A stretch of DNA of 64,000 nt from Aromatoleum diolicum (GTDB lineage: Bacteria; Pseudomonadota; Gammaproteobacteria; Burkholderiales; Rhodocyclaceae), in NCBI RefSeq assembly GCF_012910955.1, contig NZ_WTVQ01000015.1:1-64000 (forward strand). Direction: 5' to 3'. The position numbers and the translations under genes were made by a program. The notes beneath the pieces were generated by a model. The model saw only the letters and a program-made list of their open reading frames with translations. It was not told the DNA's origin and did not search any database. Positions 1-64,000 of the stretch are shown here, in pieces. The first letter of the stretch is position 1. Each line of letters opens with the position of its first letter.

Positions 1-200
1 GGGATCAGCTCGGTGAGCGCCCGCGGATCCATCACCGCGCCGGACAGAATGTGCGCGCCGATCTCGGCGGCCTTCTCGATCAGGCACACCGCCAGTTCCG
101 TGCCTTTCTCGTTGGCCAGTTGCTTCAGCCGGATCGCCGCCGCCAGCCCCGCCGGGCCGCCACCAACGATCAGGACATCGAATTCCATCGATTCGCGCAT
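1..200 (-). CDS. Electron transfer flavoprotein-ubiquinone oxidoreductase, N-terminal part (cut by window edge)
   Basis: Reading the minus strand from the ATG at 200 gives an FAD-binding Rossmann start (FDVLIVGGGPAGLAAAIRL) followed by IGAHILSGAVMDPRAL, which is characteristic of ETF-QO. This enzyme takes electrons from reduced ETF, which acyl-CoA dehydrogenases load, and passes them to membrane quinone through FAD and a 4Fe-4S cluster. Only about 66 residues are in the window. The start at 200 is chosen because GGAGAC lies 8 bases upstream; a second in-frame ATG at 188 is possible. Its position beside acyl-CoA dehydrogenase pathway genes fits a role in re-oxidising their ETF. It is separated from the thiolase gene upstream by a terminator, so it is probably its own unit. 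Confidence 0.85.
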   Translation of the reverse strand, partial: MRESMEFDVLIVGGGPAGLAAAIRLKQLANEKGTELAVCLIEKAAEIGAHILSGAVMDPRALTELI

Positions 201-270
201 GAGTGACCGTCTCCACTGAATGCGGGCACCGCATCCGGCACCCCGCATTGTTGTTTCATTGTTTCAATTC

Positions 271-312
271 AAAAAAAAGCCGGCTCGGAAGATCCACGAT
301 TTACCGAGCCGG
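271..312 (-). terminator. Rho-independent terminator after the thiolase operon
   Basis: A perfect 9-bp stem (280-288 with 304-312) is followed on the minus strand by eight T residues (A-run at 271-278). It lies about 70 bases past the thiolase stop codon and before the ETF-QO gene. Confidence 0.85.
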
Positions 313-381
313 GAGAAGCTCCGGCGACACTTGGAGGAGAGGGAGCATTGAAATCGCCGAAGATCGAGGACGGGACAGCAG

Positions 382-1584
382 TCAGGTTCGTTCAAGCACC
401 AGCGCGATCCCCTGGCCGACGCCGATGCACAAGCTGACCACGGCATAGCGCCCCTGGCGACGCTGCAGTTCGCGCGCGACGCTGAGCGCAAGCCGTGCGC
501 CGGAGGCACCGAGGGGGTGGCCGATGGCGATTGCGCCGCCGTTCGGGTTCACGCGCGGATCGTCGAAGGCGACGTTCAGCAGCTTCAGGCAGCCGAGCAT
601 CTGGGTGGCAAAGGCCTCGTTGATCTCGATGATGTCCATGTCGGCGAGCGTGAGCCCGGCACGCTCGAGCGCCTTCGGGATCGCATAGGCCGGACCGACC
701 CCCATGATGCGCGGCTCGACGCCCGCGGCGGCCCCGGCAAGGATGCGCGCGATCGGCTTCGCCCCGGCGCGGTCGCCGACTGCGGCGTTGCCGACCAGAA
801 CGGCCGCGGCGCCGTCGTTGATGCCCGACGCGTTGCCGGCGGTGACGACGCCGCCTTCGAACAGCGGCTTGAGCTTCGCAAGCGACTCATAGGTGCTTTC
901 CGCGCGCGGATGCTCGTCGTCGGCGACGACCAGCGGCGGGGTCTTGCGCCCGGTCGGCACGCTGATCGGCAGGATCTCGGCAGCATAGAAACCGGCAGCC
1001 TTGGCCCCCGCGTACTTCGCCTGCGATGCGGCGGCGAAGCGGTCAGCCTGTTCGCGGCTGATGCCGAACTCGGCGGCGACGTTGTCGCCGGTCTCGGGCA
1101 TCGAATGCGCGCCGTACTGCTCGGTCATTTTCCGGTTCGGGAAACGGGCGCCGATGGTCGAGTCGTACACCTTGAAGTCGCGGCTGTAGGCGGACTCGGC
1201 CTTTGCGACGACGAACGGGGCACGGCTCATGCTCTCCACGCCACCGGCGATATACAGTTCGCCTTCGCCGCAGCTGATCGCGCGCGCGGTGTCGAGCACG
1301 GCGGCGAGGCCGCTGCCGCACAGGCGATTGACTGTCTGGCCGGGCACGCTCGGCGGCAAGCCCGCGACCAGCAGTGCATTGCGCGCCACGTTGCGGCTGT
1401 CTTCGCCGGACTGCGCGGTGCAACCGAGGATCACGTCCTCGATCTGCTCGGGGCGGAAAGGCGATCGGGCAACGAGTTCCCGCATCACCGTCGCGACGAG
1501 GTCGTCGGGGCGCACGGCGGCGAGGCTTCCCGCGTGACGGCCGAAAGGCGTGCGCAGGCCATCGTAGATATAGGCGTCGAGCAT
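382..1584 (-). CDS. Acetyl-CoA acyltransferase (3-oxoacyl-CoA thiolase, PaaJ/PcaF-like)
   Basis: Thiolase of 400 residues, the normal family length. It shows the nucleophilic cysteine (C89, in VNRLCGSG), GGVESMSRAP, the NEAFA motif, GHPLGASGAR with the active-site histidine, and the second catalytic cysteine near the end (SLCIGVGQG). It cleaves 3-oxoacyl-CoA with free CoA to acetyl-CoA and a chain shortened by two carbons. The closest-looking relatives are 3-oxoadipyl-CoA thiolases, so a dicarboxylic substrate such as 3-oxopimeloyl-CoA fits this pathway; that substrate is inferred. It is the last gene of an operon with the hydratase and dehydrogenase upstream (26-bp gap). A longer frame reaches 1665, but homology begins at the ATG at 1584. 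Confidence 0.9.
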   Translation of the reverse strand: MLDAYIYDGLRTPFGRHAGSLAAVRPDDLVATVMRELVARSPFRPEQIEDVILGCTAQSGEDSRNVARNALLVAGLPPSVPGQTVNRLCGSGLAAVLDTARAISCGEGELYIAGGVESMSRAPFVVAKAESAYSRDFKVYDSTIGARFPNRKMTEQYGAHSMPETGDNVAAEFGISREQADRFAAASQAKYAGAKAAGFYAAEILPISVPTGRKTPPLVVADDEHPRAESTYESLAKLKPLFEGGVVTAGNASGINDGAAAVLVGNAAVGDRAGAKPIARILAGAAAGVEPRIMGVGPAYAIPKALERAGLTLADMDIIEINEAFATQMLGCLKLLNVAFDDPRVNPNGGAIAIGHPLGASGARLALSVARELQRRQGRYAVVSLCIGVGQGIALVLERT

Positions 1585-1610
1585 GGCAGTTCCTGTGTGA
1601 TCGGGTCGTT

Positions 1611-3131
1611 TCAGTTTTCGGGGGTCAGCAGGGACACGCCCAGTGCGGCGCGCCGCTTCAGCCACGGGCTCGGGCGGTAGCGCGGATCGCGATAGAACGC
1701 GTACAAGGCATCGAGGATCGCGAGCACTCTGGCAGCGCCGAGTGCGTCCCCCATGGCCAGCGGTCCCTTCGGGTAGCCGAGGCCGAGGGTCACCGCGCGG
1801 TCGATGTCGGCCGGCGTGGCGATGCCCTGCTGGGCGATGTCGCAGCCGATATTGACGATCGTCGCGAGCACACGTTGCGCAACGAAGCCGGGGCTGTCGT
1901 TGATCACCGTGACCGGCGTGCCGTCGGATGCGAGCAGGCCCCAGGCCGCGTCGCGCATCTCGGCGCGGGTCAGCGGCGTGCGCATCAGCGTGCGCCGGCC
2001 GTCGAGCGTGAGCGAGTCGAGCGCCAGCGTGCGTGCCGGATCGAGTCCTTCCGCGAGCGCGGCAGTCGTCGCATCCTCACCGAACGGCAGCACCAGGCAC
2101 AGCGACTCGCTGCCCGGTTGTTCGCCGCGGTCCAGCGTTGCACCGAGCTTTTCGATCAGGGCCGCGACAGATTCGGCGGCCGCGGCATGGCGCCGGCTGA
2201 TCCACACGGGGCGCGTCGTTTTCGCGGGCGGCGTGTCTTCGGCGAGCGCTTCGGCCTTGCCGTCGCGGTACACGTAGAAGCCGCGCCCGCTCTTGCGTCC
2301 GAGCAGACCCGCGGCAAGCCGCTGACGCGTGATCGGCGACGGGCGGAAGCGCGGTTCCTGGTAGTACTGGTCGTAGATCGACTCCATCACCGGATGCGAG
2401 ACATCCAGCCCGGTCAGGTCGAGCAGTTCGAACGGGCCCATGCGGAAGCCGGCCGCCCGGCGCAGGATGCGGTCGATGTCCGCAAATCCGGCGATGCCCT
2501 CGCCCAGGATGCGCAGCGCCTCGGTGCCGTAGCCGCGTCCGGCGTGATTGACGATGAAGCCCGGGGTGTCCTTTGCCCGCACGGGCGTATGGCCCATGCG
2601 CTGGGCCAGTGCGGTCAGCGCGGTGCCGACCCATGCTTCGCCCAGCACGCCGTCGATGACCTCGACGATCTTCATCAAGGGCACGGGGCTGAAGAAGTGG
2701 AAACCGCCGACACGGCCGGGCAGGCGGCAGCCTGCGGCGATCGACGTGACCGACAGCGACGAGGTGTTCGTGGCGAGCACGCAGGCGTCGCCGACGACGT
2801 CCTCCAGATCACGGAACAGCGAGCGCTTCGCGTCGAGGTTCTCGACGATCGCCTCGACGACGATATGGCAACCGGCCAGCGCCTGCAGCGATTCGGCGAC
2901 ACCGATCCGCCCGATGGCCGCATCGGCCTCGGCCTGCGAGATCTTGCCTTTGGCGGCGAGCGTTTCGAGAACCTGGCCGATCGCCGCGCGGGCCTCGCCG
3001 GCGGCGTCCGGACGCGCGTCGTGCAACAGCACGCGAATGCCACCCTGGACAGCGATCTGCGCGATACCGCGCCCCATCAGGCCGGTGCCGACGACACCGA
3101 GTAGCAGATCCGTGCGTGTGATATCGAGCAT
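1611..3131 (-). CDS. 3-hydroxyacyl-CoA dehydrogenase (PaaH-like, 506 aa)
   Basis: NAD-dependent oxidation of 3-hydroxyacyl-CoA to 3-oxoacyl-CoA. An N-terminal Rossmann domain carries GVVGTGLMGRGIAQ at about residues 12-25. Two consecutive 3HCDH C-terminal domains follow, each opening with a PGF motif (DTPGFIVNHAGRGY and NDSPGFVAQRVLATI). The duplicated C-terminal domain and 506-residue length are typical of the PaaH/PaaC group that acts on dicarboxylic acyl-CoAs. It lies 3 bp from the hydratase stop and upstream of the thiolase, forming the last three steps of a beta-oxidation round. Use on 3-hydroxypimeloyl-CoA is inferred from the neighbouring bad genes; a role with 3-hydroxyadipyl-CoA is the main alternative. 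Confidence 0.88.
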   Translation of the reverse strand: MLDITRTDLLLGVVGTGLMGRGIAQIAVQGGIRVLLHDARPDAAGEARAAIGQVLETLAAKGKISQAEADAAIGRIGVAESLQALAGCHIVVEAIVENLDAKRSLFRDLEDVVGDACVLATNTSSLSVTSIAAGCRLPGRVGGFHFFSPVPLMKIVEVIDGVLGEAWVGTALTALAQRMGHTPVRAKDTPGFIVNHAGRGYGTEALRILGEGIAGFADIDRILRRAAGFRMGPFELLDLTGLDVSHPVMESIYDQYYQEPRFRPSPITRQRLAAGLLGRKSGRGFYVYRDGKAEALAEDTPPAKTTRPVWISRRHAAAAESVAALIEKLGATLDRGEQPGSESLCLVLPFGEDATTAALAEGLDPARTLALDSLTLDGRRTLMRTPLTRAEMRDAAWGLLASDGTPVTVINDSPGFVAQRVLATIVNIGCDIAQQGIATPADIDRAVTLGLGYPKGPLAMGDALGAARVLAILDALYAFYRDPRYRPSPWLKRRAALGVSLLTPEN

Positions 3132-3134
3132 GAC

Positions 3135-3905
3135 TCAGAGTCCCTTGTATTCGGGTTTGCGCTTCTCGAGGAAGGCCTGCATGCCTTCCTTCTGATCCTG
3201 GCTCGCAAACAGCAGTTGAAAGGCCTTGCGTTCCAGCGTCAGGGCGGCGTCGAGCGACGCATCCTGGCCGGCGAGCACCACTTCCTTGATCTGCATGACG
3301 GCCAGCGGCGGCAGCGCGGCGATTTCGGCAGCCAGCTCGAGTGCGCGGGCCTGCACCTTGTCATCCGCCACGACCTCGCTGGCGAGTCCCATTTCGAGCG
3401 CCTCGCGGGCGCTGACCGGCTGCCCGGTCAGCACCATTTTCATGGCCTTGAACTTGCCGACGGCGCGCGTCAAGCGCTGAGTACCGCCGGCACCCGGCAT
3501 GATGCCGATGCGCACCTCGGGCTGGCCGAAAGCGGCGCCCTCGCCGGCGATGATGAGGTCCGCGTGCATTGCCAATTCGCAGCCGCCACCGAGCGCGAGG
3601 CCATTGACCGCGGCGATGACCGGCTTCGGGCAGGACGCGATCGCCTGCCACAGGCGGTGGGTATTGCGCAGCATCATGTCGATCGCGCTGCGTTCGGCCA
3701 GATCCCGAATATCGGCCCCCGCAGCAAAAACCTGTTCGCCCCCCGTCAGCACGACGCACCGAATGTCGGGATTCGCACCGACTTCCTCGAAGCTCGCTGC
3801 CAGCAGCGCACGCACTTCCTGATTGAGTGCGTTACGCACGGCCGGTCGATTCAACCGAATCACCGCCACGTGCGCCAAAGCTTGTTCGATAACGACGCTC
3901 ATCAT
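3135..3905 (-). CDS. Enoyl-CoA hydratase/isomerase (crotonase family)
   Basis: Crotonase of 256 residues that hydrates a trans-2-enoyl-CoA. It shows the oxyanion-hole region FAAGADI, then GGGCELA and FGQPEV, which hold the two catalytic glutamates of true hydratases, followed by PGAGGTQRL. The C-terminus KRKPEYKG is typical. Two adjacent ATGs (3905 and 3902) both have GAGGG upstream; the first is used here. It is the first gene of the hydratase-dehydrogenase-thiolase operon. Its promoter carries a BadR-type operator, which ties this beta-oxidation set to cyclohexanecarboxylate catabolism rather than to phenylacetate. Confidence 0.9.
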   Translation of the reverse strand: MMSVVIEQALAHVAVIRLNRPAVRNALNQEVRALLAASFEEVGANPDIRCVVLTGGEQVFAAGADIRDLAERSAIDMMLRNTHRLWQAIASCPKPVIAAVNGLALGGGCELAMHADLIIAGEGAAFGQPEVRIGIMPGAGGTQRLTRAVGKFKAMKMVLTGQPVSAREALEMGLASEVVADDKVQARALELAAEIAALPPLAVMQIKEVVLAGQDASLDAALTLERKAFQLLFASQDQKEGMQAFLEKRKPEYKGL

Positions 3906-3949
3906 CTGTGCCCTCGCCCCTGAAAACCTGACATGAAACCGTTGACTAG

Positions 3950-3987
3950 AAGGTAGCAAGAATTCGCATATGCGTCAATATATTGCC
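3950..3987 (-). promoter_or_regulatory. Sigma70-type promoter with BadR-type operator for the beta-oxidation operon
   Basis: On the minus strand, TTGACG (3978-3973) and TACCTT (3955-3950) are 17 bp apart. The operator CAATATATTG (CAA-N4-TTG, about 3976-3985) shares its right half with the -35 box. The same arrangement occurs at the aliB and aliA promoters. From memory, the Aromatoleum BadR repressor binds CAA-N4-TTG. Confidence 0.7.
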
Positions 3988-4133
3988 TTAATTAATCGAC
4001 AAGCCACAGATCGCAAAAAAACCCTGAAACTGCAATCAAGCGCCTCGCACCCTCGGTAACTCAGTGCTTTTGCATGGCTGATGCCGCGCACAAACGCGCA
4101 GCGGACGGTGGTCTCGCATCGACTGAAGCAAAC

Positions 4134-4162
4134 TTTACAGCGCGCAAGTACGTCAATATCAT
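4134..4162 (+). promoter_or_regulatory. Predicted sigma70 promoter for the paaY-like gene
   Basis: TTTACA (4134-4139), a 17-bp spacer and TATCAT (4157-4162) lie about 100 bases upstream of the carbonic-anhydrase-like gene. A GTCAATAT element resembling the left half of the BadR operators abuts the -10, but the right half (ATTAC) does not match TTG. Regulation by BadR is therefore uncertain. Confidence 0.5.
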
Positions 4163-4260
4163 TACACATCAGCACAGGATGCTGAGCACCCGAAAATCCC
4201 GGCCCGGACCTTCAGGCCAGCCGATTGACGTACCCACATTTCGATGCACAGCAGTGCACC

Positions 4261-4887
4261 ATGGAGACTGTAGTGAAACCACCCCGCGTCTACGCCATCG
4301 ACGGCATCGTTCCTGTCGTCGCCCCCAGCGCCTACGTGCACCCGTCCGCCGTACTGATCGGCGATGTCATCGTCGGCCCCGGATGCTATGTCGGCCCGTG
4401 CGCCAGCTTACGTGGCGACTTTGGCCGCCTCGTCCTCGAGGCCGGGGTAAACGTGCAGGACACCTGCGTGGTCCACACCTTTCCCGATCACGACACGATC
4501 ATCGAGGAAAACGGTCACATTGGTCATGGCGCAGTGCTGCACTGCTGTCGCATCGGTCGCCAGGCCCTCATCGGCATGAATGCGGTCGTGATGGACAATG
4601 CGGTGATCGGCGAAGGCTCGTTCGTCGCCGCGTGCAGCTTCGTCAAGGCGGGCATGATCGTGCCGCCGCGCTCGCTCGTGGCGGGCACGCCAGCCCGGCT
4701 GATACGCGACCTGAGCGATGGGGAACTGGAGTGGAAGGCCGCCGGGACCGGCATTTACCAGCAGCTGGCCCGACGCTGCCTCGCAACGATGGTCGAGACC
4801 GACGCCCTCAGCGCCGTAGAGGACGGCCGCAGGCGGATCGAGGCGATTGACATCAAGCCCCTGGCAGAGGTCAAAGCCAGGTCGTAG
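4261..4887 (+). CDS. Gamma carbonic anhydrase-like hexapeptide protein (PaaY family)
   Basis: A left-handed beta-helix protein of about 208 residues with hexapeptide repeats (for example IGDVIVGPGCYVGP and LIGMNAVVMDNAVIGEGS). Histidines at VVHTF and in GHIGHGAVLH match the metal ligands of gamma-class carbonic anhydrases. The opening YAIDGIVPVVAPSAYVHP matches PaaY, reported in phenylacetate clusters to act as a thioesterase that relieves inhibitory CoA adducts. Here it diverges from a beta-oxidation operon, so a CoA-housekeeping role is plausible but inferred. ATG 4261 has no clear ribosome site; a GTG at 4273 has GGAG six bases upstream and could be the true start. Confidence 0.8.
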   Translation: METVVKPPRVYAIDGIVPVVAPSAYVHPSAVLIGDVIVGPGCYVGPCASLRGDFGRLVLEAGVNVQDTCVVHTFPDHDTIIEENGHIGHGAVLHCCRIGRQALIGMNAVVMDNAVIGEGSFVAACSFVKAGMIVPPRSLVAGTPARLIRDLSDGELEWKAAGTGIYQQLARRCLATMVETDALSAVEDGRRRIEAIDIKPLAEVKARS

Positions 4888-4957
4888 CCCGGATTCCATC
4901 TGCACATGACCGCAGCCCTGCCACGCACGCACTCGGGCGCGCAGGCAGGGCGGGTTT

Positions 4958-5659
4958 TCACTCGTGGCGAACGACGAATTCCGACGTCGCGGCACGCACA
5001 CTGATCAGGCTATTTTCCGCAGCTTCGGTGTCTGCGTGACCCAATGCCATTCCGCACACGACCTTCTCGTGCGGCATCAAACCAAGCACCTCGCCAATGA
5101 TGCGGTGATAGTCGATCCACGCCGCCTGGCAGCAGGTAGCCAGTCCACGCGATTCGGCGGCAAGCATCACGTTCTGCAGGAACATCCCGTAATCGAGCCA
5201 GCTTCCCTGGGCGAGCCGTCGATCGACGGTGAATATCAACCCGACCGGCGCACCGAAAAATTCGAAATTTTTCCTGTGCTGCGCCTTCATCCGCGGCGCA
5301 TCGCCCTTGGCGATGCCGAGCAGGCCATACAGATCCCACCCGACTTGCCGCCGCCTTCCCAGATAGGGCTCGAAGAATTCGCGCGGGTAATAATCGTACT
5401 CCGACGTGTGCGTGCCATCGCCGGCATCGAAGGCCGAGCAGACCGCGTCCACGAGGCGGCACAGCGCCGCCCCTTTGACCACATGCACACGCCAGGGTTG
5501 AAGATTGGTGCCGGACGGGGCTCGCGCCGCGACCTGCAGGATGTCGTCGATGGCGTCGTCGCCCACCTGCTCATCCCGAAACGCACGCACAGAGCGGCGC
5601 CTCGTGATGACATGATCGACCTCGGACGCCATCTCCGACATGTTGTTCCGGCAGTTCAT
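4958..5659 (-). CDS. Nitroreductase-family FMN oxidoreductase
   Basis: A 233-residue nitroreductase-fold protein. RRRSVRAFRDEQV near the N-terminus is the FMN-phosphate region, followed by APSGTNLQPWRVHVV. The mid-region LDYGMFLQNVMLAAESRGLATC and late GMALGHAD are typical of the family. Such enzymes use FMN and NAD(P)H to reduce nitro groups, quinones or enoates. It is 16 bp downstream of the acyl-CoA dehydrogenase and ends the badH-badI-dehydrogenase operon, so it may act on a pathway intermediate or in redox balancing. The true substrate cannot be read from the sequence. The start at 5659 has GAGG about 10 bases upstream; ATGs at 5641 and 5632 are alternatives. Confidence 0.8.
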   Translation of the reverse strand: MNCRNNMSEMASEVDHVITRRRSVRAFRDEQVGDDAIDDILQVAARAPSGTNLQPWRVHVVKGAALCRLVDAVCSAFDAGDGTHTSEYDYYPREFFEPYLGRRRQVGWDLYGLLGIAKGDAPRMKAQHRKNFEFFGAPVGLIFTVDRRLAQGSWLDYGMFLQNVMLAAESRGLATCCQAAWIDYHRIIGEVLGLMPHEKVVCGMALGHADTEAAENSLISVRAATSEFVVRHE

Positions 5660-5675
5660 GTAGTGCGCGCCTCAC

Positions 5676-6830
5676 TCACCCGTTGTGGGCACGGATCATG
5701 TTGCGGGCGATGACCAGTTGCTGAATCTGGGTCGTGCCTTCGAACAGGCGGAACAGGCGCACGTCGCGGTAGAAGCGCTCGATGCCGTATTCCGACAGAT
5801 AGCCCGCGCCGCCGAAGATCTGCACCGCACGGTCGGCGACACGTCCGCACATCTCGGAGGCGAACATCTTCGCGCACGAGGCCTCGGTACCCACGTCCAG
5901 CCCCTGATCGCGGCGACGCGCGGCGTCGATCACCATGCAGCGCGCGGCGTAGATCTCAGCCTTGCTGTCGGCGAGCATGGCCTGGATGAGCTGGAACTCG
6001 GCGATCGGCTTGCCGAACTGCTTGCGTTCGCAGGCGTAGCGCAGCGCGTCTTCGAGCATGCGCTCGGCCACCCCGACCGAAATCGCGGCGATGGCGATGC
6101 GGCCTTTGTCGAGCACTTTCATTGCGGTCTTGAAGCCGATGCCCTCGCGTCCGCCGATCAGGTTGGCCGCCGGCACACGGCAATCCTCGAAGATCACGTC
6201 GCAAGTGTGCGAACCCTTGTGCCCCATCTTTTCGTCCGGATGTCCGAGCGAAAGGCCGGGCGCACCGCGCTCGACGATGAAGGCGGAAATGCCGTCGGCG
6301 CCCTTCCTGGCCGGATCGGTGCGCGCCATCACGGTGAAGATGCCGGCTTCGGGCGCGTTGGTGATGTAGCGCTTGGTGCCGTTGAGGATGTAGAAGTCGC
6401 CGTCACGCACGGCGGTGGTGCGCAGGCTGGCGGCGTCCGACCCGCTGTCGGGTTCGGTCAGCGCGAACGAACCGATGAGCTCGCCCGTCACCAGCCTCGG
6501 CAGGTAATGCGCCTTCTGCTCGGGCGTGCCATCGATGACGATGCCCTGGCCGCCGATGCCGTTGTTGGTGGCAAAGAGCGAACGGAAGCACGGTGAGGTG
6601 TGGCCGATCTCGAAGGTGGCGAGCACCTCCTCCTCCATCGTCAGCGCCATGCCGCCATGTTCCTCGGGGATGGACAGGCCGAACAGGCCCAGCTCCTTCA
6701 TCTCGGTGACGAGGTCGTCGGGAATCCGGTCGGTCTCGGCGACGACCGCCTCGGCCGGCACCAGGCGTTCGCGCACGAAGCGCGAAATCGTGTCCAGCAA
6801 GATATTCAGTGTTTCCTGGTCGCGGATCAT
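5676..6830 (-). CDS. Acyl-CoA dehydrogenase (probable pimeloyl-CoA dehydrogenase)
   Basis: A flavoprotein of 384 residues. It has GSFALTEPDSGSDAASL (FAD and substrate loop), the conserved R-QFGKPI-FQ-IQ segment and RLFEGTTQIQ near the end, whose glutamate is the catalytic base of short/medium-chain acyl-CoA dehydrogenases. It forms a trans-2-enoyl-CoA and reduces ETF. Sitting directly after badI, which makes pimeloyl-CoA, it probably starts beta-oxidation of pimeloyl-CoA; this assignment is from context. The 109-bp gap after badI holds a hairpin. The ATG at 6830 is used because homology begins there; the upstream in-frame extension is proline-rich noise. Confidence 0.85.
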   Translation of the reverse strand: MIRDQETLNILLDTISRFVRERLVPAEAVVAETDRIPDDLVTEMKELGLFGLSIPEEHGGMALTMEEEVLATFEIGHTSPCFRSLFATNNGIGGQGIVIDGTPEQKAHYLPRLVTGELIGSFALTEPDSGSDAASLRTTAVRDGDFYILNGTKRYITNAPEAGIFTVMARTDPARKGADGISAFIVERGAPGLSLGHPDEKMGHKGSHTCDVIFEDCRVPAANLIGGREGIGFKTAMKVLDKGRIAIAAISVGVAERMLEDALRYACERKQFGKPIAEFQLIQAMLADSKAEIYAARCMVIDAARRRDQGLDVGTEASCAKMFASEMCGRVADRAVQIFGGAGYLSEYGIERFYRDVRLFRLFEGTTQIQQLVIARNMIRAHNG

Positions 6831-6892
6831 TCTTGTCTGTCTCCGTGGCGTTGGCTTTGGGGGTGGGGGTGGGCGCAGCGGCAGGTCGCGAC

Positions 6893-6928
6893 GCGGCACG
6901 AGGGATGGGAGGAGAGGTCTCGTGCCGC
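6893..6928 (-). other. Intercistronic hairpin between badI and the acyl-CoA dehydrogenase gene
   Basis: A 10-bp perfect inverted repeat (6893-6902 with 6919-6928, GCGGCACGAG and its complement) without a T-run. It may act as an mRNA processing or stabilising element that lets badI be expressed more than downstream genes. Confidence 0.4.
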
Positions 6929-6939
6929 GCCGTACCGTC

Positions 6940-7722
6940 TTACTTCACGTGCTTGCGGAACTCGGGCTTGCGCTTCTCGCGGAAGGCGTTGCCACCTTCG
7001 GCGGACTCGGGGCTTTCGTAGTAGAGCTTCAGCGCGTGCATCGCCAGGCCGCCCATGCCGCGGATCATCTCGGTATCGACGTTGAACGACTTCTTCGCCA
7101 GCGCGATCGCGGTCGGGCTCTTCTCGACGATCTCGTCGCACCACTTCTTCACTTCGGCGTCGAGCTGATCCTGCGGCACGACGGCGTTGACGAGGCCCAT
7201 CGCCAGCGCTTCCTGCGCGGTGTAGCGACGGCACAGATACCAGATCTCGCGTGCCTTCTTTTCGCCGACGACGCGCGCCAGCAGTGCCGTACCGAAGCCC
7301 GGATCGACCGAGCCGACGCGCGGACCGGCCTGGCCGAGTTGCGCGTTGTCCGACGCGATCGCCAGATCGCAGATCGTCACGAGCACGTTGCCGCCGCCGA
7401 TCGCGAAACCGTTAACACGCGCAATAACCGGCTTGGAGATGTCGCGGATCGCGCTCTGCACTTCCTCGATCGGCAGACCGATGATGCCGCGGCCGCCGTA
7501 ACCGCCGTCCTGCGTGCCCTGGTCGCCGCCGGTGCAGAATGCCTTCTCGCCGGCGCCGGTCAGCACCACCACGCCGATGCTGCGATCGTGGTCCGCGTCC
7601 TTGAAGGCGTGGATCATTTCTTCGCAGGTCTGCGCGCGGAACGCGTTGTAGGCCTTCGGACGGTTGATCGTGATCGTCGCGATGCCCTCTGCCTTCGTGT
7701 AGAGGATGTCCTGGTATTCCAT
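6940..7722 (-). CDS. badI: 2-ketocyclohexanecarboxyl-CoA hydrolase (BadI)
   Basis: A MenB-like crotonase of 260 residues. It hydrolytically opens 2-ketocyclohexane-1-carboxyl-CoA to pimeloyl-CoA. The usual hydratase glutamates are absent: the first site reads GGGNVLV instead of GGGCELA, and the second reads LGQAGPRVGS. The region GEKKAREIWYLCRRY and the YESPESAEG-FREKRKPEF tail are strongly MenB/BadI-like. MenB (naphthoate synthase) is the look-alike, but no other menaquinone genes are present and badH lies immediately upstream. ATG 7722 has GGAG seven bases before it; an upstream TTG at 7734 is rejected. Confidence 0.9.
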   Translation of the reverse strand: MEYQDILYTKAEGIATITINRPKAYNAFRAQTCEEMIHAFKDADHDRSIGVVVLTGAGEKAFCTGGDQGTQDGGYGGRGIIGLPIEEVQSAIRDISKPVIARVNGFAIGGGNVLVTICDLAIASDNAQLGQAGPRVGSVDPGFGTALLARVVGEKKAREIWYLCRRYTAQEALAMGLVNAVVPQDQLDAEVKKWCDEIVEKSPTAIALAKKSFNVDTEMIRGMGGLAMHALKLYYESPESAEGGNAFREKRKPEFRKHVK

Positions 7723-7767
7723 GGTGTTCTCCAATCCTGAATTCGATTTAGATGAGTAAGGCCGCGC

Positions 7768-8535
7768 TTAGCCGGCCATCGTCAGGCCGCCCGACACGCT
7801 GAGCACCTGGCCGGTGATGAAGGACGCGTCGTCGCTCGACAGAAACATGACCGCGCCCGGCAGGTCGTCGGGCTGGCCGAGGCGGCCGAAGGGCACTGCG
7901 CGCGTGAAGGCCGTGCGCAGCTTGTCACCCTTCTCGCCTTCGCCGCAGATGTCGTCGAGCAGCGGCGTATCGGTCGGGCCGGGGCACACGACGTTGACGC
8001 TGATCTGCTGGCGGGCGAGTTCACGCGCCATCGTCTTCGAGTAGGCGATCAGGCCGCCCTTGCAGAAGGCATACACCGCCTCGCCCGAGGAACCGACACG
8101 GCCGGCATCGGAAGCGATGTTGACGATGCGCCCCGCGCCGCGCGCGACCATGCCCTTGACGACGGCGTGGTGCATGTACAGCGCGCCGTACAGGTTGATC
8201 GCGACAATCTTGTCCCACAGCGGCTTCTCGGTGCTGAGGAAGCTGCCGACCTTGTCCCAGCCGGCGTTATTCACCAGCACGTCGGTCGGACCGAGGTCCT
8301 TCTCGGCGGCCGTCACGGCAGTGATCACCGAGTCCTGGCTCGTCAGATCGACCGCATAGGCCTGCGCCTTGCCGCCCTTCTCGCGGATCTCCGCGGCAAC
8401 GGCCGAAGCCGCATCCTGGTTGATGTCGAACACCGCGACCGTCGCGCCTTCCGCGCCGAAGCGGCGGCAGATCGCCGAGCCGATGCCACCCGCTCCGCCG
8501 GTGACGATGACGACCTTTCCGTTGATTCCTCTCAT
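7768..8535 (-). CDS. badH: 2-hydroxycyclohexanecarboxyl-CoA dehydrogenase (BadH)
   Basis: A classical short-chain dehydrogenase of 255 residues. It has the cofactor motif TGGAGGIG at residues 12-19, NNAG, and the catalytic YAFCK (Y-x3-K) preceded by the serine segment IASDAGRVGSSG. Acidic residues after beta-2 (VFDINQ) predict NAD preference. It oxidises 2-hydroxycyclohexane-1-carboxyl-CoA to the 2-keto compound, the step before BadI, whose gene follows 45 bp downstream. A strong ribosome site (GGAGGAAG) precedes the ATG at 8535. It is the first gene of the badH-badI-acyl-CoA dehydrogenase-nitroreductase operon and diverges from badR. Confidence 0.9.
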   Translation of the reverse strand: MRGINGKVVIVTGGAGGIGSAICRRFGAEGATVAVFDINQDAASAVAAEIREKGGKAQAYAVDLTSQDSVITAVTAAEKDLGPTDVLVNNAGWDKVGSFLSTEKPLWDKIVAINLYGALYMHHAVVKGMVARGAGRIVNIASDAGRVGSSGEAVYAFCKGGLIAYSKTMARELARQQISVNVVCPGPTDTPLLDDICGEGEKGDKLRTAFTRAVPFGRLGQPDDLPGAVMFLSSDDASFITGQVLSVSGGLTMAG

Positions 8536-8636
8536 TTTTACTTCCTCCTGTTGGATAACAAAATTTGCGGCCCATTGCTTTCGGGCCATGCTTTGCGATT
8601 CAATGGGGCCCCTTTTGAACCGGCCCCCTCCAATCG

Positions 8637-9107
8637 ATGAAAGACCTTCCCGCCGACCAGGACGCCGCGTCGATCGAAATCGCCAACCGGCTTTTCTTCC
8701 GTTTCTTCCAGGCGGCCAACACGCTGCACACCAAAGGCACGCAGGCCCTCGACGAATTCGGCATCACGACGCAGCAGTGGTCCGTGCTCGGCGCGCTGTC
8801 GCGGGAACAGGCTTCGACGGGCATGGGCATCGGCGAACTGTCCCGCTTCCTGCTCGTCAGCCGGCAGAACCTCACCGGCCTGCTGACGCGACTCGAACGC
8901 GACGGTCTGATCGAACGCGCGACCAGCGAGGAAGACCGACGCTCGCGCATGGTGAAACTCAGCCCGAAGGGCCGCGAGCTGTGGGTTGCGCTCGCCGACC
9001 CGATCCACGCCTTCTACGACGGCGCGCTGAAGGGCTTCTCGTTCGATGACCGGCTGCAATTCATTCATTACGTCAGCCTCCTGCAACGGAACATGGCGCA
9101 GCTTTAG
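8637..9107 (+). CDS. badR: MarR-family repressor BadR
   Basis: A winged-helix MarR protein of 156 residues. The recognition region is SRFLLVSRQNLTGLLTRLERDGLIERATS, with the wing at EDRRSRMVKLSPKG. It diverges from badH (101-bp gap) and lies inside the cyclohexanecarboxylate cluster. In Aromatoleum a BadR protein at this position is known, from memory, to repress bad-ali genes and to respond to cyclohexanecarboxyl-CoA through CAA-N4-TTG sites; three such sites are present in this window. No good ribosome site precedes ATG 8637, suggesting weak expression. Its stop overlaps the convergent aliB stop by 3 bases. Confidence 0.85.
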   Translation: MKDLPADQDAASIEIANRLFFRFFQAANTLHTKGTQALDEFGITTQQWSVLGALSREQASTGMGIGELSRFLLVSRQNLTGLLTRLERDGLIERATSEEDRRSRMVKLSPKGRELWVALADPIHAFYDGALKGFSFDDRLQFIHYVSLLQRNMAQL

Positions 9108-10252
9108 ACCGCGTGGGCGGCGATCTTCTCGCGCCCGATGATCATCTTCATGATGTTCGCGGTACCGTCGCCGATCTGCAGACCCATGACATCGCGATAG
9201 CGCTGACCGAAGTCGTAATCGCTCGCATAGCCGCCGTGGCCGTGGGTCAGCAGGCACTGGTGGATGATTTCGCACGCCAGTTTCGGCGCCCACCACTTGC
9301 ACATCGCCGCTTCCGCGGTATGCGGCAGCCCCTGATCCTTCAGCCACAGCGTACGCAGGCATAGCGCACGGCAGGCTTCGTACATCGTCTCGGCTTCGGC
9401 AAGCGGGAAGGTGACGCCCTGGAACTCGCCGATCTTCTTGCCGAACGCCTCGCGCTCCTGGATATAGCGCCAGGTCTCGTCGAGCGACGCGCGCACCACC
9501 CCCATGCACTGCATGCCGATCAGCGCCCGGCTGTAGTCGAAGCCCTGCATCACCTGGATGAAGCCCTGCCCTTCGTCGCCGAGCATCATCTCGGCGGGCA
9601 CGCGCACGTCGTCGAAGAAGATCGAACCACGACCGACCGGGCGCGTGCCGATGTCGTCGAACGCGGTGCGCGAGATGCCGGGCAGATCCATCGGCACGAG
9701 GAAGGCGCTGATGCCGCGGGCACGCTCCGACTCCAGCCCGGTGCGGGCAAACACCACCGCAACATCCGCCTGCGTCGCCATCGAGATCGACGTCTTTTCG
9801 CCGTTCAGCACGAAATCCTTGCCGTCGCGCGTCGCCTTGAGCTTGAGGCGCGCGGCGTCCGAACCAGCACTCGGCTCGGTCAGCGCGATCGCGATCGTCT
9901 TCTCGCCCGCGATCACCGCCTGCAGCCACTCTCGGGCGATGTCCGGACGCGCATGGCCGGCGACGATCTGGCCGCACAACGACGTCAGCAGGTTCACGTA
10001 CGAAACGTTGAAGTCGCCGTATGAAATCTGTTCCAGCAACAGGCCGCTGGTGAGGCAATCGACCCCCAGGCCGCCATGCTCCTCGGGCAGCTCCGGCCCG
10101 AGAAAGCCCAGCCCGCCCATCTCGAGAATCAGGTCCCGCTCAATACATTCAGCTTTTTCCCGCGCCCGGTAATTCGGAGCAAGACGGTTCTTTGCAAATT
10201 TTCCGGCAGTTTCGACCAACGCCATCTGCTCGGGGCTAAGACTGAAATCCAT
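9104..10252 (-). CDS. aliB: Cyclohexanecarboxyl-CoA dehydrogenase (AliB)
   Basis: An acyl-CoA dehydrogenase of 382 residues that converts cyclohexanecarboxyl-CoA to cyclohex-1-ene-1-carboxyl-CoA and passes electrons to ETF. It has the TEPSAGSDAARLKL loop, NGEKTSIS, and the C-terminal flavin segment HGHGGYASDYDFGQRYRD. The usual catalytic glutamate motif (EGT) reads IGDGTANIMK here, so an aspartate occupies that position, unlike the neighbouring dehydrogenase at 5676-6830. The gene is alone on the minus strand, diverging from aliA and converging on badR. GGAGGAGG precedes the ATG at 10252. Its promoter carries a BadR operator. Confidence 0.85.
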   Translation of the reverse strand: MDFSLSPEQMALVETAGKFAKNRLAPNYRAREKAECIERDLILEMGGLGFLGPELPEEHGGLGVDCLTSGLLLEQISYGDFNVSYVNLLTSLCGQIVAGHARPDIAREWLQAVIAGEKTIAIALTEPSAGSDAARLKLKATRDGKDFVLNGEKTSISMATQADVAVVFARTGLESERARGISAFLVPMDLPGISRTAFDDIGTRPVGRGSIFFDDVRVPAEMMLGDEGQGFIQVMQGFDYSRALIGMQCMGVVRASLDETWRYIQEREAFGKKIGEFQGVTFPLAEAETMYEACRALCLRTLWLKDQGLPHTAEAAMCKWWAPKLACEIIHQCLLTHGHGGYASDYDFGQRYRDVMGLQIGDGTANIMKMIIGREKIAAHAV

Positions 10253-10281
10253 CGCGGTACCTCCTCCATTGCTGTGAATCG

Positions 10282-10320
10282 ATTCTAGGAAGAACTAGCC
10301 ATACGTGTCAATACATTGCT
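10282..10320 (-). promoter_or_regulatory. aliB promoter with BadR-type operator
   Basis: On the minus strand, TTGACA (10311-10306) and TAGAAT (10287-10282) are 18 bp apart, close to the sigma70 consensus. The operator CAATGTATTG (CAA-N4-TTG, 10318-10309) has its right half inside the -35 box, so a bound repressor would block RNA polymerase directly. Confidence 0.75.
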
Positions 10321-10448
10321 ACATTTAAATTGCGACAAACTCGGCGCCAGAGCCGCTAACGTACTTTAACTATTTGTTTTATCGCATTTTTTTACACTAT
10401 ATCGTGCTGCACCGCACAACACGTCCAGCGAAAACACTCTCGCTTTCA

Positions 10449-10485
10449 GTCAATATCTTGACTTATAAAAATCTCCCGCTACGAT
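10449..10485 (+). promoter_or_regulatory. aliA-badK promoter with BadR-type operator
   Basis: The perfect inverted repeat GTCAA-TATC-TTGAC (10449-10462) overlaps the -35 TTGACT (10458-10463). The -10 TACGAT follows at 10480-10485 after 16 bp. The remaining AT-rich part of the 400-bp aliB-aliA gap shows no gene. Confidence 0.75.
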
Positions 10486-10658
10486 TGCAGCAAACCCCCG
10501 CCAGCGAAAAATTAAGGCGCCGCCAAAGAGCGAGACATGTGCTTAGACAGCGCCCAAATGGGTTGTCATAGAACCGGGCAGTCGGCACTACCGCTCGAAC
10601 GCCCCCAACGCCGCCTGCCCGGGCGCTGATCCACAGACCGAACCCGAAGGAGAACCGC

Positions 10659-12287
10659 ATGAATTTCGATCCCGTACTGCTGACGTCCCGCATGCAGCCA
10701 ATGAAAGCAGCCGGCCTGTGGCGCGACGAAACCATCAATGTCTTCCTGCAGCGCGCGCTGGAGCGCTGCCCGGACAAGACTGCCGTGGTGGCTTACAGCC
10801 AGAGCGCCACGGAACCCGTTCGACTGAGTTACCGTGAGCTCGACCGCCGAGTGGAGAGCGTTGCCCGGAACCTGGCATCGATGGGTGTCGGCCACGCCGA
10901 CGTCGTGACCTTCCAGCTCCCGAATTCTTGGGAGTTCATCGCCATAGCGCTTGCCTGCGCACGCATCGGCGCGGTCGCCAACCCGGTGATGCCGATCTTC
11001 CGCCAGCACGAGCTGACCTTCATGCTCAACTTCGGCGAATCCAAGGTGTTCATCGTGCCCAAGGTGTTTCGCGGCTTCGACTACGAAGCCATGGCACGCG
11101 AGATCCTCCCCTCATTGCCCCACCTGAAGCGGGTGATCGTCGTCGGCGGCGAGGGGGAGGACAGTTTCGACAATGCCCTGATGCGCGAGGACGCCCCACC
11201 GCTGACCGGCCCCGGCATCGCCCCGGACGACGTCCTGCTGCTGATGTACACCTCCGGCACCACGGGCGAACCCAAAGCCGTGATGCACACCTCGAACACC
11301 CTGTTCTCGAATCTGCACGCCTACATCGCGGTGATGGAACTGAGCGACTCCGACATCATCCTCGGCGCATCGCCGATGGCGCACCTGACCGGTTACGGTT
11401 ACCTGGCGATGATTCCGGTACTGCTGAACTCGACCACGGTCCTGCAGGATGTCTGGGACGCAAAGCGCGCGCTCCACATCGTCCGCACCGAAAGTGTCAC
11501 GTTCAGCATGGCATCAACCGCGTTCGTCGCCGACATGTGCCTCGCCGTGGAAAACGGTGATAGCACGTCGACGACTTTCACCAAGTTCAATTGCGCCGGC
11601 GCGCCGATCCCCCCAGTCCTGATCGAGCGTGCGCACAAGCAGATGGGCCTGCGAATCAGCTCGGCATGGGGCATGACCGAGTGCGGCGCGGTCACCGTGA
11701 CGGAACCCGCGCGGGCGCTCGAAAAATCGGGTGTATCCGATGGGCGCCCGCTGCCGGGCATCGAAATCAAGATCGTGGACATCAATGGCAACGAGCTTCC
11801 GTGCGGCGAAACCGGCACTTTGCTGATCCGCGGAGCGTCGCTGTTCGCGGGATACCTGAAGCGCCCGCAACTGAACGCCACCACCGACGACGGCTGGTTC
11901 GACACCGGCGACCTCGCCTTCGTGGATGCCGACGGCTATATGCGGATCAATGGTCGCAGCAAGGATCTGGTGATCCGCGGCGGCGAAAACATTCCGGTGA
12001 TGGAAATCGAGAACCTGCTCTACAAACACCCCGCCGTCATGACCTGCGCAGTCGTCGGCTACCCGGACAAACGCCTGGGCGAGCGGGCATGCGCCTTCGT
12101 TGCGCTGAAGCCGGGGGCGACGCTGACGCTCGATGACGTGCGGACGTTCTTCGACGAGCAGCAGGTGGCCAAGCAATATTGCCCCGAGCGGCTCGAGATC
12201 GTCGATGCCCTGCCGGCCACCCCGAGCGGCAAGCTGCAGAAATTCAAGCTGCGAGAGATGGCCCGCCAATTCGGCGAATCCGCGTAA
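10659..12287 (+). CDS. aliA: Cyclohexanecarboxylate-CoA ligase (AliA)
   Basis: An AMP-forming acyl-CoA synthetase of 542 residues. The P-loop YTSGTTGEPK lies at residues 197-206. It also shows SAWGMTECGAV (adenine motif), DTGDLA and RSKDLVIRGGENI (hinge), and the catalytic lysine in TPSGKLQK near residue 525. It activates cyclohexanecarboxylate with ATP and CoA, the entry step of the pathway. The substrate is assigned from its neighbours badK, aliB, badH and badI; medium-chain fatty acids are an alternative. AAGGAG precedes the ATG by 7 bases. badK follows 20 bp downstream in the same operon. Confidence 0.88.
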   Translation: MNFDPVLLTSRMQPMKAAGLWRDETINVFLQRALERCPDKTAVVAYSQSATEPVRLSYRELDRRVESVARNLASMGVGHADVVTFQLPNSWEFIAIALACARIGAVANPVMPIFRQHELTFMLNFGESKVFIVPKVFRGFDYEAMAREILPSLPHLKRVIVVGGEGEDSFDNALMREDAPPLTGPGIAPDDVLLLMYTSGTTGEPKAVMHTSNTLFSNLHAYIAVMELSDSDIILGASPMAHLTGYGYLAMIPVLLNSTTVLQDVWDAKRALHIVRTESVTFSMASTAFVADMCLAVENGDSTSTTFTKFNCAGAPIPPVLIERAHKQMGLRISSAWGMTECGAVTVTEPARALEKSGVSDGRPLPGIEIKIVDINGNELPCGETGTLLIRGASLFAGYLKRPQLNATTDDGWFDTGDLAFVDADGYMRINGRSKDLVIRGGENIPVMEIENLLYKHPAVMTCAVVGYPDKRLGERACAFVALKPGATLTLDDVRTFFDEQQVAKQYCPERLEIVDALPATPSGKLQKFKLREMARQFGESA

Positions 12288-12307
12288 ACAGATACCCCGA
12301 GCACGAC

Positions 12308-13081
12308 ATGAACGCCACGATCATTACTGAAACACTCGACCGGGTGGGGCTGATCCGCCTCAATCGTCCGGAAGTATTCAACGCGCTGAACGACGAACTG
12401 ATGAACGCCCTCGGCGCCGCGCTCGATGCCTTCGAGGCCGACGAGCGCATCGGCTGCGTGGTCATCACCGGCTCGGACAAGGCTTTCGCCGCCGGGGCGG
12501 ACATCGAGGCGATGAGGTCCTGGGACTTCATCGATGTCTACAAGTCGAACTTCATCACCCGCAACTGGGAAACCCTGAGGACCTTCCGCAAGCCGGTGAT
12601 CGCCGCGGTATCAGGCCTCGCGATGGGCGGCGGCTGCGAACTGGCGATGATGTGCGACCTCGTCTTTGCCGCCGACACGGCGAAGTTCGCTCTGCCGGAA
12701 GTGAAGCTGGCGGTGATACCCGGCGCCGGCGGCACCCAGCGCATGCCGCGGGCGGTCGGCAAGGCCAAGGCGATGGACCTTTGCCTGACCGGCCGCTTCA
12801 TGGACGCGGCCGAAGCGGAACGCAGCGGCCTGGTATCGCGCATCTATCCGGCGAACACGGTCCTCGCGGAAGCGCTGTCGGTCGCCGCCGATATTGCGGC
12901 GCGCTCCCTGCCGATCCTGATGATGATGAAGGAGTCGGTCAACCGGGCCTTCGAGAGTCCGCTCAGCGAGGGACTCCTGTTCGAGCGACGCACCCTGCAC
13001 GCCACCTTCGGCCTTGCCGACCAGAAGGAAGGCATGGCGGCGTTCGTCGAAAAGCGCAAGCCGGTGTTCAGTCACTGCTGA
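12308..13081 (+). CDS. badK: Cyclohex-1-ene-1-carboxyl-CoA hydratase (BadK)
   Basis: A crotonase of 257 residues with both hydratase glutamates present (GGGCELAMMCD and FALPEVKL), then IPGAGGTQR. The oxyanion-hole segment is FAAGADIEAM. It adds water to cyclohex-1-ene-1-carboxyl-CoA to give 2-hydroxycyclohexane-1-carboxyl-CoA, the substrate of BadH. It is cotranscribed with aliA. The ATG at 12308 begins family homology; the frame open upstream to 12179 overlaps aliA and is not used. The 238 bp after it, up to the convergent Cache gene, hold GC-rich inverted repeats but no clear gene or T-run terminator. Confidence 0.88.
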   Translation: MNATIITETLDRVGLIRLNRPEVFNALNDELMNALGAALDAFEADERIGCVVITGSDKAFAAGADIEAMRSWDFIDVYKSNFITRNWETLRTFRKPVIAAVSGLAMGGGCELAMMCDLVFAADTAKFALPEVKLAVIPGAGGTQRMPRAVGKAKAMDLCLTGRFMDAAEAERSGLVSRIYPANTVLAEALSVAADIAARSLPILMMMKESVNRAFESPLSEGLLFERRTLHATFGLADQKEGMAAFVEKRKPVFSHC

Positions 13082-13319
13082 ACTGCCCGCCCTGCTCAAG
13101 GGCCACCTTGCCGGTGCCGCCGTAACGCCCCGATCATCCGGCCCGCACGTGCGCTGCCGTGGTCGACGGGCGTGCGGGGATCACCGATCGCCGAAAGCTG
13201 AAACGTCGAATCGTCACGACCGTCTCACCGATCAGTGATTCCGGGCGCCTGTCACCGGCATCGTCACCCTGCCCGGTTCATGAGCTTCAGGAGGTAACCG
13301 GCGTCGGAACGCGCGGTCC

Positions 13320-14198
13320 TCAGCGCTGGAAATAACCTACGCCGACCAGTTTTCCGTCGACGGCGCGGAAATAGCTGTGCTTCTTCTCGACCCTGCCGGT
13401 GGTCGGGTTTTGCCAGCTGTAGTCGAGCTCGCCATCACCCTTCTTCGCCACGAGCTTGACCATCTCGGTGACGATCGGCTTGCCGTTCGGGTCGCGCACT
13501 TCGAAGCCATTGCTGCCGACGAGGGTCGGTGTCGCACCGTGCGCAAGGAAGCGGCCATCGGCCATGTCGATGACGAATACATACAAATCGTCATGCACGA
13601 AGGGGCCGTCGAGCCGCTGGAACTGGGCCAGGGCGCTCTTCGCGTCGGCCGTCATGGCCTTCGCCGCATCCTTGAGCATGGCCCGGGCCTGGACCGGGGT
13701 GGCTCGCGGCGGGTAGAAGCCGACTGCGACGACGACCTCGCCGACCTTGCGGAACATGGTGACTTTGGGCTCGCCACGGCTGTCGGCGGGATTGAACCAG
13801 CGGTATTCGACCTGACCGCTGCCTTTGGCTTTCGCGAGTTCGATCATTTCACGAAAAAAGGCCTTGCCGGCGACGTCGGTGTAGTCGAGTACGTTGTCGC
13901 CGATCAGCGCGGCCGACGAACCGCCGCTCGCCAGAAACCGGCCGTCCAGGCGCACGGCGTAGGCGTAGAGATCGCGGTCGACGAAATCCGCCTGGCGGCT
14001 GAAATCGGCGGTGCCCTTTTCGCCGTTCTGCTCGACATGCCTGACTGCGCGATCGAGCAAGGCAGTGGCGCGCTTGCCGAGTTCGCTGTCGAACAGGCGG
14101 ATAGATTCGGCGTCGGCGGCCTGCGCGGGGGTGGTGAGGAAGCCCGTGCCGAAGGCAAGGCCGAGCGTGAGCGCGAGTACGCGGATCGGAGCAGACAT
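13320..14198 (-). CDS. Secreted tandem Cache-domain protein
   Basis: A 292-residue exported protein. A signal peptide (LALTLGLAFGTGFLTTPAQA) is followed by two repeats of a single-Cache fold. Each repeat has a D-LYxxVxxxDGRFLAxG strand, then a K-F-xEM helix, G-G-xxYxW-NP and a final VGxGYF/VGFYPP strand. No transmembrane, kinase or methyl-accepting domain follows, so it is probably a free periplasmic ligand binder. It is the last gene of the tauXYKLM operon (97 bp after tauM), suggesting it senses or buffers the imported sulfonate; this is inferred. GGAGG lies 7 bases before ATG 14198, which is preferred to 14201. Confidence 0.75.
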   Translation of the reverse strand: MSAPIRVLALTLGLAFGTGFLTTPAQAADAESIRLFDSELGKRATALLDRAVRHVEQNGEKGTADFSRQADFVDRDLYAYAVRLDGRFLASGGSSAALIGDNVLDYTDVAGKAFFREMIELAKAKGSGQVEYRWFNPADSRGEPKVTMFRKVGEVVVAVGFYPPRATPVQARAMLKDAAKAMTADAKSALAQFQRLDGPFVHDDLYVFVIDMADGRFLAHGATPTLVGSNGFEVRDPNGKPIVTEMVKLVAKKGDGELDYSWQNPTTGRVEKKHSYFRAVDGKLVGVGYFQR

Positions 14199-14295
14199 CA
14201 TCGAACCTCCCGGTTTTCCGGTTTCAGTTGAATTCTTGACCGGCGGGGCAGGCGCGCGTGCTGCGATCCTGCCCCGCCGGACGGCATGGGATGGC

Positions 14296-15636
14296 TCAGT
14301 AGCCAAGCATCTGCGGCAGCCACAGCGTGAGCTGCGGGAAGAATGCGATGACGAAGATCGCGACCGTCGAGGCGAGCACGAAGGGGTGGATGCGCGCCAC
14401 GATTTCTTCCACTGTCGAACCGCCGATACCGGATGCGACGAACAGGTTCTCGCCCAGCGGCGGAGTCTGGAAGCCGACCGAAAGCGCGCAGATCACGACG
14501 ATGCCAACGTGGGTGGGGTCCGCCCCCATCATGTACATCACCGGTAGCAGCACCGGCACCAGGATCATGATCGCCGCGAGCGTTTCCATGAACATGCCGA
14601 CGAAGAGCAGGAAGGCGATGATCAGCGTCCAGATCATGTAAACGTTGTCGGTGAGGCTCAGGAGAGACTCGGCGATCGTCGCGGGAATACGCTGCTCGAC
14701 GAGGAGGCGCCCGAAGACGACCGCCGCGAACAGGATCAGCAGCACTCGCCCGGTAATCCACGTCGTGGTCTTCAGCGAATTCAGAATCGCCGCGAACTTG
14801 AGCTCGCGGTGCAGGACGAGGCCGACGAAGAGCGTGTAGAAGATCGCGACGATTGCCGACTCGGTCGGGGTAAACAGCCCAGTGTAGATGCCGCCGAGGA
14901 TGATCACCGGCGCGAGCACCGACCAGGTACCCTTGCGCAGCGCCTGCCCGATGTCGCCGTACGACCATTTCTCCGTCAGCCCGCGATAGCCGCGCTTGCT
15001 CGAGATCAGGTAGTTCGTGATCAGCAGGGCGATGGCCATGATGATGCCGGGGATGACGCCGGCGACGAACAGCTTGGGGATCGACAGCGAGGCGAACTCA
15101 CCGTATTTTTCGATGGCGTCGGGCGGCGGCGCCATGCCGAGCGCCGAGATGCCGAAGATCACCATCGGGATCGACGGCGGGATGATGATGCCGAGCCCCC
15201 CCGAGGCGGCCGTCACCGCGGAGGCGTAGCTGCGTTCGTACTTGCGATTGACCATCGCGGGGATCATCAGCATGCCGACGGCGGCCGTGGTCGCCGGCCC
15301 CGAACCCGAGATGGCGCCGAAGAACAGGCAGGCAAGCACGGTCGCTGCACCCAGTCCGCCGGTGATCGGCCCGGCCAGGGTTTCGGCGATGTCGACCAGA
15401 CGCTTGGAAATGCCTGCGGCCTCCATCAGCGCGCCGGCGAGGACGAAGGCCGGCAGGGCCATCAAGGGGAAACTGCCGACCGAAGTGAAGGCGATCTGCA
15501 CGAAGGCGATGGGATTCTTCCCCAGCACCAGGAAGGCGACCATCGCCGCGCCGGCCAGCGAGACCGTGATCGGCGCGCCCAGCAGCAGCAATGCAAAGAA
15601 GCCGCCGAACAGGATTTCTACCACATATGCTTCCAT
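14296..15636 (-). CDS. tauM: TRAP transporter large permease (DctM family, TauM)
   Basis: A polytopic membrane protein of 446 residues with about a dozen hydrophobic segments. It carries DctM hallmarks: FPLMALPAFVLAGALMEAAG, the GSGPATTAAVG loop and SGGLGIIIPPSIPMVIFG. It forms the Na+-coupled channel that works with the periplasmic binder and the small permease. The substrate is probably taurine, because the upstream genes look like taurine dehydrogenase. GGAGA lies 7 bases before ATG 15636. The 26-bp gap from tauL indicates cotranscription. If the substrate assignment is wrong, it is a generic C4-dicarboxylate-type TRAP permease. Confidence 0.85.
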   Translation of the reverse strand: MEAYVVEILFGGFFALLLLGAPITVSLAGAAMVAFLVLGKNPIAFVQIAFTSVGSFPLMALPAFVLAGALMEAAGISKRLVDIAETLAGPITGGLGAATVLACLFFGAISGSGPATTAAVGMLMIPAMVNRKYERSYASAVTAASGGLGIIIPPSIPMVIFGISALGMAPPPDAIEKYGEFASLSIPKLFVAGVIPGIIMAIALLITNYLISSKRGYRGLTEKWSYGDIGQALRKGTWSVLAPVIILGGIYTGLFTPTESAIVAIFYTLFVGLVLHRELKFAAILNSLKTTTWITGRVLLILFAAVVFGRLLVEQRIPATIAESLLSLTDNVYMIWTLIIAFLLFVGMFMETLAAIMILVPVLLPVMYMMGADPTHVGIVVICALSVGFQTPPLGENLFVASGIGGSTVEEIVARIHPFVLASTVAIFVIAFFPQLTLWLPQMLGY

Positions 15637-15662
15637 TGTCTTTTCTCCGTGGAGGATCCGTC

Positions 15663-16211
15663 TCAGGCGTTCGCCGCGGCGGCGGCGCGTTTCAGATTCT
15701 CGATTTCCTCCGCTTCCGGATCGACGATCTCCACGCCCTTGAACAGCGACAGGTAGTTGTTCCACAGGATGCGGATCGACATCAACACAAAGGCGATCGG
15801 CAGGATCATGTAGAAGTACTTCATCGGCAAACCGATGGTCTGCGACTTCCAGAACAGGTTCATGCGGTTGAAGACGAAGTCGTAGCTCAGGAAGGCGAAA
15901 TAGAGGTTGAAACCGACCCACAGCAGATCGGCAATCGCTTCACTGACTTTCTTGACGATCGGCGGGAAGAACTTGAAGTGGAAAGCCACGCGGTTGTGCG
16001 CCGACATCTTGGCCGCGACGCAGGCGCCGAGGTAGGCAAACCAGACGAAGAGATAGGTTGCGAGTTCTTCACCCCAGGGCAGCGAGTACTGGAAGAACTG
16101 CCGCAGCAGGATCTGGACGAAGAGCAGCAGGACGAAGAACGCCAGCAGCGCCTCGCACAGATACTCTTCGATGTTGCTGATGAATTTGACGAAGTTGCGC
16201 CATACGACCAT
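15663..16211 (-). CDS. tauL: TRAP transporter small permease (DctQ family, TauL)
   Basis: A 182-residue protein with four hydrophobic helices, the usual DctQ topology. The motif LLRQFFQYSLPWGEELATYLFVW is diagnostic (R-x-F-W-EE). It pairs with the large permease downstream. The charged C-terminal tail is cytoplasmic. It lies between the binding-protein gene (242-bp gap with hairpins) and tauM (26-bp gap). Confidence 0.85.
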   Translation of the reverse strand: MVVWRNFVKFISNIEEYLCEALLAFFVLLLFVQILLRQFFQYSLPWGEELATYLFVWFAYLGACVAAKMSAHNRVAFHFKFFPPIVKKVSEAIADLLWVGFNLYFAFLSYDFVFNRMNLFWKSQTIGLPMKYFYMILPIAFVLMSIRILWNNYLSLFKGVEIVDPEAEEIENLKRAAAAANA

Positions 16212-16385
16212 GACAGACTCCAGAAAATCCGGTGCGCTCGATTACGCGACGACGGCCCCTGCGGCGGGCCGGTAAGCCGGCCGGCACCCGTGAAGGTGTC
16301 GGATAGCGGCCCGGCAGGCAGGATTCGTCCGGAATCGTAGCGGAGTGTTTTGCACAAGATCGGCGGTCGTCGCGGCTCCGGCGTC

Positions 16386-16423
16386 GGCGTGCGGTGCGAA
16401 CTGTGACTCACGTGCCGCACGCC
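16386..16423 (-). other. Hairpin in the tauK-tauL gap
   Basis: A 9-bp inverted repeat (16386-16394 with 16415-16423) lies just downstream of the tauK stop, with no T-run. A second GC-rich repeat (GGCCGG-TAA-CCGGCC type) occurs near 16270-16290. Such hairpins often protect binding-protein mRNA, giving excess binder over permease. Confidence 0.4.
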
Positions 16424-16453
16424 TTGCAGTCGGAAGCGACTACTGCCCGCGGT

Positions 16454-17452
16454 TCAGCGGCCGAGCACCTTCTGCGCGCGATCGAGCTTTTCCTTGCCGC
16501 CGATGCTCTTGTAGTACTTCGGCCACACCGTGGTGGTCGCCTTCGCGATCCACGCCTTCTCGCCATCGGCCGGGTCGGTGATCTGCATGCCGCGTGCAGC
16601 AAGATCCTTCTTGATCTTCTCTTCCGTTTCGAGCAGGTACTTGAAGCTGTGCTCGGTGGCTTCCTGGCCGGCTTCGAGAATGGCCTTCTGCACGTCGGGC
16701 TTCTGCGACTTGAAGACCGACTCGCTGACCACCAGCGGCTCGAGCGAGAAGATGTAGCGGATGTTGGTGATGTACTTCTGCACCTCGTAGAACTTCATCG
16801 CCGACACGGTGATGTAGGGGTTGTCCTGCCCGTCGACGACGCGCTGCTGCAGGCCGGTGAAGGTTTCCGACCACGACATCGGGGTCGGGTTGATGCCCCA
16901 TGCCTGATACGAGGAAATCATGATCTCGTTCTTCGGTACGCGGATCACCAAGCCCTTGAGATCTTCCAGCGTCTTCACCGGCCGCTTGGAATTGGTGAGC
17001 ACGCGGAAGCCCGAATAGGCCCAGCCGACGATGCGTACGCCGGCATCGCGCACCGTGTTGTCGGTGAGTTCCTTGCCGACTTCACCCTGGGTCAGCTTCT
17101 TCGCTTCGTCGGCGCTCTGGATCAGGTAGGGCATCGTCAGCAGGCCGACCGTCGGCGAGAACGGCGTGATGTTGTTCACCGCCAGGATCGAGAAATCCAG
17201 CGTGCCCATCGCGGCGTTGTTGATCGTGTCTTCCTCGCTGCCAAGTTGCCCGTTGGGGAACAGGTCTACCTTGTGCTTGCCGCCGGTCTTCTGCTGGAAC
17301 AGCTTGGCGAAAGTCGTGCCGAGTTCCCACTGCGTGCCGCCCGCGGCATCGCCAACGGCCATCTTGAAAGTCTCGGCCAGTGCGGCGGGGGCACTTACCA
17401 GCAGGCTGGCGGCGGTGACGAGCGGCATCAGTACGTTCTTGCTGAATTTCAT
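16454..17452 (-). CDS. tauK: TRAP transporter periplasmic binding protein (DctP family, TauK)
   Basis: A 332-residue periplasmic binder. A signal peptide ends at ALA-ETFKMAVGD. The DctP signature region includes FPNGQLGSEEDTINNAAMG, then YSGFRVLTNSKRPVKTLEDLKGL with the substrate-binding arginine zone (KGLVIRVP), and GLQQRVVDGQDNPY. It captures the solute for the TauLM permease. It lies 63 bp after the dehydrogenase gene tauY, so uptake and first oxidation are in one operon. Taurine is the inferred ligand. Confidence 0.85.
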   Translation of the reverse strand: MKFSKNVLMPLVTAASLLVSAPAALAETFKMAVGDAAGGTQWELGTTFAKLFQQKTGGKHKVDLFPNGQLGSEEDTINNAAMGTLDFSILAVNNITPFSPTVGLLTMPYLIQSADEAKKLTQGEVGKELTDNTVRDAGVRIVGWAYSGFRVLTNSKRPVKTLEDLKGLVIRVPKNEIMISSYQAWGINPTPMSWSETFTGLQQRVVDGQDNPYITVSAMKFYEVQKYITNIRYIFSLEPLVVSESVFKSQKPDVQKAILEAGQEATEHSFKYLLETEEKIKKDLAARGMQITDPADGEKAWIAKATTTVWPKYYKSIGGKEKLDRAQKVLGR

Positions 17453-17515
17453 TTCTGTCTCCTCGATCTCATTATGGTTTGGCAGTGCGTGTTGCTGGGG
17501 GTATCAAGGTGCGGC

Positions 17516-18952
17516 TTAGAGGACTTCATCCTTCATGTTGTACCAGCGGTACAACCACCATTGGCCGAAGCGGCGGAAGGGCGCGAAATACTCCGACTCG
17601 ACCATCTCGCGCACGTTGGGGAAAGGCAGCTTCGAGCGGAAGATCGGCAGCTCGGGGGTGCGAATGCCGGCGATGTTCTCGGCCAGGCGGCGGCCGGCCT
17701 GCGCCGAATACATCACGCCGTTGCCACCGTAGCCGAGCGCGTAATAGATCGTCTGCTTCGGGTCCGGCTGAAAGATGCGCGGCATCATGTCGTGGCTGAC
17801 ATCGACCCAGCCCCACCACGAGTAGTCGATCTGGATGCCTTCGAGCGCCGGGAACTTGCGGTGCAGGTCGCGGATCAGGAACTGCTTGTACTTGTCCTGC
17901 GGCGCGTCGCTGCCGGTGATCGCGCTGCGACTGCCGATCTGCACGCGGCCGTCGGGCAGCAGGCGGTAGTAGTGGCGCAGGATGCGGGTGTCGGTGATGA
18001 CCTGGGTCGTACGGAAGTTGCAGGCGTCGATCTCGGACTTCGTCAGCGGGCGAGTGACGATCGAGTTCGACAGGATCGGCAGCAGGCGATTTTTCAGTTC
18101 CGGATGCAGGCCGTTCGACGTGTAGCCACCGGTCGCGACACCGACCGCGCGGGCACGCACGATGCCGCCCGGCGTCTTGAGGTAATGCACGCCGTTGCGG
18201 GTTTCCCAGCCGATCACCGGGCTCGACGGATGGACTTTCGCGCCGAGCGCGCGCGCCTTCTTCAGGTAGCCGAAGGCGAGCTTGCCGGCATGGATGCCGA
18301 TGCCTTCCGGCTCGTGCATCGCGCCCGCGGCTTCCTTGTCATCGACGTATTCGCGCTTCACCGTGTCGGCATCGAGGATGCGCGCGTCGTACTTGAAGAC
18401 GTCGCGCAGGATCTTCGCTTCCTTCTCCAGCACCGGCATGACCTTGGGCCGGTGCGCGATGTAGAGATGGCCACCGGGCTGCGGCTCGCAGTCGATGTCC
18501 TTGATCAGATCCTTGAAGGTCTGCATGCCGTCGCAGATTTCCTCGTGCATGCGCAGGGCGGTATCGAGGCCGTAGCGCTGGATCCACTGCGAGCGCTTCA
18601 GGCGCCCCGACGCGCATTGGGCCTGGCCGCCGTTGCGGGTGCTGCAGCCCCAGCTGACGCGGTTGGCTTCGAGTACGGTCGCCTTGATGCCGTATTTCTC
18701 GGCGAGGAAAATCGCGGTCGTCAGGCCGGTGAAGCCGGAGCCGATGATCGCGACGTCGACGTCGATGTCGTGGGTGATCGGGCCATCGTCGGCGGGCGGT
18801 TCGCCGGCGGTACCGATCCAGTAGGTCGGCGCGTACTCGCGGCCTTGTCCGGGCGTCGTCGCGACCAGCGGGTCATAGGCCGGATCGTAAGCTTGCGATG
18901 GCGCGCTGGCCCGGCCGCTGGTGATGATCCGCTTTTCTGCAATGGCTTCCAT
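17516..18952 (-). CDS. tauY: FAD-dependent oxidoreductase, probable taurine dehydrogenase large subunit (TauY)
   Basis: A DadA-type amine oxidoreductase of 478 residues. The dinucleotide motif is VDVAIIGSGFTGLTTAIFLAEKYG; later segments are SWGCSTRNGGQAQCASG and GYGGNGVMYSAQAGRRLAENI, the second FAD contact. It probably oxidatively deaminates taurine to sulfoacetaldehyde and passes electrons to the respiratory chain. The assignment rests on the preceding small SnoaL-like gene (TauX) and the following TRAP genes, the tauXYKLM order known from Rhodobacter, and on xsc nearby. A related amine is the alternative substrate. GGAG precedes ATG 18952 by 8 bases; the longer frame to 19078 lacks support. 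Confidence 0.78.
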   Translation of the reverse strand: MEAIAEKRIITSGRASAPSQAYDPAYDPLVATTPGQGREYAPTYWIGTAGEPPADDGPITHDIDVDVAIIGSGFTGLTTAIFLAEKYGIKATVLEANRVSWGCSTRNGGQAQCASGRLKRSQWIQRYGLDTALRMHEEICDGMQTFKDLIKDIDCEPQPGGHLYIAHRPKVMPVLEKEAKILRDVFKYDARILDADTVKREYVDDKEAAGAMHEPEGIGIHAGKLAFGYLKKARALGAKVHPSSPVIGWETRNGVHYLKTPGGIVRARAVGVATGGYTSNGLHPELKNRLLPILSNSIVTRPLTKSEIDACNFRTTQVITDTRILRHYYRLLPDGRVQIGSRSAITGSDAPQDKYKQFLIRDLHRKFPALEGIQIDYSWWGWVDVSHDMMPRIFQPDPKQTIYYALGYGGNGVMYSAQAGRRLAENIAGIRTPELPIFRSKLPFPNVREMVESEYFAPFRRFGQWWLYRWYNMKDEVL

Positions 18953-18992
18953 GTCCCGACTCCTGTCTGTTATCGCGCGCGTGATTGCCGGC

Positions 18993-19412
18993 TCAGTTGC
19001 CAGCGCCGGCGACCGGCGGACGGTCCTTGCGATAGGCGTTCTTGACCGCGATCTTGCCGTCGCGGAAGGTGAATACATCGACCATCCGCGCTTCGATGCG
19101 GCTGCCGTCGGCCTTGGTGCCGCAGAACGTCGATTCCGACACGCCGCGATCGCCGCAGACGAAGTGTTCGCCGTTCAGCCACGCGGCATCGGGGAAGTTC
19201 TGCCACGCCAGCTGGAAACCAGCCCTTACGGCATCGCGGCCTGCGAAGCTCTTGCCCAGCAGGTCGGGACCGCCAACCGCATGGAAAACACAATCGTCGG
19301 CCATGAAGCTCATCAGGGCGTCGATGTCGTGACGGTTCCAAGCTTCGCTGAAAGCCTTCAACATCTCTGCGCTGGCTTCATTGCGGGTCTGGGTGGCTAC
19401 CTGGCTGCTCAT
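18993..19412 (-). CDS. tauX: SnoaL/NTF2-like protein, probable taurine dehydrogenase small subunit (TauX)
   Basis: A 139-residue protein with an NTF2/SnoaL fold: an N-terminal helix (LKAFSEAWNRHDIDALMSFMADDCVFH) followed by beta strands ending in DVFTFRDGKIAVKNAYRK. Alone it would be called a nuclear-transport-factor-2 family protein. Its position directly before the FAD enzyme (40-bp gap) matches TauX of the two-subunit taurine dehydrogenase. It is the first gene of its operon, behind a promoter that shares its layout with those of xsc and pta. GGAGAC precedes the ATG. Confidence 0.7.
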   Translation of the reverse strand: MSSQVATQTRNEASAEMLKAFSEAWNRHDIDALMSFMADDCVFHAVGGPDLLGKSFAGRDAVRAGFQLAWQNFPDAAWLNGEHFVCGDRGVSESTFCGTKADGSRIEARMVDVFTFRDGKIAVKNAYRKDRPPVAGAGN

Positions 19413-19448
19413 GAGAGTCTGTCTCCTTCGCTATCATTTTAGTTAATA

Positions 19449-19512
19449 CGGTACGTGATGTACCGATATTTGAAACTTGATTAACATTAGAACTCAAGCG
19501 CGCTAGTGTCAA
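19449..19512 (-). promoter_or_regulatory. tauX promoter with IclR-type palindrome
   Basis: On the minus strand, TTGACA (19512-19507), 17 bp, TAATGT (19489-19484), then 18 bp further the perfect palindrome CGGTAC-GTGAT-GTACCG (19465-19449). The same layout occurs before xsc and pta. A weaker second half-site (CGATAC, 19530-19535) lies upstream of the -35. Confidence 0.75.
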
Positions 19513-19586
19513 CACAAAATTCCGAAAAACGATACGTTTTTTATTTTTTTTCGGAATATCTAATCATTTAACGCGTAAACGCCCCG

Positions 19587-20420
19587 TCAGACGATACGAC
19601 CGGCCATCGGTGACGAGGGCGATGCGGCGAAGCGTCGCGGGATGCGGCCGGCGAGAAACGCTTCGCGCCCCGCCTCCACAGCCAGGCGCATGGCACGGGC
19701 CATGCGGATCGGTTCGCGGGCGCCGGCGATCGCGGTATTCATCAGCACGCCATCGCAGCCGAGCTCCATCGCGATCGCCGCATCCGAGGCGGTGCCCACG
19801 CCGGCATCGACAATCACCGGCACCCTCGCCTGCTCGATGATCAAGGACAGGTTCCAGGGGTTCAGGATGCCCATGCCCGAGCCGATCAGGCTCGCGAGCG
19901 GCATCACCGCGACGCAGCCGATGTCCTCGAGGATGCGCGCCTGGATCGGGTCGTCGCTGCAATAGACCATCACGTCGAAACCGTCCTTCACCAACGCCTC
20001 GGCCGCCTTCAGCGTCTCGGGCATGTTGGGGAACAGGGTCTTCTCGTCGCCGAGCACTTCGAGCTTGCACAAGGGGTGGCCATCGAGCAGTTCGCGGGCG
20101 AGTTGCAGGGTGTAGACCGCGTCCCTGGCGGTGTAGCAGCCGCCGGTGTTCGGCAGGATCGTGAATTGCGACGGCGGCACGGCGTCGAGCAGGCTCGGCT
20201 CACTGGCGTGCTGACCGATGTTCACGCGGCGGATCGTCACGGTGACGATTGCGGTGCCACTCGCGTCGACCGCCGCGCGGGTTTCGTCGAAATCGCGGTA
20301 TTTGCCGGTGCCCACGAGCAGGCGCGACGCATAGGTCTTGCCGGCGATCGTGAGTCCGGCCGATGCCGCGCCCGCGGTGTCGGCATCCAGCCCATCCGTG
20401 GGCGTGTCGTTCAGGTTCAT
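19587..20420 (-). CDS. thiG: Thiazole synthase ThiG
   Basis: A TIM-barrel thiazole synthase of 277 residues, with an N-terminal extension of about 20 residues before homology starts at [19 protein letters not shown]. Family motifs are [37 protein letters not shown] (Schiff-base lysine region), [16 protein letters not shown] and [17 protein letters not shown]. It condenses deoxyxylulose phosphate, dehydroglycine and sulfur from ThiS thiocarboxylate into the thiazole of thiamine. It lies 28 bp after thiS at the end of the xsc operon. No other thi genes are in the window, so it may be an extra or relocated copy supplying ThDP for Xsc. Confidence 0.92.
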
Positions 20421-20448
20421 GGGGGCGCTCCTCCTCTCAATGCTTTTA

Positions 20449-20658
20449 TTAGCCGCCGCCGATCGCCACGACGACCTCGACGCGATCGGCCGGATGCAAG
20501 ACGCGCTCTTGCCAGCCTGGCGACGCGACGACCTCGCGGTTGATTGCGACCGCGACGCGTTTTCCGAGCAGGTCGAGGCTCGCGATCAGGTCATGCAGCG
20601 TCTTGCCCTGCCCTACCGCGTGCGAGGCGCCGTTCAGTTCGATCGTGATCGTCGCCAT
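20449..20658 (-). CDS. thiS: Sulfur carrier protein ThiS
   Basis: A 69-residue ubiquitin-fold protein ending in AIGGG, with the C-terminal Gly-Gly needed for thiocarboxylate formation. [21 protein letters not shown] is the typical N-terminal region. It donates sulfur to ThiG, encoded immediately downstream. Its location after the sulfonate exporter gene, in the operon of the ThDP enzyme Xsc, is unusual. Confidence 0.92.
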
Positions 20659-20732
20659 CTCAGGGCCTCGCGTGGAGGTCGGCGGCGAATTTCTCGGACG
20701 GGTTCATGGGCTCTCTGTTGTAGTTGGGGCGT

Positions 20733-21773
20733 TCAGGCCGCGATCAGCCGGCTCAGATAAACGACCAGCAGCATGTAGCCGGCGACGAACAGCGCCTCGC
20801 TGGACATCAGCACGATCGGCTTCCAGCCGAGTTCGGCGAGCTTCTCGAGCGAGGTCTTGACGCCGAGCGCGGAAATCGAGATCACCAGGCACCAGCGCGA
20901 CAGCGTCGAACTCGCCTCGACGACGGCATGCGACAGCAGTCCCAGACTGTTGAGCGTCGCCAGCGCCGCGAAGGCGACCAGGAACAGCGGCAGGATCGGC
21001 GTCTTCGTGTTGCTGCCACCGTTTGCCTTCTTGCGCTCGCCGTGGAACACCAGCGCCAGCACGACGACCACCGGCATCAGCATCGCGACGCGGAACATCT
21101 TCGCCAGCGTCGCCGCGTCGCCGACTTCGGGCGAGATGATCAGCCCGGCGCCGACGACCTGCGCGACGTCATGGATCGAGCCGCCGAGAAAGAGCCCCGC
21201 TTCGCTGACCGACAGCCCCGCGCTCTTGACGACGAGCGGATACAGCACCATCGCCACGGTCGAGAAGATCGCGACGCCAATCGCCGTGAGCAGCGTGTAG
21301 CGCTCGTTCTCGCGCGTTGCCGGCAGCGTCGAGGAAATCGCCAGCGTCGCCGAGATGCCGCAGATCCCGGTGCCGCCGCCGGAGAGCAGGCCGAGCATCG
21401 ACGGCAGTCCGAGAAGGCGCGCGAGCAGCAGGCCGAAGCCGATCGTCAGCACCACCGCACCGACAAGGGCGCCGACACCGATCAGGCCGAGATCACTGAC
21501 GTCGCTCGCGACGATGCGCGCACCGAGCAACGCGACACCGAAACGCACGAGCTTCTTCGCCGAGGCTTCGATGCCGGGGATGCATTTTTCGGAGTCCGAC
21601 AGAAAATGGAACGCGATGCCGATCAGCAGCGCGTAGAGAAATTGCGGTCCGCCGTAGTGCTCGGACACGAAAGTCGCCGCGACCGCGATCACGGTGCACA
21701 ACATGAAGCCCGGCATCAGCACGCGCACCTCGCTGAACATCGCGGGTGGCGCAATAGTTGTTTGAGTGGTCAT
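20733..21773 (-). CDS. tauZ: YeiH/UPF0324-family membrane protein, putative sulfate/sulfite exporter (TauZ-like)
   Basis: A polytopic inner-membrane protein of 346 residues with about ten hydrophobic segments. Family marks include GIAFHFLSDSEKCIPGIEASAKKLVRFGVALLG, LSGGGTGICGISA and GGSIHDVAQVVGAG. Members of this family (Cons_hypoth698) recur in C2-sulfonate clusters and are proposed to export sulfate or sulfite. It lies 95 bp downstream of xsc, whose reaction releases sulfite, so detoxifying export is the likely job; direct proof of transport is lacking. A DUF81-type exporter gene (tauE) lies in the second sulfonate block. Confidence 0.8.
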   Translation of the reverse strand: MTTQTTIAPPAMFSEVRVLMPGFMLCTVIAVAATFVSEHYGGPQFLYALLIGIAFHFLSDSEKCIPGIEASAKKLVRFGVALLGARIVASDVSDLGLIGVGALVGAVVLTIGFGLLLARLLGLPSMLGLLSGGGTGICGISATLAISSTLPATRENERYTLLTAIGVAIFSTVAMVLYPLVVKSAGLSVSEAGLFLGGSIHDVAQVVGAGLIISPEVGDAATLAKMFRVAMLMPVVVVLALVFHGERKKANGGSNTKTPILPLFLVAFAALATLNSLGLLSHAVVEASSTLSRWCLVISISALGVKTSLEKLAELGWKPIVLMSSEALFVAGYMLLVVYLSRLIAA

Positions 21774-21868
21774 GGAGTCGATGTCCGGTCGATAAGGTCG
21801 GGCCTGGCAGGGATTTGCGACGGACCGCCCCGCGGATCGGGCGGCCCGTCGTCGTTACGGGCGCGGTC

Positions 21869-23680
21869 TCAGACGTAGTCCTTGTACTTGTCGAGCAGGC
21901 GCACGGGCTTCGCCAGCGCGTCACGCCGGAACGGGTCGCCGAGTTCGCGCGTGCACATGATCTCGATGATGCAGGTCTTGCCCTCGTTCATCTGCATGTC
22001 GATGGCGCGCTTCAGCGCCGGGCCGACGTCTTCGAGCCGATCCACGGTGATGCCCTCGGCGCCCATCGCGCGCGCGATTTCCGCGAAGCTCTGGTTGTCG
22101 AGCTCGCCGGCGACGAAGCGGCGGTTGTAGAAGTCCACCTGGTTCTTCTTCTCCGCGCCCCACTGGCGATTGTGGAACACCACCGCCGTCACCGGGATGT
22201 TGTGCCGCACGCAAGTCATCGTCTCCATCAGGCTCATGCCCCAGGCGCCGTCACCGGCGTAGGACACCGCCGGACGATGGGGTGCCGCGACCTTGGCGCC
22301 GATGATCGTCGGGAACGCGTAGCCGCAGTTGCCGAAGCTCATCGCGGCGAAGAAGCTGCGCGGCTTCTCGAAGCGCAGGTAGCTGTTGGCGACCGAGTTG
22401 ATGTTGCCGATGTCGGTCGACACCATCACATCCTCAGGCATCGCTTTTTCCAGTTCGCGCAGCACCTGGCGCGGGTGCAGGTATTCGCCGCCGGAGAAGG
22501 GCTTTTCCTTGGCGTTCTCTTCGATCATGTCGAGGCTGAAGGGGTCGCGCTCGTGCGTCCACTCGTCGAGTTCGCGCTCCCATGCGGTCTTCTCGGCCTG
22601 CACCTTGGCATAGCGCTGCTCGCGCGTCGCGTCGCATTCCAGCGTGCGACCGGTCAGGCGCCACGTGAGCGCCTTGGCCGCGGCCTTGGCGTCGCCGCAG
22701 ATGCCGACCGAGATCTTTTTCACCAGGCCGAGCATCTTGTTGTCGGCGTCGATCTGGATGATCTTGGCGTTCTTCGGCCAGTAGTCCATGCCGTGCTGCG
22801 GCAGCGTGCCGAAGGGGCCGAGGCGCGAACCCAGCGCGATGACCACGTCGGCCTGCGCCATCAGCTTCATCGCCGCCTTCGAACCCTGATAGCCGAGCGG
22901 ACCGCACCACAGCGGGTGACTCGCGGGGAAGGAGTCGTTGTGCAGGTAGCTGTTCACGACCGGGGCGCCGAGGCGCTCGGCGAGTGCCTTGCATTCCTCG
23001 ACCGCGTCGGCCATCACCACACCGCCGCCCGCGATGATCACCGGGAACCTGGCGGTGGCAAGCAGTTCGGCCGCCTCGTTGAGGCTCGCTTCGCCGCCGG
23101 CGCCACGGTCGAGCCGCGCGGGCTTGGGGATCTCGCAGGTGATCTCGCCGTAGAAGTAGTCGCGCGGGATGTTGAGCTGGGTCGGGCCCATCTCGCTCAT
23201 CGCGCGGTCGAAGCAGCGCCCGGTGTATTCGGCCATGCGCGCGGGGTGGGTGACGTGGCCCTGGTACTTGGTGAATTCCTGGAACATCGGCAGCTGCTTG
23301 CATTCCTGGAAGCCGCCCAGGCCCATCGTCATCGTGCCGGTCTCGGGGGTCACGATCACCACCGGGCTGTGCGCCCAGTAGGCCGCACCGATGGCGGTGA
23401 CGCAGTTGCTGATGCCGGGGCCGTTCTGCCCGATCACCACGCCGTGGCGCCCCGACACGCGCGAGAAGCCGTCGGCCATGTGGCCCGCGCCCTGCTCGTG
23501 CACCACCGGGATCAGGCGGATGCCGGCCGGCGCGAAGATGTCCATCGCGTCCATGAAGGCCGATCCCATGATCCCGAACATGTCGGTCACGCCGTTGGCC
23601 ACCATCGTCTCGACGAAGGCTTCCGACGGGGTCATCTTCTGCGGGCCGATGACGACTTCGCGGCGGTCTTTTTCGCTCAT
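21869..23680 (-). CDS. xsc: Sulfoacetaldehyde acetyltransferase (Xsc)
   Basis: A ThDP-dependent enzyme of 603 residues that converts sulfoacetaldehyde and phosphate to acetyl phosphate and sulfite. It has the three-domain acetolactate-synthase layout: the catalytic glutamate (E62, in VVHEQGAGHMADG), a central Rossmann-like domain, and the ThDP/Mg motif starting at GDGAWG (about residue 476) and ending at HNRQWG. QWGAEKKNQ-DFYNRRFVAGEL and the C-terminal tail are Xsc-like and exclude acetolactate synthase and oxalyl-CoA decarboxylase. AGGAGA precedes ATG 23680. It heads an operon with tauZ, thiS and thiG and diverges from the cobS-like gene. Confidence 0.93.
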   Translation of the reverse strand: MSEKDRREVVIGPQKMTPSEAFVETMVANGVTDMFGIMGSAFMDAMDIFAPAGIRLIPVVHEQGAGHMADGFSRVSGRHGVVIGQNGPGISNCVTAIGAAYWAHSPVVIVTPETGTMTMGLGGFQECKQLPMFQEFTKYQGHVTHPARMAEYTGRCFDRAMSEMGPTQLNIPRDYFYGEITCEIPKPARLDRGAGGEASLNEAAELLATARFPVIIAGGGVVMADAVEECKALAERLGAPVVNSYLHNDSFPASHPLWCGPLGYQGSKAAMKLMAQADVVIALGSRLGPFGTLPQHGMDYWPKNAKIIQIDADNKMLGLVKKISVGICGDAKAAAKALTWRLTGRTLECDATREQRYAKVQAEKTAWERELDEWTHERDPFSLDMIEENAKEKPFSGGEYLHPRQVLRELEKAMPEDVMVSTDIGNINSVANSYLRFEKPRSFFAAMSFGNCGYAFPTIIGAKVAAPHRPAVSYAGDGAWGMSLMETMTCVRHNIPVTAVVFHNRQWGAEKKNQVDFYNRRFVAGELDNQSFAEIARAMGAEGITVDRLEDVGPALKRAIDMQMNEGKTCIIEIMCTRELGDPFRRDALAKPVRLLDKYKDYV

Positions 23681-23730
23681 TTGTGCTGTCTCCTGGGGTG
23701 AGGTCAATCAATCGAATAACGAACGTTTTC

Positions 23731-23795
23731 CGATACGATTTGTTCCGCTATCCGATACGTGATCGAACTTTAGGACGGCAAAAATAAAACGTCAA
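23731..23795 (-). promoter_or_regulatory. xsc promoter with IclR-type palindrome
   Basis: On the minus strand, TTGACG (23795-23790), 17 bp, TAAAGT (23772-23767), then 19 bp further the imperfect palindrome CGATAC-GATTT-GTTCCG (as read on the plus strand, 23731-23747). Order, spacing and intervening sequence match the tauX and pta promoters. Confidence 0.75.
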
Positions 23796-23821
23796 GCGTT
23801 AATTTCATTTTTCGGAACTTA

Positions 23822-23851
23822 TTGAAACTTTATTCGGAATATAGCTATCAT
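23822..23851 (+). promoter_or_regulatory. Predicted promoter for the cobS-like operon
   Basis: TTGAAA (23822-23827), 18 bp, TATCAT (23846-23851), about 30 bases before the ATG. It is flanked by TTCGGAA repeats (23811-23817 and 23833-23839) that resemble IclR half-sites, so the divergent module may be under the same control. Confidence 0.5.
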
Positions 23852-23880
23852 GCGATCGCATTGACCCCGAGGAGACTGCC

Positions 23881-24861
23881 ATGATGGAAATCGCGATCGA
23901 CAAGCCGGACCAGCTGGTTTCGGTGCGCACGGCGTTCGGAATCGATTCCGACCTGACGGTGCCGGCGTTCAGCGAACGTGACGACCACGTGCCGGAGATC
24001 GACGAGGCCTACCGCTTCAACCCCGACGTGACGCTGGCGATCCTCGCCGGCTTCACGCGCGACCGGCGGGTGATGGTCCAGGGCCTGCACGGCACCGGGA
24101 AGTCGACGCATATCGAACAGGTCGCCGCGCGGCTGAACTGGCCCTGCGTGCGCGTGAACCTCGACGGTCACATCAGCCGGCTGGACCTGGTCGGCAGGGA
24201 CGCGATCGTCGTGCGCGACGGCAAGCAAGTCACCGAATTCCAGGAGGGCATCGTGCCGTGGGCGCTGCAGCGGCCCGTGGCGCTGATCTTCGACGAGTAC
24301 GATGCGGGCCGCCCGGACGTGATGTTCGTGATCCAGCGCATCCTCGAGCGCGACGGCAAATTCACGCTGCTCGACCAGAACCGCGTGATCCGCCCTCACC
24401 CGTATTTCCGCCTGTTCGCGACCTCCAACACGGTGGGGCTCGGAAACCTGTCGGGCCTGTACCACGGCACCCAGGTGTTGAACCATGCGCAGATCGACCG
24501 CTGGAACATCGTCGCGACGCTGAACTACCTGCCGCGCGACGAGGAAGTCGCGATCGTGCTGGCGCGCGTGCCGGCCAAGAATTACGCCAAGGGCCGCCAG
24601 CTGATCGCTGCGATGGTCGCGGTGGCCGATCTGACGCGCAAGGGCTTCGCCGCCGGCGACATTTCGACGCTGATGTCGCCGCGCACGGTGATCACCTGGG
24701 CCGAGAACTGCGAGATCTTCCGCAACCCGGCGCTGGCGTTCCGGCTCTCCTTCCTCAACAAGTGCGACGAGGTCGAACGGCCCATCGTCGCCGAGTACTA
24801 CCAGCGCTGCTTCGGCGTGGAGCTCGACGAATCGTGGATGCGCGAAGCCGGAGCGCAGTGA
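23881..24861 (+). CDS. CobS-like AAA+ ATPase (MoxR-type)
   Basis: An AAA+ ATPase of 326 residues. Walker A (GLHGTGKST) lies at residues 68-76 and Walker B ([10 protein letters not shown]) at about 134-143, followed by [10 protein letters not shown], sensor-1 [10 protein letters not shown] and an arginine-rich sensor-2 zone ([12 protein letters not shown]). The whole length resembles CobS, the ATPase of aerobic cobaltochelatase. No CobN or corrin genes are here, so it is probably a relative acting with the VWA partner on another protein, as in other AAA-VWA pairs. It diverges from xsc, suggesting a task in sulfonate metabolism; this is inferred. GAGGAG lies 6 bases before the ATG. It overlaps the next gene by one base. 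Confidence 0.82.
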
Positions 24862-26588
24862 TGCCCACGCCGCAGCAAAAGGCGCAGCGGCAGCAGAAGG
24901 TCGAGGAGTTGTGCGCCGCGACGCTGCGCGCGCTGACCGGCGACGCCGCGCTGCACTATCGCGGACGGCGCCTGTACGCGGGGGCACGGCCGCTGCCGAT
25001 GCACGCGCCGCACTTGCGCGTCGATCCTGCCGAGGACGGTTTTGCCGACTGTCGCGCGACGGCCGACGGGATGGCGCTGCGCTTGCTGCACTCGGACGCC
25101 GACCTGCATCGCAAGCTGTGCCCGACGGACCCGGTCGAACGCCTGGTCTTCGAATTGCTGGAGCAGCTGCGCGTGGAGACGCGGGTCCCCGCCGACATGC
25201 CCGGCATGGCGGCGAACCTGTATGAGCGCTTCGAGAACTGGTCGCGCGCCTTCTATCGCTCCGGCCTCACCGAAGGCAGCCTCGGCATCCTGCTGTATAC
25301 GGTGGCGCAGATGTGCTGGTCGCGCCTGACGGCGCAGCGCGTGCTGGAGGAAACCGAGGACTACATCGAAGGCACGCGCGTGTCGCTGGTCGGCGCGCTC
25401 GGCACCGCGCTGGCCGGCATCCGGCGCCACCGCGACGATCAGGAATCGTTTGCGCGCCACGCGCTGGAGATCGCCCGCATCGTCGGCGAGCGCGTGCGCG
25501 CCGAACGCGCTGAAACCGCGGATGAGGAATCGGACAAGGAAGACGAGTACGCCAAATCCGGCTTCGCTTTGCTGCTGGACTTCGACGACGGCCAGGACGC
25601 CGGCGACGGCATCGCCGCCGCGACGACCGGCGCGAGCAAGGTGTTCGAGGACGCCGCCCTCGCCTACCGCGTCTACACGACACGCTTCGACACCGAGGTC
25701 GCCGCCGCCTCGCTGGTGCGCCGCGCGCTGCTGCGCGAATACCGCGAGCGACTCGACCGTCACATCGTCGAGCAGGGCGTGAACCTCCCCCGCCTCGCGC
25801 GCATGCTCGCCGCGGTGCTGGCCGAGCCCGCCCGCGACGGCTGGCTGTTCGGCGAGGAGGAAGGCCACATCGACGGCCGCCGCCTCGCCCAGGTCATCAG
25901 CTCGCCGGGCGAACGCCGCGTGTTCCGGCAGGAGCGCTACCTGCCGCATGCCGACTGTGTGGTCAGCTTCCTCATCGACTGCTCGGGCTCGATGAAGGCG
26001 CATATCGAACCGGTCGCGATGATGATCGACGTCCTCATCCGTGCGCTCGAGACGATCGGCGCGCGCACCGAACTGCTCGGTTTCACCACCGGTGCCTGGA
26101 ACGGCGGCCGTGCGTACCGCGACTGGATGAGCCGCGGTCGGCCGCGCCACCCGGGGCGGCTCAACGAGGTCTGCCACATGGTGTTCAAGGACGCCGAGCG
26201 CAGCTGGCGGCGCGCGCGCGCCGACATCGCCGCGCTGCTCAAGGCCGACCTGTTCCGCGAAGGCATCGACGGCGAGGCGGTCGACTGGGCCTGCAACCGC
26301 CTGCTCGCGAAGAGCGCGGCCCGGCGCATCCTGATCGTGATCTCGGACGGCTGCCCGTCCGACGGTGCCACCGCCCTCGCCAACGACCCCTTCTATCTGG
26401 ACAACCACTTGAAGGACGTCGTCGCCCGGCGCGAACAACAAGGCGCCGTGGAGATCCTCGGGCTTGGGGTCGGTCTGGACCTCAGCCCCTTCTACCGGCG
26501 CAGCCTCGCCACCGACATGACGCAAGGGCTCGACAACACGCTGTTCTCGGATATCGTTCAGTTGATGGGCGGCCGGCACCGGCGCTGA
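24861..26588 (+). CDS. CobT-like VWA-domain protein
   Basis: A 575-residue partner of the CobS-like ATPase. The N-terminal half is helical, with an acidic stretch (ETADEESDKEDEY, about residues 215-230). The C-terminal half is a von Willebrand A domain whose MIDAS begins DCSGSMK at residue 373, followed by TGAWNGG and VISDGCPSDGATA. This matches CobT, the chaperone subunit of cobaltochelatase, but the usual partner CobN is absent. The start at 24861 overlaps the cobS-like stop (TGATG), implying coupled translation and a fixed complex. Its target could be a metal- or cofactor-dependent sulfonate enzyme; nothing in the sequence proves this. Confidence 0.82.
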   Translation: MPTPQQKAQRQQKVEELCAATLRALTGDAALHYRGRRLYAGARPLPMHAPHLRVDPAEDGFADCRATADGMALRLLHSDADLHRKLCPTDPVERLVFELLEQLRVETRVPADMPGMAANLYERFENWSRAFYRSGLTEGSLGILLYTVAQMCWSRLTAQRVLEETEDYIEGTRVSLVGALGTALAGIRRHRDDQESFARHALEIARIVGERVRAERAETADEESDKEDEYAKSGFALLLDFDDGQDAGDGIAAATTGASKVFEDAALAYRVYTTRFDTEVAAASLVRRALLREYRERLDRHIVEQGVNLPRLARMLAAVLAEPARDGWLFGEEEGHIDGRRLAQVISSPGERRVFRQERYLPHADCVVSFLIDCSGSMKAHIEPVAMMIDVLIRALETIGARTELLGFTTGAWNGGRAYRDWMSRGRPRHPGRLNEVCHMVFKDAERSWRRARADIAALLKADLFREGIDGEAVDWACNRLLAKSAARRILIVISDGCPSDGATALANDPFYLDNHLKDVVARREQQGAVEILGLGVGLDLSPFYRRSLATDMTQGLDNTLFSDIVQLMGGRHRR

Positions 26589-26647
26589 CGCGTCGCACGA
26601 AGCGCACCGGCAATACCCTCAACCCTAGTCAGGAGGAAAACTCAGGA

Positions 26648-27001
26648 ATGGCCAAGACCAGAATGGTCGTGCAGTTCGGCATGGGGACTTCGATCCGCAG
26701 CCAGGACTACACGCAGGCAGCGGCGCGCGCGATTCGCGACGCCTTGTGGCACAACTCGCTCAACGTCGCCAGCGCGTTCGATTTTCCGCGCGAGCAGATG
26801 CTGATCGACGTCGAGATCGGCGTACAGAAGCCGGATGCGGTCGACACGGCGGCACTCGTCGGGATCTTCCCGTACGGCCAGCCCTCGATCAAGGTGGTCC
26901 GGGGCGGACTCGACGTCAGCAAGGCGGACGGCAGCGGCGTGACCGTGATCGCCAACGCCGCAATCGTGGTTTCCTTCGACATGGAGCGCACCCATGCCTG
27001 A
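26648..27001 (+). CDS. Lin0512-family protein, copy 1
   Basis: A 117-residue protein of unknown function that I recognise as the Lin0512 conserved family. It starts with VVQFGMGTSIRSQDYTQAA and continues with DALWHNSLNVA, VEIGVQKPDAVDTAALVGIFPYG and a glycine-rich strand VRGGLDV. It is small, soluble and has no signal peptide. It follows the CobT-like gene by 59 bp and is followed by a paralogue overlapping its end by 8 bases. The pair probably forms a hetero-oligomer. No reaction can be named. Confidence 0.75.
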   Translation: MAKTRMVVQFGMGTSIRSQDYTQAAARAIRDALWHNSLNVASAFDFPREQMLIDVEIGVQKPDAVDTAALVGIFPYGQPSIKVVRGGLDVSKADGSGVTVIANAAIVVSFDMERTHA

Positions 27002-27374
27002 AAAACGCATCATTCTGGAGATGGGCACGGGCAACGATCTGTACGGGGGCGACTACACCAAGGCGGCCTGCCGCGCAGTGCACGACGCGCTGCATCATTC
27101 GTCGATCCTGCTGTTCCGCACGCTCGGCTACGATCACCGCGACATGCGGGTGCAGGTGACGATCGGCGTGCAGGCGCCGGACAAGGTCGACGCAGCCGTG
27201 GTCGCCGCCGAACTGCCGCGCGGCAAGGCCGAAGTGACGGTCGTGTTCGGCGGGCTCGACGTCCACGACCCCGAACTGGACATCACCCATGTCGTGGCGA
27301 CAGCGGCGGTAGCGGCCTTCGTGCCAGTCGAGGCTGCGGACTGGCGCCTGAGCGCGACGCCCGACGCGGCTTGA
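26994..27374 (+). CDS. Lin0512-family protein, copy 2
   Basis: A 126-residue paralogue of the preceding protein. It shares the start pattern (ILEMGTGNDLYGGDYTKAA), the middle (DALHHSSILLF, VTIGVQAPDKVDAAVVAAELPRG) and VFGGLDV, but has a longer C-terminal tail. Its ATG lies inside the end of copy 1 (8-base overlap), implying translational coupling and equal amounts. It is the last gene of the cobST-like operon and converges with a small membrane-protein gene 22 bp away. Confidence 0.75.
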   Translation: MPEKRIILEMGTGNDLYGGDYTKAACRAVHDALHHSSILLFRTLGYDHRDMRVQVTIGVQAPDKVDAAVVAAELPRGKAEVTVVFGGLDVHDPELDITHVVATAAVAAFVPVEAADWRLSATPDAA

Positions 27375-27395
27375 GTCGCCTGCGGACAGGCGCTA

Positions 27396-27773
27396 CTAGG
27401 CCTGCGCGCGGCGCCGCAAAACCGTGCCGTGCGCGTGCTGCCGGCTGTCTCCCTGCGTAACGGATTCCCGGGCCAGCGTCGCGTCGAGCGTGGCCTGGTC
27501 TTCCGCCGACAACCGGAGCCCGCTCGACGCCAGGCGCCTTAAGGTTTCCTCCACCTCCCAGGGCGCGGCGATCACGCGCTTCTTGCCGTTCTTCATTTCC
27601 GCATGCAGCCAGTACGCGTCGATTTCGGGGGCCGCCCTGAGATACAGGCGGGACACGTCTCCGGGCCGGGCTTCCAGCCATGCGAGCCCCTCGCGCTTCT
27701 TCTTGCTGCCGACGAAATACGCAATGAAAAGCAAAGCGATTACGGCTGCGCTGGCGCCAAGCAGTTCCATCAT
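27396..27773 (-). CDS. Small single-pass membrane protein, function unknown
   Basis: A 125-residue protein with one N-terminal hydrophobic helix (about residues 5-23, ASAAVIALLFIAYFVG) and a charged KKKREG stop-transfer, so the rest is cytoplasmic. The soluble part contains WLHAEMKNGKKRVIAAPWEVEETLRRL. I do not recognise a family. AGGAG precedes ATG 27773 by 7 bases, which decides it over 27770 and over the longer upstream frame. It lies downstream of acxR on the same strand (184-bp AT-rich gap) and may have its own promoter there. Confidence 0.6.
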   Translation of the reverse strand: MMELLGASAAVIALLFIAYFVGSKKKREGLAWLEARPGDVSRLYLRAAPEIDAYWLHAEMKNGKKRVIAAPWEVEETLRRLASSGLRLSAEDQATLDATLARESVTQGDSRQHAHGTVLRRRAQA

Positions 27774-27957
27774 CGAGGGTCTCCTTTCCGAATCCGCATC
27801 ACGGCCGCGCACTTGGCGACCCGCTGGCGCGGGGCACATGGACGTGCGCCCGCCAGCATCGGAATGGAGAATAAATCAGGAATTTGTTATTAGACGCCCA
27901 TATTTATAGTGCCAATTCTTATAAACCCCGGCCATCGATGTCGCCGCCGGGACGTTT

Positions 27958-30000
27958 TCAGTTCGCCCGCACGCGGTGGATATCACCCTCCAGCCCGTAG
28001 AGCTTGACCTTCTGGTACAGGGTGCTTTTCGCGATGTCGAGTTCGCGCGCGGCGCGAGTCAGGTTGCCATGCGTGGCGGCAATCGCGCGGCGGATCAGAT
28101 CGACCTCGCCTTCCGCGATGCTGCCGACCTGAGCAGTAGCCGTCAGGGCGCCCAGGGCGGACGCGACCGGCGCGCTGACGGGAGCATCCGCCATGCCGAG
28201 CAGTTCCGGCGGCAGCGCGTCGATGCCGGCCTCTTCGCCGTCGCTCATCAACAGCACGCTCTCGATGACGTTGCGCAGTTCTCGCACGTTACCCGGCCAC
28301 GTGTAGCTTTCGAGGCGCGCGAGCAGCTCCTCGTCGAGCCGCCGCGGCCCCAGCTCGTGCTGTTTCGCAAAGCGCGCGACGAAGTATTCGGCAAGCGCGC
28401 GGACATCGCCCGTACGCTCGCGCAGCGGAGGGATGCGGATCGAGGTCACCGCGACGCGGTAGAAAAAGTCCATGCGGAAGCGCGCCTCGGCGACTTCCTT
28501 GCGCAGGTCGCGGTGGGTCGCCGCGATCAGGCGGAAACTGACCTTGCGCGGCACGTTCTCGCCGAGCCGATAGATCTCGCTCTGCTCGAGCACACGCAAC
28601 AGATGCGGCTGCAGGTCGAGCGGCATCTCGCCGATCTCGTCGAGAAACAGCGTGCCACCGTTCGCCGCCTCGATCTTGCCGACCATGCCGCCGCGGCGCG
28701 CGCCGGTGAACGCGCCATCGACGTAGCCGAAGAGCTCGCTCGCAAGCAGTTCGCGCGACAGGCCGCCGCAGTTCAGCGCGACATAGGGGCCGTCGCGGAA
28801 GGGACTGGCCTTGTGCAAGCCTTGCGCGAATTCCTCCTTGCCCACGCCCGTCTCGCCGAGCAGCAGCACCGGGACCTTGGAACGCGCCAGCTGGTCCGCT
28901 TTGCGCACCGCGTCGCGCAGCGCCGGATCATGGGTGATGATCGTCGCGAAACCGGTGGGCATGTTCTGCGCCGCCGCCGGTTCGCGCGACAAGCCGCGCG
29001 CGCCCTCGCAGGAAATCGCGCGGCCAAGACGCGGCAACGGCAGCACCAGCAGCGTCCCGAGCCGCTCGCCGCGACTGCCGATCACGGGCTCCAGCCACTC
29101 CGGCCGCAGCCACGCGGGCACGCCGGAAACCTGCGCCAGCGTGCCGTTGTCGGCGATTGCCAGGGCGGGCATGCGACGCGGGGCGGCGAGATCCAGATCG
29201 GCGCCGAGCGCGCTCATCGCGGCCTGCGCGAGCTCGTTCGCCTTCACCGGATAACCGCGGCGATCGAACAGGACCAAGCCGTCGGTGCCTCCGGACCAGC
29301 GCCGCAGCGAGGCGTCGAGCAAGTGGTAGCGCCGCTCCATTTCGCGCATCGCGATCTTGTTCTCGATGCGGCTCGCGGTCGTGACGACCAGCGCCAGGCT
29401 CTGGCGGCTGTAGGTCTCCGACAGTCCGGAAACGTCGACGACGCCGATGATTTCGCCGTCGTGCGGATGGCGGATCACGGTCGCCGAGCAGGTCCAGCGC
29501 TTGATGCCGGCGCAGTAATGCTCGGCCGAATGGATCTGCACCGGTTCACCGACCGCGAGCGCGGTGCCGATCGCGTTGGTGCCACAGATGCGCTCGCTCC
29601 ACGCGACACCGGGCAGCAGGTGGATGCTCTCCGCGGAGCCGATCGTCGGGTTGTCGCCCTCCATCGTCAGGATCGTGCAGCTGGTGTCGGCGAGCGCCAT
29701 GACCGTGCCGGTTTCGGACAGGAAGTCGCGCGCATAGGCCATGATCGGCGCACCGGCTTCGAGCAGTTCGCCGTGGCGTGCCTTCAGCGACTCAAGCGCG
29801 GATTCCTCGACCGGCGGCGGCGCACTGCGTTTATCGGGGTCGACGTTCTGTTGCTGGCAGCGTTGCCACGAGCGATCGACGAGTGCGCGCAGCGAATCGG
29901 ACGGGCGGCTGGCGCCGTCGAGAAAACGCTCCCATGCGGCCATCACCGTGGCGTCACTGCCGGGATCGGAAAACTTCTGCCCTTCGGGCACGCGTGTCAT
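27958..30000 (-). CDS. acxR: Sigma54-dependent transcriptional activator (AcxR/AcoR-like)
   Basis: A 680-residue enhancer-binding protein. An N-terminal GAF-type sensory region (about residues 70-220, with [19 protein letters not shown] as in AcoR) is followed by a PAS-like segment and the AAA+ domain. Walker A is GETGVGKE (382-389) and the sigma54 contact loop GAFTGA is at 429-434; both are intact. A Fis-type helix-turn-helix ([20 protein letters not shown]) closes the protein. It probably activates the acx operon from the sigma54-type promoter near 45717. GGAGGAG lies 6 bases before ATG 30000. It is the last gene on the acx strand, after a 370-bp gap containing a long palindrome. Confidence 0.88.
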
Positions 30001-30302
30001 CAGGTCTCCTCCTGGAGCGCGCTTCGCTGCGAGCCACGTCGTGCGCGGCCAATTGGACGGAGTCCTGTAAGTTCTGCAAGCGAAGGCGCAGTTAGTTGTG
30101 TCTTGCGGTCGGTCAGTCTCCAGCCGATGGAAAGTGCGCCGAGGGGGAATCCCCTCGCGGTAAACAAAGCATAGCAAATGCGGTGCCAGAAGAAGAATTT
30201 GCTCTGCTTCTTGTCCGGCGGCCGTTAGCGGGTCCTGCCAGGGCGCACGGATCGCCACCGGGAAGCCGCGCGAGAAGCGCTCGAAGCAGAGCATCGAACG
30301 CA

Positions 30303-30355
30303 ACCGTCCGGATTTCGAACGTTCGACATCGTACGGCGTTCGAAATCCGGACGGT
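30303..30355. repeat. Perfect 19-bp inverted repeat between scoB and acxR
   Basis: Arms at 30303-30321 and 30337-30355 are exact complements separated by 15 bp. The left arm, read to 30325, contains GTCCGGATTTCGAACGTTCG, which matches 17 of 20 positions of the element at 45846-45865 upstream of acxA. It could be an AcxR-binding site, a stem-loop ending the acx transcript, or both; a T-run is missing. The rest of the 30001-30371 gap shows no gene. Confidence 0.7.
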
Positions 30356-30371
30356 CGGCCGCTGCGACGTT

Positions 30372-31025
30372 TTAACCTGTCGCCAGCTCGCCGACTTCGA
30401 CCGGGGCGCCGGTGCGCGCGATGACTTCGTCGCTGCCGACTCCGGGGGCGGTTTCCAGCAAGCGCAGGCCCTGCGGCGTGACGTCGAGCACGCACAGGTC
30501 GGTGATGATGCGGCTCGCGACACCGACACCGGTGAGCGGCAGGTCGCAACGGCGCAGGATCTTCGGCTCGCCGCTCTTGCTGCAGTGCTCCATCATCACG
30601 ATCACGCGGCGCACACCGGCCACCAGATCCATCGCTCCGCCCATGCCTTTCACCAGTTTGCCCGGGATCATCCAGTTGGCCAGGTCGCCCTGCTCGCTGA
30701 CCTGCATCGCGCCGAGGATGGCGAGATCGATGTGGCCGCCGCGGATCATCGCGAAGGAATCGGCGCTGCTGAAGATGCTGCTGCCGGCGAGGGTGGTGAC
30801 GGTCTGCTTGCCGGCGTTGATCAGATCGGCGTCGACATCGGCCTCGGTCGGAAACGGCCCGATGCCGAGCAGGCCGTTTTCCGACTGCAGCCACACGTCC
30901 ATGCCCGGTGGAATGTGGTTGGCGACCAGCGTCGGCATGCCGATGCCGAGGTTCACGTAGTAGCCGTTGTGCAGCTCCTGCGCGGCGCGCCGGGCCATCT
31001 CGTTGCGTGTCCAGGCCATGTTCAT
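30372..31025 (-). CDS. scoB: 3-oxoacid CoA-transferase subunit B
   Basis: A 217-residue beta subunit of a family I CoA-transferase. The catalytic glutamate lies in [11 protein letters not shown] and the glycine-rich segment is [17 protein letters not shown]. With subunit A it moves CoA from succinyl-CoA (or another donor) to acetoacetate, the product of acetone carboxylation, giving acetoacetyl-CoA. Its ATG overlaps the scoA stop by four bases (ATGA), so the subunits are translated together. Confidence 0.9.
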
Positions 31026-31720
31026 TCCTGCCGTGTGGTGCGTTGTTCGATGTGCTTGGTCGGGCGCGGATTGACGACGATGCGCTGGACGAAGACGCCG
31101 GGGGTGTGGATCTGGTCGGGGTCGAGGGTGCCGGTGTCGACCAGCTCCTCGACTTCGGCCACCGTGATGCGCCCGGCGGTGGCGACCACCGGGTTGAAGT
31201 TGCGCGCCGTCTTGCGATAGACGAGGTTGCCGGCGCGGTCTGCCTTCCACGCCTTGACGAGGGCGATGTCGGCGGTCAGCGAATGTTCCAGCAGATAGCG
31301 CGTGCCGTCGATGTCGCGCTCCTCCTTGCCCTCGGCGACCAGCGTGCCGACGCCGGTGCGGGTGTAGAAAGCGGGGATTCCGGCGCCGCCGGCGCGCAGC
31401 TTTTCCGCGAGCGTGCCCTGCGGCGTCAGTTCCACCTCGAGTTCGCCCGACAGCAACTGGCGTTCGAACTCGGCGTTCTCGCCGACGTAGGACGCGACCA
31501 TCTTGCGAATCTGCCGCGTCGCGAGGAGCCGGCCGAGGCCGATGCCATCGACGCCGGCGTTGTTGCTGATCACGGTAAGATCCCGCACCTGCGCGTCGCG
31601 CAGACCGTCGATCAGCATCTCGGGAATGCCGCACAGGCCGAAGCCCCCGACCGCGACGGTCTGCCCGTCGCGCACGACGCCGGCCAGCGCGGCGCCGGCG
31701 TCCGGATACACTTTGCTCAT
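31022..31720 (-). CDS. scoA: 3-oxoacid CoA-transferase subunit A
   Basis: A 232-residue alpha subunit. It has [19 protein letters not shown] (CoA-binding glycine motif), [17 protein letters not shown], and [15 protein letters not shown]. It pairs with subunit B encoded directly downstream. It lies 19 bp after the acetoacetyl-CoA synthetase gene, so two different routes to acetoacetyl-CoA are encoded side by side. The homology start is ATG 31720. Confidence 0.9.
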
Positions 31721-31739
31721 AGGATTCTCCTGGTAAAAA

Positions 31740-33728
31740 TCATGTCGTGATCGCATCCGCGATGGCGCGCGCGGACTGCCCGATCGCGCCCACCGCGTCG
31801 ATCGCCCCCGGGTTCTCGATCGCCGACAGGTCGCCGAGACGGGTACCGAGGTAGGCGCTGCGCATCACCCGGCGCACCGTCTTGCCGTTGCGCGTCTTCG
31901 GGATTGCATCCACGCGGTGCACGTGCGCCGGGCGCAGCGGCTTGCCGAGCTGGCGACCGACGTGGTCGACGAGTTCCGCTTCGCACGCCGCCCACGGCCG
32001 CGCCGCCAGCGCTTCGCGCTCATTGACGGTGACGAAGCACACCACCGTCTCGCCCTTGAGTGCGTCGGGGACGCCGACCGCCACCGCCTCGACGACGAGC
32101 GGGTGCGACACCAGCGCGGATTCGAAGTCGGCGGGGCCGACGCGCTTGCCGGCAATCTTGATCGTGTCGTCGCTGCGCCCATGGACGAACCAGTAGCCGT
32201 CGGCGTCCACGCGCGCCCAATCGCCGTGCATCCACACGTCCGGCCACACCGACCAGTAGGCCTCGCGGTAGCGCTCCGTGTCGCGCCAGAAGCCATGGGT
32301 CATGCCGGGCCACGGCTGACGGATCGCGAGCTCGCCGACGCTGCCGCGCAGCGGCTCGCCGGCGCCGTCGAGCACTTCCACCGCCATGCCCGGGATCGGC
32401 CCGGAGAAGGAACCCGCCTTCTGCGGCAGGCCGGGAAAGCACGCGAGGATGCCGCCGCCGATCTCGGTGCCGCCCGAATAATTGATGATCGGGCGGCGCT
32501 GCTGCCCGACCTGCTCGAACAGCCACAGCCACGGCGCCTCGTTCCACGCCTCGCCGGTGGAACCGAAGATGCGCACGGTGTCGAGCGCACCTGGCGCCGG
32601 CAGGCTCGCGTCGTTCGCCATCAGCATCCGCACCAGCGTCGGTGACAGGCCGAAATGCGTGACGCCGTGACGCTCGACCACCTGCCACAGGCGTCCGGCG
32701 TCGGGGTAATCGGGCGTGCCCTCGTAGAGCACCAGCGTCGCGCCCAGCATCAGCCCGCCGTAGACCATCCACGGCCCCATCAGCCAGCCCATGTCGGTGA
32801 TCCACATCAGCGTATCGTCGGCGCGCAGGTCGAAGGCCATCAGCAGATCCTGCGCCGCCTTCACCGGGAAGCCGGCATGGGTGTGGACAACGCCTTTCGG
32901 TTTGCCCGTGGTGCCCGAGGTGTAGATCAGCATCAGCGTCTGGTCAGCCGGGAAGTCCGTGCGCGGGCAGCTGGACATGTAGCCCGGCAGCCTGCGGTAT
33001 TCGAACTCGACGCAGTTCGCGTCGGCTGCGTCGTCGGCGGTGCCCGAACCGGTACCGAGCCGGTCGACGACCACGAGCTGGCGCAGCGACGGACAGGCGC
33101 GCGCGGCCGCACGCGCATCGGCGAGCATCGGCACGCGCTTGCCACGGCGGTAGTAGCCGTTGGCACATACCAGTACGCGCGCGTCGCAGTCGGCGATGCG
33201 CTGCGCCACCGAGTCGGCACCATAGCCCGAAAAGAAGGGGATGAAGATCGCGCCGATGCGGGTCGCCGCGAGCATCGTCACGGCCGCCTCGGGGATCATC
33301 GGCAAGTAGAGCGCGATGCGGTCGCCCTCGCCCACGCCGAGCGCCCGCAAGCCGGCGGCGACGCGCTCCACCTCGGCCGCCAGCTCGGCGTAGCTGATCG
33401 TGATGAGTTCACCGCGGTCGCCCTCCCAGCGGATCGCGATCTTCGTCGGCGTCGCGCGGGCGTGCTTGCCGACGAGGTTGTCGACCAGATCGAGGCGCCC
33501 GTCGACAAACCACTTCGGCCACATCACGCCGTCGGCGACATCGAGCGTCTGGCGGTACGGCCTCACCCAGTCGAGGCCGATCGCTTCCAGCACCTGGTCC
33601 CAGAAGCGATCGGGTTCGCTCACCGCGCGTTCACGCAGGTCGTCGAGGTCGCGATAGCCATGGCGCGCGATGAAACGCGCGAGCTGCGTGGTGCGCCATT
33701 CACAGCCCTTGGGCGTGTGGATATTCAT
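31740..33728 (-). CDS. aacS: Acetoacetyl-CoA synthetase
   Basis: An AMP-forming ligase of 662 residues, the usual length for acetoacetate-CoA ligases. It starts with the family-specific N-terminal region, then [20 protein letters not shown] (P-loop), [14 protein letters not shown] (typical of AacS), the [20 protein letters not shown] hinge and [11 protein letters not shown] with the catalytic lysine. It activates acetoacetate with ATP and CoA. It is downstream of a terminator-like hairpin following the DUF1329 gene and upstream of scoAB. GGAG lies 8 bases before ATG 33728. Confidence 0.9.
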
Positions 33729-33792
33729 GTCGGTGTTCTCCGTCCCTTGTCCGTGTCGATCGCGCGCACCACCGCCGGCCCACCCTCGCCGC

Positions 33793-33830
33793 AAAAAAAT
33801 GTCCGCCCCCGAAAGGGGCCAGGGGCGGAC
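33793..33830 (-). terminator. Terminator-like hairpin between the DUF1329 and acetoacetyl-CoA synthetase genes
   Basis: On the minus strand a stem of GTCCGCCCC (3830 side) with its complement GGGGCGGAC is followed by A and seven T residues (A-run at 33793-33799). It lies 48 bases past the DUF1329 stop. It would end most transcripts from acxA, so aacS-scoAB may depend on read-through. Confidence 0.8.
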
Positions 33831-33877
33831 AAGGGAGGACCGGGGGCCCGGCGCGGAACGCGGTGACGCGGAGAGCC

Positions 33878-35203
33878 TTAACGGCCCGCCCCGGTCGCGA
33901 CTTCCTCGAGAACGTTCAGCGACACATCGGTCTCTTTCACGCCCTTGGGGTTGGATTTCATGTTGGACGACCAGTTGGTGGCGTGCCCGCGCTTGACGTC
34001 GATGATGTGACCGACCACCGGCATCACCGCCTTATAGCCGTCGTCGCCGGTGTCGGGGCGGTTCTGGAAGATGAACATCTTCCAGAACTCACCCTTGCGA
34101 TCGAGCGCGTAGCCCAGATACGGACGCGGGAAATCCACCTCGATGTAGGCCACCTTCTTGCTGTAGGGGTGCTCCGGCGGCGGCGTACCCTCGACCACGT
34201 ACACCTCGCGCGGCTCCCATTCCACATCCTTTGCGGGGTTGCAGAACGGCGGCTCGGACATGTTGATGCGCGGGAAGCGCTTCTGCGGCTCGCTCCACGG
34301 CTGGGTGGTGTCGACACTCACTTCCGGGCTGTGCGCGATGGCCAGCACCCAGCGCTTCTCGATCAGCTTGTTGGACGTGTATTTTGTCGGCCAGGCATCC
34401 CAGATATCCCAGTCGTCATAAAGCTGGTCGGTGCCGCCGATCGGGTCCATCCACGCACCGCCCGACAGGCGCCGGGTGCGCCGCACCGATTTCAGGTAGG
34501 CATACGAGTCGTCGGGCTTGGTCGAGTCGGACTGGTTGTAGCGCTGCGAGAACGTGCCGAGGCCGCGGATGTCCTGCGGATAGTGGGCGACGAAGTAGGT
34601 CTTTTGCGCGACATTGCCGTCGCCGACCGAGACCGGCCCGCCATCGAGGCGCCCTTCCATGTAGTAGCGGCGCGACTGGAACGCCTGCACCCGCTCGTAC
34701 CCCTTCTTGGCGTCGAGGAACGCCCAGGCGATGTCGCGCAGGTCCATCGTCGCGCCGTAGGTCGCCGCACGCAGGTTCCAGATCACCTTGTCGCCGGCAT
34801 GGGGGTCGTCCATCTTGATCGTTTCGGGCGGGAACAGCATGCCTGCCTTCCAGCCCGTGACGGTGCGGTCGGCGGGGTTGAACTTGACTTCCTTCGACCA
34901 GCTCTTCGTCGCCTCGACGTACTTCGGGTCCATCTCGATCTTCTTCGAGTGGGCGATCTTGATCGTCAGACCGTAGTTGGTGATCATCCACTCGAGCTTT
35001 TCCGGGATCATGCTCGCGATGGTCTTGCCCTCGAAGGTGTCGTTCTTGACCCCCTCGAGGTTGTCCTTGGTGATGATGAAGCCGGGCTCCAGCACCTTGG
35101 CCTGCGCGCCCTGCCCCGCGAACAACAGCATCAGGCCGACGGCGCCGCCGGTGGCCAGACGCCGCACGGACGGGCGGTCGATATGTCGGATTTGCTTGTG
35201 CAT
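33878..35203 (-). CDS. DUF1329-family exported protein
   Basis: A 441-residue secreted protein. A signal peptide ends about residue 35 (GQGAQA), and the mature part has no membrane segments. DUF1329 proteins are periplasmic or outer-membrane associated and lipoprotein-carrier-like, and travel with DUF1302 proteins and MMPL transporters in clusters for hydrophobic substrates. Here it lies 16 bp after the DUF1302 gene. A role in moving a ketone, its precursor or a lipid across the envelope is inferred. GAGGAGACC precedes the ATG. Confidence 0.82.
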   Translation of the reverse strand: MHKQIRHIDRPSVRRLATGGAVGLMLLFAGQGAQAKVLEPGFIITKDNLEGVKNDTFEGKTIASMIPEKLEWMITNYGLTIKIAHSKKIEMDPKYVEATKSWSKEVKFNPADRTVTGWKAGMLFPPETIKMDDPHAGDKVIWNLRAATYGATMDLRDIAWAFLDAKKGYERVQAFQSRRYYMEGRLDGGPVSVGDGNVAQKTYFVAHYPQDIRGLGTFSQRYNQSDSTKPDDSYAYLKSVRRTRRLSGGAWMDPIGGTDQLYDDWDIWDAWPTKYTSNKLIEKRWVLAIAHSPEVSVDTTQPWSEPQKRFPRINMSEPPFCNPAKDVEWEPREVYVVEGTPPPEHPYSKKVAYIEVDFPRPYLGYALDRKGEFWKMFIFQNRPDTGDDGYKAVMPVVGHIIDVKRGHATNWSSNMKSNPKGVKETDVSLNVLEEVATGAGR

Positions 35204-35219
35204 GGTGGTCTCCTCTTTT

Positions 35220-36836
35220 TTAGAACTGCCGGGTCAAGCGGAAAACGAGCTGGCTGGCCTTGTCGAAATAGCCGAACAACTGCGACCTCTGGTTGCTGAA
35301 CTGCACCTTGTTGGAGCGATCGCCGGTCCAGAACAGGTCAGCCTCGATCTTCGCCAGCCATTGGTCATTGAGCGTCAGCGACACACTGGGAATCGCGAAG
35401 CCGCCGCCGTGACTGAGATCGAAGCCGATCGCGAAGCCGGGGTTGATGGTGTCGTTGCGGTAGTTCAGCGTCGTGAAGGCAGTCAGGATGGTGTTGTGCT
35501 CGGTGAGCGGCGTGCCGTACGCGAACAAGCGCACGAGATCGTCGGACTCCTTGAAGTTCAGCACCTGCGTGTCGAACAGCTGGATCGACGAGAACGACGG
35601 CCGCGAGGTACCGAAAATGCCCTCCAGGTCGAGGTCCTTGTCGATGCGCAGCATCGTCGTCAGCGTGTCCTTCAGCTTCACCCCACCGAGCCCGATACCG
35701 ACGTTCCCGGGAACATTCGGGCTGAGGAAAGCGCCGGTGCCGATGTTGTAGGGCTGATCCTTGGTGTAGGCCATCTCGGCGCTGAGCACGGCATTCAGCG
35801 TCGCGCTGTAGCCGCTCACCGTCATGCCGTACACGTCGATCTGCGGGTGGATGCGGTCGAACACCGCGCCTTCGGGCGCCTTCTTGTAGGGCTTGAAAGC
35901 GGAGTTCGCGACCGGGTCGGCCGAGAAGGTCGTGAGCCACGCGAAGGAATAGCTCAGGCCGAAGGCCTCGCCCGACCAGCGCACGCCGCCCGTCACGTCG
36001 CGGTAGTCGCCGGAGGGATGGTCACAGTCCTTGTCGGTGACCGCCGTGAGGTCGAAGCCGCGGTAGGGCTGGAAGAACCAGCGCCCGCCCTGGATGTCGT
36101 AGGTGTTGCCGATGTCCTGGCAGCGATCGACGCCGGGACGGATGTAGGCCGCGAGCATGCCGTCCGCCTCGGGCACGCGGATCTTGGTCGAGATCAGCGT
36201 CAGCGGCTTGCGCCACTCCTCGTTCTCGCCCTCGAAGAACAGGCGCCACGACAGGTCATAGCCATGCACGAGGTCCATCGCGTGGAAGAAGTCCGACTCG
36301 CCCCACACCAGCTGCTGCTTGCCGGCCTTCACGGTGACGCGCTCGCCCAGCGGGATCTCGGCCCAGAACTCGCGGATCTCGCCACGGTTGTAGTTGTCGA
36401 GAATGCTGCTGGCGTGGCCGCCGCGGTCGGTGCCGTTGGTCTCGCGCAGGCGCTCGAGGTCGTTCAGGTAATCGGTTTTGTACTCGCGGTCGACGCGGCC
36501 AATCGCCTTCCACTTCACCGCCCCGGTCTTGGCATCCGCGTCGAGCAGCAGCGAGCCGCGCACCATCGACAGCTTGCCTTTGCTGTTCTCGCCGATCGCT
36601 TTCAGTTCGGGCTGATCCTGGAGATTTACCGACACCCAGCCGCGCGCATAGCCCGACAGGTTGAAGCTGAAATCATCGGCGGCCCAGGACTTCGCGGGCT
36701 GGTCGCCGATCCCCAACGCTGCAACTTCGTAGTTCCCCGTCTCTGCGCCGCGCGCGGGACTCCCGGCCATGCCGGCCAAGGCCGCGGCCACCGCCAGCGC
36801 CGACGCCCTGAACTTCGATACTCCCTTGCTCCTCAT
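35220..36836 (-). CDS. DUF1302-family outer-membrane protein
   Basis: A 538-residue protein with a signal peptide (ALAVAAALAGMAGSPARG) and alternating beta-strand patterns. It ends in phenylalanine (LVFRLTRQF), typical of outer-membrane barrels. Motifs KAGKQQLVWGESDFF and FSFNLSGYARGWVS are DUF1302-like. Members are thought to be channels for hydrophobic compounds. It is encoded between the MMPL transporter (86-bp gap) and the DUF1329 protein. AAGGAG lies 7 bases before the ATG. Confidence 0.82.
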   Translation of the reverse strand: MRSKGVSKFRASALAVAAALAGMAGSPARGAETGNYEVAALGIGDQPAKSWAADDFSFNLSGYARGWVSVNLQDQPELKAIGENSKGKLSMVRGSLLLDADAKTGAVKWKAIGRVDREYKTDYLNDLERLRETNGTDRGGHASSILDNYNRGEIREFWAEIPLGERVTVKAGKQQLVWGESDFFHAMDLVHGYDLSWRLFFEGENEEWRKPLTLISTKIRVPEADGMLAAYIRPGVDRCQDIGNTYDIQGGRWFFQPYRGFDLTAVTDKDCDHPSGDYRDVTGGVRWSGEAFGLSYSFAWLTTFSADPVANSAFKPYKKAPEGAVFDRIHPQIDVYGMTVSGYSATLNAVLSAEMAYTKDQPYNIGTGAFLSPNVPGNVGIGLGGVKLKDTLTTMLRIDKDLDLEGIFGTSRPSFSSIQLFDTQVLNFKESDDLVRLFAYGTPLTEHNTILTAFTTLNYRNDTINPGFAIGFDLSHGGGFAIPSVSLTLNDQWLAKIEADLFWTGDRSNKVQFSNQRSQLFGYFDKASQLVFRLTRQF

Positions 36837-36922
36837 CTCCTCGCTCCTTGTGGTTTTGTCACTGCTCTGAAGGGATCACGGGCGGACGCGGCAGGTGTGC
36901 CGTCGCGTCCGCGGGGTATGGA

Positions 36923-39298
36923 TCAGCCGACCATCACCGGCTCGGCCTGCTCGATCGGGTGGCGCTTGCTGCCGACGATGAATTCCGGCCGGAACACATA
37001 GACGAGGGCGGGCATGATGAAGAGCGCGCTGAACGCCGAGATGAAGAGCCACAGCGCGATCAGCACGCCCATGTCGGCCTGCAGCCGCAAGGAGGAGAAG
37101 TTCCACAGCACGACGCTGGTGATCAGCGTCATCGCCGTGATCAGCACGCCCTTGCCCGGCCCCATCAGCGCATTGACGATGGCGCGCTCGACGTTGTGCG
37201 AGCGGTGCAGGTTCTCGCGGATGCCATCGACGATGTAGAAGGTGTAATCGACGCCCAGGCCGATGCCGAGCGCGACCACCGGCAGGGTGTTGATGTTCAT
37301 GCCGATGCCCTGCCACGCCATGTAGCTGAAGGTGATGGTGTTGGAGAGCAGCACCGGGATCATGAAAAACACCCCGGCGACCGTGGAGCGGTAGGTAACC
37401 GTGCAGCACACCACCAGCACCAGCAGCGCGAGCGCGATGGCCTCGATCTGCCCGGCGAGGATCACCTCGTTCACCGCCGCCAGCACGCCGACGAGGCCGC
37501 CCGCCAGCAGGTACTCGGCGTCCTTGATCGGGTGCTGGGCGACGTAGTCGCGCACGCGCGCCACCGCGGTGCGGATGGTCTCGCCCTGGTGGTCGCGGAA
37601 GAACAGCGTCACCGCACCGTTCTTCGCGTCGGCGTCGGCGTAGCGGTCCATGTCGCCCGGGTCGGAACCGGACACGAACATGTACATCAGCTCGCTGTTC
37701 TCGTCGGCGCTCTTGCCCAGTTCCTGGTACATCGGGTTGCCCTCGCGCAGCACCCGATTCACCTGCGGCAGGATGTCGCCGAGCGAGATGCTGCCACCGA
37801 CCTCCGGCTGGGCCTCCATGTACTTCTGGAAGCGGGTCATGCTGGAGAGCACCTCGGGCTCGCGCAGCGCCCCCGGCTCCTTGCCCGCCACCACCACGAA
37901 CATGCGGTCCGAGCCCTGGAACTGGCGGTTGATCTCCGCGGCGTCGCGGTTGTAGCTCGAGTCCGGCCACAGGATCGGCGAGCCCGGATTGGCGTCGCCG
38001 ACCTTGAGGTTGAACGCGTACAGGCCGGACACCACGAAGGCCGCCGCCGCCGCGCCGAGCACCGCGTAGCGCCAGCGCGTCGTGACGATCGCCGAGCACA
38101 GGCCGAGGATGCGCATCAGCAGCGGGTTGATGTTGATCGGGTGGATGTAGCGCTGGCGCGCGCCGAACCACGACAGCATCACCGGGGTGAGGATCAGCGC
38201 GCTGACCAGAATCGTCAGCACCCACACCGTGCCGATGAAGGAGATCTTCTGCAGCAGCGGGATCGGCGTGAGCGCGACCACCAGCACGCAGCCGGCGTCG
38301 GCGACGATCGCGAGCATGCTCGGCTTGAACAGGTTGCGTGCGCTGGCCCGCGCGGCGGCCTCGGCCGATGCGACGCCGTGCCCGGTCTCATCGTCGAAAC
38401 GTGCAATGAGTTGCACCGAGTTCGAGATCGCCTGCGCGGTGATCAGGAAGGCCACCACGACCACCAGCGGATCGAGATGAAAACCCATCAGCCGCGCCGC
38501 GCCGAGCGCCCACACCGCACTCACCATGCCCGCGAGCAGCGGCAGGATGGTGCCGTGCCAGGTGCGGGTGATCAGGCACAGCAACACCACCAGCGCGGCC
38601 ACCGCGAAGAAGAAGATCGTCAGCGTCTCGTGCAGGTAGTGGTTCACCCAGCCGTAAAGCACCGGCTCGCCGACGATGCGCACCGCGACGCCGTCGCCGC
38701 TCGCCTCGCCCACCAGCGTCATCAGCTGGTTGAAGGCGCGCGTGTAATCCATGCTGCCGTCGTTGAAGTCGACGGTGACCAGCGTCGCCTTCAGGTCGGT
38801 CGACACATAGGGGCCGTACACCAGCGGATTGTTGAGCACCGCGGCCTTCAGCGCGGCGAGCTCGGCGTCGTCACGCGGCAGTTCCGGCCACATCAGCGGA
38901 CGCGATTCGACGCCCTCGGTCGAGGCGCGCACCTCCTTGATCTTCTTCGATGCGAGCGAAATGATCTGGTAGGTGTCGACGCCTTCGACCTGCTGCAGAT
39001 CGACGGTGAGCTTCTGCACCTTCGCCAGCACCGTGCGGTTGAAGATGTCGCCGCGCTCGGCCTCGAGCATGATGCTGACCATGTTCGAGCCGCCGAAAGT
39101 CTGCTTGAAGCGCTGGTTCACCGCCACGTAAGGATGGTCGCGCGGCAACAGGTCGCTGAAGATCGTCTTCACCTCGATCTGGCTCGCCTGATAGCCCATC
39201 GCCAGGGTCACCAGCGCCACCGCGGCGACCACCAGCGCGCGGAAGCGGATGAGGAAGGCGAAGGCGCGATCGACCTTGCCGAATGTCGTGTTTTTCAT
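36923..39298 (-). CDS. MMPL/RND-family transporter
   Basis: A 791-residue inner-membrane protein with twelve predicted helices in two halves, each with a large periplasmic loop. The first helix is followed by FSDLLPRDHPYVAVNQRFKQ, and the second half contains ALGIGLGVDYTFYIVDGIRE, a conserved RND/MMPL proton-relay region. This hydrophobe-exporter family is related to sterol and lipid carriers. It sits between a YCF48-type beta-propeller gene (10-bp gap) and the DUF1302 barrel gene, so the four may form one envelope-spanning machine. Direction and cargo are unknown. Confidence 0.85.
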   Translation of the reverse strand: MKNTTFGKVDRAFAFLIRFRALVVAAVALVTLAMGYQASQIEVKTIFSDLLPRDHPYVAVNQRFKQTFGGSNMVSIMLEAERGDIFNRTVLAKVQKLTVDLQQVEGVDTYQIISLASKKIKEVRASTEGVESRPLMWPELPRDDAELAALKAAVLNNPLVYGPYVSTDLKATLVTVDFNDGSMDYTRAFNQLMTLVGEASGDGVAVRIVGEPVLYGWVNHYLHETLTIFFFAVAALVVLLCLITRTWHGTILPLLAGMVSAVWALGAARLMGFHLDPLVVVVAFLITAQAISNSVQLIARFDDETGHGVASAEAAARASARNLFKPSMLAIVADAGCVLVVALTPIPLLQKISFIGTVWVLTILVSALILTPVMLSWFGARQRYIHPININPLLMRILGLCSAIVTTRWRYAVLGAAAAAFVVSGLYAFNLKVGDANPGSPILWPDSSYNRDAAEINRQFQGSDRMFVVVAGKEPGALREPEVLSSMTRFQKYMEAQPEVGGSISLGDILPQVNRVLREGNPMYQELGKSADENSELMYMFVSGSDPGDMDRYADADAKNGAVTLFFRDHQGETIRTAVARVRDYVAQHPIKDAEYLLAGGLVGVLAAVNEVILAGQIEAIALALLVLVVCCTVTYRSTVAGVFFMIPVLLSNTITFSYMAWQGIGMNINTLPVVALGIGLGVDYTFYIVDGIRENLHRSHNVERAIVNALMGPGKGVLITAMTLITSVVLWNFSSLRLQADMGVLIALWLFISAFSALFIMPALVYVFRPEFIVGSKRHPIEQAEPVMVG

Positions 39299-39308
39299 CC
39301 TCGTCCCC

Positions 39309-40331
39309 TCACATCCGCTTGTGGCCGGCGACGCTCAGCGCACCGGTGTCGTCGAGCACGGCGAGGTTGCTGCCGGCAAGGAAGTAGCGCGAGCCGGCGC
39401 GGGTGATCTGCGTGCGCCAGGAGACATCGCCGTCGGCCACCCGGCCGAGCTGCCATTGGTCCGCCCCGGCGTCGGCCGTCGCCATCACGCCCTTGTCGCC
39501 GACCGCGAGCCAGCGGCCCTCGTCCCAGGTCACGCTGTACAGGTGCTCGCGGGTGAAGGCCGGCACCTGCTGCCACGAGACCCCGCCGTCGGCGGTCACC
39601 AGCAGCGTGCCGGTAAGCCCGACGGCGACGCCATGTTCGGCGTCGCGGAAGGCAACGCTCATCAGGCTCGCCTTGTTCGGCGTCGCCACCTCGTCCCAGC
39701 TCGCGCCGCCGTCGCCGCTCTTCATCAGCGCGCCGAACTCGCCGACCAGCCAGCCCGCATCGCCGACGAAGGCGATGTCGTTCCACGCACGGTCCTTCTC
39801 GGGCAGCGCCCGCGACCACGTCTCGCCACGGTCCGGCGAGCGCAGCAGCGCGCCGAACTCGCCCACCGCCCACGCGGTGTCGCCAACGATGCGCACGCGG
39901 AACAGCTTGTTCGGGTTGCCGCTGGCGGGGATTTCTGCGCGCGCCCAGCTGCGGCCGCCGTCGCGGGTCACGATGACGACGCCGTCATTGCCGACGGCCA
40001 CCGCGCTGTCGCTGTCCCAGGCCGCGATGCCCTGCAGATTGACTTCGGTGTTGGTGATCTGGCGCGCCCACGATTCGCCGCCGTCCTCGCTGCGCACGAT
40101 CTTGCCGCCCGCGCCGGCCGCCCACACGACGCGGCTGTCGGGCGCGGCGACGCCGTAGAAGCTGTCGCGGCGTTCGATCGGCGGCGGCTCGACCTTCTGC
40201 ACCAGCGCCTCGGCCTTGACGAACAGGCCGGCGTAAAGGAGCCCGCCGACAATCACCAGGGGCGCTGACGAGGACATCAAGGTCACGACGCCGCGGGCGC
40301 CGCCCCCATATTTTTTGAATCGACGCAACAT
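39309..40331 (-). CDS. YCF48/BNR-repeat beta-propeller protein
   Basis: A 340-residue protein with one N-terminal membrane anchor (about residues 18-40) and at least five repeats. Each carries an S-DGG-SW Asp-box (SEDGGESW, TRDGGRSW, SPDRGETW, SGDGGASW, TADGGVSW), giving a beta-propeller like photosystem stability factor HCF136. It is probably periplasmic and tethered to the inner membrane, perhaps assembling the MMPL/DUF1302/DUF1329 complex. AAGGAG lies 6 bases before ATG 40331, preferred to a GTG one codon upstream. A strong hairpin lies between it and acxC. Confidence 0.8.
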   Translation of the reverse strand: MLRRFKKYGGGARGVVTLMSSSAPLVIVGGLLYAGLFVKAEALVQKVEPPPIERRDSFYGVAAPDSRVVWAAGAGGKIVRSEDGGESWARQITNTEVNLQGIAAWDSDSAVAVGNDGVVIVTRDGGRSWARAEIPASGNPNKLFRVRIVGDTAWAVGEFGALLRSPDRGETWSRALPEKDRAWNDIAFVGDAGWLVGEFGALMKSGDGGASWDEVATPNKASLMSVAFRDAEHGVAVGLTGTLLVTADGGVSWQQVPAFTREHLYSVTWDEGRWLAVGDKGVMATADAGADQWQLGRVADGDVSWRTQITRAGSRYFLAGSNLAVLDDTGALSVAGHKRM

Positions 40332-40469
40332 CACTCTCTCCTTAACGCCCCGGAACGGCGCGCCTGATCATTTGTTCTTGCGCAGCAGGGCCCCTGCAGG
40401 GCAATCGCCTCGCATGAGTTGCTGCGGTAATCGGAGGAAAAATGGGGCGGAGCCCGAACCGCGGGCCCC

Positions 40470-40500
40470 GGCCGGCGCTTCCCGGGCGGAAGCGCCGGCC
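40470..40500 (-). other. Perfect 13-bp hairpin between acxC and the YCF48-type gene
   Basis: GGCCGGCGCTTCC (40470-40482) pairs perfectly with 40488-40500 across a 5-base loop, 37 bases past the acxC stop. No T-run follows, so it more likely shields the 3' end of acxABC mRNA than ends transcription fully. Confidence 0.55.
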
Positions 40501-40536
40501 ACACAGCCGCCGGGCGCCCCGCCCGGCCAGGGCGGC

Positions 40537-41040
40537 TTACGCCGCGCGTTCGGGCACCGGCAGACCGACCCATTCCTTGTAGAAGGCCTCGATGTCCGGC
40601 TCGAAGTCGTGAATCACCGGGTACCACGGGGTCGGCGCCTCGACGTCGTGCATCGTGCCGCAGGTCGGGCAGTAGTACTCGCGATACACCTGCCACTGGG
40701 TATCCGGCGCCATCAGCTTCGGATACACCTCGGTCATCGCTTCTTCCGTGTCGCGCACGTAGATCGCCGCGTGCAGCTTCCAGTTGTCCGTGTAGTCGCA
40801 GAACTCGTGGCCGCAGTCGCACTTGATGACCCACTGCTTGGTCTTGGCCGATTGCACGATGTACATGTGCGGGCTCAGCGGCAGGACGATGCGATCCTTG
40901 AAGCCGACTTTCGCCTGCAGTGCCGTAAGGTATTGCTCGAAGCGGCCGTTGTCCTTGGGCATGGACAGCATGCGGAAAGTGGTTTCCCAGTCCAGCGTGC
41001 CCTCGACCAGATGCGCGACCTGCTCATTCGTGTATGACAT
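40537..41040 (-). CDS. acxC: Acetone carboxylase gamma subunit
   Basis: A small subunit of 167 residues, essentially the length of the Xanthobacter protein (about 168). It has five cysteines arranged as a metal site: C74, C76, C81 (CDCGHEFC) and C124, C127 (CPTCG). Acetone carboxylase is an (alpha-beta-gamma)2 enzyme that makes acetoacetate from acetone and bicarbonate using ATP. acxC follows acxB by 39 bp in the acxABC order. Confidence 0.92.
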   Translation of the reverse strand: MSYTNEQVAHLVEGTLDWETTFRMLSMPKDNGRFEQYLTALQAKVGFKDRIVLPLSPHMYIVQSAKTKQWVIKCDCGHEFCDYTDNWKLHAAIYVRDTEEAMTEVYPKLMAPDTQWQVYREYYCPTCGTMHDVEAPTPWYPVIHDFEPDIEAFYKEWVGLPVPERAA

Positions 41041-41079
41041 TTCTTGCTCCTTGATTCAGGTTGTCGTTCAGGGAAGAGC

Positions 41080-43404
41080 TCACTCTTCGACCTGGACCAC
41101 GGTGGTGACGTCGGGCATCAGCGACAGGTCCATGCGGTGCTTGGAACCGTAGGTGGGCACGCCGAGCTCCTCTTCCAGCAATTGCCAGTCGGCGGGCAGG
41201 CTCCAGAAGTCCTTGAACTGCTTTGTGAACTTCTCGGACAGCGCGAAGCTGGTGGCGAACATGTGCTGCACCTGCACGGACGCATGCTTGTTGATGATGC
41301 GTTCGCGCTCTTCCTTCATCCACTCGCGCGTCGGCAGGGCGCGCGCCAGGCGTTCCTTGCGCATTTCGGCACGGCGAGCCGCGGTCTTGGCCGCATCGAC
41401 CGTGAATACGCCTTTCGCGTCTTTGCTCAGGACCGCACCGTAGACCTTCTCGGCATACGTCGGCAGCAGGAACTTCTGGTTCAGGTCGTTCTCGATGGCC
41501 TTGACCTCGCGATCGATCGGGTCACCGAAGCCAGGCCCGCCCCGCAGATAGTTCAGATAGAGATCGTGGTTGTCGTAGCAGTCCTCGGTCGTCATGCACT
41601 GCTTGTCACGCTTGACCACCGCCGTCGCGTCGATATGGCGCTCGTAGTCCGGGTGCGTCGGGTCGATGTCACCGCCCAGGGGCAGCGAGTCGCCGATCGC
41701 AATACGCTCCTTCAGACCGGTCTTGTGGGCTTCGAAGCGGTAACCGGTCGCCGACGGGTAACCACCCATCATGCCCCAGTCACTGTTCATGAAGCCGTTG
41801 CCCATGAAGAACATCGTCCAGTCCTGCGCGTTCCAGACCATGCGCAGCGTCTCGAAGCCGCAGCCGCCACGGTACTTGCCGTAGCCACCGGAGTTGGCCT
41901 TGACGTTGCGACCGAGGTAGAGAAGCGGCTCGGCCATTTCCCAGATCTCGATGTCACCCATGTCGCCTTCCGGGTTCCAGATGGCGGCGGCGTGGTTCAG
42001 CCCGTCCTTGACGGCGCAGGCACCGGTACCGCAGCTCGAGGCTTCGAAACTGTTGACCGCGTGGATCTCACCGTCCTGGTTGATGCCGCCACCTTGCAGC
42101 CAGTTGGAGGTGTTGGCATTGCCGGCGTTGACCTCTTCCAGGTAGCCGCGGCTGAAGTACGACTGGCTGAGCCCGCGCCACAGTGCCGCCCAGCCGGACA
42201 CCAGGAAGTGCCAGGCGTAGGCATGGCCGGTGCGGCGGTCGTCCGGGTTGCACCAGGTGCCCTTGGGCAGGTGGAACTCGGTGGCGTAGTACGCGCCGTC
42301 ATTGATCCGCTGCGTAGGCACCAGGGTCTGGCACATCATCACCCAGATCCCCGAGGTGAAGGCCACCTGGTGGGCATTGAAGGTATGCCAGCCCCAGCGG
42401 CTCGCGCCCTCGAAGTCCAGACGCCATTTGCCGTCCGGCTTGATCGTCATCTCGCACGGCGAGTGCATGATCGAATCGAGCTTGGCGAAGGCGTTGGACA
42501 CCTGCACGTCCTCGTGCTTGAAGGGCACATCGACGAAGGACACCTTGCGGTACACGCCGGGCAGGGTCATCGCCTTGACGCGGCTCATCAGGCCGCGGCG
42601 GCCCTCTTCGATCACTTCATTGGAGAACTTCGTGTACGCATCGAGGCCGTCGGCGCGGATCACGTCCTCCACCAGCTCGCGGATCATGTGGCAGCCGGCG
42701 ATGCGGGTCTTCTCGTCGAGGATCCAGTACTTCGGCGTGCGCACCGAACGCTGCGACTCGTGCAACCAGTCGCGCAGCGGCTCGTCGTTGATGCCGGTCT
42801 TGCGGCAGGTGATCATGTAGCCATCGCCGAAACGCTGCGTCTGGCCGGTGGACATCGAGCCCGGCGTCACCGCACCAGTGTCGATGACGTGGGTCACGCC
42901 GCCGACCCAGCCGATCAGCTTGCCTTCCCAGAAGATCGGCACGATGGTGGCGATGTCGCAGGGGTGCACATTGCCGATCGCGCAGTCATTGGTGGTGAAC
43001 ATGTCACCCGGATTGATCGTCGGGTTGGCTTCCCAGTTGTTCTCGATCATGTACTTGATCGCGGCGCCCATCGTCCCGACGTGGATGATGATCCCGGTCG
43101 AGGTCAGCACGCAGTCACCCGCGGCGTTGTACAAGGTGAAACACAGTTCGCCTTCCTGCTCCACGATCGGGCTGGCAGCGATCTTCTTGGCGGTTTCGCG
43201 GGCATGCACCAGGCCGCCGCGCAGCTTCGAAAACAGCTTCTCGTAACCGATCGGATCGGAGTCACGCAGTTCCAGCTTTTCCAGGCCGTTGTAGTAGCCG
43301 GTCGACTTGGTGCGCTCGATGATGGCATCGCGGTGCTGCTTGAGCGTCATACCGCTCGCGAGCAGATTGCCGATGCCGATTTCCTTTGTGCTCATCATGT
43401 TCAT
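41080..43404 (-). CDS. acxB: Acetone carboxylase alpha subunit (HyuB-like)
   Basis: A 774-residue subunit related to hydantoinase B, close to the 776 residues of the Xanthobacter alpha subunit. It contains VGTMGAAIKYMIENN, GDMFTTNDCAIGNVHPCD, and HVIDTGAVTPGSMSTGQTQ. The alpha subunit is reported to hold the Mn site where carboxyphosphate attacks the enolate. It lies between acxA (89-bp gap) and acxC. GAGGAGACCC precedes ATG 43404, one of three closely spaced ATGs. The five-subunit acetophenone carboxylase is unlikely because only three subunits are encoded. Confidence 0.92.
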   Translation of the reverse strand: MNMMSTKEIGIGNLLASGMTLKQHRDAIIERTKSTGYYNGLEKLELRDSDPIGYEKLFSKLRGGLVHARETAKKIAASPIVEQEGELCFTLYNAAGDCVLTSTGIIIHVGTMGAAIKYMIENNWEANPTINPGDMFTTNDCAIGNVHPCDIATIVPIFWEGKLIGWVGGVTHVIDTGAVTPGSMSTGQTQRFGDGYMITCRKTGINDEPLRDWLHESQRSVRTPKYWILDEKTRIAGCHMIRELVEDVIRADGLDAYTKFSNEVIEEGRRGLMSRVKAMTLPGVYRKVSFVDVPFKHEDVQVSNAFAKLDSIMHSPCEMTIKPDGKWRLDFEGASRWGWHTFNAHQVAFTSGIWVMMCQTLVPTQRINDGAYYATEFHLPKGTWCNPDDRRTGHAYAWHFLVSGWAALWRGLSQSYFSRGYLEEVNAGNANTSNWLQGGGINQDGEIHAVNSFEASSCGTGACAVKDGLNHAAAIWNPEGDMGDIEIWEMAEPLLYLGRNVKANSGGYGKYRGGCGFETLRMVWNAQDWTMFFMGNGFMNSDWGMMGGYPSATGYRFEAHKTGLKERIAIGDSLPLGGDIDPTHPDYERHIDATAVVKRDKQCMTTEDCYDNHDLYLNYLRGGPGFGDPIDREVKAIENDLNQKFLLPTYAEKVYGAVLSKDAKGVFTVDAAKTAARRAEMRKERLARALPTREWMKEERERIINKHASVQVQHMFATSFALSEKFTKQFKDFWSLPADWQLLEEELGVPTYGSKHRMDLSLMPDVTTVVQVEE

Positions 43405-43493
43405 GGTGGGTCTCCTCAAAAATTGTTGGCCCCCAAGACGCCTTCGGCGTCAGCCCCCCGAGGGGGCACCGGTAGCCTTGGGGCGGCCGGCGA

Positions 43494-45647
43494 CTACCGG
43501 GCTTCTTTCAGATGGAACAGGCGGTGCTTGTCGATCGTCGTTTCGAAGCCGTCCGGCACCACGAAGGTGGTGGCGTCGGATTCGATGATCGCGGGCCCGA
43601 CGATGTGATTGCCGGCCTTGAGCGACTCCATCTTCCACAGCGCCGCATCCACCCATCTCTTGTGGCGGTAGAACGGACGCGTGCCGAGATAGGCTTCCCG
43701 CGGCGGGATCGGTCCGGCATCCGGGTCTTCCGGCAGCACCGGCTTTTGCGTCACGACCATGCCACGCAGGATGGCGCCGGTGACCGAGAAGCCGAGTTCC
43801 GGCGAGCGCGCCGAGTTCGCATAGACGCGGCCATAGGTGTTCTCGAAGGTCTCGATGATCTGGTTCCAGTCGGCCGCAGTGGCCGCGGTCGAGACCGGCG
43901 AAACGATTTCGAGGTCGTTCAGCTGGCCCATGTACTGCATCTTGTAGCCGGGGATGAGCAGCACGTCTTCGGGCTTGTAGCCATTGATCACGAACTCCTC
44001 GATGACCTTGACCGCCAGTTCGCCCCAGGCTTCCTGCAGGCTGGCGCAGGCAGCTGCCTTTTGATCGTCGCTGGCGAACTGAGCGACCCCGAGATCGACC
44101 GACTTGTCGTAGCGATACTCGAAGTCGGCGCAGGCGCAGCCGAAGGCCGAGAAGCCGGCCGCCCAAGCAGGAACGACAACGTCCTTGAAGCCGACACCTC
44201 CGGTGTAGCCGTAGGTGTGCACCGGGCCGGCACCGCCGTAGGAGAAGCAGGTGAATTCGGCCGGGTTGTAGCCCTTGGCGCTGATGTTGGCGCGCAGGTA
44301 CTCGGACAGGGTCAGGTCGAGCAGTTCGATGACGCCGGCGGCGGCGTCCTCGACTGACAGGCCCAGCGGATCGGCGATCTGCGCCTTGATATGGTCACGG
44401 GCGCGTTGCACGTCGAGCTTGATGGCGCCGCCGAGGAAGTTCTCGGGGTTGAGGTAGCCCAGCACGACGTGGCAGTCGGACACCGATACCGTGTCCAGCC
44501 CGCTTTCAGGCCAGCAGGTGCCGACACGGTAGCCTGCACTGTCGGGGCCCAGCTTGATCGACTTGCTGTAGGGGTCGAGACGGACGAAGCTGCCGGCACC
44601 GGCGCCGACGGAGTCCATCGCCACCAGCGGCAGCGACAACACCAGGCGGGCCATGTCGGGGTCGGACTTGATCGCGAAGTTGCCCTTGGTGATCAGCGCC
44701 ACGTCGAAGCTGGTGCCGCCGATATCCGAGCAGGCGATGTTTTCGTCGCCCAGATACTCGCCCAGCAGCTTCGAGCCGATCACGCCACCGATCGGGCCGG
44801 ACACGATGGTGCGCGCCAGCTCCTTGGCCTTCCAGCTGATCGTGCCGCCGTGGGTGGCCATGACCCGCAGGTCGAACTTGGCACCGTGCTTCTTGAAGCG
44901 GTCGCTCACCTTCTTGAGTGTCTGGCGCGACGGTTCGGCGCCATAGGCTTCAAGGATGGTGGTGTTCATGCGGTGGCTTTCCTTGCGCGACGGGTAGTAG
45001 TCCACCGAGGCGAAGACCGGAATGTCCACCTTGAGCTTCTTCAGCTCTTCCTTGGCCAGGTCACGGGCACGCTGCTCGCTGACCTCGTTCTTGTGCGATT
45101 GCAGCAGGCAGATGACGATGGCCTGGGAGCCGGCCTCCACCAGTTCCCGGGTTGCCTGGCGCACTTCGTCCTCGCGCAGCGGGATGACGACCTTGCCCTG
45201 CACGTCGGTGCGCTCGGTCACGCCCCGGGTGCGCGACACCGGCACCAAGGGCTCGTCGTAGCGGTGGGTATTGAGGTGGATGCGATCCTCGAGGGCGTAA
45301 CCGAGGTAGCTCTGCAGGGCGCGCCCCATGGAGTGGATCTGCTCGAATCCGCGGTTGCAGATCAGGCCGACGTCGAGGCCCTTGCGCATCAGGATGCGGT
45401 TGAGCATCGCCGTGCCCGAGTAGACGCAGGTGGCCAGCTCGGGATAGACATCGTCCACTTCCCGGTCCCAGTGAGCCAGCGCGTCAACCGACGAGTTGTA
45501 GATTGCCAGGGACTCATCCCCGGGGTTGCTCTGAGCCTTGCCGACGACGAAACGGCCGTCGGCGCGCACGAAAAAGGTATCGGTCATCGTGCCGCCGGCG
45601 TCGATGCCCATCACCTGTACCTGTGATGCTGCCTGTTGGACTTCCAT
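43494..45647 (-). CDS. acxA: Acetone carboxylase beta subunit (HyuA-like)
   Basis: A 717-residue subunit with the hydantoinase A/acetone kinase-like fold. The nucleotide-binding start VMGIDAGGTMTDTFFV lies at about residues 12-27, with a second phosphate loop at CSDIGGTSFDVALI. It uses ATP to activate acetone and bicarbonate. The start at 45647 has GGAG six bases upstream and gives exactly the length known for Xanthobacter AcxA; the alternative at 45659 lacks spacing. It is the first gene of the acx operon, 62 bases from a sigma54-type promoter. Confidence 0.92.
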   Translation of the reverse strand: MEVQQAASQVQVMGIDAGGTMTDTFFVRADGRFVVGKAQSNPGDESLAIYNSSVDALAHWDREVDDVYPELATCVYSGTAMLNRILMRKGLDVGLICNRGFEQIHSMGRALQSYLGYALEDRIHLNTHRYDEPLVPVSRTRGVTERTDVQGKVVIPLREDEVRQATRELVEAGSQAIVICLLQSHKNEVSEQRARDLAKEELKKLKVDIPVFASVDYYPSRKESHRMNTTILEAYGAEPSRQTLKKVSDRFKKHGAKFDLRVMATHGGTISWKAKELARTIVSGPIGGVIGSKLLGEYLGDENIACSDIGGTSFDVALITKGNFAIKSDPDMARLVLSLPLVAMDSVGAGAGSFVRLDPYSKSIKLGPDSAGYRVGTCWPESGLDTVSVSDCHVVLGYLNPENFLGGAIKLDVQRARDHIKAQIADPLGLSVEDAAAGVIELLDLTLSEYLRANISAKGYNPAEFTCFSYGGAGPVHTYGYTGGVGFKDVVVPAWAAGFSAFGCACADFEYRYDKSVDLGVAQFASDDQKAAACASLQEAWGELAVKVIEEFVINGYKPEDVLLIPGYKMQYMGQLNDLEIVSPVSTAATAADWNQIIETFENTYGRVYANSARSPELGFSVTGAILRGMVVTQKPVLPEDPDAGPIPPREAYLGTRPFYRHKRWVDAALWKMESLKAGNHIVGPAIIESDATTFVVPDGFETTIDKHRLFHLKEAR

Positions 45648-45708
45648 GTTTGTCTCCATCTCCACTTGGATTGGCGAGTCGCCGATGTTGCTGGCCCCGC
45701 GTTTCCTA

Positions 45709-45725
45709 TTGCAGTAGGCGTGCCG
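45709..45725 (-). promoter_or_regulatory. Sigma54 (-24/-12) promoter of the acx operon
   Basis: On the minus strand, CCGGCACGCCTACTGCAA has GG (45724-45723) and GC (45712-45711) exactly 10 bases apart, matching TGGCAC-N5-TTGC. It lies 62 bases before acxA, and the region encodes a sigma54 activator, so the match is credible. Confidence 0.75.
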
Positions 45726-45845
45726 GTTCGACAGCCTTGCAATGCAGCAATCGTGCAATCAAGCGTGGAGAAGGAAGTCGCGCGAATCGACCATGCGGCG
45801 CAACAGAGACGAACGGCAGAACGCTACGGCCAGAAACCGAACGAC

Positions 45846-45865
45846 GTCCGGAAATCGCACGTTCG
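45846..45865. promoter_or_regulatory. Putative AcxR upstream activator site
   Basis: GTCCGGAAATCGCACGTTCG lies about 120 bp upstream of the sigma54 promoter, the usual enhancer distance. A near copy is found in the palindrome upstream of acxR (30306-30325; 17 of 20 identical). Confidence 0.5.
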
Positions 45866-45937
45866 CACCAGCGCGCCGCGACGCGCCCGAAGGATTCGGG
45901 AGGAAGGCGAAAGCAGGCGTTCAGCCCGCCCGCGGGC

Positions 45938-46702
45938 TCAGAAGTCCGCGATGGCCGGCACGGCCGACATCACCAGGTACGCCCCGATCAGCATCAGCAC
46001 GAGGAATACGATGCGTCGCATCGTCCGTGCGGCGAGCGGTGGCGGGTAGCGGCGGCCGATCACGGTCGCGAGCGCGACGACCGGCACCGCGACGGCGGCG
46101 AGCGTCCAGATCTCGCCATCCAGACGTCCCTGCACGCCGAGATACAGCGAACGTGTCCCGGACGTGATCGTAAACAACAACAGCAGCATGTTGCGAACGG
46201 CGACCGGCTCCATCGGCTGACGATAGAACTGGAAAATCAGCGGCGGACCGGCGACGCCGAACAGGCCACCGCTCAGGCCGGAGAAGAAACCGCTCGCGGC
46301 GAAGCTGAAATCGGACGAACGCTCGTCGAGCTGCACCGGGCGCAGCGCGAAGCCGATGCTGCCCTGCACGATGACGATGCCGAGAAGGAGCTGCAGCACG
46401 CCGGCCGCGGCGCTGCTCAGGTACTCGAGCAGCAGCACGCCGGTGACGATCGCCGGCAGGATACCGACGCTCGCCGCCCGCGCCGCCCGCCAGTCGATGT
46501 CGTGCAGCCGCCCCGGCAACGCGACGACACTGTTCGTCAGCGTCACCAGGCTCACGACCGCGGCGACCGTCGCCACCGACGCGAGATGCATGCCGCTGGT
46601 CGCGCCCATCACGATCATCCCCAGCCCGAAGCCGGTAACGGTCTGAAAATAGGTGGCGACCGCGATCACCAGGATCAGCGGCAGCAGGGTCTCGGCGTTC
46701 AT
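45938..46702 (-). CDS. tauE: TauE/SafE-family (DUF81) sulfite exporter
   Basis: A 254-residue inner-membrane protein with about eight hydrophobic segments in two halves. The N-terminal half contains TGFGLGMIVMG and the second half ASGFFSGLSGGLFGVAGPPLIFQF, the duplicated TauE/SafE motif. In Cupriavidus, TauE exports sulfite made by Xsc. Its ATG begins one base after the pta stop (TGAGATG), so the two are translationally coupled. That places export of the sulfur product with conversion of the carbon product, supporting a sulfonate role over a generic anion exporter. Confidence 0.85.
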   Translation of the reverse strand: MNAETLLPLILVIAVATYFQTVTGFGLGMIVMGATSGMHLASVATVAAVVSLVTLTNSVVALPGRLHDIDWRAARAASVGILPAIVTGVLLLEYLSSAAAGVLQLLLGIVIVQGSIGFALRPVQLDERSSDFSFAASGFFSGLSGGLFGVAGPPLIFQFYRQPMEPVAVRNMLLLLFTITSGTRSLYLGVQGRLDGEIWTLAAVAVPVVALATVIGRRYPPPLAARTMRRIVFLVLMLIGAYLVMSAVPAIADF

Positions 46703-46703
46703 C

Positions 46704-47738
46704 TCACACGGGCGCGGCGCATTGGTCGGACAGGCAGTGTGCGGCCGCCTGCGCCTGCACGACAGTAACCGCGATCACATAGAACACGTCTTCGGCACTG
46801 CAGCCGCGCGACAGGTCGTTCGCCGGCTTCGCGAGCCCTTGCAACAGCGGCCCGATCGCAACCGCGCCGCCGACGCGCTCGGCGAGTTTGTAGCCGATAT
46901 TGCCCGCTTCGAGGTTCGGGAAGATCAGCACGTTGGCCCTGCCCTTCACCTGCGAGTCCGGCAGCTTGCGGTTCGCGATCTCGGCGACGATCGCCGCGTC
47001 GAGCTGCACGTCGCCGTCGATCGCGAGCGCCGGGCGCATTTCCTTCACCCGCCGTGCGGCCTCCACCACCTTGTCGACCGCCGCGTGCCTGGCGCTGCCG
47101 CTCGTCGAGAACGACAGCATCGCCACGCGCGGCTCTTCCATCAGCAGATTGCGCGCGCTGTCAGCGGCCGCCATCGCGATCTCGGACAACTCTATCGCGT
47201 CCGGATCGACCACCAGCCCGCAGTCGGAGAAGATCAGCCCGCCCTTGAGGCTGTGGAAAGGCTCGCACAGCATCATCAGGAAGAAGCTCGACACCAGCTT
47301 GAACGACTTGTTCAGGCCGATGATCTGGATCGCATTGCGCACCACGTCGGCCGTCGTGCGCACCGCCCCCGACACCGAGCCGTCCGCATGACCGAGCCGC
47401 ACCATCAGGTTCGCGAAACACAGCGGATCGAGCACCTCGCGCTGTGCCTGCGCCAAGGTCATGCCCTTGTGTGCGCGTAGCCGCAGCAGTTCCTGCACGA
47501 AATCCGGCGTCAGGTGCGAGCGGGCGGGATCGACCACCTCCATGCCCGCCAGCTCGATGCCTTCCCGGTACGCGCAACTCTCGATCGCCGCACGATTGCC
47601 GGCGAGGATGATCTTCGCCGTCCCCTCGCGTGTCGCCCGCAACGCCGCCTGCAGCACCCGCGGGTCGTCGCCTTCGCTCAGCACGATGCGCCGCGGCGCT
47701 GCCCGCGCGCTGTCGATGATCCGATTGATTGCTCTCAT
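46704..47738 (-). CDS. pta: Phosphate acetyltransferase
   Basis: A short-form Pta of 344 residues without the N-terminal DRTGG-type regulatory domains. It begins RRIVLSEGDDPRVLQAA and contains VRLGHADGSVSGAV (active-site region), MLSFSTSGSARH and FPNLEAGNIGYKLAERVGGA. It converts acetyl phosphate from Xsc to acetyl-CoA. It is encoded with tauE, next to iclR, and its promoter has the same layout as that of xsc. No strong ribosome site is visible before ATG 47738, and an intrinsic terminator lies 12-56 bases upstream in the leader, hinting at extra control. Confidence 0.9.
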   Translation of the reverse strand: MRAINRIIDSARAAPRRIVLSEGDDPRVLQAALRATREGTAKIILAGNRAAIESCAYREGIELAGMEVVDPARSHLTPDFVQELLRLRAHKGMTLAQAQREVLDPLCFANLMVRLGHADGSVSGAVRTTADVVRNAIQIIGLNKSFKLVSSFFLMMLCEPFHSLKGGLIFSDCGLVVDPDAIELSEIAMAAADSARNLLMEEPRVAMLSFSTSGSARHAAVDKVVEAARRVKEMRPALAIDGDVQLDAAIVAEIANRKLPDSQVKGRANVLIFPNLEAGNIGYKLAERVGGAVAIGPLLQGLAKPANDLSRGCSAEDVFYVIAVTVVQAQAAAHCLSDQCAAPV

Positions 47739-47749
47739 TCTGTTCACCC

Positions 47750-47794
47750 AAAAAAATTGCCGGAACCGAAGGGGTAGGAGGGGTCGGTTCCGGC
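47750..47794 (-). terminator. Intrinsic terminator/attenuator in the pta leader
   Basis: On the minus strand an 11-bp perfect stem (47794-47784 with 47769-47759, GCCGGAACCGA type) with a 14-base C-rich loop is followed by AA and T7 (47756-47750). It lies between the pta promoter and the pta ATG. A further small hairpin (AACCCCG/CGGGGTT, about 47803-47825) precedes it and could compete in folding. Confidence 0.65.
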
Positions 47795-47924
47795 GAAGTC
47801 GCAACCCCGGGGGTAAACGGGGTTGAGGAGGGATGCTCGAATCCACGCTACGTTTGTCGGGCGGTACGTGGCGGTCTTGTGCGCTCAACTGGGTTCGCCC
47901 GCCGCGAACACATTTAATCTTATT

Positions 47925-47989
47925 CGGTACAATTTGTTCCGATATTCGAAACGTGAACGAACTCTAGAGCGACAGATACAAAACGTCAA
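47925..47989 (-). promoter_or_regulatory. pta-tauE promoter with IclR-type palindrome
   Basis: On the minus strand, TTGACG (47989-47984), 17 bp, TAGAGT (47966-47961), then 19 bp further the palindrome CGGTAC-AATTT-GTTCCG (plus-strand reading, 47925-47941). It matches the tauX and xsc promoters in order and spacing. Confidence 0.75.
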
Positions 47990-48007
47990 CACAAAAATTA
48001 CAGAAAA

Positions 48008-48024
48008 CGGTACGATTTGTACCT
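48008..48024 (+). promoter_or_regulatory. IclR-type palindrome before the iclR gene
   Basis: CGGTAC-GATTT-GTACCT, 30 bases before the iclR ATG and upstream of the pta -35. A candidate -10 (TACGAT, 48011-48016) lies inside it, so autorepression is likely. Confidence 0.6.
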
Positions 48025-48053
48025 TAAATAGAAATTTCAACGAGGAGCCTGCG

Positions 48054-48902
48054 ATGAACGAGCCTCACCCTCTTCGGTCGGAACCCGGAAAGATCGACGG
48101 GGACACGCCCACGATGCGGCTATTCGGGCTTCTCGAAGTGATCGCGGAGAAGGATCAATTCTTTTCCCTGCAGGGTCTGGTCGAGGAAACGGGTCTGCCG
48201 AAACCGACCCTGCACCGCATGTTGCAGCAGCTCGAAAGCGCCGGCATGCTCCAGCGCGACGGCGACGGCCGCCAGTACAGCACCGGCGTGCGGCTGCGAC
48301 GCCTCGCCGAGAACCTGCTCCTCAACAACACGATGCATGGCGCCCGCCACGTCGTGCTGCGACAACTCGTCGAGGAAGTCGGCGAAAGCGGCAACCTCAC
48401 CGCGTTCAACGGCAGCGAAGTGGTCTATCTCGACCGTGTCGAAACCGCAGCGCCGCTGCGCTTCTACCTGCATCCCGGTTCGAAGGTGCCGGCGCACTGC
48501 TCCGCCACCGGCAAACTGTTTCTCGCGCAGATGACGCCGGCACAGCGTCGCCGCCTCCTCGCCCATATGCCGCTGGAACGCTTCACGGCGAACACGATCA
48601 CCGACTTCGAGGCGCTCGAGCGCGAAATCGAGACCGTCAAGCGCAACGGCTACGCGCTCGACAACGAGGAATTCCTGCCCGGCCTGCTGTGCGTCGCCGT
48701 ACTCGTTCCGGTCAAGCATGGGCATTCCAATATCGGCATCGCGATTCAGGCGCCCATCATGCGTCTGACGGCCGACAAGGCGCTCCACTTCCTGCCCGCG
48801 CTGCAACGCGCCGCACAGGCGCTCGCCAATATCGAAATGGAGGCCACCGTTACACACGGCACTGACGAGGAGCTCGACGCCCCCCGTCAGGCACGGCGCT
48901 GA
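48054..48902 (+). CDS. IclR-family regulator of the sulfonate genes
   Basis: A 282-residue regulator. An N-terminal winged helix (about residues 20-80, LVEETGLPKPTLHRMLQQLESAGML) is followed by the IclR effector domain (HPGSKVPAHCSATGKLFLAQM, FEALEREIETVKRNGYALDNEEFLPGLLCVAVLV). It diverges from pta. Three catabolic promoters and its own carry the same palindrome type, so it is the prime candidate for their regulator, perhaps responding to taurine, sulfoacetaldehyde or acetyl phosphate. GAGGAG precedes ATG 48054; the longer upstream frame crosses the promoter and is rejected. Known taurine regulators are usually MocR-type TauR, so an IclR protein here is uncommon. Confidence 0.85.
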   Translation: MNEPHPLRSEPGKIDGDTPTMRLFGLLEVIAEKDQFFSLQGLVEETGLPKPTLHRMLQQLESAGMLQRDGDGRQYSTGVRLRRLAENLLLNNTMHGARHVVLRQLVEEVGESGNLTAFNGSEVVYLDRVETAAPLRFYLHPGSKVPAHCSATGKLFLAQMTPAQRRRLLAHMPLERFTANTITDFEALEREIETVKRNGYALDNEEFLPGLLCVAVLVPVKHGHSNIGIAIQAPIMRLTADKALHFLPALQRAAQALANIEMEATVTHGTDEELDAPRQARR

Positions 48903-48930
48903 ATTCGCGGCGGCCGCAAACCGCGCCCGA

Positions 48931-50400
48931 TCAGCCGCCGGCGCGGCCAGGCGCCGTCCGCGCGGCGGCCACGCCCCCGCTCTCGGTCGGTCCCCAGCCG
49001 CCCCCCAGCGCGCGCACCAGTCCGACCGTCGCCTGGTATTGCGCCGCACGCACCTGCAGGGCCTCGCGCCGGTTGCGCAATTCGCTGCGCCGCGCGTCCA
49101 GCAGGTCGAGTTGACTGACGAGGCCGTTGCGATAGCGCACGTCCGACAACACCGTCGCGCGGCTCGCCGACGCGACGGCACGTGACTGGGCCTCGCCCTG
49201 ATCGGCGAGCAGCCGCAAGGACGACAGCTGGTCTTCGACGTCCTTGAACGCGACCAGCACCTGCTCGCGGTAGCCGGCGAGCGCGGCATCGAGTTCCGCG
49301 TTCGCATTGCGCACCCCGGCGTCGCGCCGGCCGCCGTCGAGGATCGGAAGCGACAACAGGGCGCCGATGCCCCAGGAGCGCGCCGACCACTTGAAGAGAT
49401 CGCCCAGATCAGGCGACGCGAAGCCGCCCGAGCCGGTCAGCGCAATGTTCGGGAACCACGCGGCCTGCGCGACGCCGACACGCGCCTGGGCCGCGAGCAT
49501 CGACTGGCGGGCGGCGGCGATGTCGGGGCGGCGCACGAGCACCGTACTCGGTACGCCGGCCGGGATCACTGGCAGCGCGGTGCGCCAGTCGGCGACGTCG
49601 AGGCGGAAGTCGGATGCCGCGTCGCCGACCAGCACCGCGAGCGCATGTTCGAGCTCGGCGCGGCGGCGATCGAGACCCAGCGCGTCCGACTCGGTCGCGG
49701 CGAGTTCGGTGCGCACGCGCGCGACATCGAGTTCGGCGATGTCGCCGGCTTCGAAGCGGCGTTCGGTGAGCGCCAGCGTGTCGCGATAAGCGCCGACCGT
49801 CTCGCGCACCAGCGCCCGCTCGGCGTCGAGCGCGCGCACGGCGAGGTAGCCGCGCGCGACGTCGGCCTGCACGACGAGCCGCGCGCTGTGCAGCAAGGCT
49901 GCGCGGCTGTCGGCATCGAGCGCGGCCGCGTTGCTCGCCTGCGCAAGGCGCCCGAAGAGGTCGAGCTCCCACGAGAAGTTCGCCCCGGCGCGGACCAGCG
50001 TGCCGGCGGCGCCGGACGCGTTCGCGAGCGCCCCTCCCTGGCGCGTGACGTCGGCGCCGACGCCGACCTGGATCGAGCGATCGGCGTCGGTCGCCTGCAG
50101 CAGCGCACGCGACTGCGCAAGCCGGGCGGCGGCGATCTGGATGCTGTTGTTGCGTTCCAGCGCACGGTCAACCAGTCCGTCCAGCACCGGATCGGCAAAG
50201 GCTTTCCACCACGTCCCGTCGGACGGTGCATCGGCCGGCGCCACCGCCTGCGTCCAGCGGCCGTCACCTTCCTTGAAGGCCGCAGGTGCCGTCGGCAAGG
50301 CGGCGGGATCGATCGCCGGGGCGGAGGCGCAACCTGCCAGCACGAGGGCGACGAGGAGCGGCGCAAGCGCGGTGCGCAGCGGATTGTTCAGCAATGTCAT
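48931..50400 (-). CDS. Outer-membrane efflux lipoprotein (NodT/OprN family)
   Basis: A 489-residue TolC-like factor. A lipoprotein signal ends LVLAGC with the lipidated cysteine at residue 24. Two homologous coiled-coil halves follow (RALERNNSIQIAAARLAQSRA near the start, and RPDIAAARQSMLAAQARVGVAQAAWFP in the second). It provides the outer-membrane exit for the RND pump encoded upstream. ATG 50400 has GAGG 8 bases before it; an ATG at 50445 overlapping the pump stop has no ribosome site. The gene ends 29 bp from the convergent iclR stop. Confidence 0.88.
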   Translation of the reverse strand: MTLLNNPLRTALAPLLVALVLAGCASAPAIDPAALPTAPAAFKEGDGRWTQAVAPADAPSDGTWWKAFADPVLDGLVDRALERNNSIQIAAARLAQSRALLQATDADRSIQVGVGADVTRQGGALANASGAAGTLVRAGANFSWELDLFGRLAQASNAAALDADSRAALLHSARLVVQADVARGYLAVRALDAERALVRETVGAYRDTLALTERRFEAGDIAELDVARVRTELAATESDALGLDRRRAELEHALAVLVGDAASDFRLDVADWRTALPVIPAGVPSTVLVRRPDIAAARQSMLAAQARVGVAQAAWFPNIALTGSGGFASPDLGDLFKWSARSWGIGALLSLPILDGGRRDAGVRNANAELDAALAGYREQVLVAFKDVEDQLSSLRLLADQGEAQSRAVASASRATVLSDVRYRNGLVSQLDLLDARRSELRNRREALQVRAAQYQATVGLVRALGGGWGPTESGGVAAARTAPGRAGG

Positions 50401-50441
50401 GTCGATGTCCTCAATTCTGTTCGACGTTTGTTCGCGCCTGC

Positions 50442-53400
50442 TCATTCGTGATGCGAGCGCGGTGCCGCGAGCCCGGGCACGGTCGCTGCGCCGCCCGTCG
50501 CGGGCGAGCCGGCGAAGGCTTCGAGATGCGGGATCTCGCCGTGCAGCTTCAGCGCGCGATTGCCGCCGAGCCGGCGCAGCAGCACGTAGAACACCGGCGT
50601 CAGGAAGAGCCCGAAGGCGGTCACGCCGATCATGCCGGCGAACACCGCGACACCCATCGCGCTGCGCATCTCGGCGCCGGCGCCGGTCGACAGCACCAGC
50701 GGCAGCACCCCCATGACGAAGGCGAGCGAGGTCATGAGGATCGGGCGCAGGCGCAGGCGGCTCGCCTCGATCGCCGCCTGGATCGGCGTGCGGCCGGCGA
50801 ACTCCAGCTCACGGGCGAACTCGACGATCAGGATCGCGTTCTTCGCCGACAGCCCGACCAGCACGATCAGGCCGATCTGCGTGAACACGTTGTTGTCGCC
50901 GCCCGACAGCCACACGCCGGTCATCGCCGCGAGCAGGCCCATCGGCACGATCAGGATGATCGCCAGCGGCAGCGTCAGGCTCTCGTACTGCGCGGCGAGC
51001 ACCAGGAACACCAGCAGGATCGCAAGCGGGAACACCCACACCGCCGAGTTGCCGGCGAGGATCTCCTGGTAGGTGAGCTCGGTCCACTCGAGGCTGATGC
51101 CCTGCGGCAGGGTTTCGGCGGCGATGCGTTCGACCGCCTCGCGCGCCTGCCCCGACGAAAAGCCGGGCGCCGGTGCGCCGCTGATGTCGGCCGAGAGGAA
51201 GCCGTTGTAGCGCATCGCGCGCTCCGGGCCGAAACTCGATTCGATGTTCATCAGCGCCGACAGCGGCACCATCTCGCCGGTCTGCGAGCGCACCTTGAGC
51301 AGGCCGACGTCTTCGGCGCGGGCGCGGAACGGGGCGTCGGCCTGCACGCGCACCGAATAGGTCCGGCCGAAGCGGTTGAAGTCGTTCACGTACAGGCTGC
51401 CGAGGTAGATCTGCATCGTGTCGAAGACTTCGGTGACCGGGATGCCCAGCTGGCGCGCGCGCGTGCGGTCGATGTCGGCATAGAGCTGCGGCACGTTCAC
51501 CTGGTAGCTGGAGAACAGGCCTGCGAGCTCGGGCGCCTTGGAGGCTTTCGCGAGGAAGGCCTTGGTCGCGGCGTCGAGCGCCTCGTAGCCGAGCGAGGCG
51601 CGGTCTTCGAGCTGCAGCTTGAAGCCGCCGGTCGTCCCCAGTCCCTGCACCGGCGGCGGCGGGAACATCACGATGAAGGCGTCCTCGATGCCGGCGAACT
51701 TCTTGTTCAGCTCCATCGCGATCGCACCTGCACTCAGCGCCTCGCCCTTGCGCTCGGCGAAAGGCTTGAGCGGCGTGAACACGATCCCCGAGTTCGAGCT
51801 GTTGGTGAAGCCGTTGATCGACAGGCCCGGGAAAGCGACGGCGTGTTCGACGCCCGGCTGCGCCAGCGCGATCTCGCCCATGCGGCGGATCACCGCCTCG
51901 GTGCGGTCGAGCGTCGCGCCGTCGGGCAGTTGCGCGAAGCCGATCAGGTACTGCTTGTCCTGCGCCGGCACGAAGCCGCCCGGCACTGCCTTGAAGAGTC
52001 CCACCGTCAGCCCGACGAGCCCGAGGTACACCGCCATCATCACCGCCTTGCGCCCGATCGCGCCGCGCACGCCGCCGCCGTAGGCTTCCGCGCCGCGACG
52101 GAAGGTGCGGTTGAAGGCGCCGAAGAAGCGGCCGAAGACCTTGTCCATGCCGCGCGTCAGCGCGTCCTTCGGCGCGTCGTGCCCTCGCAGCAACAGCGCA
52201 GACAGCGCCGGCGACAAGGTCAGCGAATTGATCGCCGAGATCACTGTCGACATCGCGATCGTCAGCGCGAACTGCTTGTAGAACTGGCCGCTGAGACCGG
52301 TGATGAAGGCGAGCGGCACGAACACCGCGATCAGCACCAGCGCGATCGCGATGATCGGGCCGGAGACTTCGCGCATCGCGCGGTAGGTCGCTTCGCGCGG
52401 CGTAAGCCCCGCCTCGATGTTGCGCTCGACGTTCTCGACGACGACGATCGCGTCATCGACGACGATGCCGATCGCGAGCACCAGGCCGAAGAGGCTCAGC
52501 GCGTTGATCGAGAAGCCGAAGAGATGCATCACCGCGAACGTGCCGACGATCGACACCGGCACCGCCAGCAGCGGGATGATCGACGCGCGCCAGGTCTGCA
52601 GGAACAGGATCACGACGAGCACGACCAGCGCGACCGCTTCGAGCAGGGTCTTCACCACGGCTTCGATCGACGCGCGCACGAACTGCGTCGTGTCATAGAC
52701 GATCTCGTAATCGACACCTTCGGGCATGTGCTGCTTCAACTGCTGCATCGTCTCGCGGACGTGGTCGGAGATCTCGATCGCGTTGGAGCCCGGCGCCTGG
52801 AACACCGGAATCGCGACCGCGTCCTTGTTGTCGAGCAAGGAGCGCAGCGCGTATTCGGACGCACCCAGCTCGATGCGGCCGAGATCACGCAGGCGCGTCA
52901 CCGCGCCATCCGCACCGGTACGCACGATGATGTCGCCGAACTCATCCTCGCTCTGCAGGCGCCCGCGGGCATTCACCGACAGCTGCAGATCGATGCCGGG
53001 CAGGCCGGGCGAGGCGCCGACCACGCCGGCCGCGGCCTGCACGTTCTGCTCGCGAATCGCGCGCACCACGTCGCCCGCCGACAGGCCGCGCGCGGCGACT
53101 TTCTGCGGGTCGAGCCAGATGCGCATCGAATAGTCGCCGGAGCCGAAGAGCTGCACCTGGCCGACGCCGTCGATGCGCGCGAGACGATCCTTGACGTTGA
53201 GCAGCGCGTAGTTGCGCAGGTAGGTCATGTCGTAGCGGCCGTTCGGCGACAGCAAATGCACGACCATCGTCAGGTCGGGCGAGCTCTTGACCGTCGTCAC
53301 GCCGAGGCGGCGCACCTCCTCCGGCAGGCGCGGTTCGGCCTGCGCGACGCGGTTCTGCACCAGCTGCTGCGCCTTGTCCGGGTCGGTGCCGAGGCGGAAG

Positions 53401-53684
53401 GTAACGGTCAGCGTCATCAGGCCGTCGGTCGTCGCCTGGCTGCCCATGTAGAGCATGCCTTCGACGCCGTTGATCGCTTCCTCGAGCGGCGTCGCCACCG
53501 TTTCGGCGATCACCTTGGGGTTGGCGCCGGGATACTGGGCGCGCACGACGACCGATGGCGGCACGACTTCCGGGTACTCGGAGATCGGCAGCACGCGCAG
53601 CGCCAGCAGGCCGGAGACGAGCATCAGCAGCGACAGCACGCCGGCAAAGATCGGGCGGTCGATGAAGAATCGGGACAGATTCAT
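50442..53684 (-). CDS. RND multidrug efflux transporter (MexF/BpeF-like, HAE1)
   Basis: An inner-membrane pump of 1080 residues with twelve helices and two large periplasmic loops. The N-terminus (FFIDRPIFAGVLSLLMLVSG), ANPKVIAETVATPLEEAINGVEG, the TM4 proton-relay aspartates (GIVVDDAIVVVENVE) and GLSAKNAILIVEFA are typical. The sequence looks closest to MexF/BpeF, pumps for chloramphenicol, trimethoprim, quinolones and solvents. It lies between the adaptor gene (25-bp gap) and the outer-membrane factor gene. Solvent or aromatic tolerance would suit the surrounding catabolism, but the cargo is not evident from sequence. Confidence 0.92.
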   Translation of the reverse strand: MNLSRFFIDRPIFAGVLSLLMLVSGLLALRVLPISEYPEVVPPSVVVRAQYPGANPKVIAETVATPLEEAINGVEGMLYMGSQATTDGLMTLTVTFRLGTDPDKAQQLVQNRVAQAEPRLPEEVRRLGVTTVKSSPDLTMVVHLLSPNGRYDMTYLRNYALLNVKDRLARIDGVGQVQLFGSGDYSMRIWLDPQKVAARGLSAGDVVRAIREQNVQAAAGVVGASPGLPGIDLQLSVNARGRLQSEDEFGDIIVRTGADGAVTRLRDLGRIELGASEYALRSLLDNKDAVAIPVFQAPGSNAIEISDHVRETMQQLKQHMPEGVDYEIVYDTTQFVRASIEAVVKTLLEAVALVVLVVILFLQTWRASIIPLLAVPVSIVGTFAVMHLFGFSINALSLFGLVLAIGIVVDDAIVVVENVERNIEAGLTPREATYRAMREVSGPIIAIALVLIAVFVPLAFITGLSGQFYKQFALTIAMSTVISAINSLTLSPALSALLLRGHDAPKDALTRGMDKVFGRFFGAFNRTFRRGAEAYGGGVRGAIGRKAVMMAVYLGLVGLTVGLFKAVPGGFVPAQDKQYLIGFAQLPDGATLDRTEAVIRRMGEIALAQPGVEHAVAFPGLSINGFTNSSNSGIVFTPLKPFAERKGEALSAGAIAMELNKKFAGIEDAFIVMFPPPPVQGLGTTGGFKLQLEDRASLGYEALDAATKAFLAKASKAPELAGLFSSYQVNVPQLYADIDRTRARQLGIPVTEVFDTMQIYLGSLYVNDFNRFGRTYSVRVQADAPFRARAEDVGLLKVRSQTGEMVPLSALMNIESSFGPERAMRYNGFLSADISGAPAPGFSSGQAREAVERIAAETLPQGISLEWTELTYQEILAGNSAVWVFPLAILLVFLVLAAQYESLTLPLAIILIVPMGLLAAMTGVWLSGGDNNVFTQIGLIVLVGLSAKNAILIVEFARELEFAGRTPIQAAIEASRLRLRPILMTSLAFVMGVLPLVLSTGAGAEMRSAMGVAVFAGMIGVTAFGLFLTPVFYVLLRRLGGNRALKLHGEIPHLEAFAGSPATGGAATVPGLAAPRSHHE

Positions 53685-53709
53685 GGTGGTGTCCTCGGTA
53701 GCGGGCGGG

Positions 53710-54948
53710 TCAGGATTGCGGCGCGCCGGCGGCACGCATGGCGCTTTCGGTGCGCCCCTCGGTACGCCCGTCCATCGCCACCGGCTGCGGCGCGACGAGT
53801 GCCCCCGGGCGGACGCGCTGCAAACCATTGACGACGATGCGCTCACCCGCCTGCAGACCGGCGGTCACGATGCGCAGCCCTTCGGCCGCGCCGCCGAGCG
53901 TCACCTCGCGGTACTCGGCCTTGCTGTCGGCGTCGACGACCAGCACGAACTTGCGGCTCTGGTCGGTGCCGACCGCGCGCTCGTCGATGAGCACCGCCGG
54001 GGCATTCGCGGTGCGCCCCATCCTCAGTTTCGCGAACTGCCCCGGCATCAGGCTGCCGTCCGGGTTGTCGAACACCGCACGCACGCGCACCGTGCCGCTG
54101 CGCGGATCGACCTGGTTGTCCACCAGTTGCAGGTGCCCCGCGAACGGCAACTCGGGAGTCGCGGCGGTCCCCATCTGCACCGGGATGCTGTCGAGCCGCG
54201 CCGCTTTCCCGTTCGCGTCGCGCAGGCCCTGCAGCGCACGGGTGACGATCTGCTCGTCGGCCTCGAAGCTCGCGTAGATCGGGCTAACGGACACCAGCGT
54301 CGTCAGCACCGGCGCCCCGGGACCGGCGGCGACGAGGTTGCCGACGGTGACGTCGAGCCGGCCCGCACGACCCGAAACCGGCGCGCGCACCTGCGTGTAA
54401 CCGAGATTCAGCCGCGCCGACTGCAGCGCGGCCTGGGCGGCGCGCAGCTCGGCCTCGGCGGCGCGCCGGGCGTTCGCGCGTTCCTCGAGTTCGCGCTCGG
54501 CGATCGCGCGCTGCTCCCACAGGCGCTGCGCACGGTCATGTTCGCTCGTCGTGAAGGCGACGCGCGCCTGCGCGGCGGCCACCTGCGCGGCGGCGCGATC
54601 GGCCTCTGCCGCATAGGGGGCGGGATCGATCGTGATCAGCAACTCGCCCGCCTTCACCAGCCCGCCCTCGCGAAAATGCACCGCCTGCACCGTGCCGGCG
54701 ACGCGCGAGCGGATGTCGACCCGCTCGACCGCTTCGAGCCGGCCGGAGAATTCGTCCCAGGTCGCCACCTCGCGCAGCGCGACGGTCGCAACCGACACCG
54801 GCGTCGCGGGCGGCGCGCCGGCGGACGGGTTCGCTTCGACCTGCGACGAGCGCAGGCCAAGGACGGTAGCAGAAACGGCGGTCAGGGCAGTGACGGCAAG
54901 GCCGGCGGCCCACAGCCGGCGGCGCTTCGAATGGCTCTCTGGGGACAT
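53710..54948 (-). CDS. RND efflux periplasmic adaptor (MexE/BpeE-like)
   Basis: A 412-residue membrane-fusion protein. An N-terminal hydrophobic segment (about residues 12-30) is followed by the split lipoyl domain (VDIRSRVAGTVQAVHFREGGLVKAGELL and LGYTQVRAPVSGRAGRLDV) around an alpha-hairpin of about 90 residues rich in Ala, Arg and Glu, then beta-barrel and membrane-proximal domains. It bridges the inner-membrane pump and outer-membrane channel. It is the first gene of the operon; AAGGAG lies 6 bases before the ATG. Confidence 0.9.
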   Translation of the reverse strand: MSPESHSKRRRLWAAGLAVTALTAVSATVLGLRSSQVEANPSAGAPPATPVSVATVALREVATWDEFSGRLEAVERVDIRSRVAGTVQAVHFREGGLVKAGELLITIDPAPYAAEADRAAAQVAAAQARVAFTTSEHDRAQRLWEQRAIAERELEERANARRAAEAELRAAQAALQSARLNLGYTQVRAPVSGRAGRLDVTVGNLVAAGPGAPVLTTLVSVSPIYASFEADEQIVTRALQGLRDANGKAARLDSIPVQMGTAATPELPFAGHLQLVDNQVDPRSGTVRVRAVFDNPDGSLMPGQFAKLRMGRTANAPAVLIDERAVGTDQSRKFVLVVDADSKAEYREVTLGGAAEGLRIVTAGLQAGERIVVNGLQRVRPGALVAPQPVAMDGRTEGRTESAMRAAGAPQS

Positions 54949-55019
54949 GGCAAACTCCTTTGTTTTGATTTGTTCCGACCTGCGCTCACAGGGGCGGGGG
55001 AACGGGAGGCATCCTAAAG

Positions 55020-55042
55020 TCCGTAGTTAAGTACGGAGTCAA
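55020..55042 (-). promoter_or_regulatory. Palindrome in the efflux-operon promoter
   Basis: TCCGTA-GTTAAG-TACGGA (55020-55037) is a perfect 6-6-6 inverted repeat adjoining a minus-strand -35 TTGACT (55042-55037). It would lie in the promoter spacer, as repressor sites of RND operons often do. The remaining part of the 311-bp gap to lysR shows a T10 run and AT-rich DNA but no gene. Confidence 0.5.
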
Positions 55043-55259
55043 CACCTTTTTTTTTGCGTCGAGAATCGCTCAGCCTGGATCGACAATCGACCCACGGCCC
55101 GCTATCGCAAGGACGCCTGCCTCCCCCGCCCACGAGCTGATGCCCTGAACGATAGATGTCGCTCGTCAATGAATAAATAATCAATCCATAGCTTCTTTAT
55201 TTCCATTGGTGAATAATCCTGCCGCGACAATCAGCGCTGGCAGATCGGAGGAGATGCAG

Positions 55260-56174
55260 ATGGACCAATTTCTGGCACTGCGCGTATTCGCGCGCGTGGT
55301 CGAAGCGGGCACATTCACCAAGGCGGCCGATTCCCTCGGCATGCCCAAGCCGACCGTCACGAAGCTGATCCAGAGCCTGGAAGCGCATCTGCGCGTGAAA
55401 TTGCTCAACCGCACGACGCGCCGCGTGACGGTTACCGCCGACGGGGCCGCCTACTACGAGCGGACCGCGCGACTGCTGACCGAACTGGAGGAGATCGACG
55501 CCAGCGTGTCGAACGCGCAGGCCTCGCCGAAAGGCCGCATCCGCGTCGACGTCCCGGCCTCCGTCGCGCGTCAGATGATCATCCCGGCGCTGCACGCCTT
55601 CCACGCGCGCTATCCCGACATCCAGATCGATCTCGGCGTCGGCGACCGACTCGTGAACCTGATTGCCGACAACGTCGATTGCGTGGTCCGAGCCGGACGG
55701 CTCGAGGACGAATCGCTGGTCGCGCGGCGCATCGCCCAGGTCGAATACGTAACCTGTGCCGCGCCGGACTACCTCGCAGCCTACGGGGTGCCCGCACATC
55801 CTTCCGAGCTCAACGGGCAGCACCGTGTCGTGGGCTATTTCTCCGCCGGCACAGGCCGGCTCTCGCCGTTCGAATTCCAGCGCGGAGACGAGCACATCGC
55901 GCTGCCCGGCCGTTATGTCGTTGCAGTCAACGACAGCAATGCCTATCTCGCGGCGGGACTGGAAGGGCTTGGAATCATGCAGATGCCCGATTTCATGATC
56001 GGCCCGCATCTGGCGAGCGGGGAACTGGTGCCGGTGCTGGGGGACTGGACCAGCCCTGGCTTCCCGGTCTATGTGGTCTATCCGCCGAATCGCCATTTAA
56101 GCGCCAAGGTCCGCGTCTTCGTCGACTGGATCGCGGAGTTGTTCGCGCCCTACAACGCGCCGCCGCGACGCTGA
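55260..56174 (+). CDS. LysR-family transcriptional regulator
   Basis: A 304-residue LysR protein. The N-terminal helix-turn-helix is FARVVEAGTFTKAADSLGMPKPTVTKLIQSLEAHLRVKLLNRTTR, followed by a two-lobed effector domain. It is divergent from the MexEF-like operon, as MexT/BpeT-type regulators often are, and probably controls it. GGAGGAG ends 6 bases before ATG 55260; the ATG at 55254 would overlap that site, so the later start is chosen. Confidence 0.85.
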   Translation: MDQFLALRVFARVVEAGTFTKAADSLGMPKPTVTKLIQSLEAHLRVKLLNRTTRRVTVTADGAAYYERTARLLTELEEIDASVSNAQASPKGRIRVDVPASVARQMIIPALHAFHARYPDIQIDLGVGDRLVNLIADNVDCVVRAGRLEDESLVARRIAQVEYVTCAAPDYLAAYGVPAHPSELNGQHRVVGYFSAGTGRLSPFEFQRGDEHIALPGRYVVAVNDSNAYLAAGLEGLGIMQMPDFMIGPHLASGELVPVLGDWTSPGFPVYVVYPPNRHLSAKVRVFVDWIAELFAPYNAPPRR

Positions 56175-56312
56175 AGCCCCCCGCTCTCGCGGCCTCCGCG
56201 CAGGAGGAAAGACGGCCCGTGCAAGGCTCGTCTTGCACAGGCCGCGAGTTCGCGCGCGCCGGTCTCAGCCGGGGCACACGGTCACACCACCGTCAGGCCG
56301 GCGAAGCCGCCG

Positions 56313-57293
56313 TCATCGGGAAGCCGGTTTACGCACGCCGGGCGCCGCCATGCGCAGCGACAGGACGATCGCGCCCGCAATGAGGGTCGCGACGACGGCG
56401 AGCGACACCAGCGCCGGGATCTTGACCACGTCGACCAGCAACATCTTCGTGCCGATGAAGACCAGCACCAGCGCGAGACCGTACTTCAGCAGCGAAAAAC
56501 GGTCCGCCATGTCCGCGAGCAGGAAGTACATCGCACGCAGGCCGAGAATCGCGAAGACATTCGAGGTCAGCACGATGAACGGGTCGGTCGTGATAGCGAA
56601 AATCGCCGGGATCGAATCGACGGCGAAGATCACGTCCGAGACCTCGACCAGCACCAGCACAAGGAATAGCGGCGTGGCGTAGCGAACGACGCGGCCAGCC
56701 TCCTCGCGCACGACGAAGAAGTGTTCGCCGCAAAGCGTGTCAGTGAGTTTCAAGTGCCCGCGCAGCCAGCGAATCAGCGGATTGTTCCCCAGATCCGGCT
56801 TGGCCTCGGCGAACCACCACATCTTGATGCCGGTGAACAACAGGAAAGCGCCGAAGAGATAGAGAATCCAGTGGAACTTCGCGATCAGCCACACCCCGGC
56901 GAAGATCATGATCGTGCGCAGCACGATCGCGCCGAGCACACCAAAGGCGAGAACGCGCTTCTGCAATTCAAGCGGCACCGCGAAGTAGCTGAACAACATC
57001 AGCCAGACAAAAACGTTATCGACCGCCAGCGATTTCTCGATCAGGTAGCCCGTCAGGTATTCGAGCGCCTTCTGGTTGGCGATCTCGCGCCCCAGCGTGC
57101 CGTCGAGGTAGGCCCACAGGCCGGCCGCGAATGTCAGCGACACGCCGACCCAGACGGCGGACCACGTCGCCGCCTCGCGGAAGCTGACGCGATGCTGCTT
57201 GCCACCGCCGACCACGAACAGGTCGATCGCCAGCATGACCAGGACGATGGCGAAGAAGCCCGCCCACATCCACCATATACCAATCGTTTCCAT
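56313..57293 (-). CDS. TerC/Alx-family membrane protein (probable manganese exporter)
   Basis: A 326-residue inner-membrane protein with eight to nine helices. It contains the two conserved acidic motifs of TerC proteins: [19 protein letters not shown] and [19 protein letters not shown], in a repeated E-x-x-L/D-N/D arrangement. Alx and relatives export Mn2+ or protect against metal excess. It is preceded by a long structured leader matching the Mn-sensing yybP-ykoY riboswitch, as alx is in E. coli, which strongly supports the manganese role. The SD AAGGAG (57306-57301) lies 7 bases before the ATG. Confidence 0.88.
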
Positions 57294-57355
57294 CGGAAGA
57301 CTCCTTGTCAGAGACGGCTTTCCGTTCTGCCGGCACCCGCAGGCGCTGAAACAGA

Positions 57356-57388
57356 ACGGCCCTTTGTCCGCTGAGGACGAAGGGCCGT
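57356..57388 (-). other. Hairpin in the riboswitch expression platform
   Basis: ACGGCCCTT (57388-57380 on the minus strand) pairs with AAGGGCCGT (57364-57356), closing a 15-base loop and followed by TTCTGTTT. It could work as a weak terminator or hold the aptamer apart from the ribosome-binding site. Confidence 0.5.
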
Positions 57389-57396
57389 GGTGCTGA

Positions 57397-57535
57397 CAAG
57401 GGGACCTTCGCCATCATGGCAAAGGTCTTGCTCGCGGCCGTCTTGCGACAACCACCCGGGGCGCCGGGAAAAACCCTCGCACTGCGAGCTTTTCCGGATT
57501 GACGACGCCGCGGCGGAGAGCTACTCCCCCTTGGG
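57397..57535 (-). promoter_or_regulatory. yybP-ykoY manganese riboswitch upstream of terC
   Basis: On the minus strand the leader starts AAGGGGGAGTAGC, continues with CGTCAATCCGG, then GCAAGACC and closes with AAGGTCCCCTT. These are the conserved elements of the yybP-ykoY aptamer, whose P1 helix pairs AAGGGG with CCCCTT. The closing strand continues as TTGTCAG, which is complementary to CTGACAAGG spanning the terC ribosome site (57311-57303). That suggests P1 formation on Mn2+ binding frees the ribosome site. Confidence 0.85.
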
Positions 57536-57756
57536 ACATCCCAAAAATATTATTTCCAGCCGACGTAGTCAAGCATTGTCGTCGCGGCCGCACCGATCTG
57601 CGGTCTTCGCCCGACGGGCAGGCAAACCTGCGCACGACTTACGCATGTCGCGCCCCTGAGCACGTGCGGCGCTGCGCGCGGACCAATGAGCCCCCATAAC
57701 GACGGGGTATCGATTCGACGGCCATCGAACGTGTCGCACGCGTCGAGACCCTCACC

Positions 57757-58335
57757 TCAGCGGCGCCGGACCATTTCCTGGATGATCGCGGCGAATTGCT
57801 CCGCTGTTTCATGCCGCACGAAGGAAGGCCCGAGCAGCGGCGGCAGCCAGAAATCCGGCTGCACTTCGGCGTGATACCGCAAAAGGGTTCCGCCCGTCTC
57901 GGGCTCCAGCCTCATCACGCTGTCCATGCGCCTGACGTTGCCGCCGACACCATGTGCGCGAATCTCATGCGGCGGAAACAACCGGACTTCGCGCACCGAC
58001 TCGAAATCCGTCCAGAAAATGCCGTAGCGGGCGGTCCCGGACTGGCGCACGCGGACGAGCGTATCCGTGCGTTCAGTCACCACGCTGGTCCTGAGATTCG
58101 GCACGAAGTCCGCCATGTGCTCGAAATCCGTAAGCACCGCCCAGGCCTGCGCGGGACTCACCGGTGCATGCGCCAGCAGATCCACGGTGAAGCTACCCCC
58201 GGCGCGCTCGACCCGGACATCACCCTCCGACACCAGGGACGGGGCATCGACGGCGATCGTCGAATGCGACAGCGGCAGCAACGCGATCAACATGACGCAC
58301 CAACGAATCGGGAAGTGGAACATGGCAGGGGTCAT
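57757..58335 (-). CDS. Secreted SRPBCC/START-like (polyketide cyclase) protein
   Basis: A 192-residue protein with an N-terminal hydrophobic signal segment (about residues 8-28, VMLIALLPLSHSTIAVDA). A START-like domain follows: VDLLAHAPVSPAQAWAVLTDFEHMADFVPNLRTS is the typical first strand and helix of SRPBCC proteins, which bind hydrophobic ligands. Function is unknown; it is probably periplasmic. No strong ribosome site precedes either ATG (58335 or 58323). It is divergent from the two-component system. Confidence 0.72.
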   Translation of the reverse strand: MTPAMFHFPIRWCVMLIALLPLSHSTIAVDAPSLVSEGDVRVERAGGSFTVDLLAHAPVSPAQAWAVLTDFEHMADFVPNLRTSVVTERTDTLVRVRQSGTARYGIFWTDFESVREVRLFPPHEIRAHGVGGNVRRMDSVMRLEPETGGTLLRYHAEVQPDFWLPPLLGPSFVRHETAEQFAAIIQEMVRRR

Positions 58336-58456
58336 CCGGTCATTTACTCAATCGTATTCCAGAGCGATTAACGGCAGCGTATCCGAAGCCCGCGATGGGC
58401 GCTGGAGTGATGGATTAGAATCAGGTCCCCGGGTTCCTCGCCCCCCTTTCGCCACG

Positions 58457-59119
58457 ATGAGACTCCTGCTAATCGAAGACGACCCGATGATCGGCGCCGG
58501 CGTGCAGCAGGCACTGCGCCAGGACGGCTACGCGGTGGACTGGGTGCGCGACGGCATCGCCGCCGAACTCGCCGTTCGCGACAATCCCTATGAGTTGCTG
58601 CTGCTCGACCTGGGCCTGCCGCGCCGCGACGGCATCGAATTGCTGCAACGCCTGCGCGCCGCTGGCAACACGCTGCCGGTGCTGGTGATGACCGCCCGCG
58701 ACGCCGTCGCCGATCGCATCCGCGGGCTGGACGCCGGCGCGGACGACTATCTCGTCAAGCCTTTCGACCTCGACGAACTCGGCGCCCGCGTGCGTGCGCT
58801 GTTGCGCCGCCAGCGCGGCCAGGCCAGACCGGTGATCACGCTCGGCGCGCTGCAGCTCGACCCGGCAAGTCATGCAGTGACGCTGGACGGCGAACCGGTG
58901 CGCCTGTCGGTGCGCGAATTCGCGCTGCTGAGCGCCTTGCTCGAACAACCCGGCAAACCCCTGTCGCGCGCACAACTCGAAGAGCGCATCTACGGCTGGG
59001 GCGAAGAAGTGGAAAGCAACACGGTCGAGGTGCATATCCATTCGCTGCGCCGCAAACTGGGTGCCGACTGGATCCGCAACCTGCGCGGCGTCGGCTACTA
59101 CGTGCCGGGCCAGACATGA
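58457..59119 (+). CDS. OmpR-family response regulator (QseB/PmrA-like)
   Basis: A 220-residue regulator. The receiver domain has acidic residues E7, D8, D9, the phospho-acceptor D51 (LLLLDLGLP), T in VMTARD and K in YLVKPF. The C-terminal winged helix ends SNTVEVHIHSLRRKLGADWIRNLRGVGYYV. It overlaps the sensor kinase gene by four bases (ATGA). A PmrA/QseB-like box (CTTAAG-N5-GTTAAG) lies just downstream before the protease gene, a likely target. Confidence 0.9.
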   Translation: MRLLLIEDDPMIGAGVQQALRQDGYAVDWVRDGIAAELAVRDNPYELLLLDLGLPRRDGIELLQRLRAAGNTLPVLVMTARDAVADRIRGLDAGADDYLVKPFDLDELGARVRALLRRQRGQARPVITLGALQLDPASHAVTLDGEPVRLSVREFALLSALLEQPGKPLSRAQLEERIYGWGEEVESNTVEVHIHSLRRKLGADWIRNLRGVGYYVPGQT

Positions 59120-60459
59120 GATCGCTGCGCCGCACACTGCTGCTATCGCTGCTGGGCGCGCTCGTCCTCGTGTTCGCGATCGGCGGGCTGGCGACCTACC
59201 GCACGGCGCGCAGCGAGATCGATGCGCTGATGGACTACCAGTTGCGCCAGTTCGCACTGTCGCTGCGCGACCAGCAGTTCGGCCAGCCGAGCACCCCGCC
59301 GCTTGCCCCGCCCGAGGAATCGCTGGATTTCGTCATCCAGATCTGGGACGACAGCGGCGTGCGGCTCTACCTGTCGCATCCGCACAGCGCGCTGCCCTCG
59401 CTCGCGCAGTTTGGCTACAACACGGTCAGGACCACCGAAGGCGAGTGGCGCGTATTCTCGATTCCACTGCTCGACCATGTGATCCAGATCGCGCAGCCGA
59501 TGGCGGTGCGCAGCCGCATGGCGGCCAATGCCGCACTACATACGCTGATGCCGCTGCTGGTGCTGGTGCCGCTGCTCGGTGCGCTCGTCTGGTATCTGGT
59601 CGGGCGCGGGCTGCGGCCGCTCGAGCGCCTCGCCCGCGAGGTCGCCACCCGTCGCGCCGATTCGCTCGACGCGCTGCCGACCACCGACGTCCCGGAGGAA
59701 GCACAGCCGCTGGTGCGGGCGCTGAACCGGCTACTCGAGCGACTCGACCATGCGCTGAGCGCGCAGCGGGCCTTTGTCGCCGACGCCGCGCACGAACTGC
59801 GCACGCCGCTCGCGGCGCTGCAGATCCAGCTGCAGTTGAGCGAACGCGCCGACGACGAAACTGCCCGCCGCGCCGCGCTGGCGGAACTGCGGACCGGCCT
59901 GCAGCGCGCCACGCACCTGGTGCAGCAATTGCTGACACTCGCGCGCCAGGAACCGGGCGCGGCCACGAATGCGCCACGCAGCCGCATCGCACTTGCCGAC
60001 GTCGCCCGCCAGAGTCTCGCCGACCACACCCCGCTTGCCGACGCCCGCCACATCGACCTCGGCGCCGACACGCTCGACGACACCGCCGTCGTCAGCGGTG
60101 ACGCCGCCGCACTGCGCACGCTGGTCGGCAACCTGATCGACAACGCGATCCGCTACACGCCGGAAGGCGGTCGTGTCGATGTCGGGGTCTCCGTCAGCGA
60201 CGCCGGCACCGCGGCGGCGACCTGCTGGCTGCGCGTCAGCGACAGCGGCCCGGGCATCCCGCCGGATGAACGCGAACGCGTGCTCGACCGCTTCTACCGC
60301 CGCGCCGGGCAAGAGCAGTCCGGCAGCGGGCTGGGACTCGCCATCGTGCACAGCATTGCCGACCGTCACGGTGCGCGCCTGGTGCTCGACAGCTCGCCGC
60401 ATGGCGGCCTGCGCGTCGCCGTCGGTTTTCCGCCTGCGGAGCCTGTGCCGGAGTCTTAA
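59116..60459 (+). CDS. Sensor histidine kinase (QseC/PmrB-like)
   Basis: A 447-residue inner-membrane kinase. Two transmembrane segments (about residues 9-27 and 142-162) flank a periplasmic sensor domain of about 110 residues. A HAMP-like linker, the phospho-acceptor H226 (ADAAHELRTPL), the N box NLIDNAIRYTPEGG, G1 DSGPGIP and G2 GSGLGLAIVHSI follow. It phosphorylates the response regulator encoded immediately upstream. The stimulus is unknown; coupling to a DegP-type protease suggests envelope stress. Confidence 0.9.
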   Translation: MRSLRRTLLLSLLGALVLVFAIGGLATYRTARSEIDALMDYQLRQFALSLRDQQFGQPSTPPLAPPEESLDFVIQIWDDSGVRLYLSHPHSALPSLAQFGYNTVRTTEGEWRVFSIPLLDHVIQIAQPMAVRSRMAANAALHTLMPLLVLVPLLGALVWYLVGRGLRPLERLAREVATRRADSLDALPTTDVPEEAQPLVRALNRLLERLDHALSAQRAFVADAAHELRTPLAALQIQLQLSERADDETARRAALAELRTGLQRATHLVQQLLTLARQEPGAATNAPRSRIALADVARQSLADHTPLADARHIDLGADTLDDTAVVSGDAAALRTLVGNLIDNAIRYTPEGGRVDVGVSVSDAGTAAATCWLRVSDSGPGIPPDERERVLDRFYRRAGQEQSGSGLGLAIVHSIADRHGARLVLDSSPHGGLRVAVGFPPAEPVPES

Positions 60460-60488
60460 GTTTGCGTTAAGTCGGGCCTCGCTAGATT
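60455..60488 (+). promoter_or_regulatory. PmrA/QseB-type box and promoter before the protease gene
   Basis: CTTAAG-TTTGC-GTTAAG (60455-60471) fits the tandem YTTAAK half-sites with a 5-bp spacer bound by PmrA/QseB-type regulators. A -10 TAGATT (60483-60488) lies 11 bp downstream, the spacing used by such activators. The box overlaps the kinase stop codon. Confidence 0.65.
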
Positions 60489-60536
60489 GCAACTGTCGCG
60501 GGTACTGCATGCCCGTTCCAGTCACAGGAGCCCGAC

Positions 60537-62018
60537 ATGAAATCCCAGGCCATCAAGCTCTCCGCGATCGCCGCGGCGGTTGCGGCGATCTTTTTCGGCG
60601 GCTATGAAGCCGCCCGCTCCATCCAGTCCGCCCAGGCGGAAGCCGCGCCGTCAGCCACGGCCGCCGCGCTCGCCACGCCCAGCGCTACCCGCCCGGTGGC
60701 GACGGTCACGCTGCCGAACTTCAACAGCATCGTCGAGCAATTCGGGCCGGCGGTCGTCAATATCAGTGTCGAAGGCACGGTGAAGACCGCCGCGCGCGGA
60801 CAATCGCCACTCGGCCAGCTGGACCCGGACGACCCGTTCTCCGAATTCTTCCGCCGCTTCGGCCCGCAGTTCCGGATGCCGCCGGGCGAACAGATCACCC
60901 ACGGCCAGGGCTCCGGTTTCATCGTCAGCGCCGACGGCATCATCCTGACGAACGCGCACGTCGTCGCCGATGCCAAGCACGTCACGGTGAAGCTCACCGA
61001 CAAACGCGAGTTCAGCGCCAAGGTCATCGGCTTCGACAAGCCGACCGACGTCGCCGTCCTGCGCATCGACGCGCACGACCTGCCCACGGTGCCCCTGGGC
61101 GATCCGGCCGAGACGCGCGTCGGCGACTGGGTACTCGCCATCGGCTCGCCGTTCGGATTCGAGAACAGCGTCACCGCCGGTATCGTTTCGGCGAAATCGC
61201 GCTCCCTGCCGGACGAAGGCTACGTGCCCTTCATCCAGACCGACGTCGCGATCAATCCCGGCAATTCCGGCGGCCCGCTGCTCAATCTCAAGGGCGAGGT
61301 CGTCGGCATCAACTCGCAGATCTACAGCCGCTCGGGCGGCTACCAGGGCGTGTCGTTCGCGATTCCGATCAACGTCGCCGCCCACGTGAAGGACCAGTTG
61401 ATCACCCACGGCAAGGTGACGCGCGGCCGCCTCGGCGTGGCCATCCAGGACCTCAATCAGGGGCTCGCGGAGTCCTTCGGGCTCGATACGTCGCGGGGCG
61501 CACTCATCAGCCATGTCGAGAACGACAGTCCCGCCGCGAAAGCCGGCCTGGAGGCCGGCGACGTGATCCTGAAGATCGATGGCGAGCCGGTCGCCTCCTC
61601 CGCCGAACTGCCGCCCAAGGTGGCGGCAACAAGCCCCGGCAAACCGGTCACGCTCGAGGTGTGGCACAAGGGCAAGGCGCGCAGCGTGACCGTCACCGTC
61701 GGCGAGCAGAAGCCCGCCAAGGTCGCGAGCGACGACGACGTGCAGGCCGACCGCGGCCGCCTCGGCGTGGCGGTGCGCCCGCTCACGCAGGAGGAACAGC
61801 GGCAGGCCGAAACGGAAGGCGGCCTGCTGGTGCTCGACGCCGGCGGACCGGCCGCGCGTGCCGGCATCCAGCAGGGCGACGTGATCCTCGCGGTGAACGG
61901 CAAGCCGGTCAGCGGCGTGGACGAACTGCGCGAGCTGCTCGCCGGGGTCGGCAAACATGTCGCGCTCTTGATTCAACGCGAGGACGCCCACATCTTTGTA
62001 CCGATCGAACTCAGCTGA
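60537..62018 (+). CDS. DegP/HtrA-family (Do-like) serine protease
   Basis: A periplasmic protease-chaperone of 493 residues. An N-terminal signal or anchor (residues 7-21) is followed by the trypsin-like domain with the catalytic triad H141 (TNAHVV), D171 (KPTDVAVL) and S244 (GNSGGPLLN). Two PDZ domains follow (about 290-380 and 400-490). It degrades or refolds misfolded envelope proteins. AGGAG lies 8 bases before the ATG. It follows a two-component system and a cognate-looking box, so induction by that system is likely. MucD is the closest functional description. Confidence 0.9.
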   Translation: MKSQAIKLSAIAAAVAAIFFGGYEAARSIQSAQAEAAPSATAAALATPSATRPVATVTLPNFNSIVEQFGPAVVNISVEGTVKTAARGQSPLGQLDPDDPFSEFFRRFGPQFRMPPGEQITHGQGSGFIVSADGIILTNAHVVADAKHVTVKLTDKREFSAKVIGFDKPTDVAVLRIDAHDLPTVPLGDPAETRVGDWVLAIGSPFGFENSVTAGIVSAKSRSLPDEGYVPFIQTDVAINPGNSGGPLLNLKGEVVGINSQIYSRSGGYQGVSFAIPINVAAHVKDQLITHGKVTRGRLGVAIQDLNQGLAESFGLDTSRGALISHVENDSPAAKAGLEAGDVILKIDGEPVASSAELPPKVAATSPGKPVTLEVWHKGKARSVTVTVGEQKPAKVASDDDVQADRGRLGVAVRPLTQEEQRQAETEGGLLVLDAGGPAARAGIQQGDVILAVNGKPVSGVDELRELLAGVGKHVALLIQREDAHIFVPIELS

Positions 62019-62075
62019 CCCACCAACCACGCAAGCACCGGCCGCCCCCATGCGGCCACCACCACGGAGACATGC

Positions 62076-62516
62076 ATGAAAAACAGACAGCGGATTTCCC
62101 GACGTGTGCTGCGGCACTTCCTCCAACTCGCCGCGGCCAGCTTCGCGATCGGCGCGAACGTCGCGCCGGCCAGCGCCGACGGCAGGGAGTCGCGCCCTCC
62201 GGCCGGACAGTTCGAAACCAGCTCGCGCACGGATGAGTCAGGCGAAGACGCCGGACGCAGTGCGTACCAGCATGCGTTCCCGCTACCTGCCTCGGCTGCC
62301 CCGTTGCCCCATCCGGCGGCACGGGCGCGCATCCGCGTGCTCGACGCCAGCGGCCGCAATCTCGTACAACTGACGCTGCACGGCCCCGGCATGGTCGGCC
62401 CCTTCACCCACGGCGCCTATACCGTGCTCATCAAGGCCGACGGCCTGACGGAGGTGCACCGCATCCGCATCGGCCCCGACACGCTGCCCTATCTGCACTT
62501 CACCGAGTCTGTCTGA
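62076..62516 (+). CDS. Small exported protein with a beta-sandwich-like C-terminus
   Basis: A 146-residue protein. The N-terminus RRVLRHFLQLAAASFAIGANVAPASADG is a signal peptide with twin arginines, although the following residues are not a strict Tat motif. A Ser/Pro/Ala-rich linker leads to a domain (ARIRVLDASGRNLVQLTL, GAYTVLIKADGLTEVHRIRIG) resembling carboxypeptidase-regulatory-like beta sandwiches. It is 57 bp downstream of the protease gene, probably in the same operon. GGAGA lies 5 bases before the ATG. Function unknown. Confidence 0.65.
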   Translation: MKNRQRISRRVLRHFLQLAAASFAIGANVAPASADGRESRPPAGQFETSSRTDESGEDAGRSAYQHAFPLPASAAPLPHPAARARIRVLDASGRNLVQLTLHGPGMVGPFTHGAYTVLIKADGLTEVHRIRIGPDTLPYLHFTESV

Positions 62517-62566
62517 AGGCCGCAGCGGCATCTTCTCAACGATCAGCGCCGCTGGCGGAGACGCCC

Positions 62567-62594
62567 GAAATGCCGGCCACAGGGCCGGCATTTC
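62567..62594. terminator. Bidirectional terminator
   Basis: A perfect 12-bp stem, GAAATGCCGGCC (62567-62578) with 62583-62594, and a 4-base loop, lie between two convergent genes. The outer AAA/TTT pairs give short T-tracts on both strands. Confidence 0.75.
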
Positions 62595-62669
62595 ATTTGC
62601 CCAGGCATCCTGGCCCGCAGCGTTCCGGTCGGAAACAAGCCGGCCTCGATGCCGACAATCAGCCGGGGC

Positions 62670-63401
62670 TTACCGCCCCGTCAGGATCATCAGGATGTCC
62701 GCGTACCAGGCACAGTTCAGCCCCAGCGCCTCGTCCAGAATCAGATCACGCGTCCCGACATCGAGCCGTGCCGAATGAACGCCCAGCAGCATCCACGGCA
62801 GATCGCCGAGCGCGTGACCGGGCGCCGTCACGCGCATGACCACTGGCGCTCCGCTCGTCCCCCGATGGGTGCGGGCATCGGTGAGGAAATAGCCTTCCCC
62901 CTGAAAGCGCAAACCGAAGGACGACGCGATGATCGCTTGGCGCACCACCGGCATGTGATGCAGCGTGTCGTGAAAACCAAGCGGAAAACCCACCACCAGC
63001 AATGACGTGCCGACCTCCAGGTGATCGAACCGGCCCAGCAAGTGCTGCGGCGTGAAGGCCCGGTAGACCGTCGTGGCGGGTAGCGCGGCGCGATTGATTT
63101 CGATGACCGCCACGTCGATTTCGCCCGCTGCGTCGACGCCCTGATGCCAGACCGCCTGGCCATCATCGTACAGCGGCATCGAGAAGCCGGTGGACGCGGC
63201 AACGTTGTCCGGATCGATGTGCAATTCAATCTCGATGCGGTTCGGAAAATGCTTGCTGGGCTCGTCGAAAATGACATGTCGGCTCGTGACCAGAAACAGC
63301 CGCTCATCGCGCGCGAAGAAGAATCCGCTGGCGTTCGTGAGGTGCTGCGTCCCATTGAACGTCGAAACGCGGGCGGCGGTAAGGAGAAGGGGTTCGATCA
63401 T
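62670..63401 (-). CDS. Cytosolic trypsin-like serine peptidase
   Basis: A 243-residue protein with the chymotrypsin-like triad: histidine in VTSRHVIF, aspartate in GEIDVAVIEI and serine in HRGTSGAPVV. There is no signal peptide or PDZ domain, so it differs from the secreted HtrA protein nearby. The start at 63401 is where homology begins, but no ribosome site is evident; the longer frame to 63578 is basic and cysteine-rich and looks non-coding. Its substrate and role are unknown. The 275 bp to the next gene show nothing else. Confidence 0.75.
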   Translation of the reverse strand: MIEPLLLTAARVSTFNGTQHLTNASGFFFARDERLFLVTSRHVIFDEPSKHFPNRIEIELHIDPDNVAASTGFSMPLYDDGQAVWHQGVDAAGEIDVAVIEINRAALPATTVYRAFTPQHLLGRFDHLEVGTSLLVVGFPLGFHDTLHHMPVVRQAIIASSFGLRFQGEGYFLTDARTHRGTSGAPVVMRVTAPGHALGDLPWMLLGVHSARLDVGTRDLILDEALGLNCAWYADILMILTGR

Positions 63402-63676
63402 TTGTCGGCGGCTGTGTTGAGGGACCGTTCCTTTGACATGCAAGTGTCTCGCACGGAGACCGCGAAAGAAGTGGCGGCAAACCCCGGCTGTCGTCGTGCA
63501 GCATTGTTTCATCATGCACTTCCGACGCCTTTCGTACCACCATCCGCGCCCGCCTGTCGAGGCCCCGGCATGCTTCATGGCGTCATCGACTTGCGCCCTG
63601 AGTCCTGCGCATCCGCGACTTTCGCGCCCGCAGCGTCTATCCGCCCTGCCCCCGCGGTGCTAGCATCCGCCTTCCC

Positions 63677-64000
63677 ATGCGTATCGAACATCTCCGCCAG
63701 CGCCTGCGCGCCGCGGGCGCCAAGCCCTGTCATGAACAACTGGTCCTCCGATCGTGGACGCAGGCACGACCGCTCGACAGCGGCCGCGACCGGCCCGAGG
63801 ACTTTTTCCCCGCGCCGGTCCGCGCCGCCTTGCCCGCCCTGACGGACGAGCTGCACGCGCTCGCGCGGCTGCGCTCCGAACATCCGGGCGAGGACGGCTC
63901 CGCGCGCCTGCTGGTCGAGCTCGCCGATGGCCAGACGGTCGAAAGCGTGCTGCTGCCGCGCGACGGACTGTGCGTATCGACGCAGGTCGGCTGCGCGGTC
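63677..64000 (+). CDS. RlmN-like radical-SAM RNA methyltransferase, N-terminal part (cut by window edge)
   Basis: The frame runs from ATG 63677 to the last base, giving 108 residues. The end reads LPRDGLCVSTQVGCAV, the start of the RlmN radical-SAM region; its last cysteine (C106) should be the first of the CxxxCxxC cluster ligands. The preceding part (QRLRAAGAKPCHEQLVLRSW) resembles the small helical N-terminal domain but is about 20 residues shorter than in E. coli RlmN, so it may be a shorter paralogue rather than the housekeeping 23S/tRNA C2-adenosine methyltransferase. The window ends before the catalytic residues. Confidence 0.75.
   Translation, partial: MRIEHLRQRLRAAGAKPCHEQLVLRSWTQARPLDSGRDRPEDFFPAPVRAALPALTDELHALARLRSEHPGEDGSARLLVELADGQTVESVLLPRDGLCVSTQVGCAV

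Follow-up and report, generated by a model that had tools for sequence, protein, structure and literature searches.

Which enzyme is served by a CobS-like and CobT-like pair in a genome that encodes no CobN? The question is raised by a locus of Aromatoleum diolicum in which genes resembling two subunits of aerobic cobaltochelatase are followed by two Lin0512 genes and face xsc across a short intergenic region. The window, that is, the whole stretch of DNA analysed, is 64 000 nucleotides long, and its annotation covers ORFs left of 48 kb. The module and its immediate neighbour comprise the following features:

23881..24861, plus strand: cobS-like AAA+ ATPase, 326 aa, with two Walker motifs (10 residues each)
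24861..26588, plus strand: cobT-like gene, 575 aa, VWA domain at the C-terminus with the MIDAS-type motif DCSGSM
26648..27001, plus strand: Lin0512 protein a, 117 aa (PF09585 115.3 bits; TIGR02058 59.9 bits, cut-off 56.85)
26994..27374, plus strand: Lin0512 protein b, 126 aa (PF09585 112.1 bits; TIGR02058 55.9 bits, barely below cut-off)
23681..23880, no strand: intergenic region common to xsc and the cobS-like gene, with promoter-like sites in both directions
21869..23680, minus strand: xsc, sulfoacetaldehyde acetyltransferase, a thiamine diphosphate enzyme and the proposed client (TIGR03457 1083.8 bits, cut-off 676.4)

Gene layout and protein families

The coordinates bear out the compact arrangement described in an earlier note on this DNA. 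The cobS-like and cobT-like genes have one base in common (ATGA), the reading frames of the Lin0512 genes that follow overlap by 8 bases, and the minus-strand xsc frame, which ends at 21869 and probably starts with the ATG at 23678-23680, is divergent from cobS-cobT-Lin0512 across a gap of about 200 bp. Promoter-like sites, which are consensus matches only, lie in this gap on the plus strand (23822-23851) and on the minus strand (23795-23767); across positions 23600-27500 there were three such matches against a shuffle mean of 0.4. The cobST-Lin0512 gene order was seen again in several genera, indicating that the arrangement did not arise by chance; the gene lists at part of the compared loci are approximate and contain some shadow ORFs.

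The same note had stated that both chelatase-like proteins match their cobaltochelatase counterparts over full length. This is fair for the CobS-like protein, which was matched over almost its full length by PF12556, PF07728 and TIGR01650, the last at 557.6 bits, one bit short of the equivalog cut-off of 558.55. It is less apt for the CobT-like protein, which matched PF06213 and PF11775 but only weakly in its N-terminal half, scored 297.4 bits with TIGR01651 (equivalog cut-off 759.05) and has a shorter linker than the CobT of locus L075. The best sequence matches in PDB were the solved CobS and CobT structures, and the relatives of the CobS-like protein there included CobS (9UJV and others), midasin and CbbQ. 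In an alignment judged by eye, what we take to be the nucleotide and MIDAS motifs are intact in the products of these adjacent AAA+ and VWA genes. A tree placed 35 of 36 xsc-labelled CobT proteins in a clade separate from alphaproteobacterial CobT. As judged from sequence, the pair is an AAA+/VWA pair of the MoxR type with a conserved neighbourhood that contains a candidate client.

Both Lin0512 proteins scored above the PF09585 cut-off of 23.4. The predicted fold of protein a matched PDB 3C8L (TM 0.84), an 'FtsZ-like' protein of Nostoc punctiforme to which there was also a profile match of 4e-29. No function is assigned to 3C8L; here the Lin0512 genes stand in tandem and go with CobST and xsc. 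A search of the open-access literature found no paper naming 'Lin0512'.

Linkage and co-occurrence with xsc

Xsc splits the C-S bond of sulfoacetaldehyde derived from taurine or isethionate, thereby freeing sulfite. Among 43 named CobST-Lin0512 loci, an xsc match was present in the flank of 33, contig-end fragments included, and xsc was divergent and upstream in 25. The association of such modules with sulfonate genes that the earlier note had put forward is favoured by these 33 loci; the remaining 10 have no xsc match, and 8 of them are cut off less than 1 kb upstream of cobS. Other layouts were also found: five genomes (G473, G474, G479, G480 and G492) have the Lin0512 pair elsewhere, yet CobT lies 3-4 kb from xsc, and in G143 the genes xsc, pta, cobS, cobT and one Lin0512 gene are co-directional.

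Co-occurrence pointed the same way, in statistics that ignore kinship and are confounded by lifestyle and phylogeny. In a family sample of 199 genomes, a Lin0512 pair occurs in 16, every one of which also carries xsc if fragments and pieces are counted (4 have only such), and 12 of the 16 have xsc at E<=1e-200. A low-scoring CobT goes together with a complete or almost complete xsc in 13 genomes, all of which fell within the 15 carrying the high-scoring xsc type, and CobT was found in 0 of the 15 remaining xsc-bearing family genomes. In the order of the Ruegeria genome G481, Lin0512 is present in 127 of 244 genomes, and xsc in 121 of these 127 versus 50 of the 117 without Lin0512, a co-occurrence that holds even without close linkage; CobT was present in 40 of 40 chosen controls from that order, and its presence is therefore not discriminating there. 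Many Xsc evidently manage without the module, as in those 50 Lin0512-free genomes and in the 15 family genomes without CobT. In line with a link between CobT and xsc, Halomonas urumqiensis (G472) keeps Lin0512 alone, with both xsc (E<=1e-130) and CobT absent. Departures in the other direction were also seen. G454 (99% complete) lacks both Lin0512 and xsc, although its CobT, at a contig end, belongs to the xsc-linked clade; G358 has no xsc, and G467 nothing but a 69-bit xsc piece. In G274 (99% complete) and G426 (80%), CobST adjoins xsc with no Lin0512 match. The earlier proposal is supported in part: the link to sulfonate breakdown is strong, from linkage and co-occurrence, and is narrowed to xsc. 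A single machine of all four proteins, with Lin0512 as adaptor or substrate, is a conjecture, and these last two genomes show that 'four-protein' is not strict.

The Xsc proteins themselves carry a corresponding signature. CobST-associated Xsc formed one clade in a tree, and the C-terminal tail L(D/E)KY(K/Q)DYV was present in 32 of the 32 complete sequences of this clade looked at and in 0 of 14 sister Xsc; the tail here is LDKYKDYV. The ends had been trimmed in the clade comparison, and the tail alone was examined again. Besides the ends, four columns inside the protein set the clade apart (394-397 in the numbering of the Xsc in the window), a weak case for clade-specific inserts. In G390, CobT is absent although the Xsc falls in this clade and ends in that tail. 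Taken together, the module probably works with Xsc or the sulfonate pathway.

Searches of the open-access literature yielded no paper linking xsc, taurine and cobT, and none on a CobST/Lin0512-Xsc link or on Xsc guarding its cofactor from sulfite. The one paper that came up with both sulfoacetaldehyde acetyltransferase and CobS is a re-annotation of Ruegeria.

Xsc as a candidate client and its thiamine context

How the module might act on Xsc can be sketched with less assurance. The favoured, though still tentative, reading of the sequences is that Xsc is the direct client of an AAA+/VWA activase with Lin0512 as partner. The CobS-like protein would supply the ring of an AAA+ motor and the CobT-like protein its VWA adaptor, the two having departed from B12 synthesis and being now dedicated to Xsc. 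By analogy with CbbQO, the CobT-like protein may take hold of Xsc through its VWA/MIDAS domain, at an acidic feature or one at the C-terminus; the CobS-like ring, hydrolysing ATP, would then open the Xsc active site, allowing a dead or inhibited cofactor state out and fresh thiamine diphosphate in. Recognition of Xsc, or of the damaged cofactor, may fall to the Lin0512 pair acting as a heteromeric partner. Physical contact, activase action and the part given to Lin0512 are what we infer from sequence.

More doubtful is our suggestion of the damage being handled, namely sulfite cleavage of the thiamine diphosphate of Xsc. Thiamine is cleaved by sulfite, according to the available text of PMC8839250. 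Sulfite freed by Xsc beside its own cofactor might split the thiamine, and the motor with the Lin0512 pair would pry out the broken cofactor, its replacement perhaps being helped by neighbouring thiamine genes. A minority of the named loci, 8 of 43 and from perhaps four lineages, are flanked by thiS-thiG or thiC; such genes also stand near xsc in the window, where these and further genes were annotated:

20733..21773, minus strand: YeiH/PF03601 membrane protein, putative exporter, adjoining xsc (PF03601 229.5 bits; TIGR00698 below cut-off)
20449..20658, minus strand: ThiS-like sulfur carrier (PF02597 50.4 bits)
19587..20420, minus strand: ThiG-like thiazole synthase (PF05690 357.7 bits)
17516..19078, minus strand: FAD-dependent (DAO) oxidoreductase, a possible taurine dehydrogenase large subunit (PF01266 190 bits; no NCBIfam model above cut-off)
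45938..46702, minus strand: TauE/SafE-type exporter (PF01925 72.2 bits)
46704..47888, minus strand: phosphate acetyltransferase, pta (TIGR00651 357 bits, cut-off 311)

The YeiH/PF03601 gene adjoins xsc in some other genomes too, and the pta product would consume the acetyl phosphate from Xsc.

Among AAA+/VWA pairs, the module is best read as a new variant. It shares with aerobic cobaltochelatase (CobN-CobS-CobT) a CobS almost at equivalog level and a homologous CobT VWA domain, and differs in the absence of CobN, in a CobT-like protein that falls far under cut-off and belongs to an xsc-associated clade, and in its position beside xsc. As far as the available text on the CbbQ-CbbO Rubisco activase goes, that system likewise pairs an AAA+ ring with a VWA/MIDAS adaptor for a specific enzyme, and a C-terminal motif on Rubiscos paired with cbbQO (PMC4660213) is comparable to the Xsc tail; here the lineage is that of CobS/CobT, with two extra Lin0512 proteins and a putative thiamine diphosphate client. 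NorQ-NorD, a MoxR-type AAA+/VWA pair also devoted to one enzyme, differs in that it serves iron insertion into nitric oxide reductase, and no Lin0512 is described for it in the available text (PMC9976466, PMC13036017).

Family libraries give CobS and CobT B12 names; in this group both are tied to Xsc. If the link is functional, it would correct these annotations and raise the question of how a sulfite-making enzyme protects a sulfite-sensitive cofactor. A cofactor-repair machine of this kind would, to our knowledge, be without precedent as an AAA+ activase of a thiamine enzyme, and would give the Lin0512 family its first function.

Other readings of the module

Two alternatives keep the module within sulfonate metabolism. 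The module may stand beside xsc because both are induced together, acting in fact on another sulfonate step, such as transport or taurine oxidation by the DAO enzyme. The divergent promoter-like sites fit this, as do an IclR-type gene flanking 28 of the 43 loci and a DAO gene at 17; in L107, L113 and L123-L126, a DAO gene precedes the Lin0512 pair and shares its strand. Among those DAO-Lin0512 genomes, however, G474, G479 and G480 have cobT 3 kb from xsc instead, and the persistence of xsc co-occurrence in the Ruegeria order where close linkage is missing also argues against shared regulation, which we regard as rather unlikely. Slightly less likely still is a molybdenum sulfite dehydrogenase of the Soe type as client, which would dispose of the Xsc product and be matured or protected by CobST, much as CoxD/CoxE mature or protect CO dehydrogenase. 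In G340 a gene for a fused Fe-S/molybdopterin oxidoreductase separates cobT from Lin0512, in G377 it adjoins Lin0512, and distant relatives of it occur near xsc in L308, L309 and L311; moreover, a second CobN-less CobST pair in G321 is divergent from genes for 4-hydroxybenzoyl-CoA reductase, a molybdenum enzyme, and in G376 a CobN-less pair is divergent from the same two gene families. Against these cases, this molybdenum gene was present in just 1 of the 43 named CobST loci, compared with 33 for xsc, and in none of the scanned window proteins (part of the window ORFs), and no model named the oxidoreductase a sulfite dehydrogenase.

The direct Xsc reading was also weighed against clients outside this pathway. 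The earlier note had remarked on the lack of CobN in the window, and searching the rest of the genome did not refute its reading: PF02514 had 0 matches in the whole genome, from an assembly that is 100% complete. Since the genome has no CobN, a B12 chelatase reading of the pair here is ruled out. A broader B12 role, in which such a pair serves a CobN encoded far away or Lin0512 counts among the cobalamin proteins, would find some support in L153, L158 and L159, where a cobO-type gene precedes the Lin0512 pair in cobW-cobN clusters (CobN and CobW being assigned by model in L159 only and by clustering in L153 and L158). Among genomes whose CobT is low-scoring and non-canonical, 22 were examined, and 6 of these have CobN elsewhere. 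It is missing in the other 16 as it is here, the linkage is to xsc, and the CobT clade is separate from that of alphaproteobacteria, which makes a B12 role very improbable. Lin0512 pairs without adjoining CobST are common in alphaproteobacteria, and G258 combines a Lin0512 pair with an unlinked xsc, CobN and two canonical CobT.

Acetone carboxylase, which the earlier note does not mention and which is encoded by a cluster of acxCBA-type genes at 40537-45758, 13-19 kb from the module, was an appealing client from its presence in the same window, and Lin0512 co-occurs with it (PF08882 in 11 of 16 versus 31 of 183 genomes, p 2e-5, kinship ignored), an example of how lifestyle confounds such counts. 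Adjacency is not conserved, and this candidate was therefore rejected as barely conceivable: none of 80 named Lin0512 loci had an acetone carboxylase match, and in the other ten genomes of the family that have both, PF08882 was distant or on another contig, except that G465 has a paralogue at a distance of about 10 kb. The window also holds a sigma-54 regulator along with the acxCBA-type genes.

The CobST-like/Lin0512 module and its setting

The module was confirmed to be as tightly organised as the earlier note had described it, with 1 base common to the cobS-like and cobT-like genes, 8 bases common to the two Lin0512 genes, and a short intergenic region (~200 bp) shared with the divergent xsc gene (sulfoacetaldehyde acetyltransferase; TIGR03457, 1084 bits). 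Its genes, with Pfam/NCBIfam matches, are:

23881-24861, +, CobS-like AAA+ ATPase gene (CobS_N, AAA_5)
24861-26588, +, CobT-like VWA protein gene (CobT, CobT_C)
26648-27001, +, first Lin0512 gene (Lin0512)
26994-27374, +, second Lin0512 gene (Lin0512)

Promoter-like sites, as consensus matches only, were seen in both directions between xsc and the cobS-like gene. Left of xsc are genes for a YeiH-type protein, ThiS and ThiG and, further left, a small ketosteroid isomerase-related protein, an FAD oxidoreductase and a TRAP transporter; an acetone carboxylase cluster lies right of the module, followed by genes for a TauE-type exporter and phosphate acetyltransferase. With these neighbours, the setting looks like a sulfonate-degradation region broken up by acetone genes. 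The acetone carboxylase cluster (27958-45758) includes genes for a sigma-54 activator, CoA-transferase and acyl-CoA synthetase, and DUF1329/DUF1302/MMPL/YCF48-like genes. Genes at 7768-8589 and 10659-12287, both above curated cut-offs, encode 2-hydroxycyclohexanecarboxyl-CoA dehydrogenase BadH and cyclohexanecarboxylate-CoA ligase.

The CobS-like protein scored one bit under the NCBIfam cobaltochelatase equivalog cut-off and the CobT-like protein far under its own (297 vs 759 bits); judged by eye, both the Walker A/B motifs and the metal site of the VWA domain (DCSGSM) were intact. A profile search for CobN (PF02514) gave no match across the A. diolicum genome (5.15 Mb, 100% complete), so the objection that a CobN elsewhere might depend on these subunits was not realised. 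The pair is most unlikely to be a cobalt chelatase. Among 26 genomes examined, CobN was found in 7 and low-scoring (non-canonical) CobT in 22; six of these 22 had CobN, which was not found in the other 16, some of them incomplete, down to 59% in G462, where the CobT match itself is a short piece. In a tree of 49 CobT rows with some long branches, 35 of 36 xsc-labelled rows (the label covering contig-edge loci and genome G364, where linkage was not directly seen) formed one supported clade, separate from the CobT of eight alphaproteobacterial rows and two hcr-linked ones. Only the xsc-linked CobT of G143 lay elsewhere; of the rows without xsc linkage, G454 fell inside the clade and G358 outside.

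A second CobST pair was observed in G321 (L075:3067-10451), with CobS and CobT at 589 and 716 bits, the latter slightly under cut-off. This pair and that of G376 (L076) diverge from 4-hydroxybenzoyl-CoA reductase alpha/beta genes, named by models in L075 and by clustering in L076; neither genome had a CobN match, pointing to another CobN-less use of CobST, beside a molybdenum enzyme.

Co-occurrence of the module with xsc

The window's family was sampled with 199 genomes. Lin0512 was matched in 17 (E<=0.001), 16 of them above cut-off and all with a tandem pair, CobT in 23 (G321 and G376 scoring canonical) and xsc in 30 (E<=1e-200). At this threshold xsc was present in 12/16 Lin0512-pair genomes vs 18/183 others, or 16/16 vs 18/183 with xsc fragments or pieces in G322, G383, G413 and G388 included, the underlying lower-threshold search covering 13 genomes only. 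Low-scoring CobT occurred in 15/16 Lin0512-pair genomes vs 6/183 others, and xsc in 13/21 low-scoring-CobT genomes vs 17/178 others (17/21 counting fragments); the four without it were G358, G454, G467 and G462, the last outside the lower-threshold search. Several contigs break off close to or right at the junction of xsc and cobS; the probable cause is that many of these genomes carry two near-identical xsc copies, as do G340, G423, G412 and G418. On the contigs of these four, and in L088-L090, L095-L097, L104, L115 and L134, the module or a longer stretch is bracketed by two copies of near-equal score, and in G388 (L065, L284) xsc lies in pieces at two places on one contig, perhaps rearranged between copies.

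A second set, the best 80 of 538 Lin0512 relatives from named genomes, was ordered by similarity to the window protein and is therefore biased to its Lin0512 type; it overlaps the family sample (L098 and L139, for example, are contigs of G364 and G383). Forty-three of these 80 loci contained cobS or cobT, including Azoarcus, Aromatoleum, Thauera, Halomonas, Billgrantia, Pseudomonas saliphila, Pseudogulbenkiania, Polaromonas, Rhodoferax and Sulfuritalea. In 33 of the 43, xsc was found in the flank (25 with it divergent upstream and 8 with it downstream alone, fragments at contig ends included); the other 10 gave no xsc hit, 8 of them having <1 kb of contig upstream. Thiamine genes flank 8 of the 43; thiS-thiG or thiC near xsc was observed in Betaproteobacteria and Halomonas (window 19587-20658, L117, L134, L091, L099, L138). 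The 37 loci without cobST had an xsc match at L123 only. A genome-wide check of 36 loci (35 of these 37, without L101 and L121, plus L113, whose CobT is at a contig end) found xsc (E<=1e-130) in 28 genomes and CobT in 32. In G473, G474, G479, G480 and G492, low-scoring CobT is 3-4 kb from xsc on the same contig, with Lin0512 elsewhere; in G472 (Halomonas urumqiensis) the Lin0512 pair is near thiC and neither xsc nor CobT was found. Among 274 genomes of the class, four matched Lin0512 including the window's own, three above cut-off: G143 has a co-directional row xsc-pta-cobS-cobT-Lin0512, and in G258 the genes for Xsc, CobN and canonical CobT all lie away from the Lin0512 pair.

In 244 genomes from the order of G481, which we take to be a Ruegeria (Rhodobacterales), 127 had Lin0512 and 171 had xsc (the two together in 121, Lin0512 alone in 6, xsc alone in 50, neither in 67; odds ratio 27, Fisher p 8e-21, uncorrected for phylogeny). 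For an 80-sequence subset, the Xsc tree shows 11 or more switches of the Lin0512 label, so this does not go back to a single inheritance. CobT is uninformative in this order, being present in all 34 random Lin0512-free controls, as well as in 6/6 Lin0512-only genomes.

Candidate client of the AAA+/VWA pair

Xsc is thiamine diphosphate-dependent and releases sulfite. Thiamine is cleaved by sulfite (PMC8839250; PMC11206890 for metabisulfite). MoxR-type AAA+/VWA pairs each serve one enzyme: CbbQO rids Rubisco of inhibitors, binding through the VWA metal site (PMC4660213), and iron is inserted into nitric oxide reductase by NorQD (PMC9976466, PMC13036017). From position and co-occurrence, we tentatively name Xsc as the enzyme most likely served by the window's pair. 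Given these precedents, sulfite release by Xsc, sulfite cleavage of thiamine and the thiamine genes nearby, the motor might expel an inhibited or broken cofactor from Xsc. Enzyme-remodelling AAA+/VWA pairs are already known, and the new elements here are the likely client and the partner family; no open-access paper was found that deals with Lin0512 or connects CobST to xsc.

A tree of 130 Xsc proteins placed 35 that come from CobST loci or genomes (among them G377, with Lin0512 and no CobT match), together with that of G390, in one clade (99*), adjoining 14 family members without CobST. Of 33 clade tails tried, one was cut by a contig end; the C-terminus L(D/E)KY(K/Q)DYV was found in 32/32 complete sequences, including G390, which lacks CobT. 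This recalls the C-terminal motif carried by Rubiscos served by CbbQO (PMC4660213). The 14 sister tails differ from it (KYKNYV, KYKDYA, KYKEYV, KYRHCM and others) but are similar enough to make this only a hint; tails of 20 Xsc of the Ruegeria order, whether Lin0512 is present or not, are quite different.

Against Xsc as client, Lin0512 is absent from G274 and G426 despite their CobST and xsc, G454 carries xsc-clade CobT with neither xsc nor Lin0512, G390 has clade Xsc without CobT, and many Xsc occur without the module; G358 and G467 (low-scoring CobT without xsc) and G258 also count against the link. Lin0512 co-occurs with acetone carboxylase too, an example of how lifestyle can yield such tables. 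A less likely rival client is a molybdenum sulfite dehydrogenase; this gains support from a Mo oxidoreductase gene next to the module of a few genomes and from the second CobN-less CobST, which adjoins a Mo enzyme. The oxidoreductase in the vicinity of cobT or Lin0512 in L053:8679-12463 (G340), L068 (G377) and L081 (G467) is a fused Fe-S/molybdopterin protein that might be a sulfite dehydrogenase, though no model names it so. In L053 it is adjoined by a 281-aa protein of no assigned family.

The Lin0512 family

Alphaproteobacterial Lin0512 pairs in L153, L158 and L159 (about 2000-12500) directly follow a cobO-type gene in clusters with cobW and cobN, and Lin0512 may therefore touch canonical cobaltochelatase too; SAR116 and Ruegeria Lin0512 loci have other neighbours. 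In Azospirillum, 11 plasmids carry Lin0512 as a single gene; on the two examined (L007, L008), neither CobST nor xsc was annotated near Lin0512 and the neighbourhoods were unrelated. The solved member 3C8L (E 4e-29) is called FtsZ-like, its function unassigned, and the predicted model of the first Lin0512 protein (mean pLDDT 85) matched it with a TM of 0.84. Weaker fold matches of this model (E above 0.003) were to FtsZ, RidA-type proteins and chorismate mutase.
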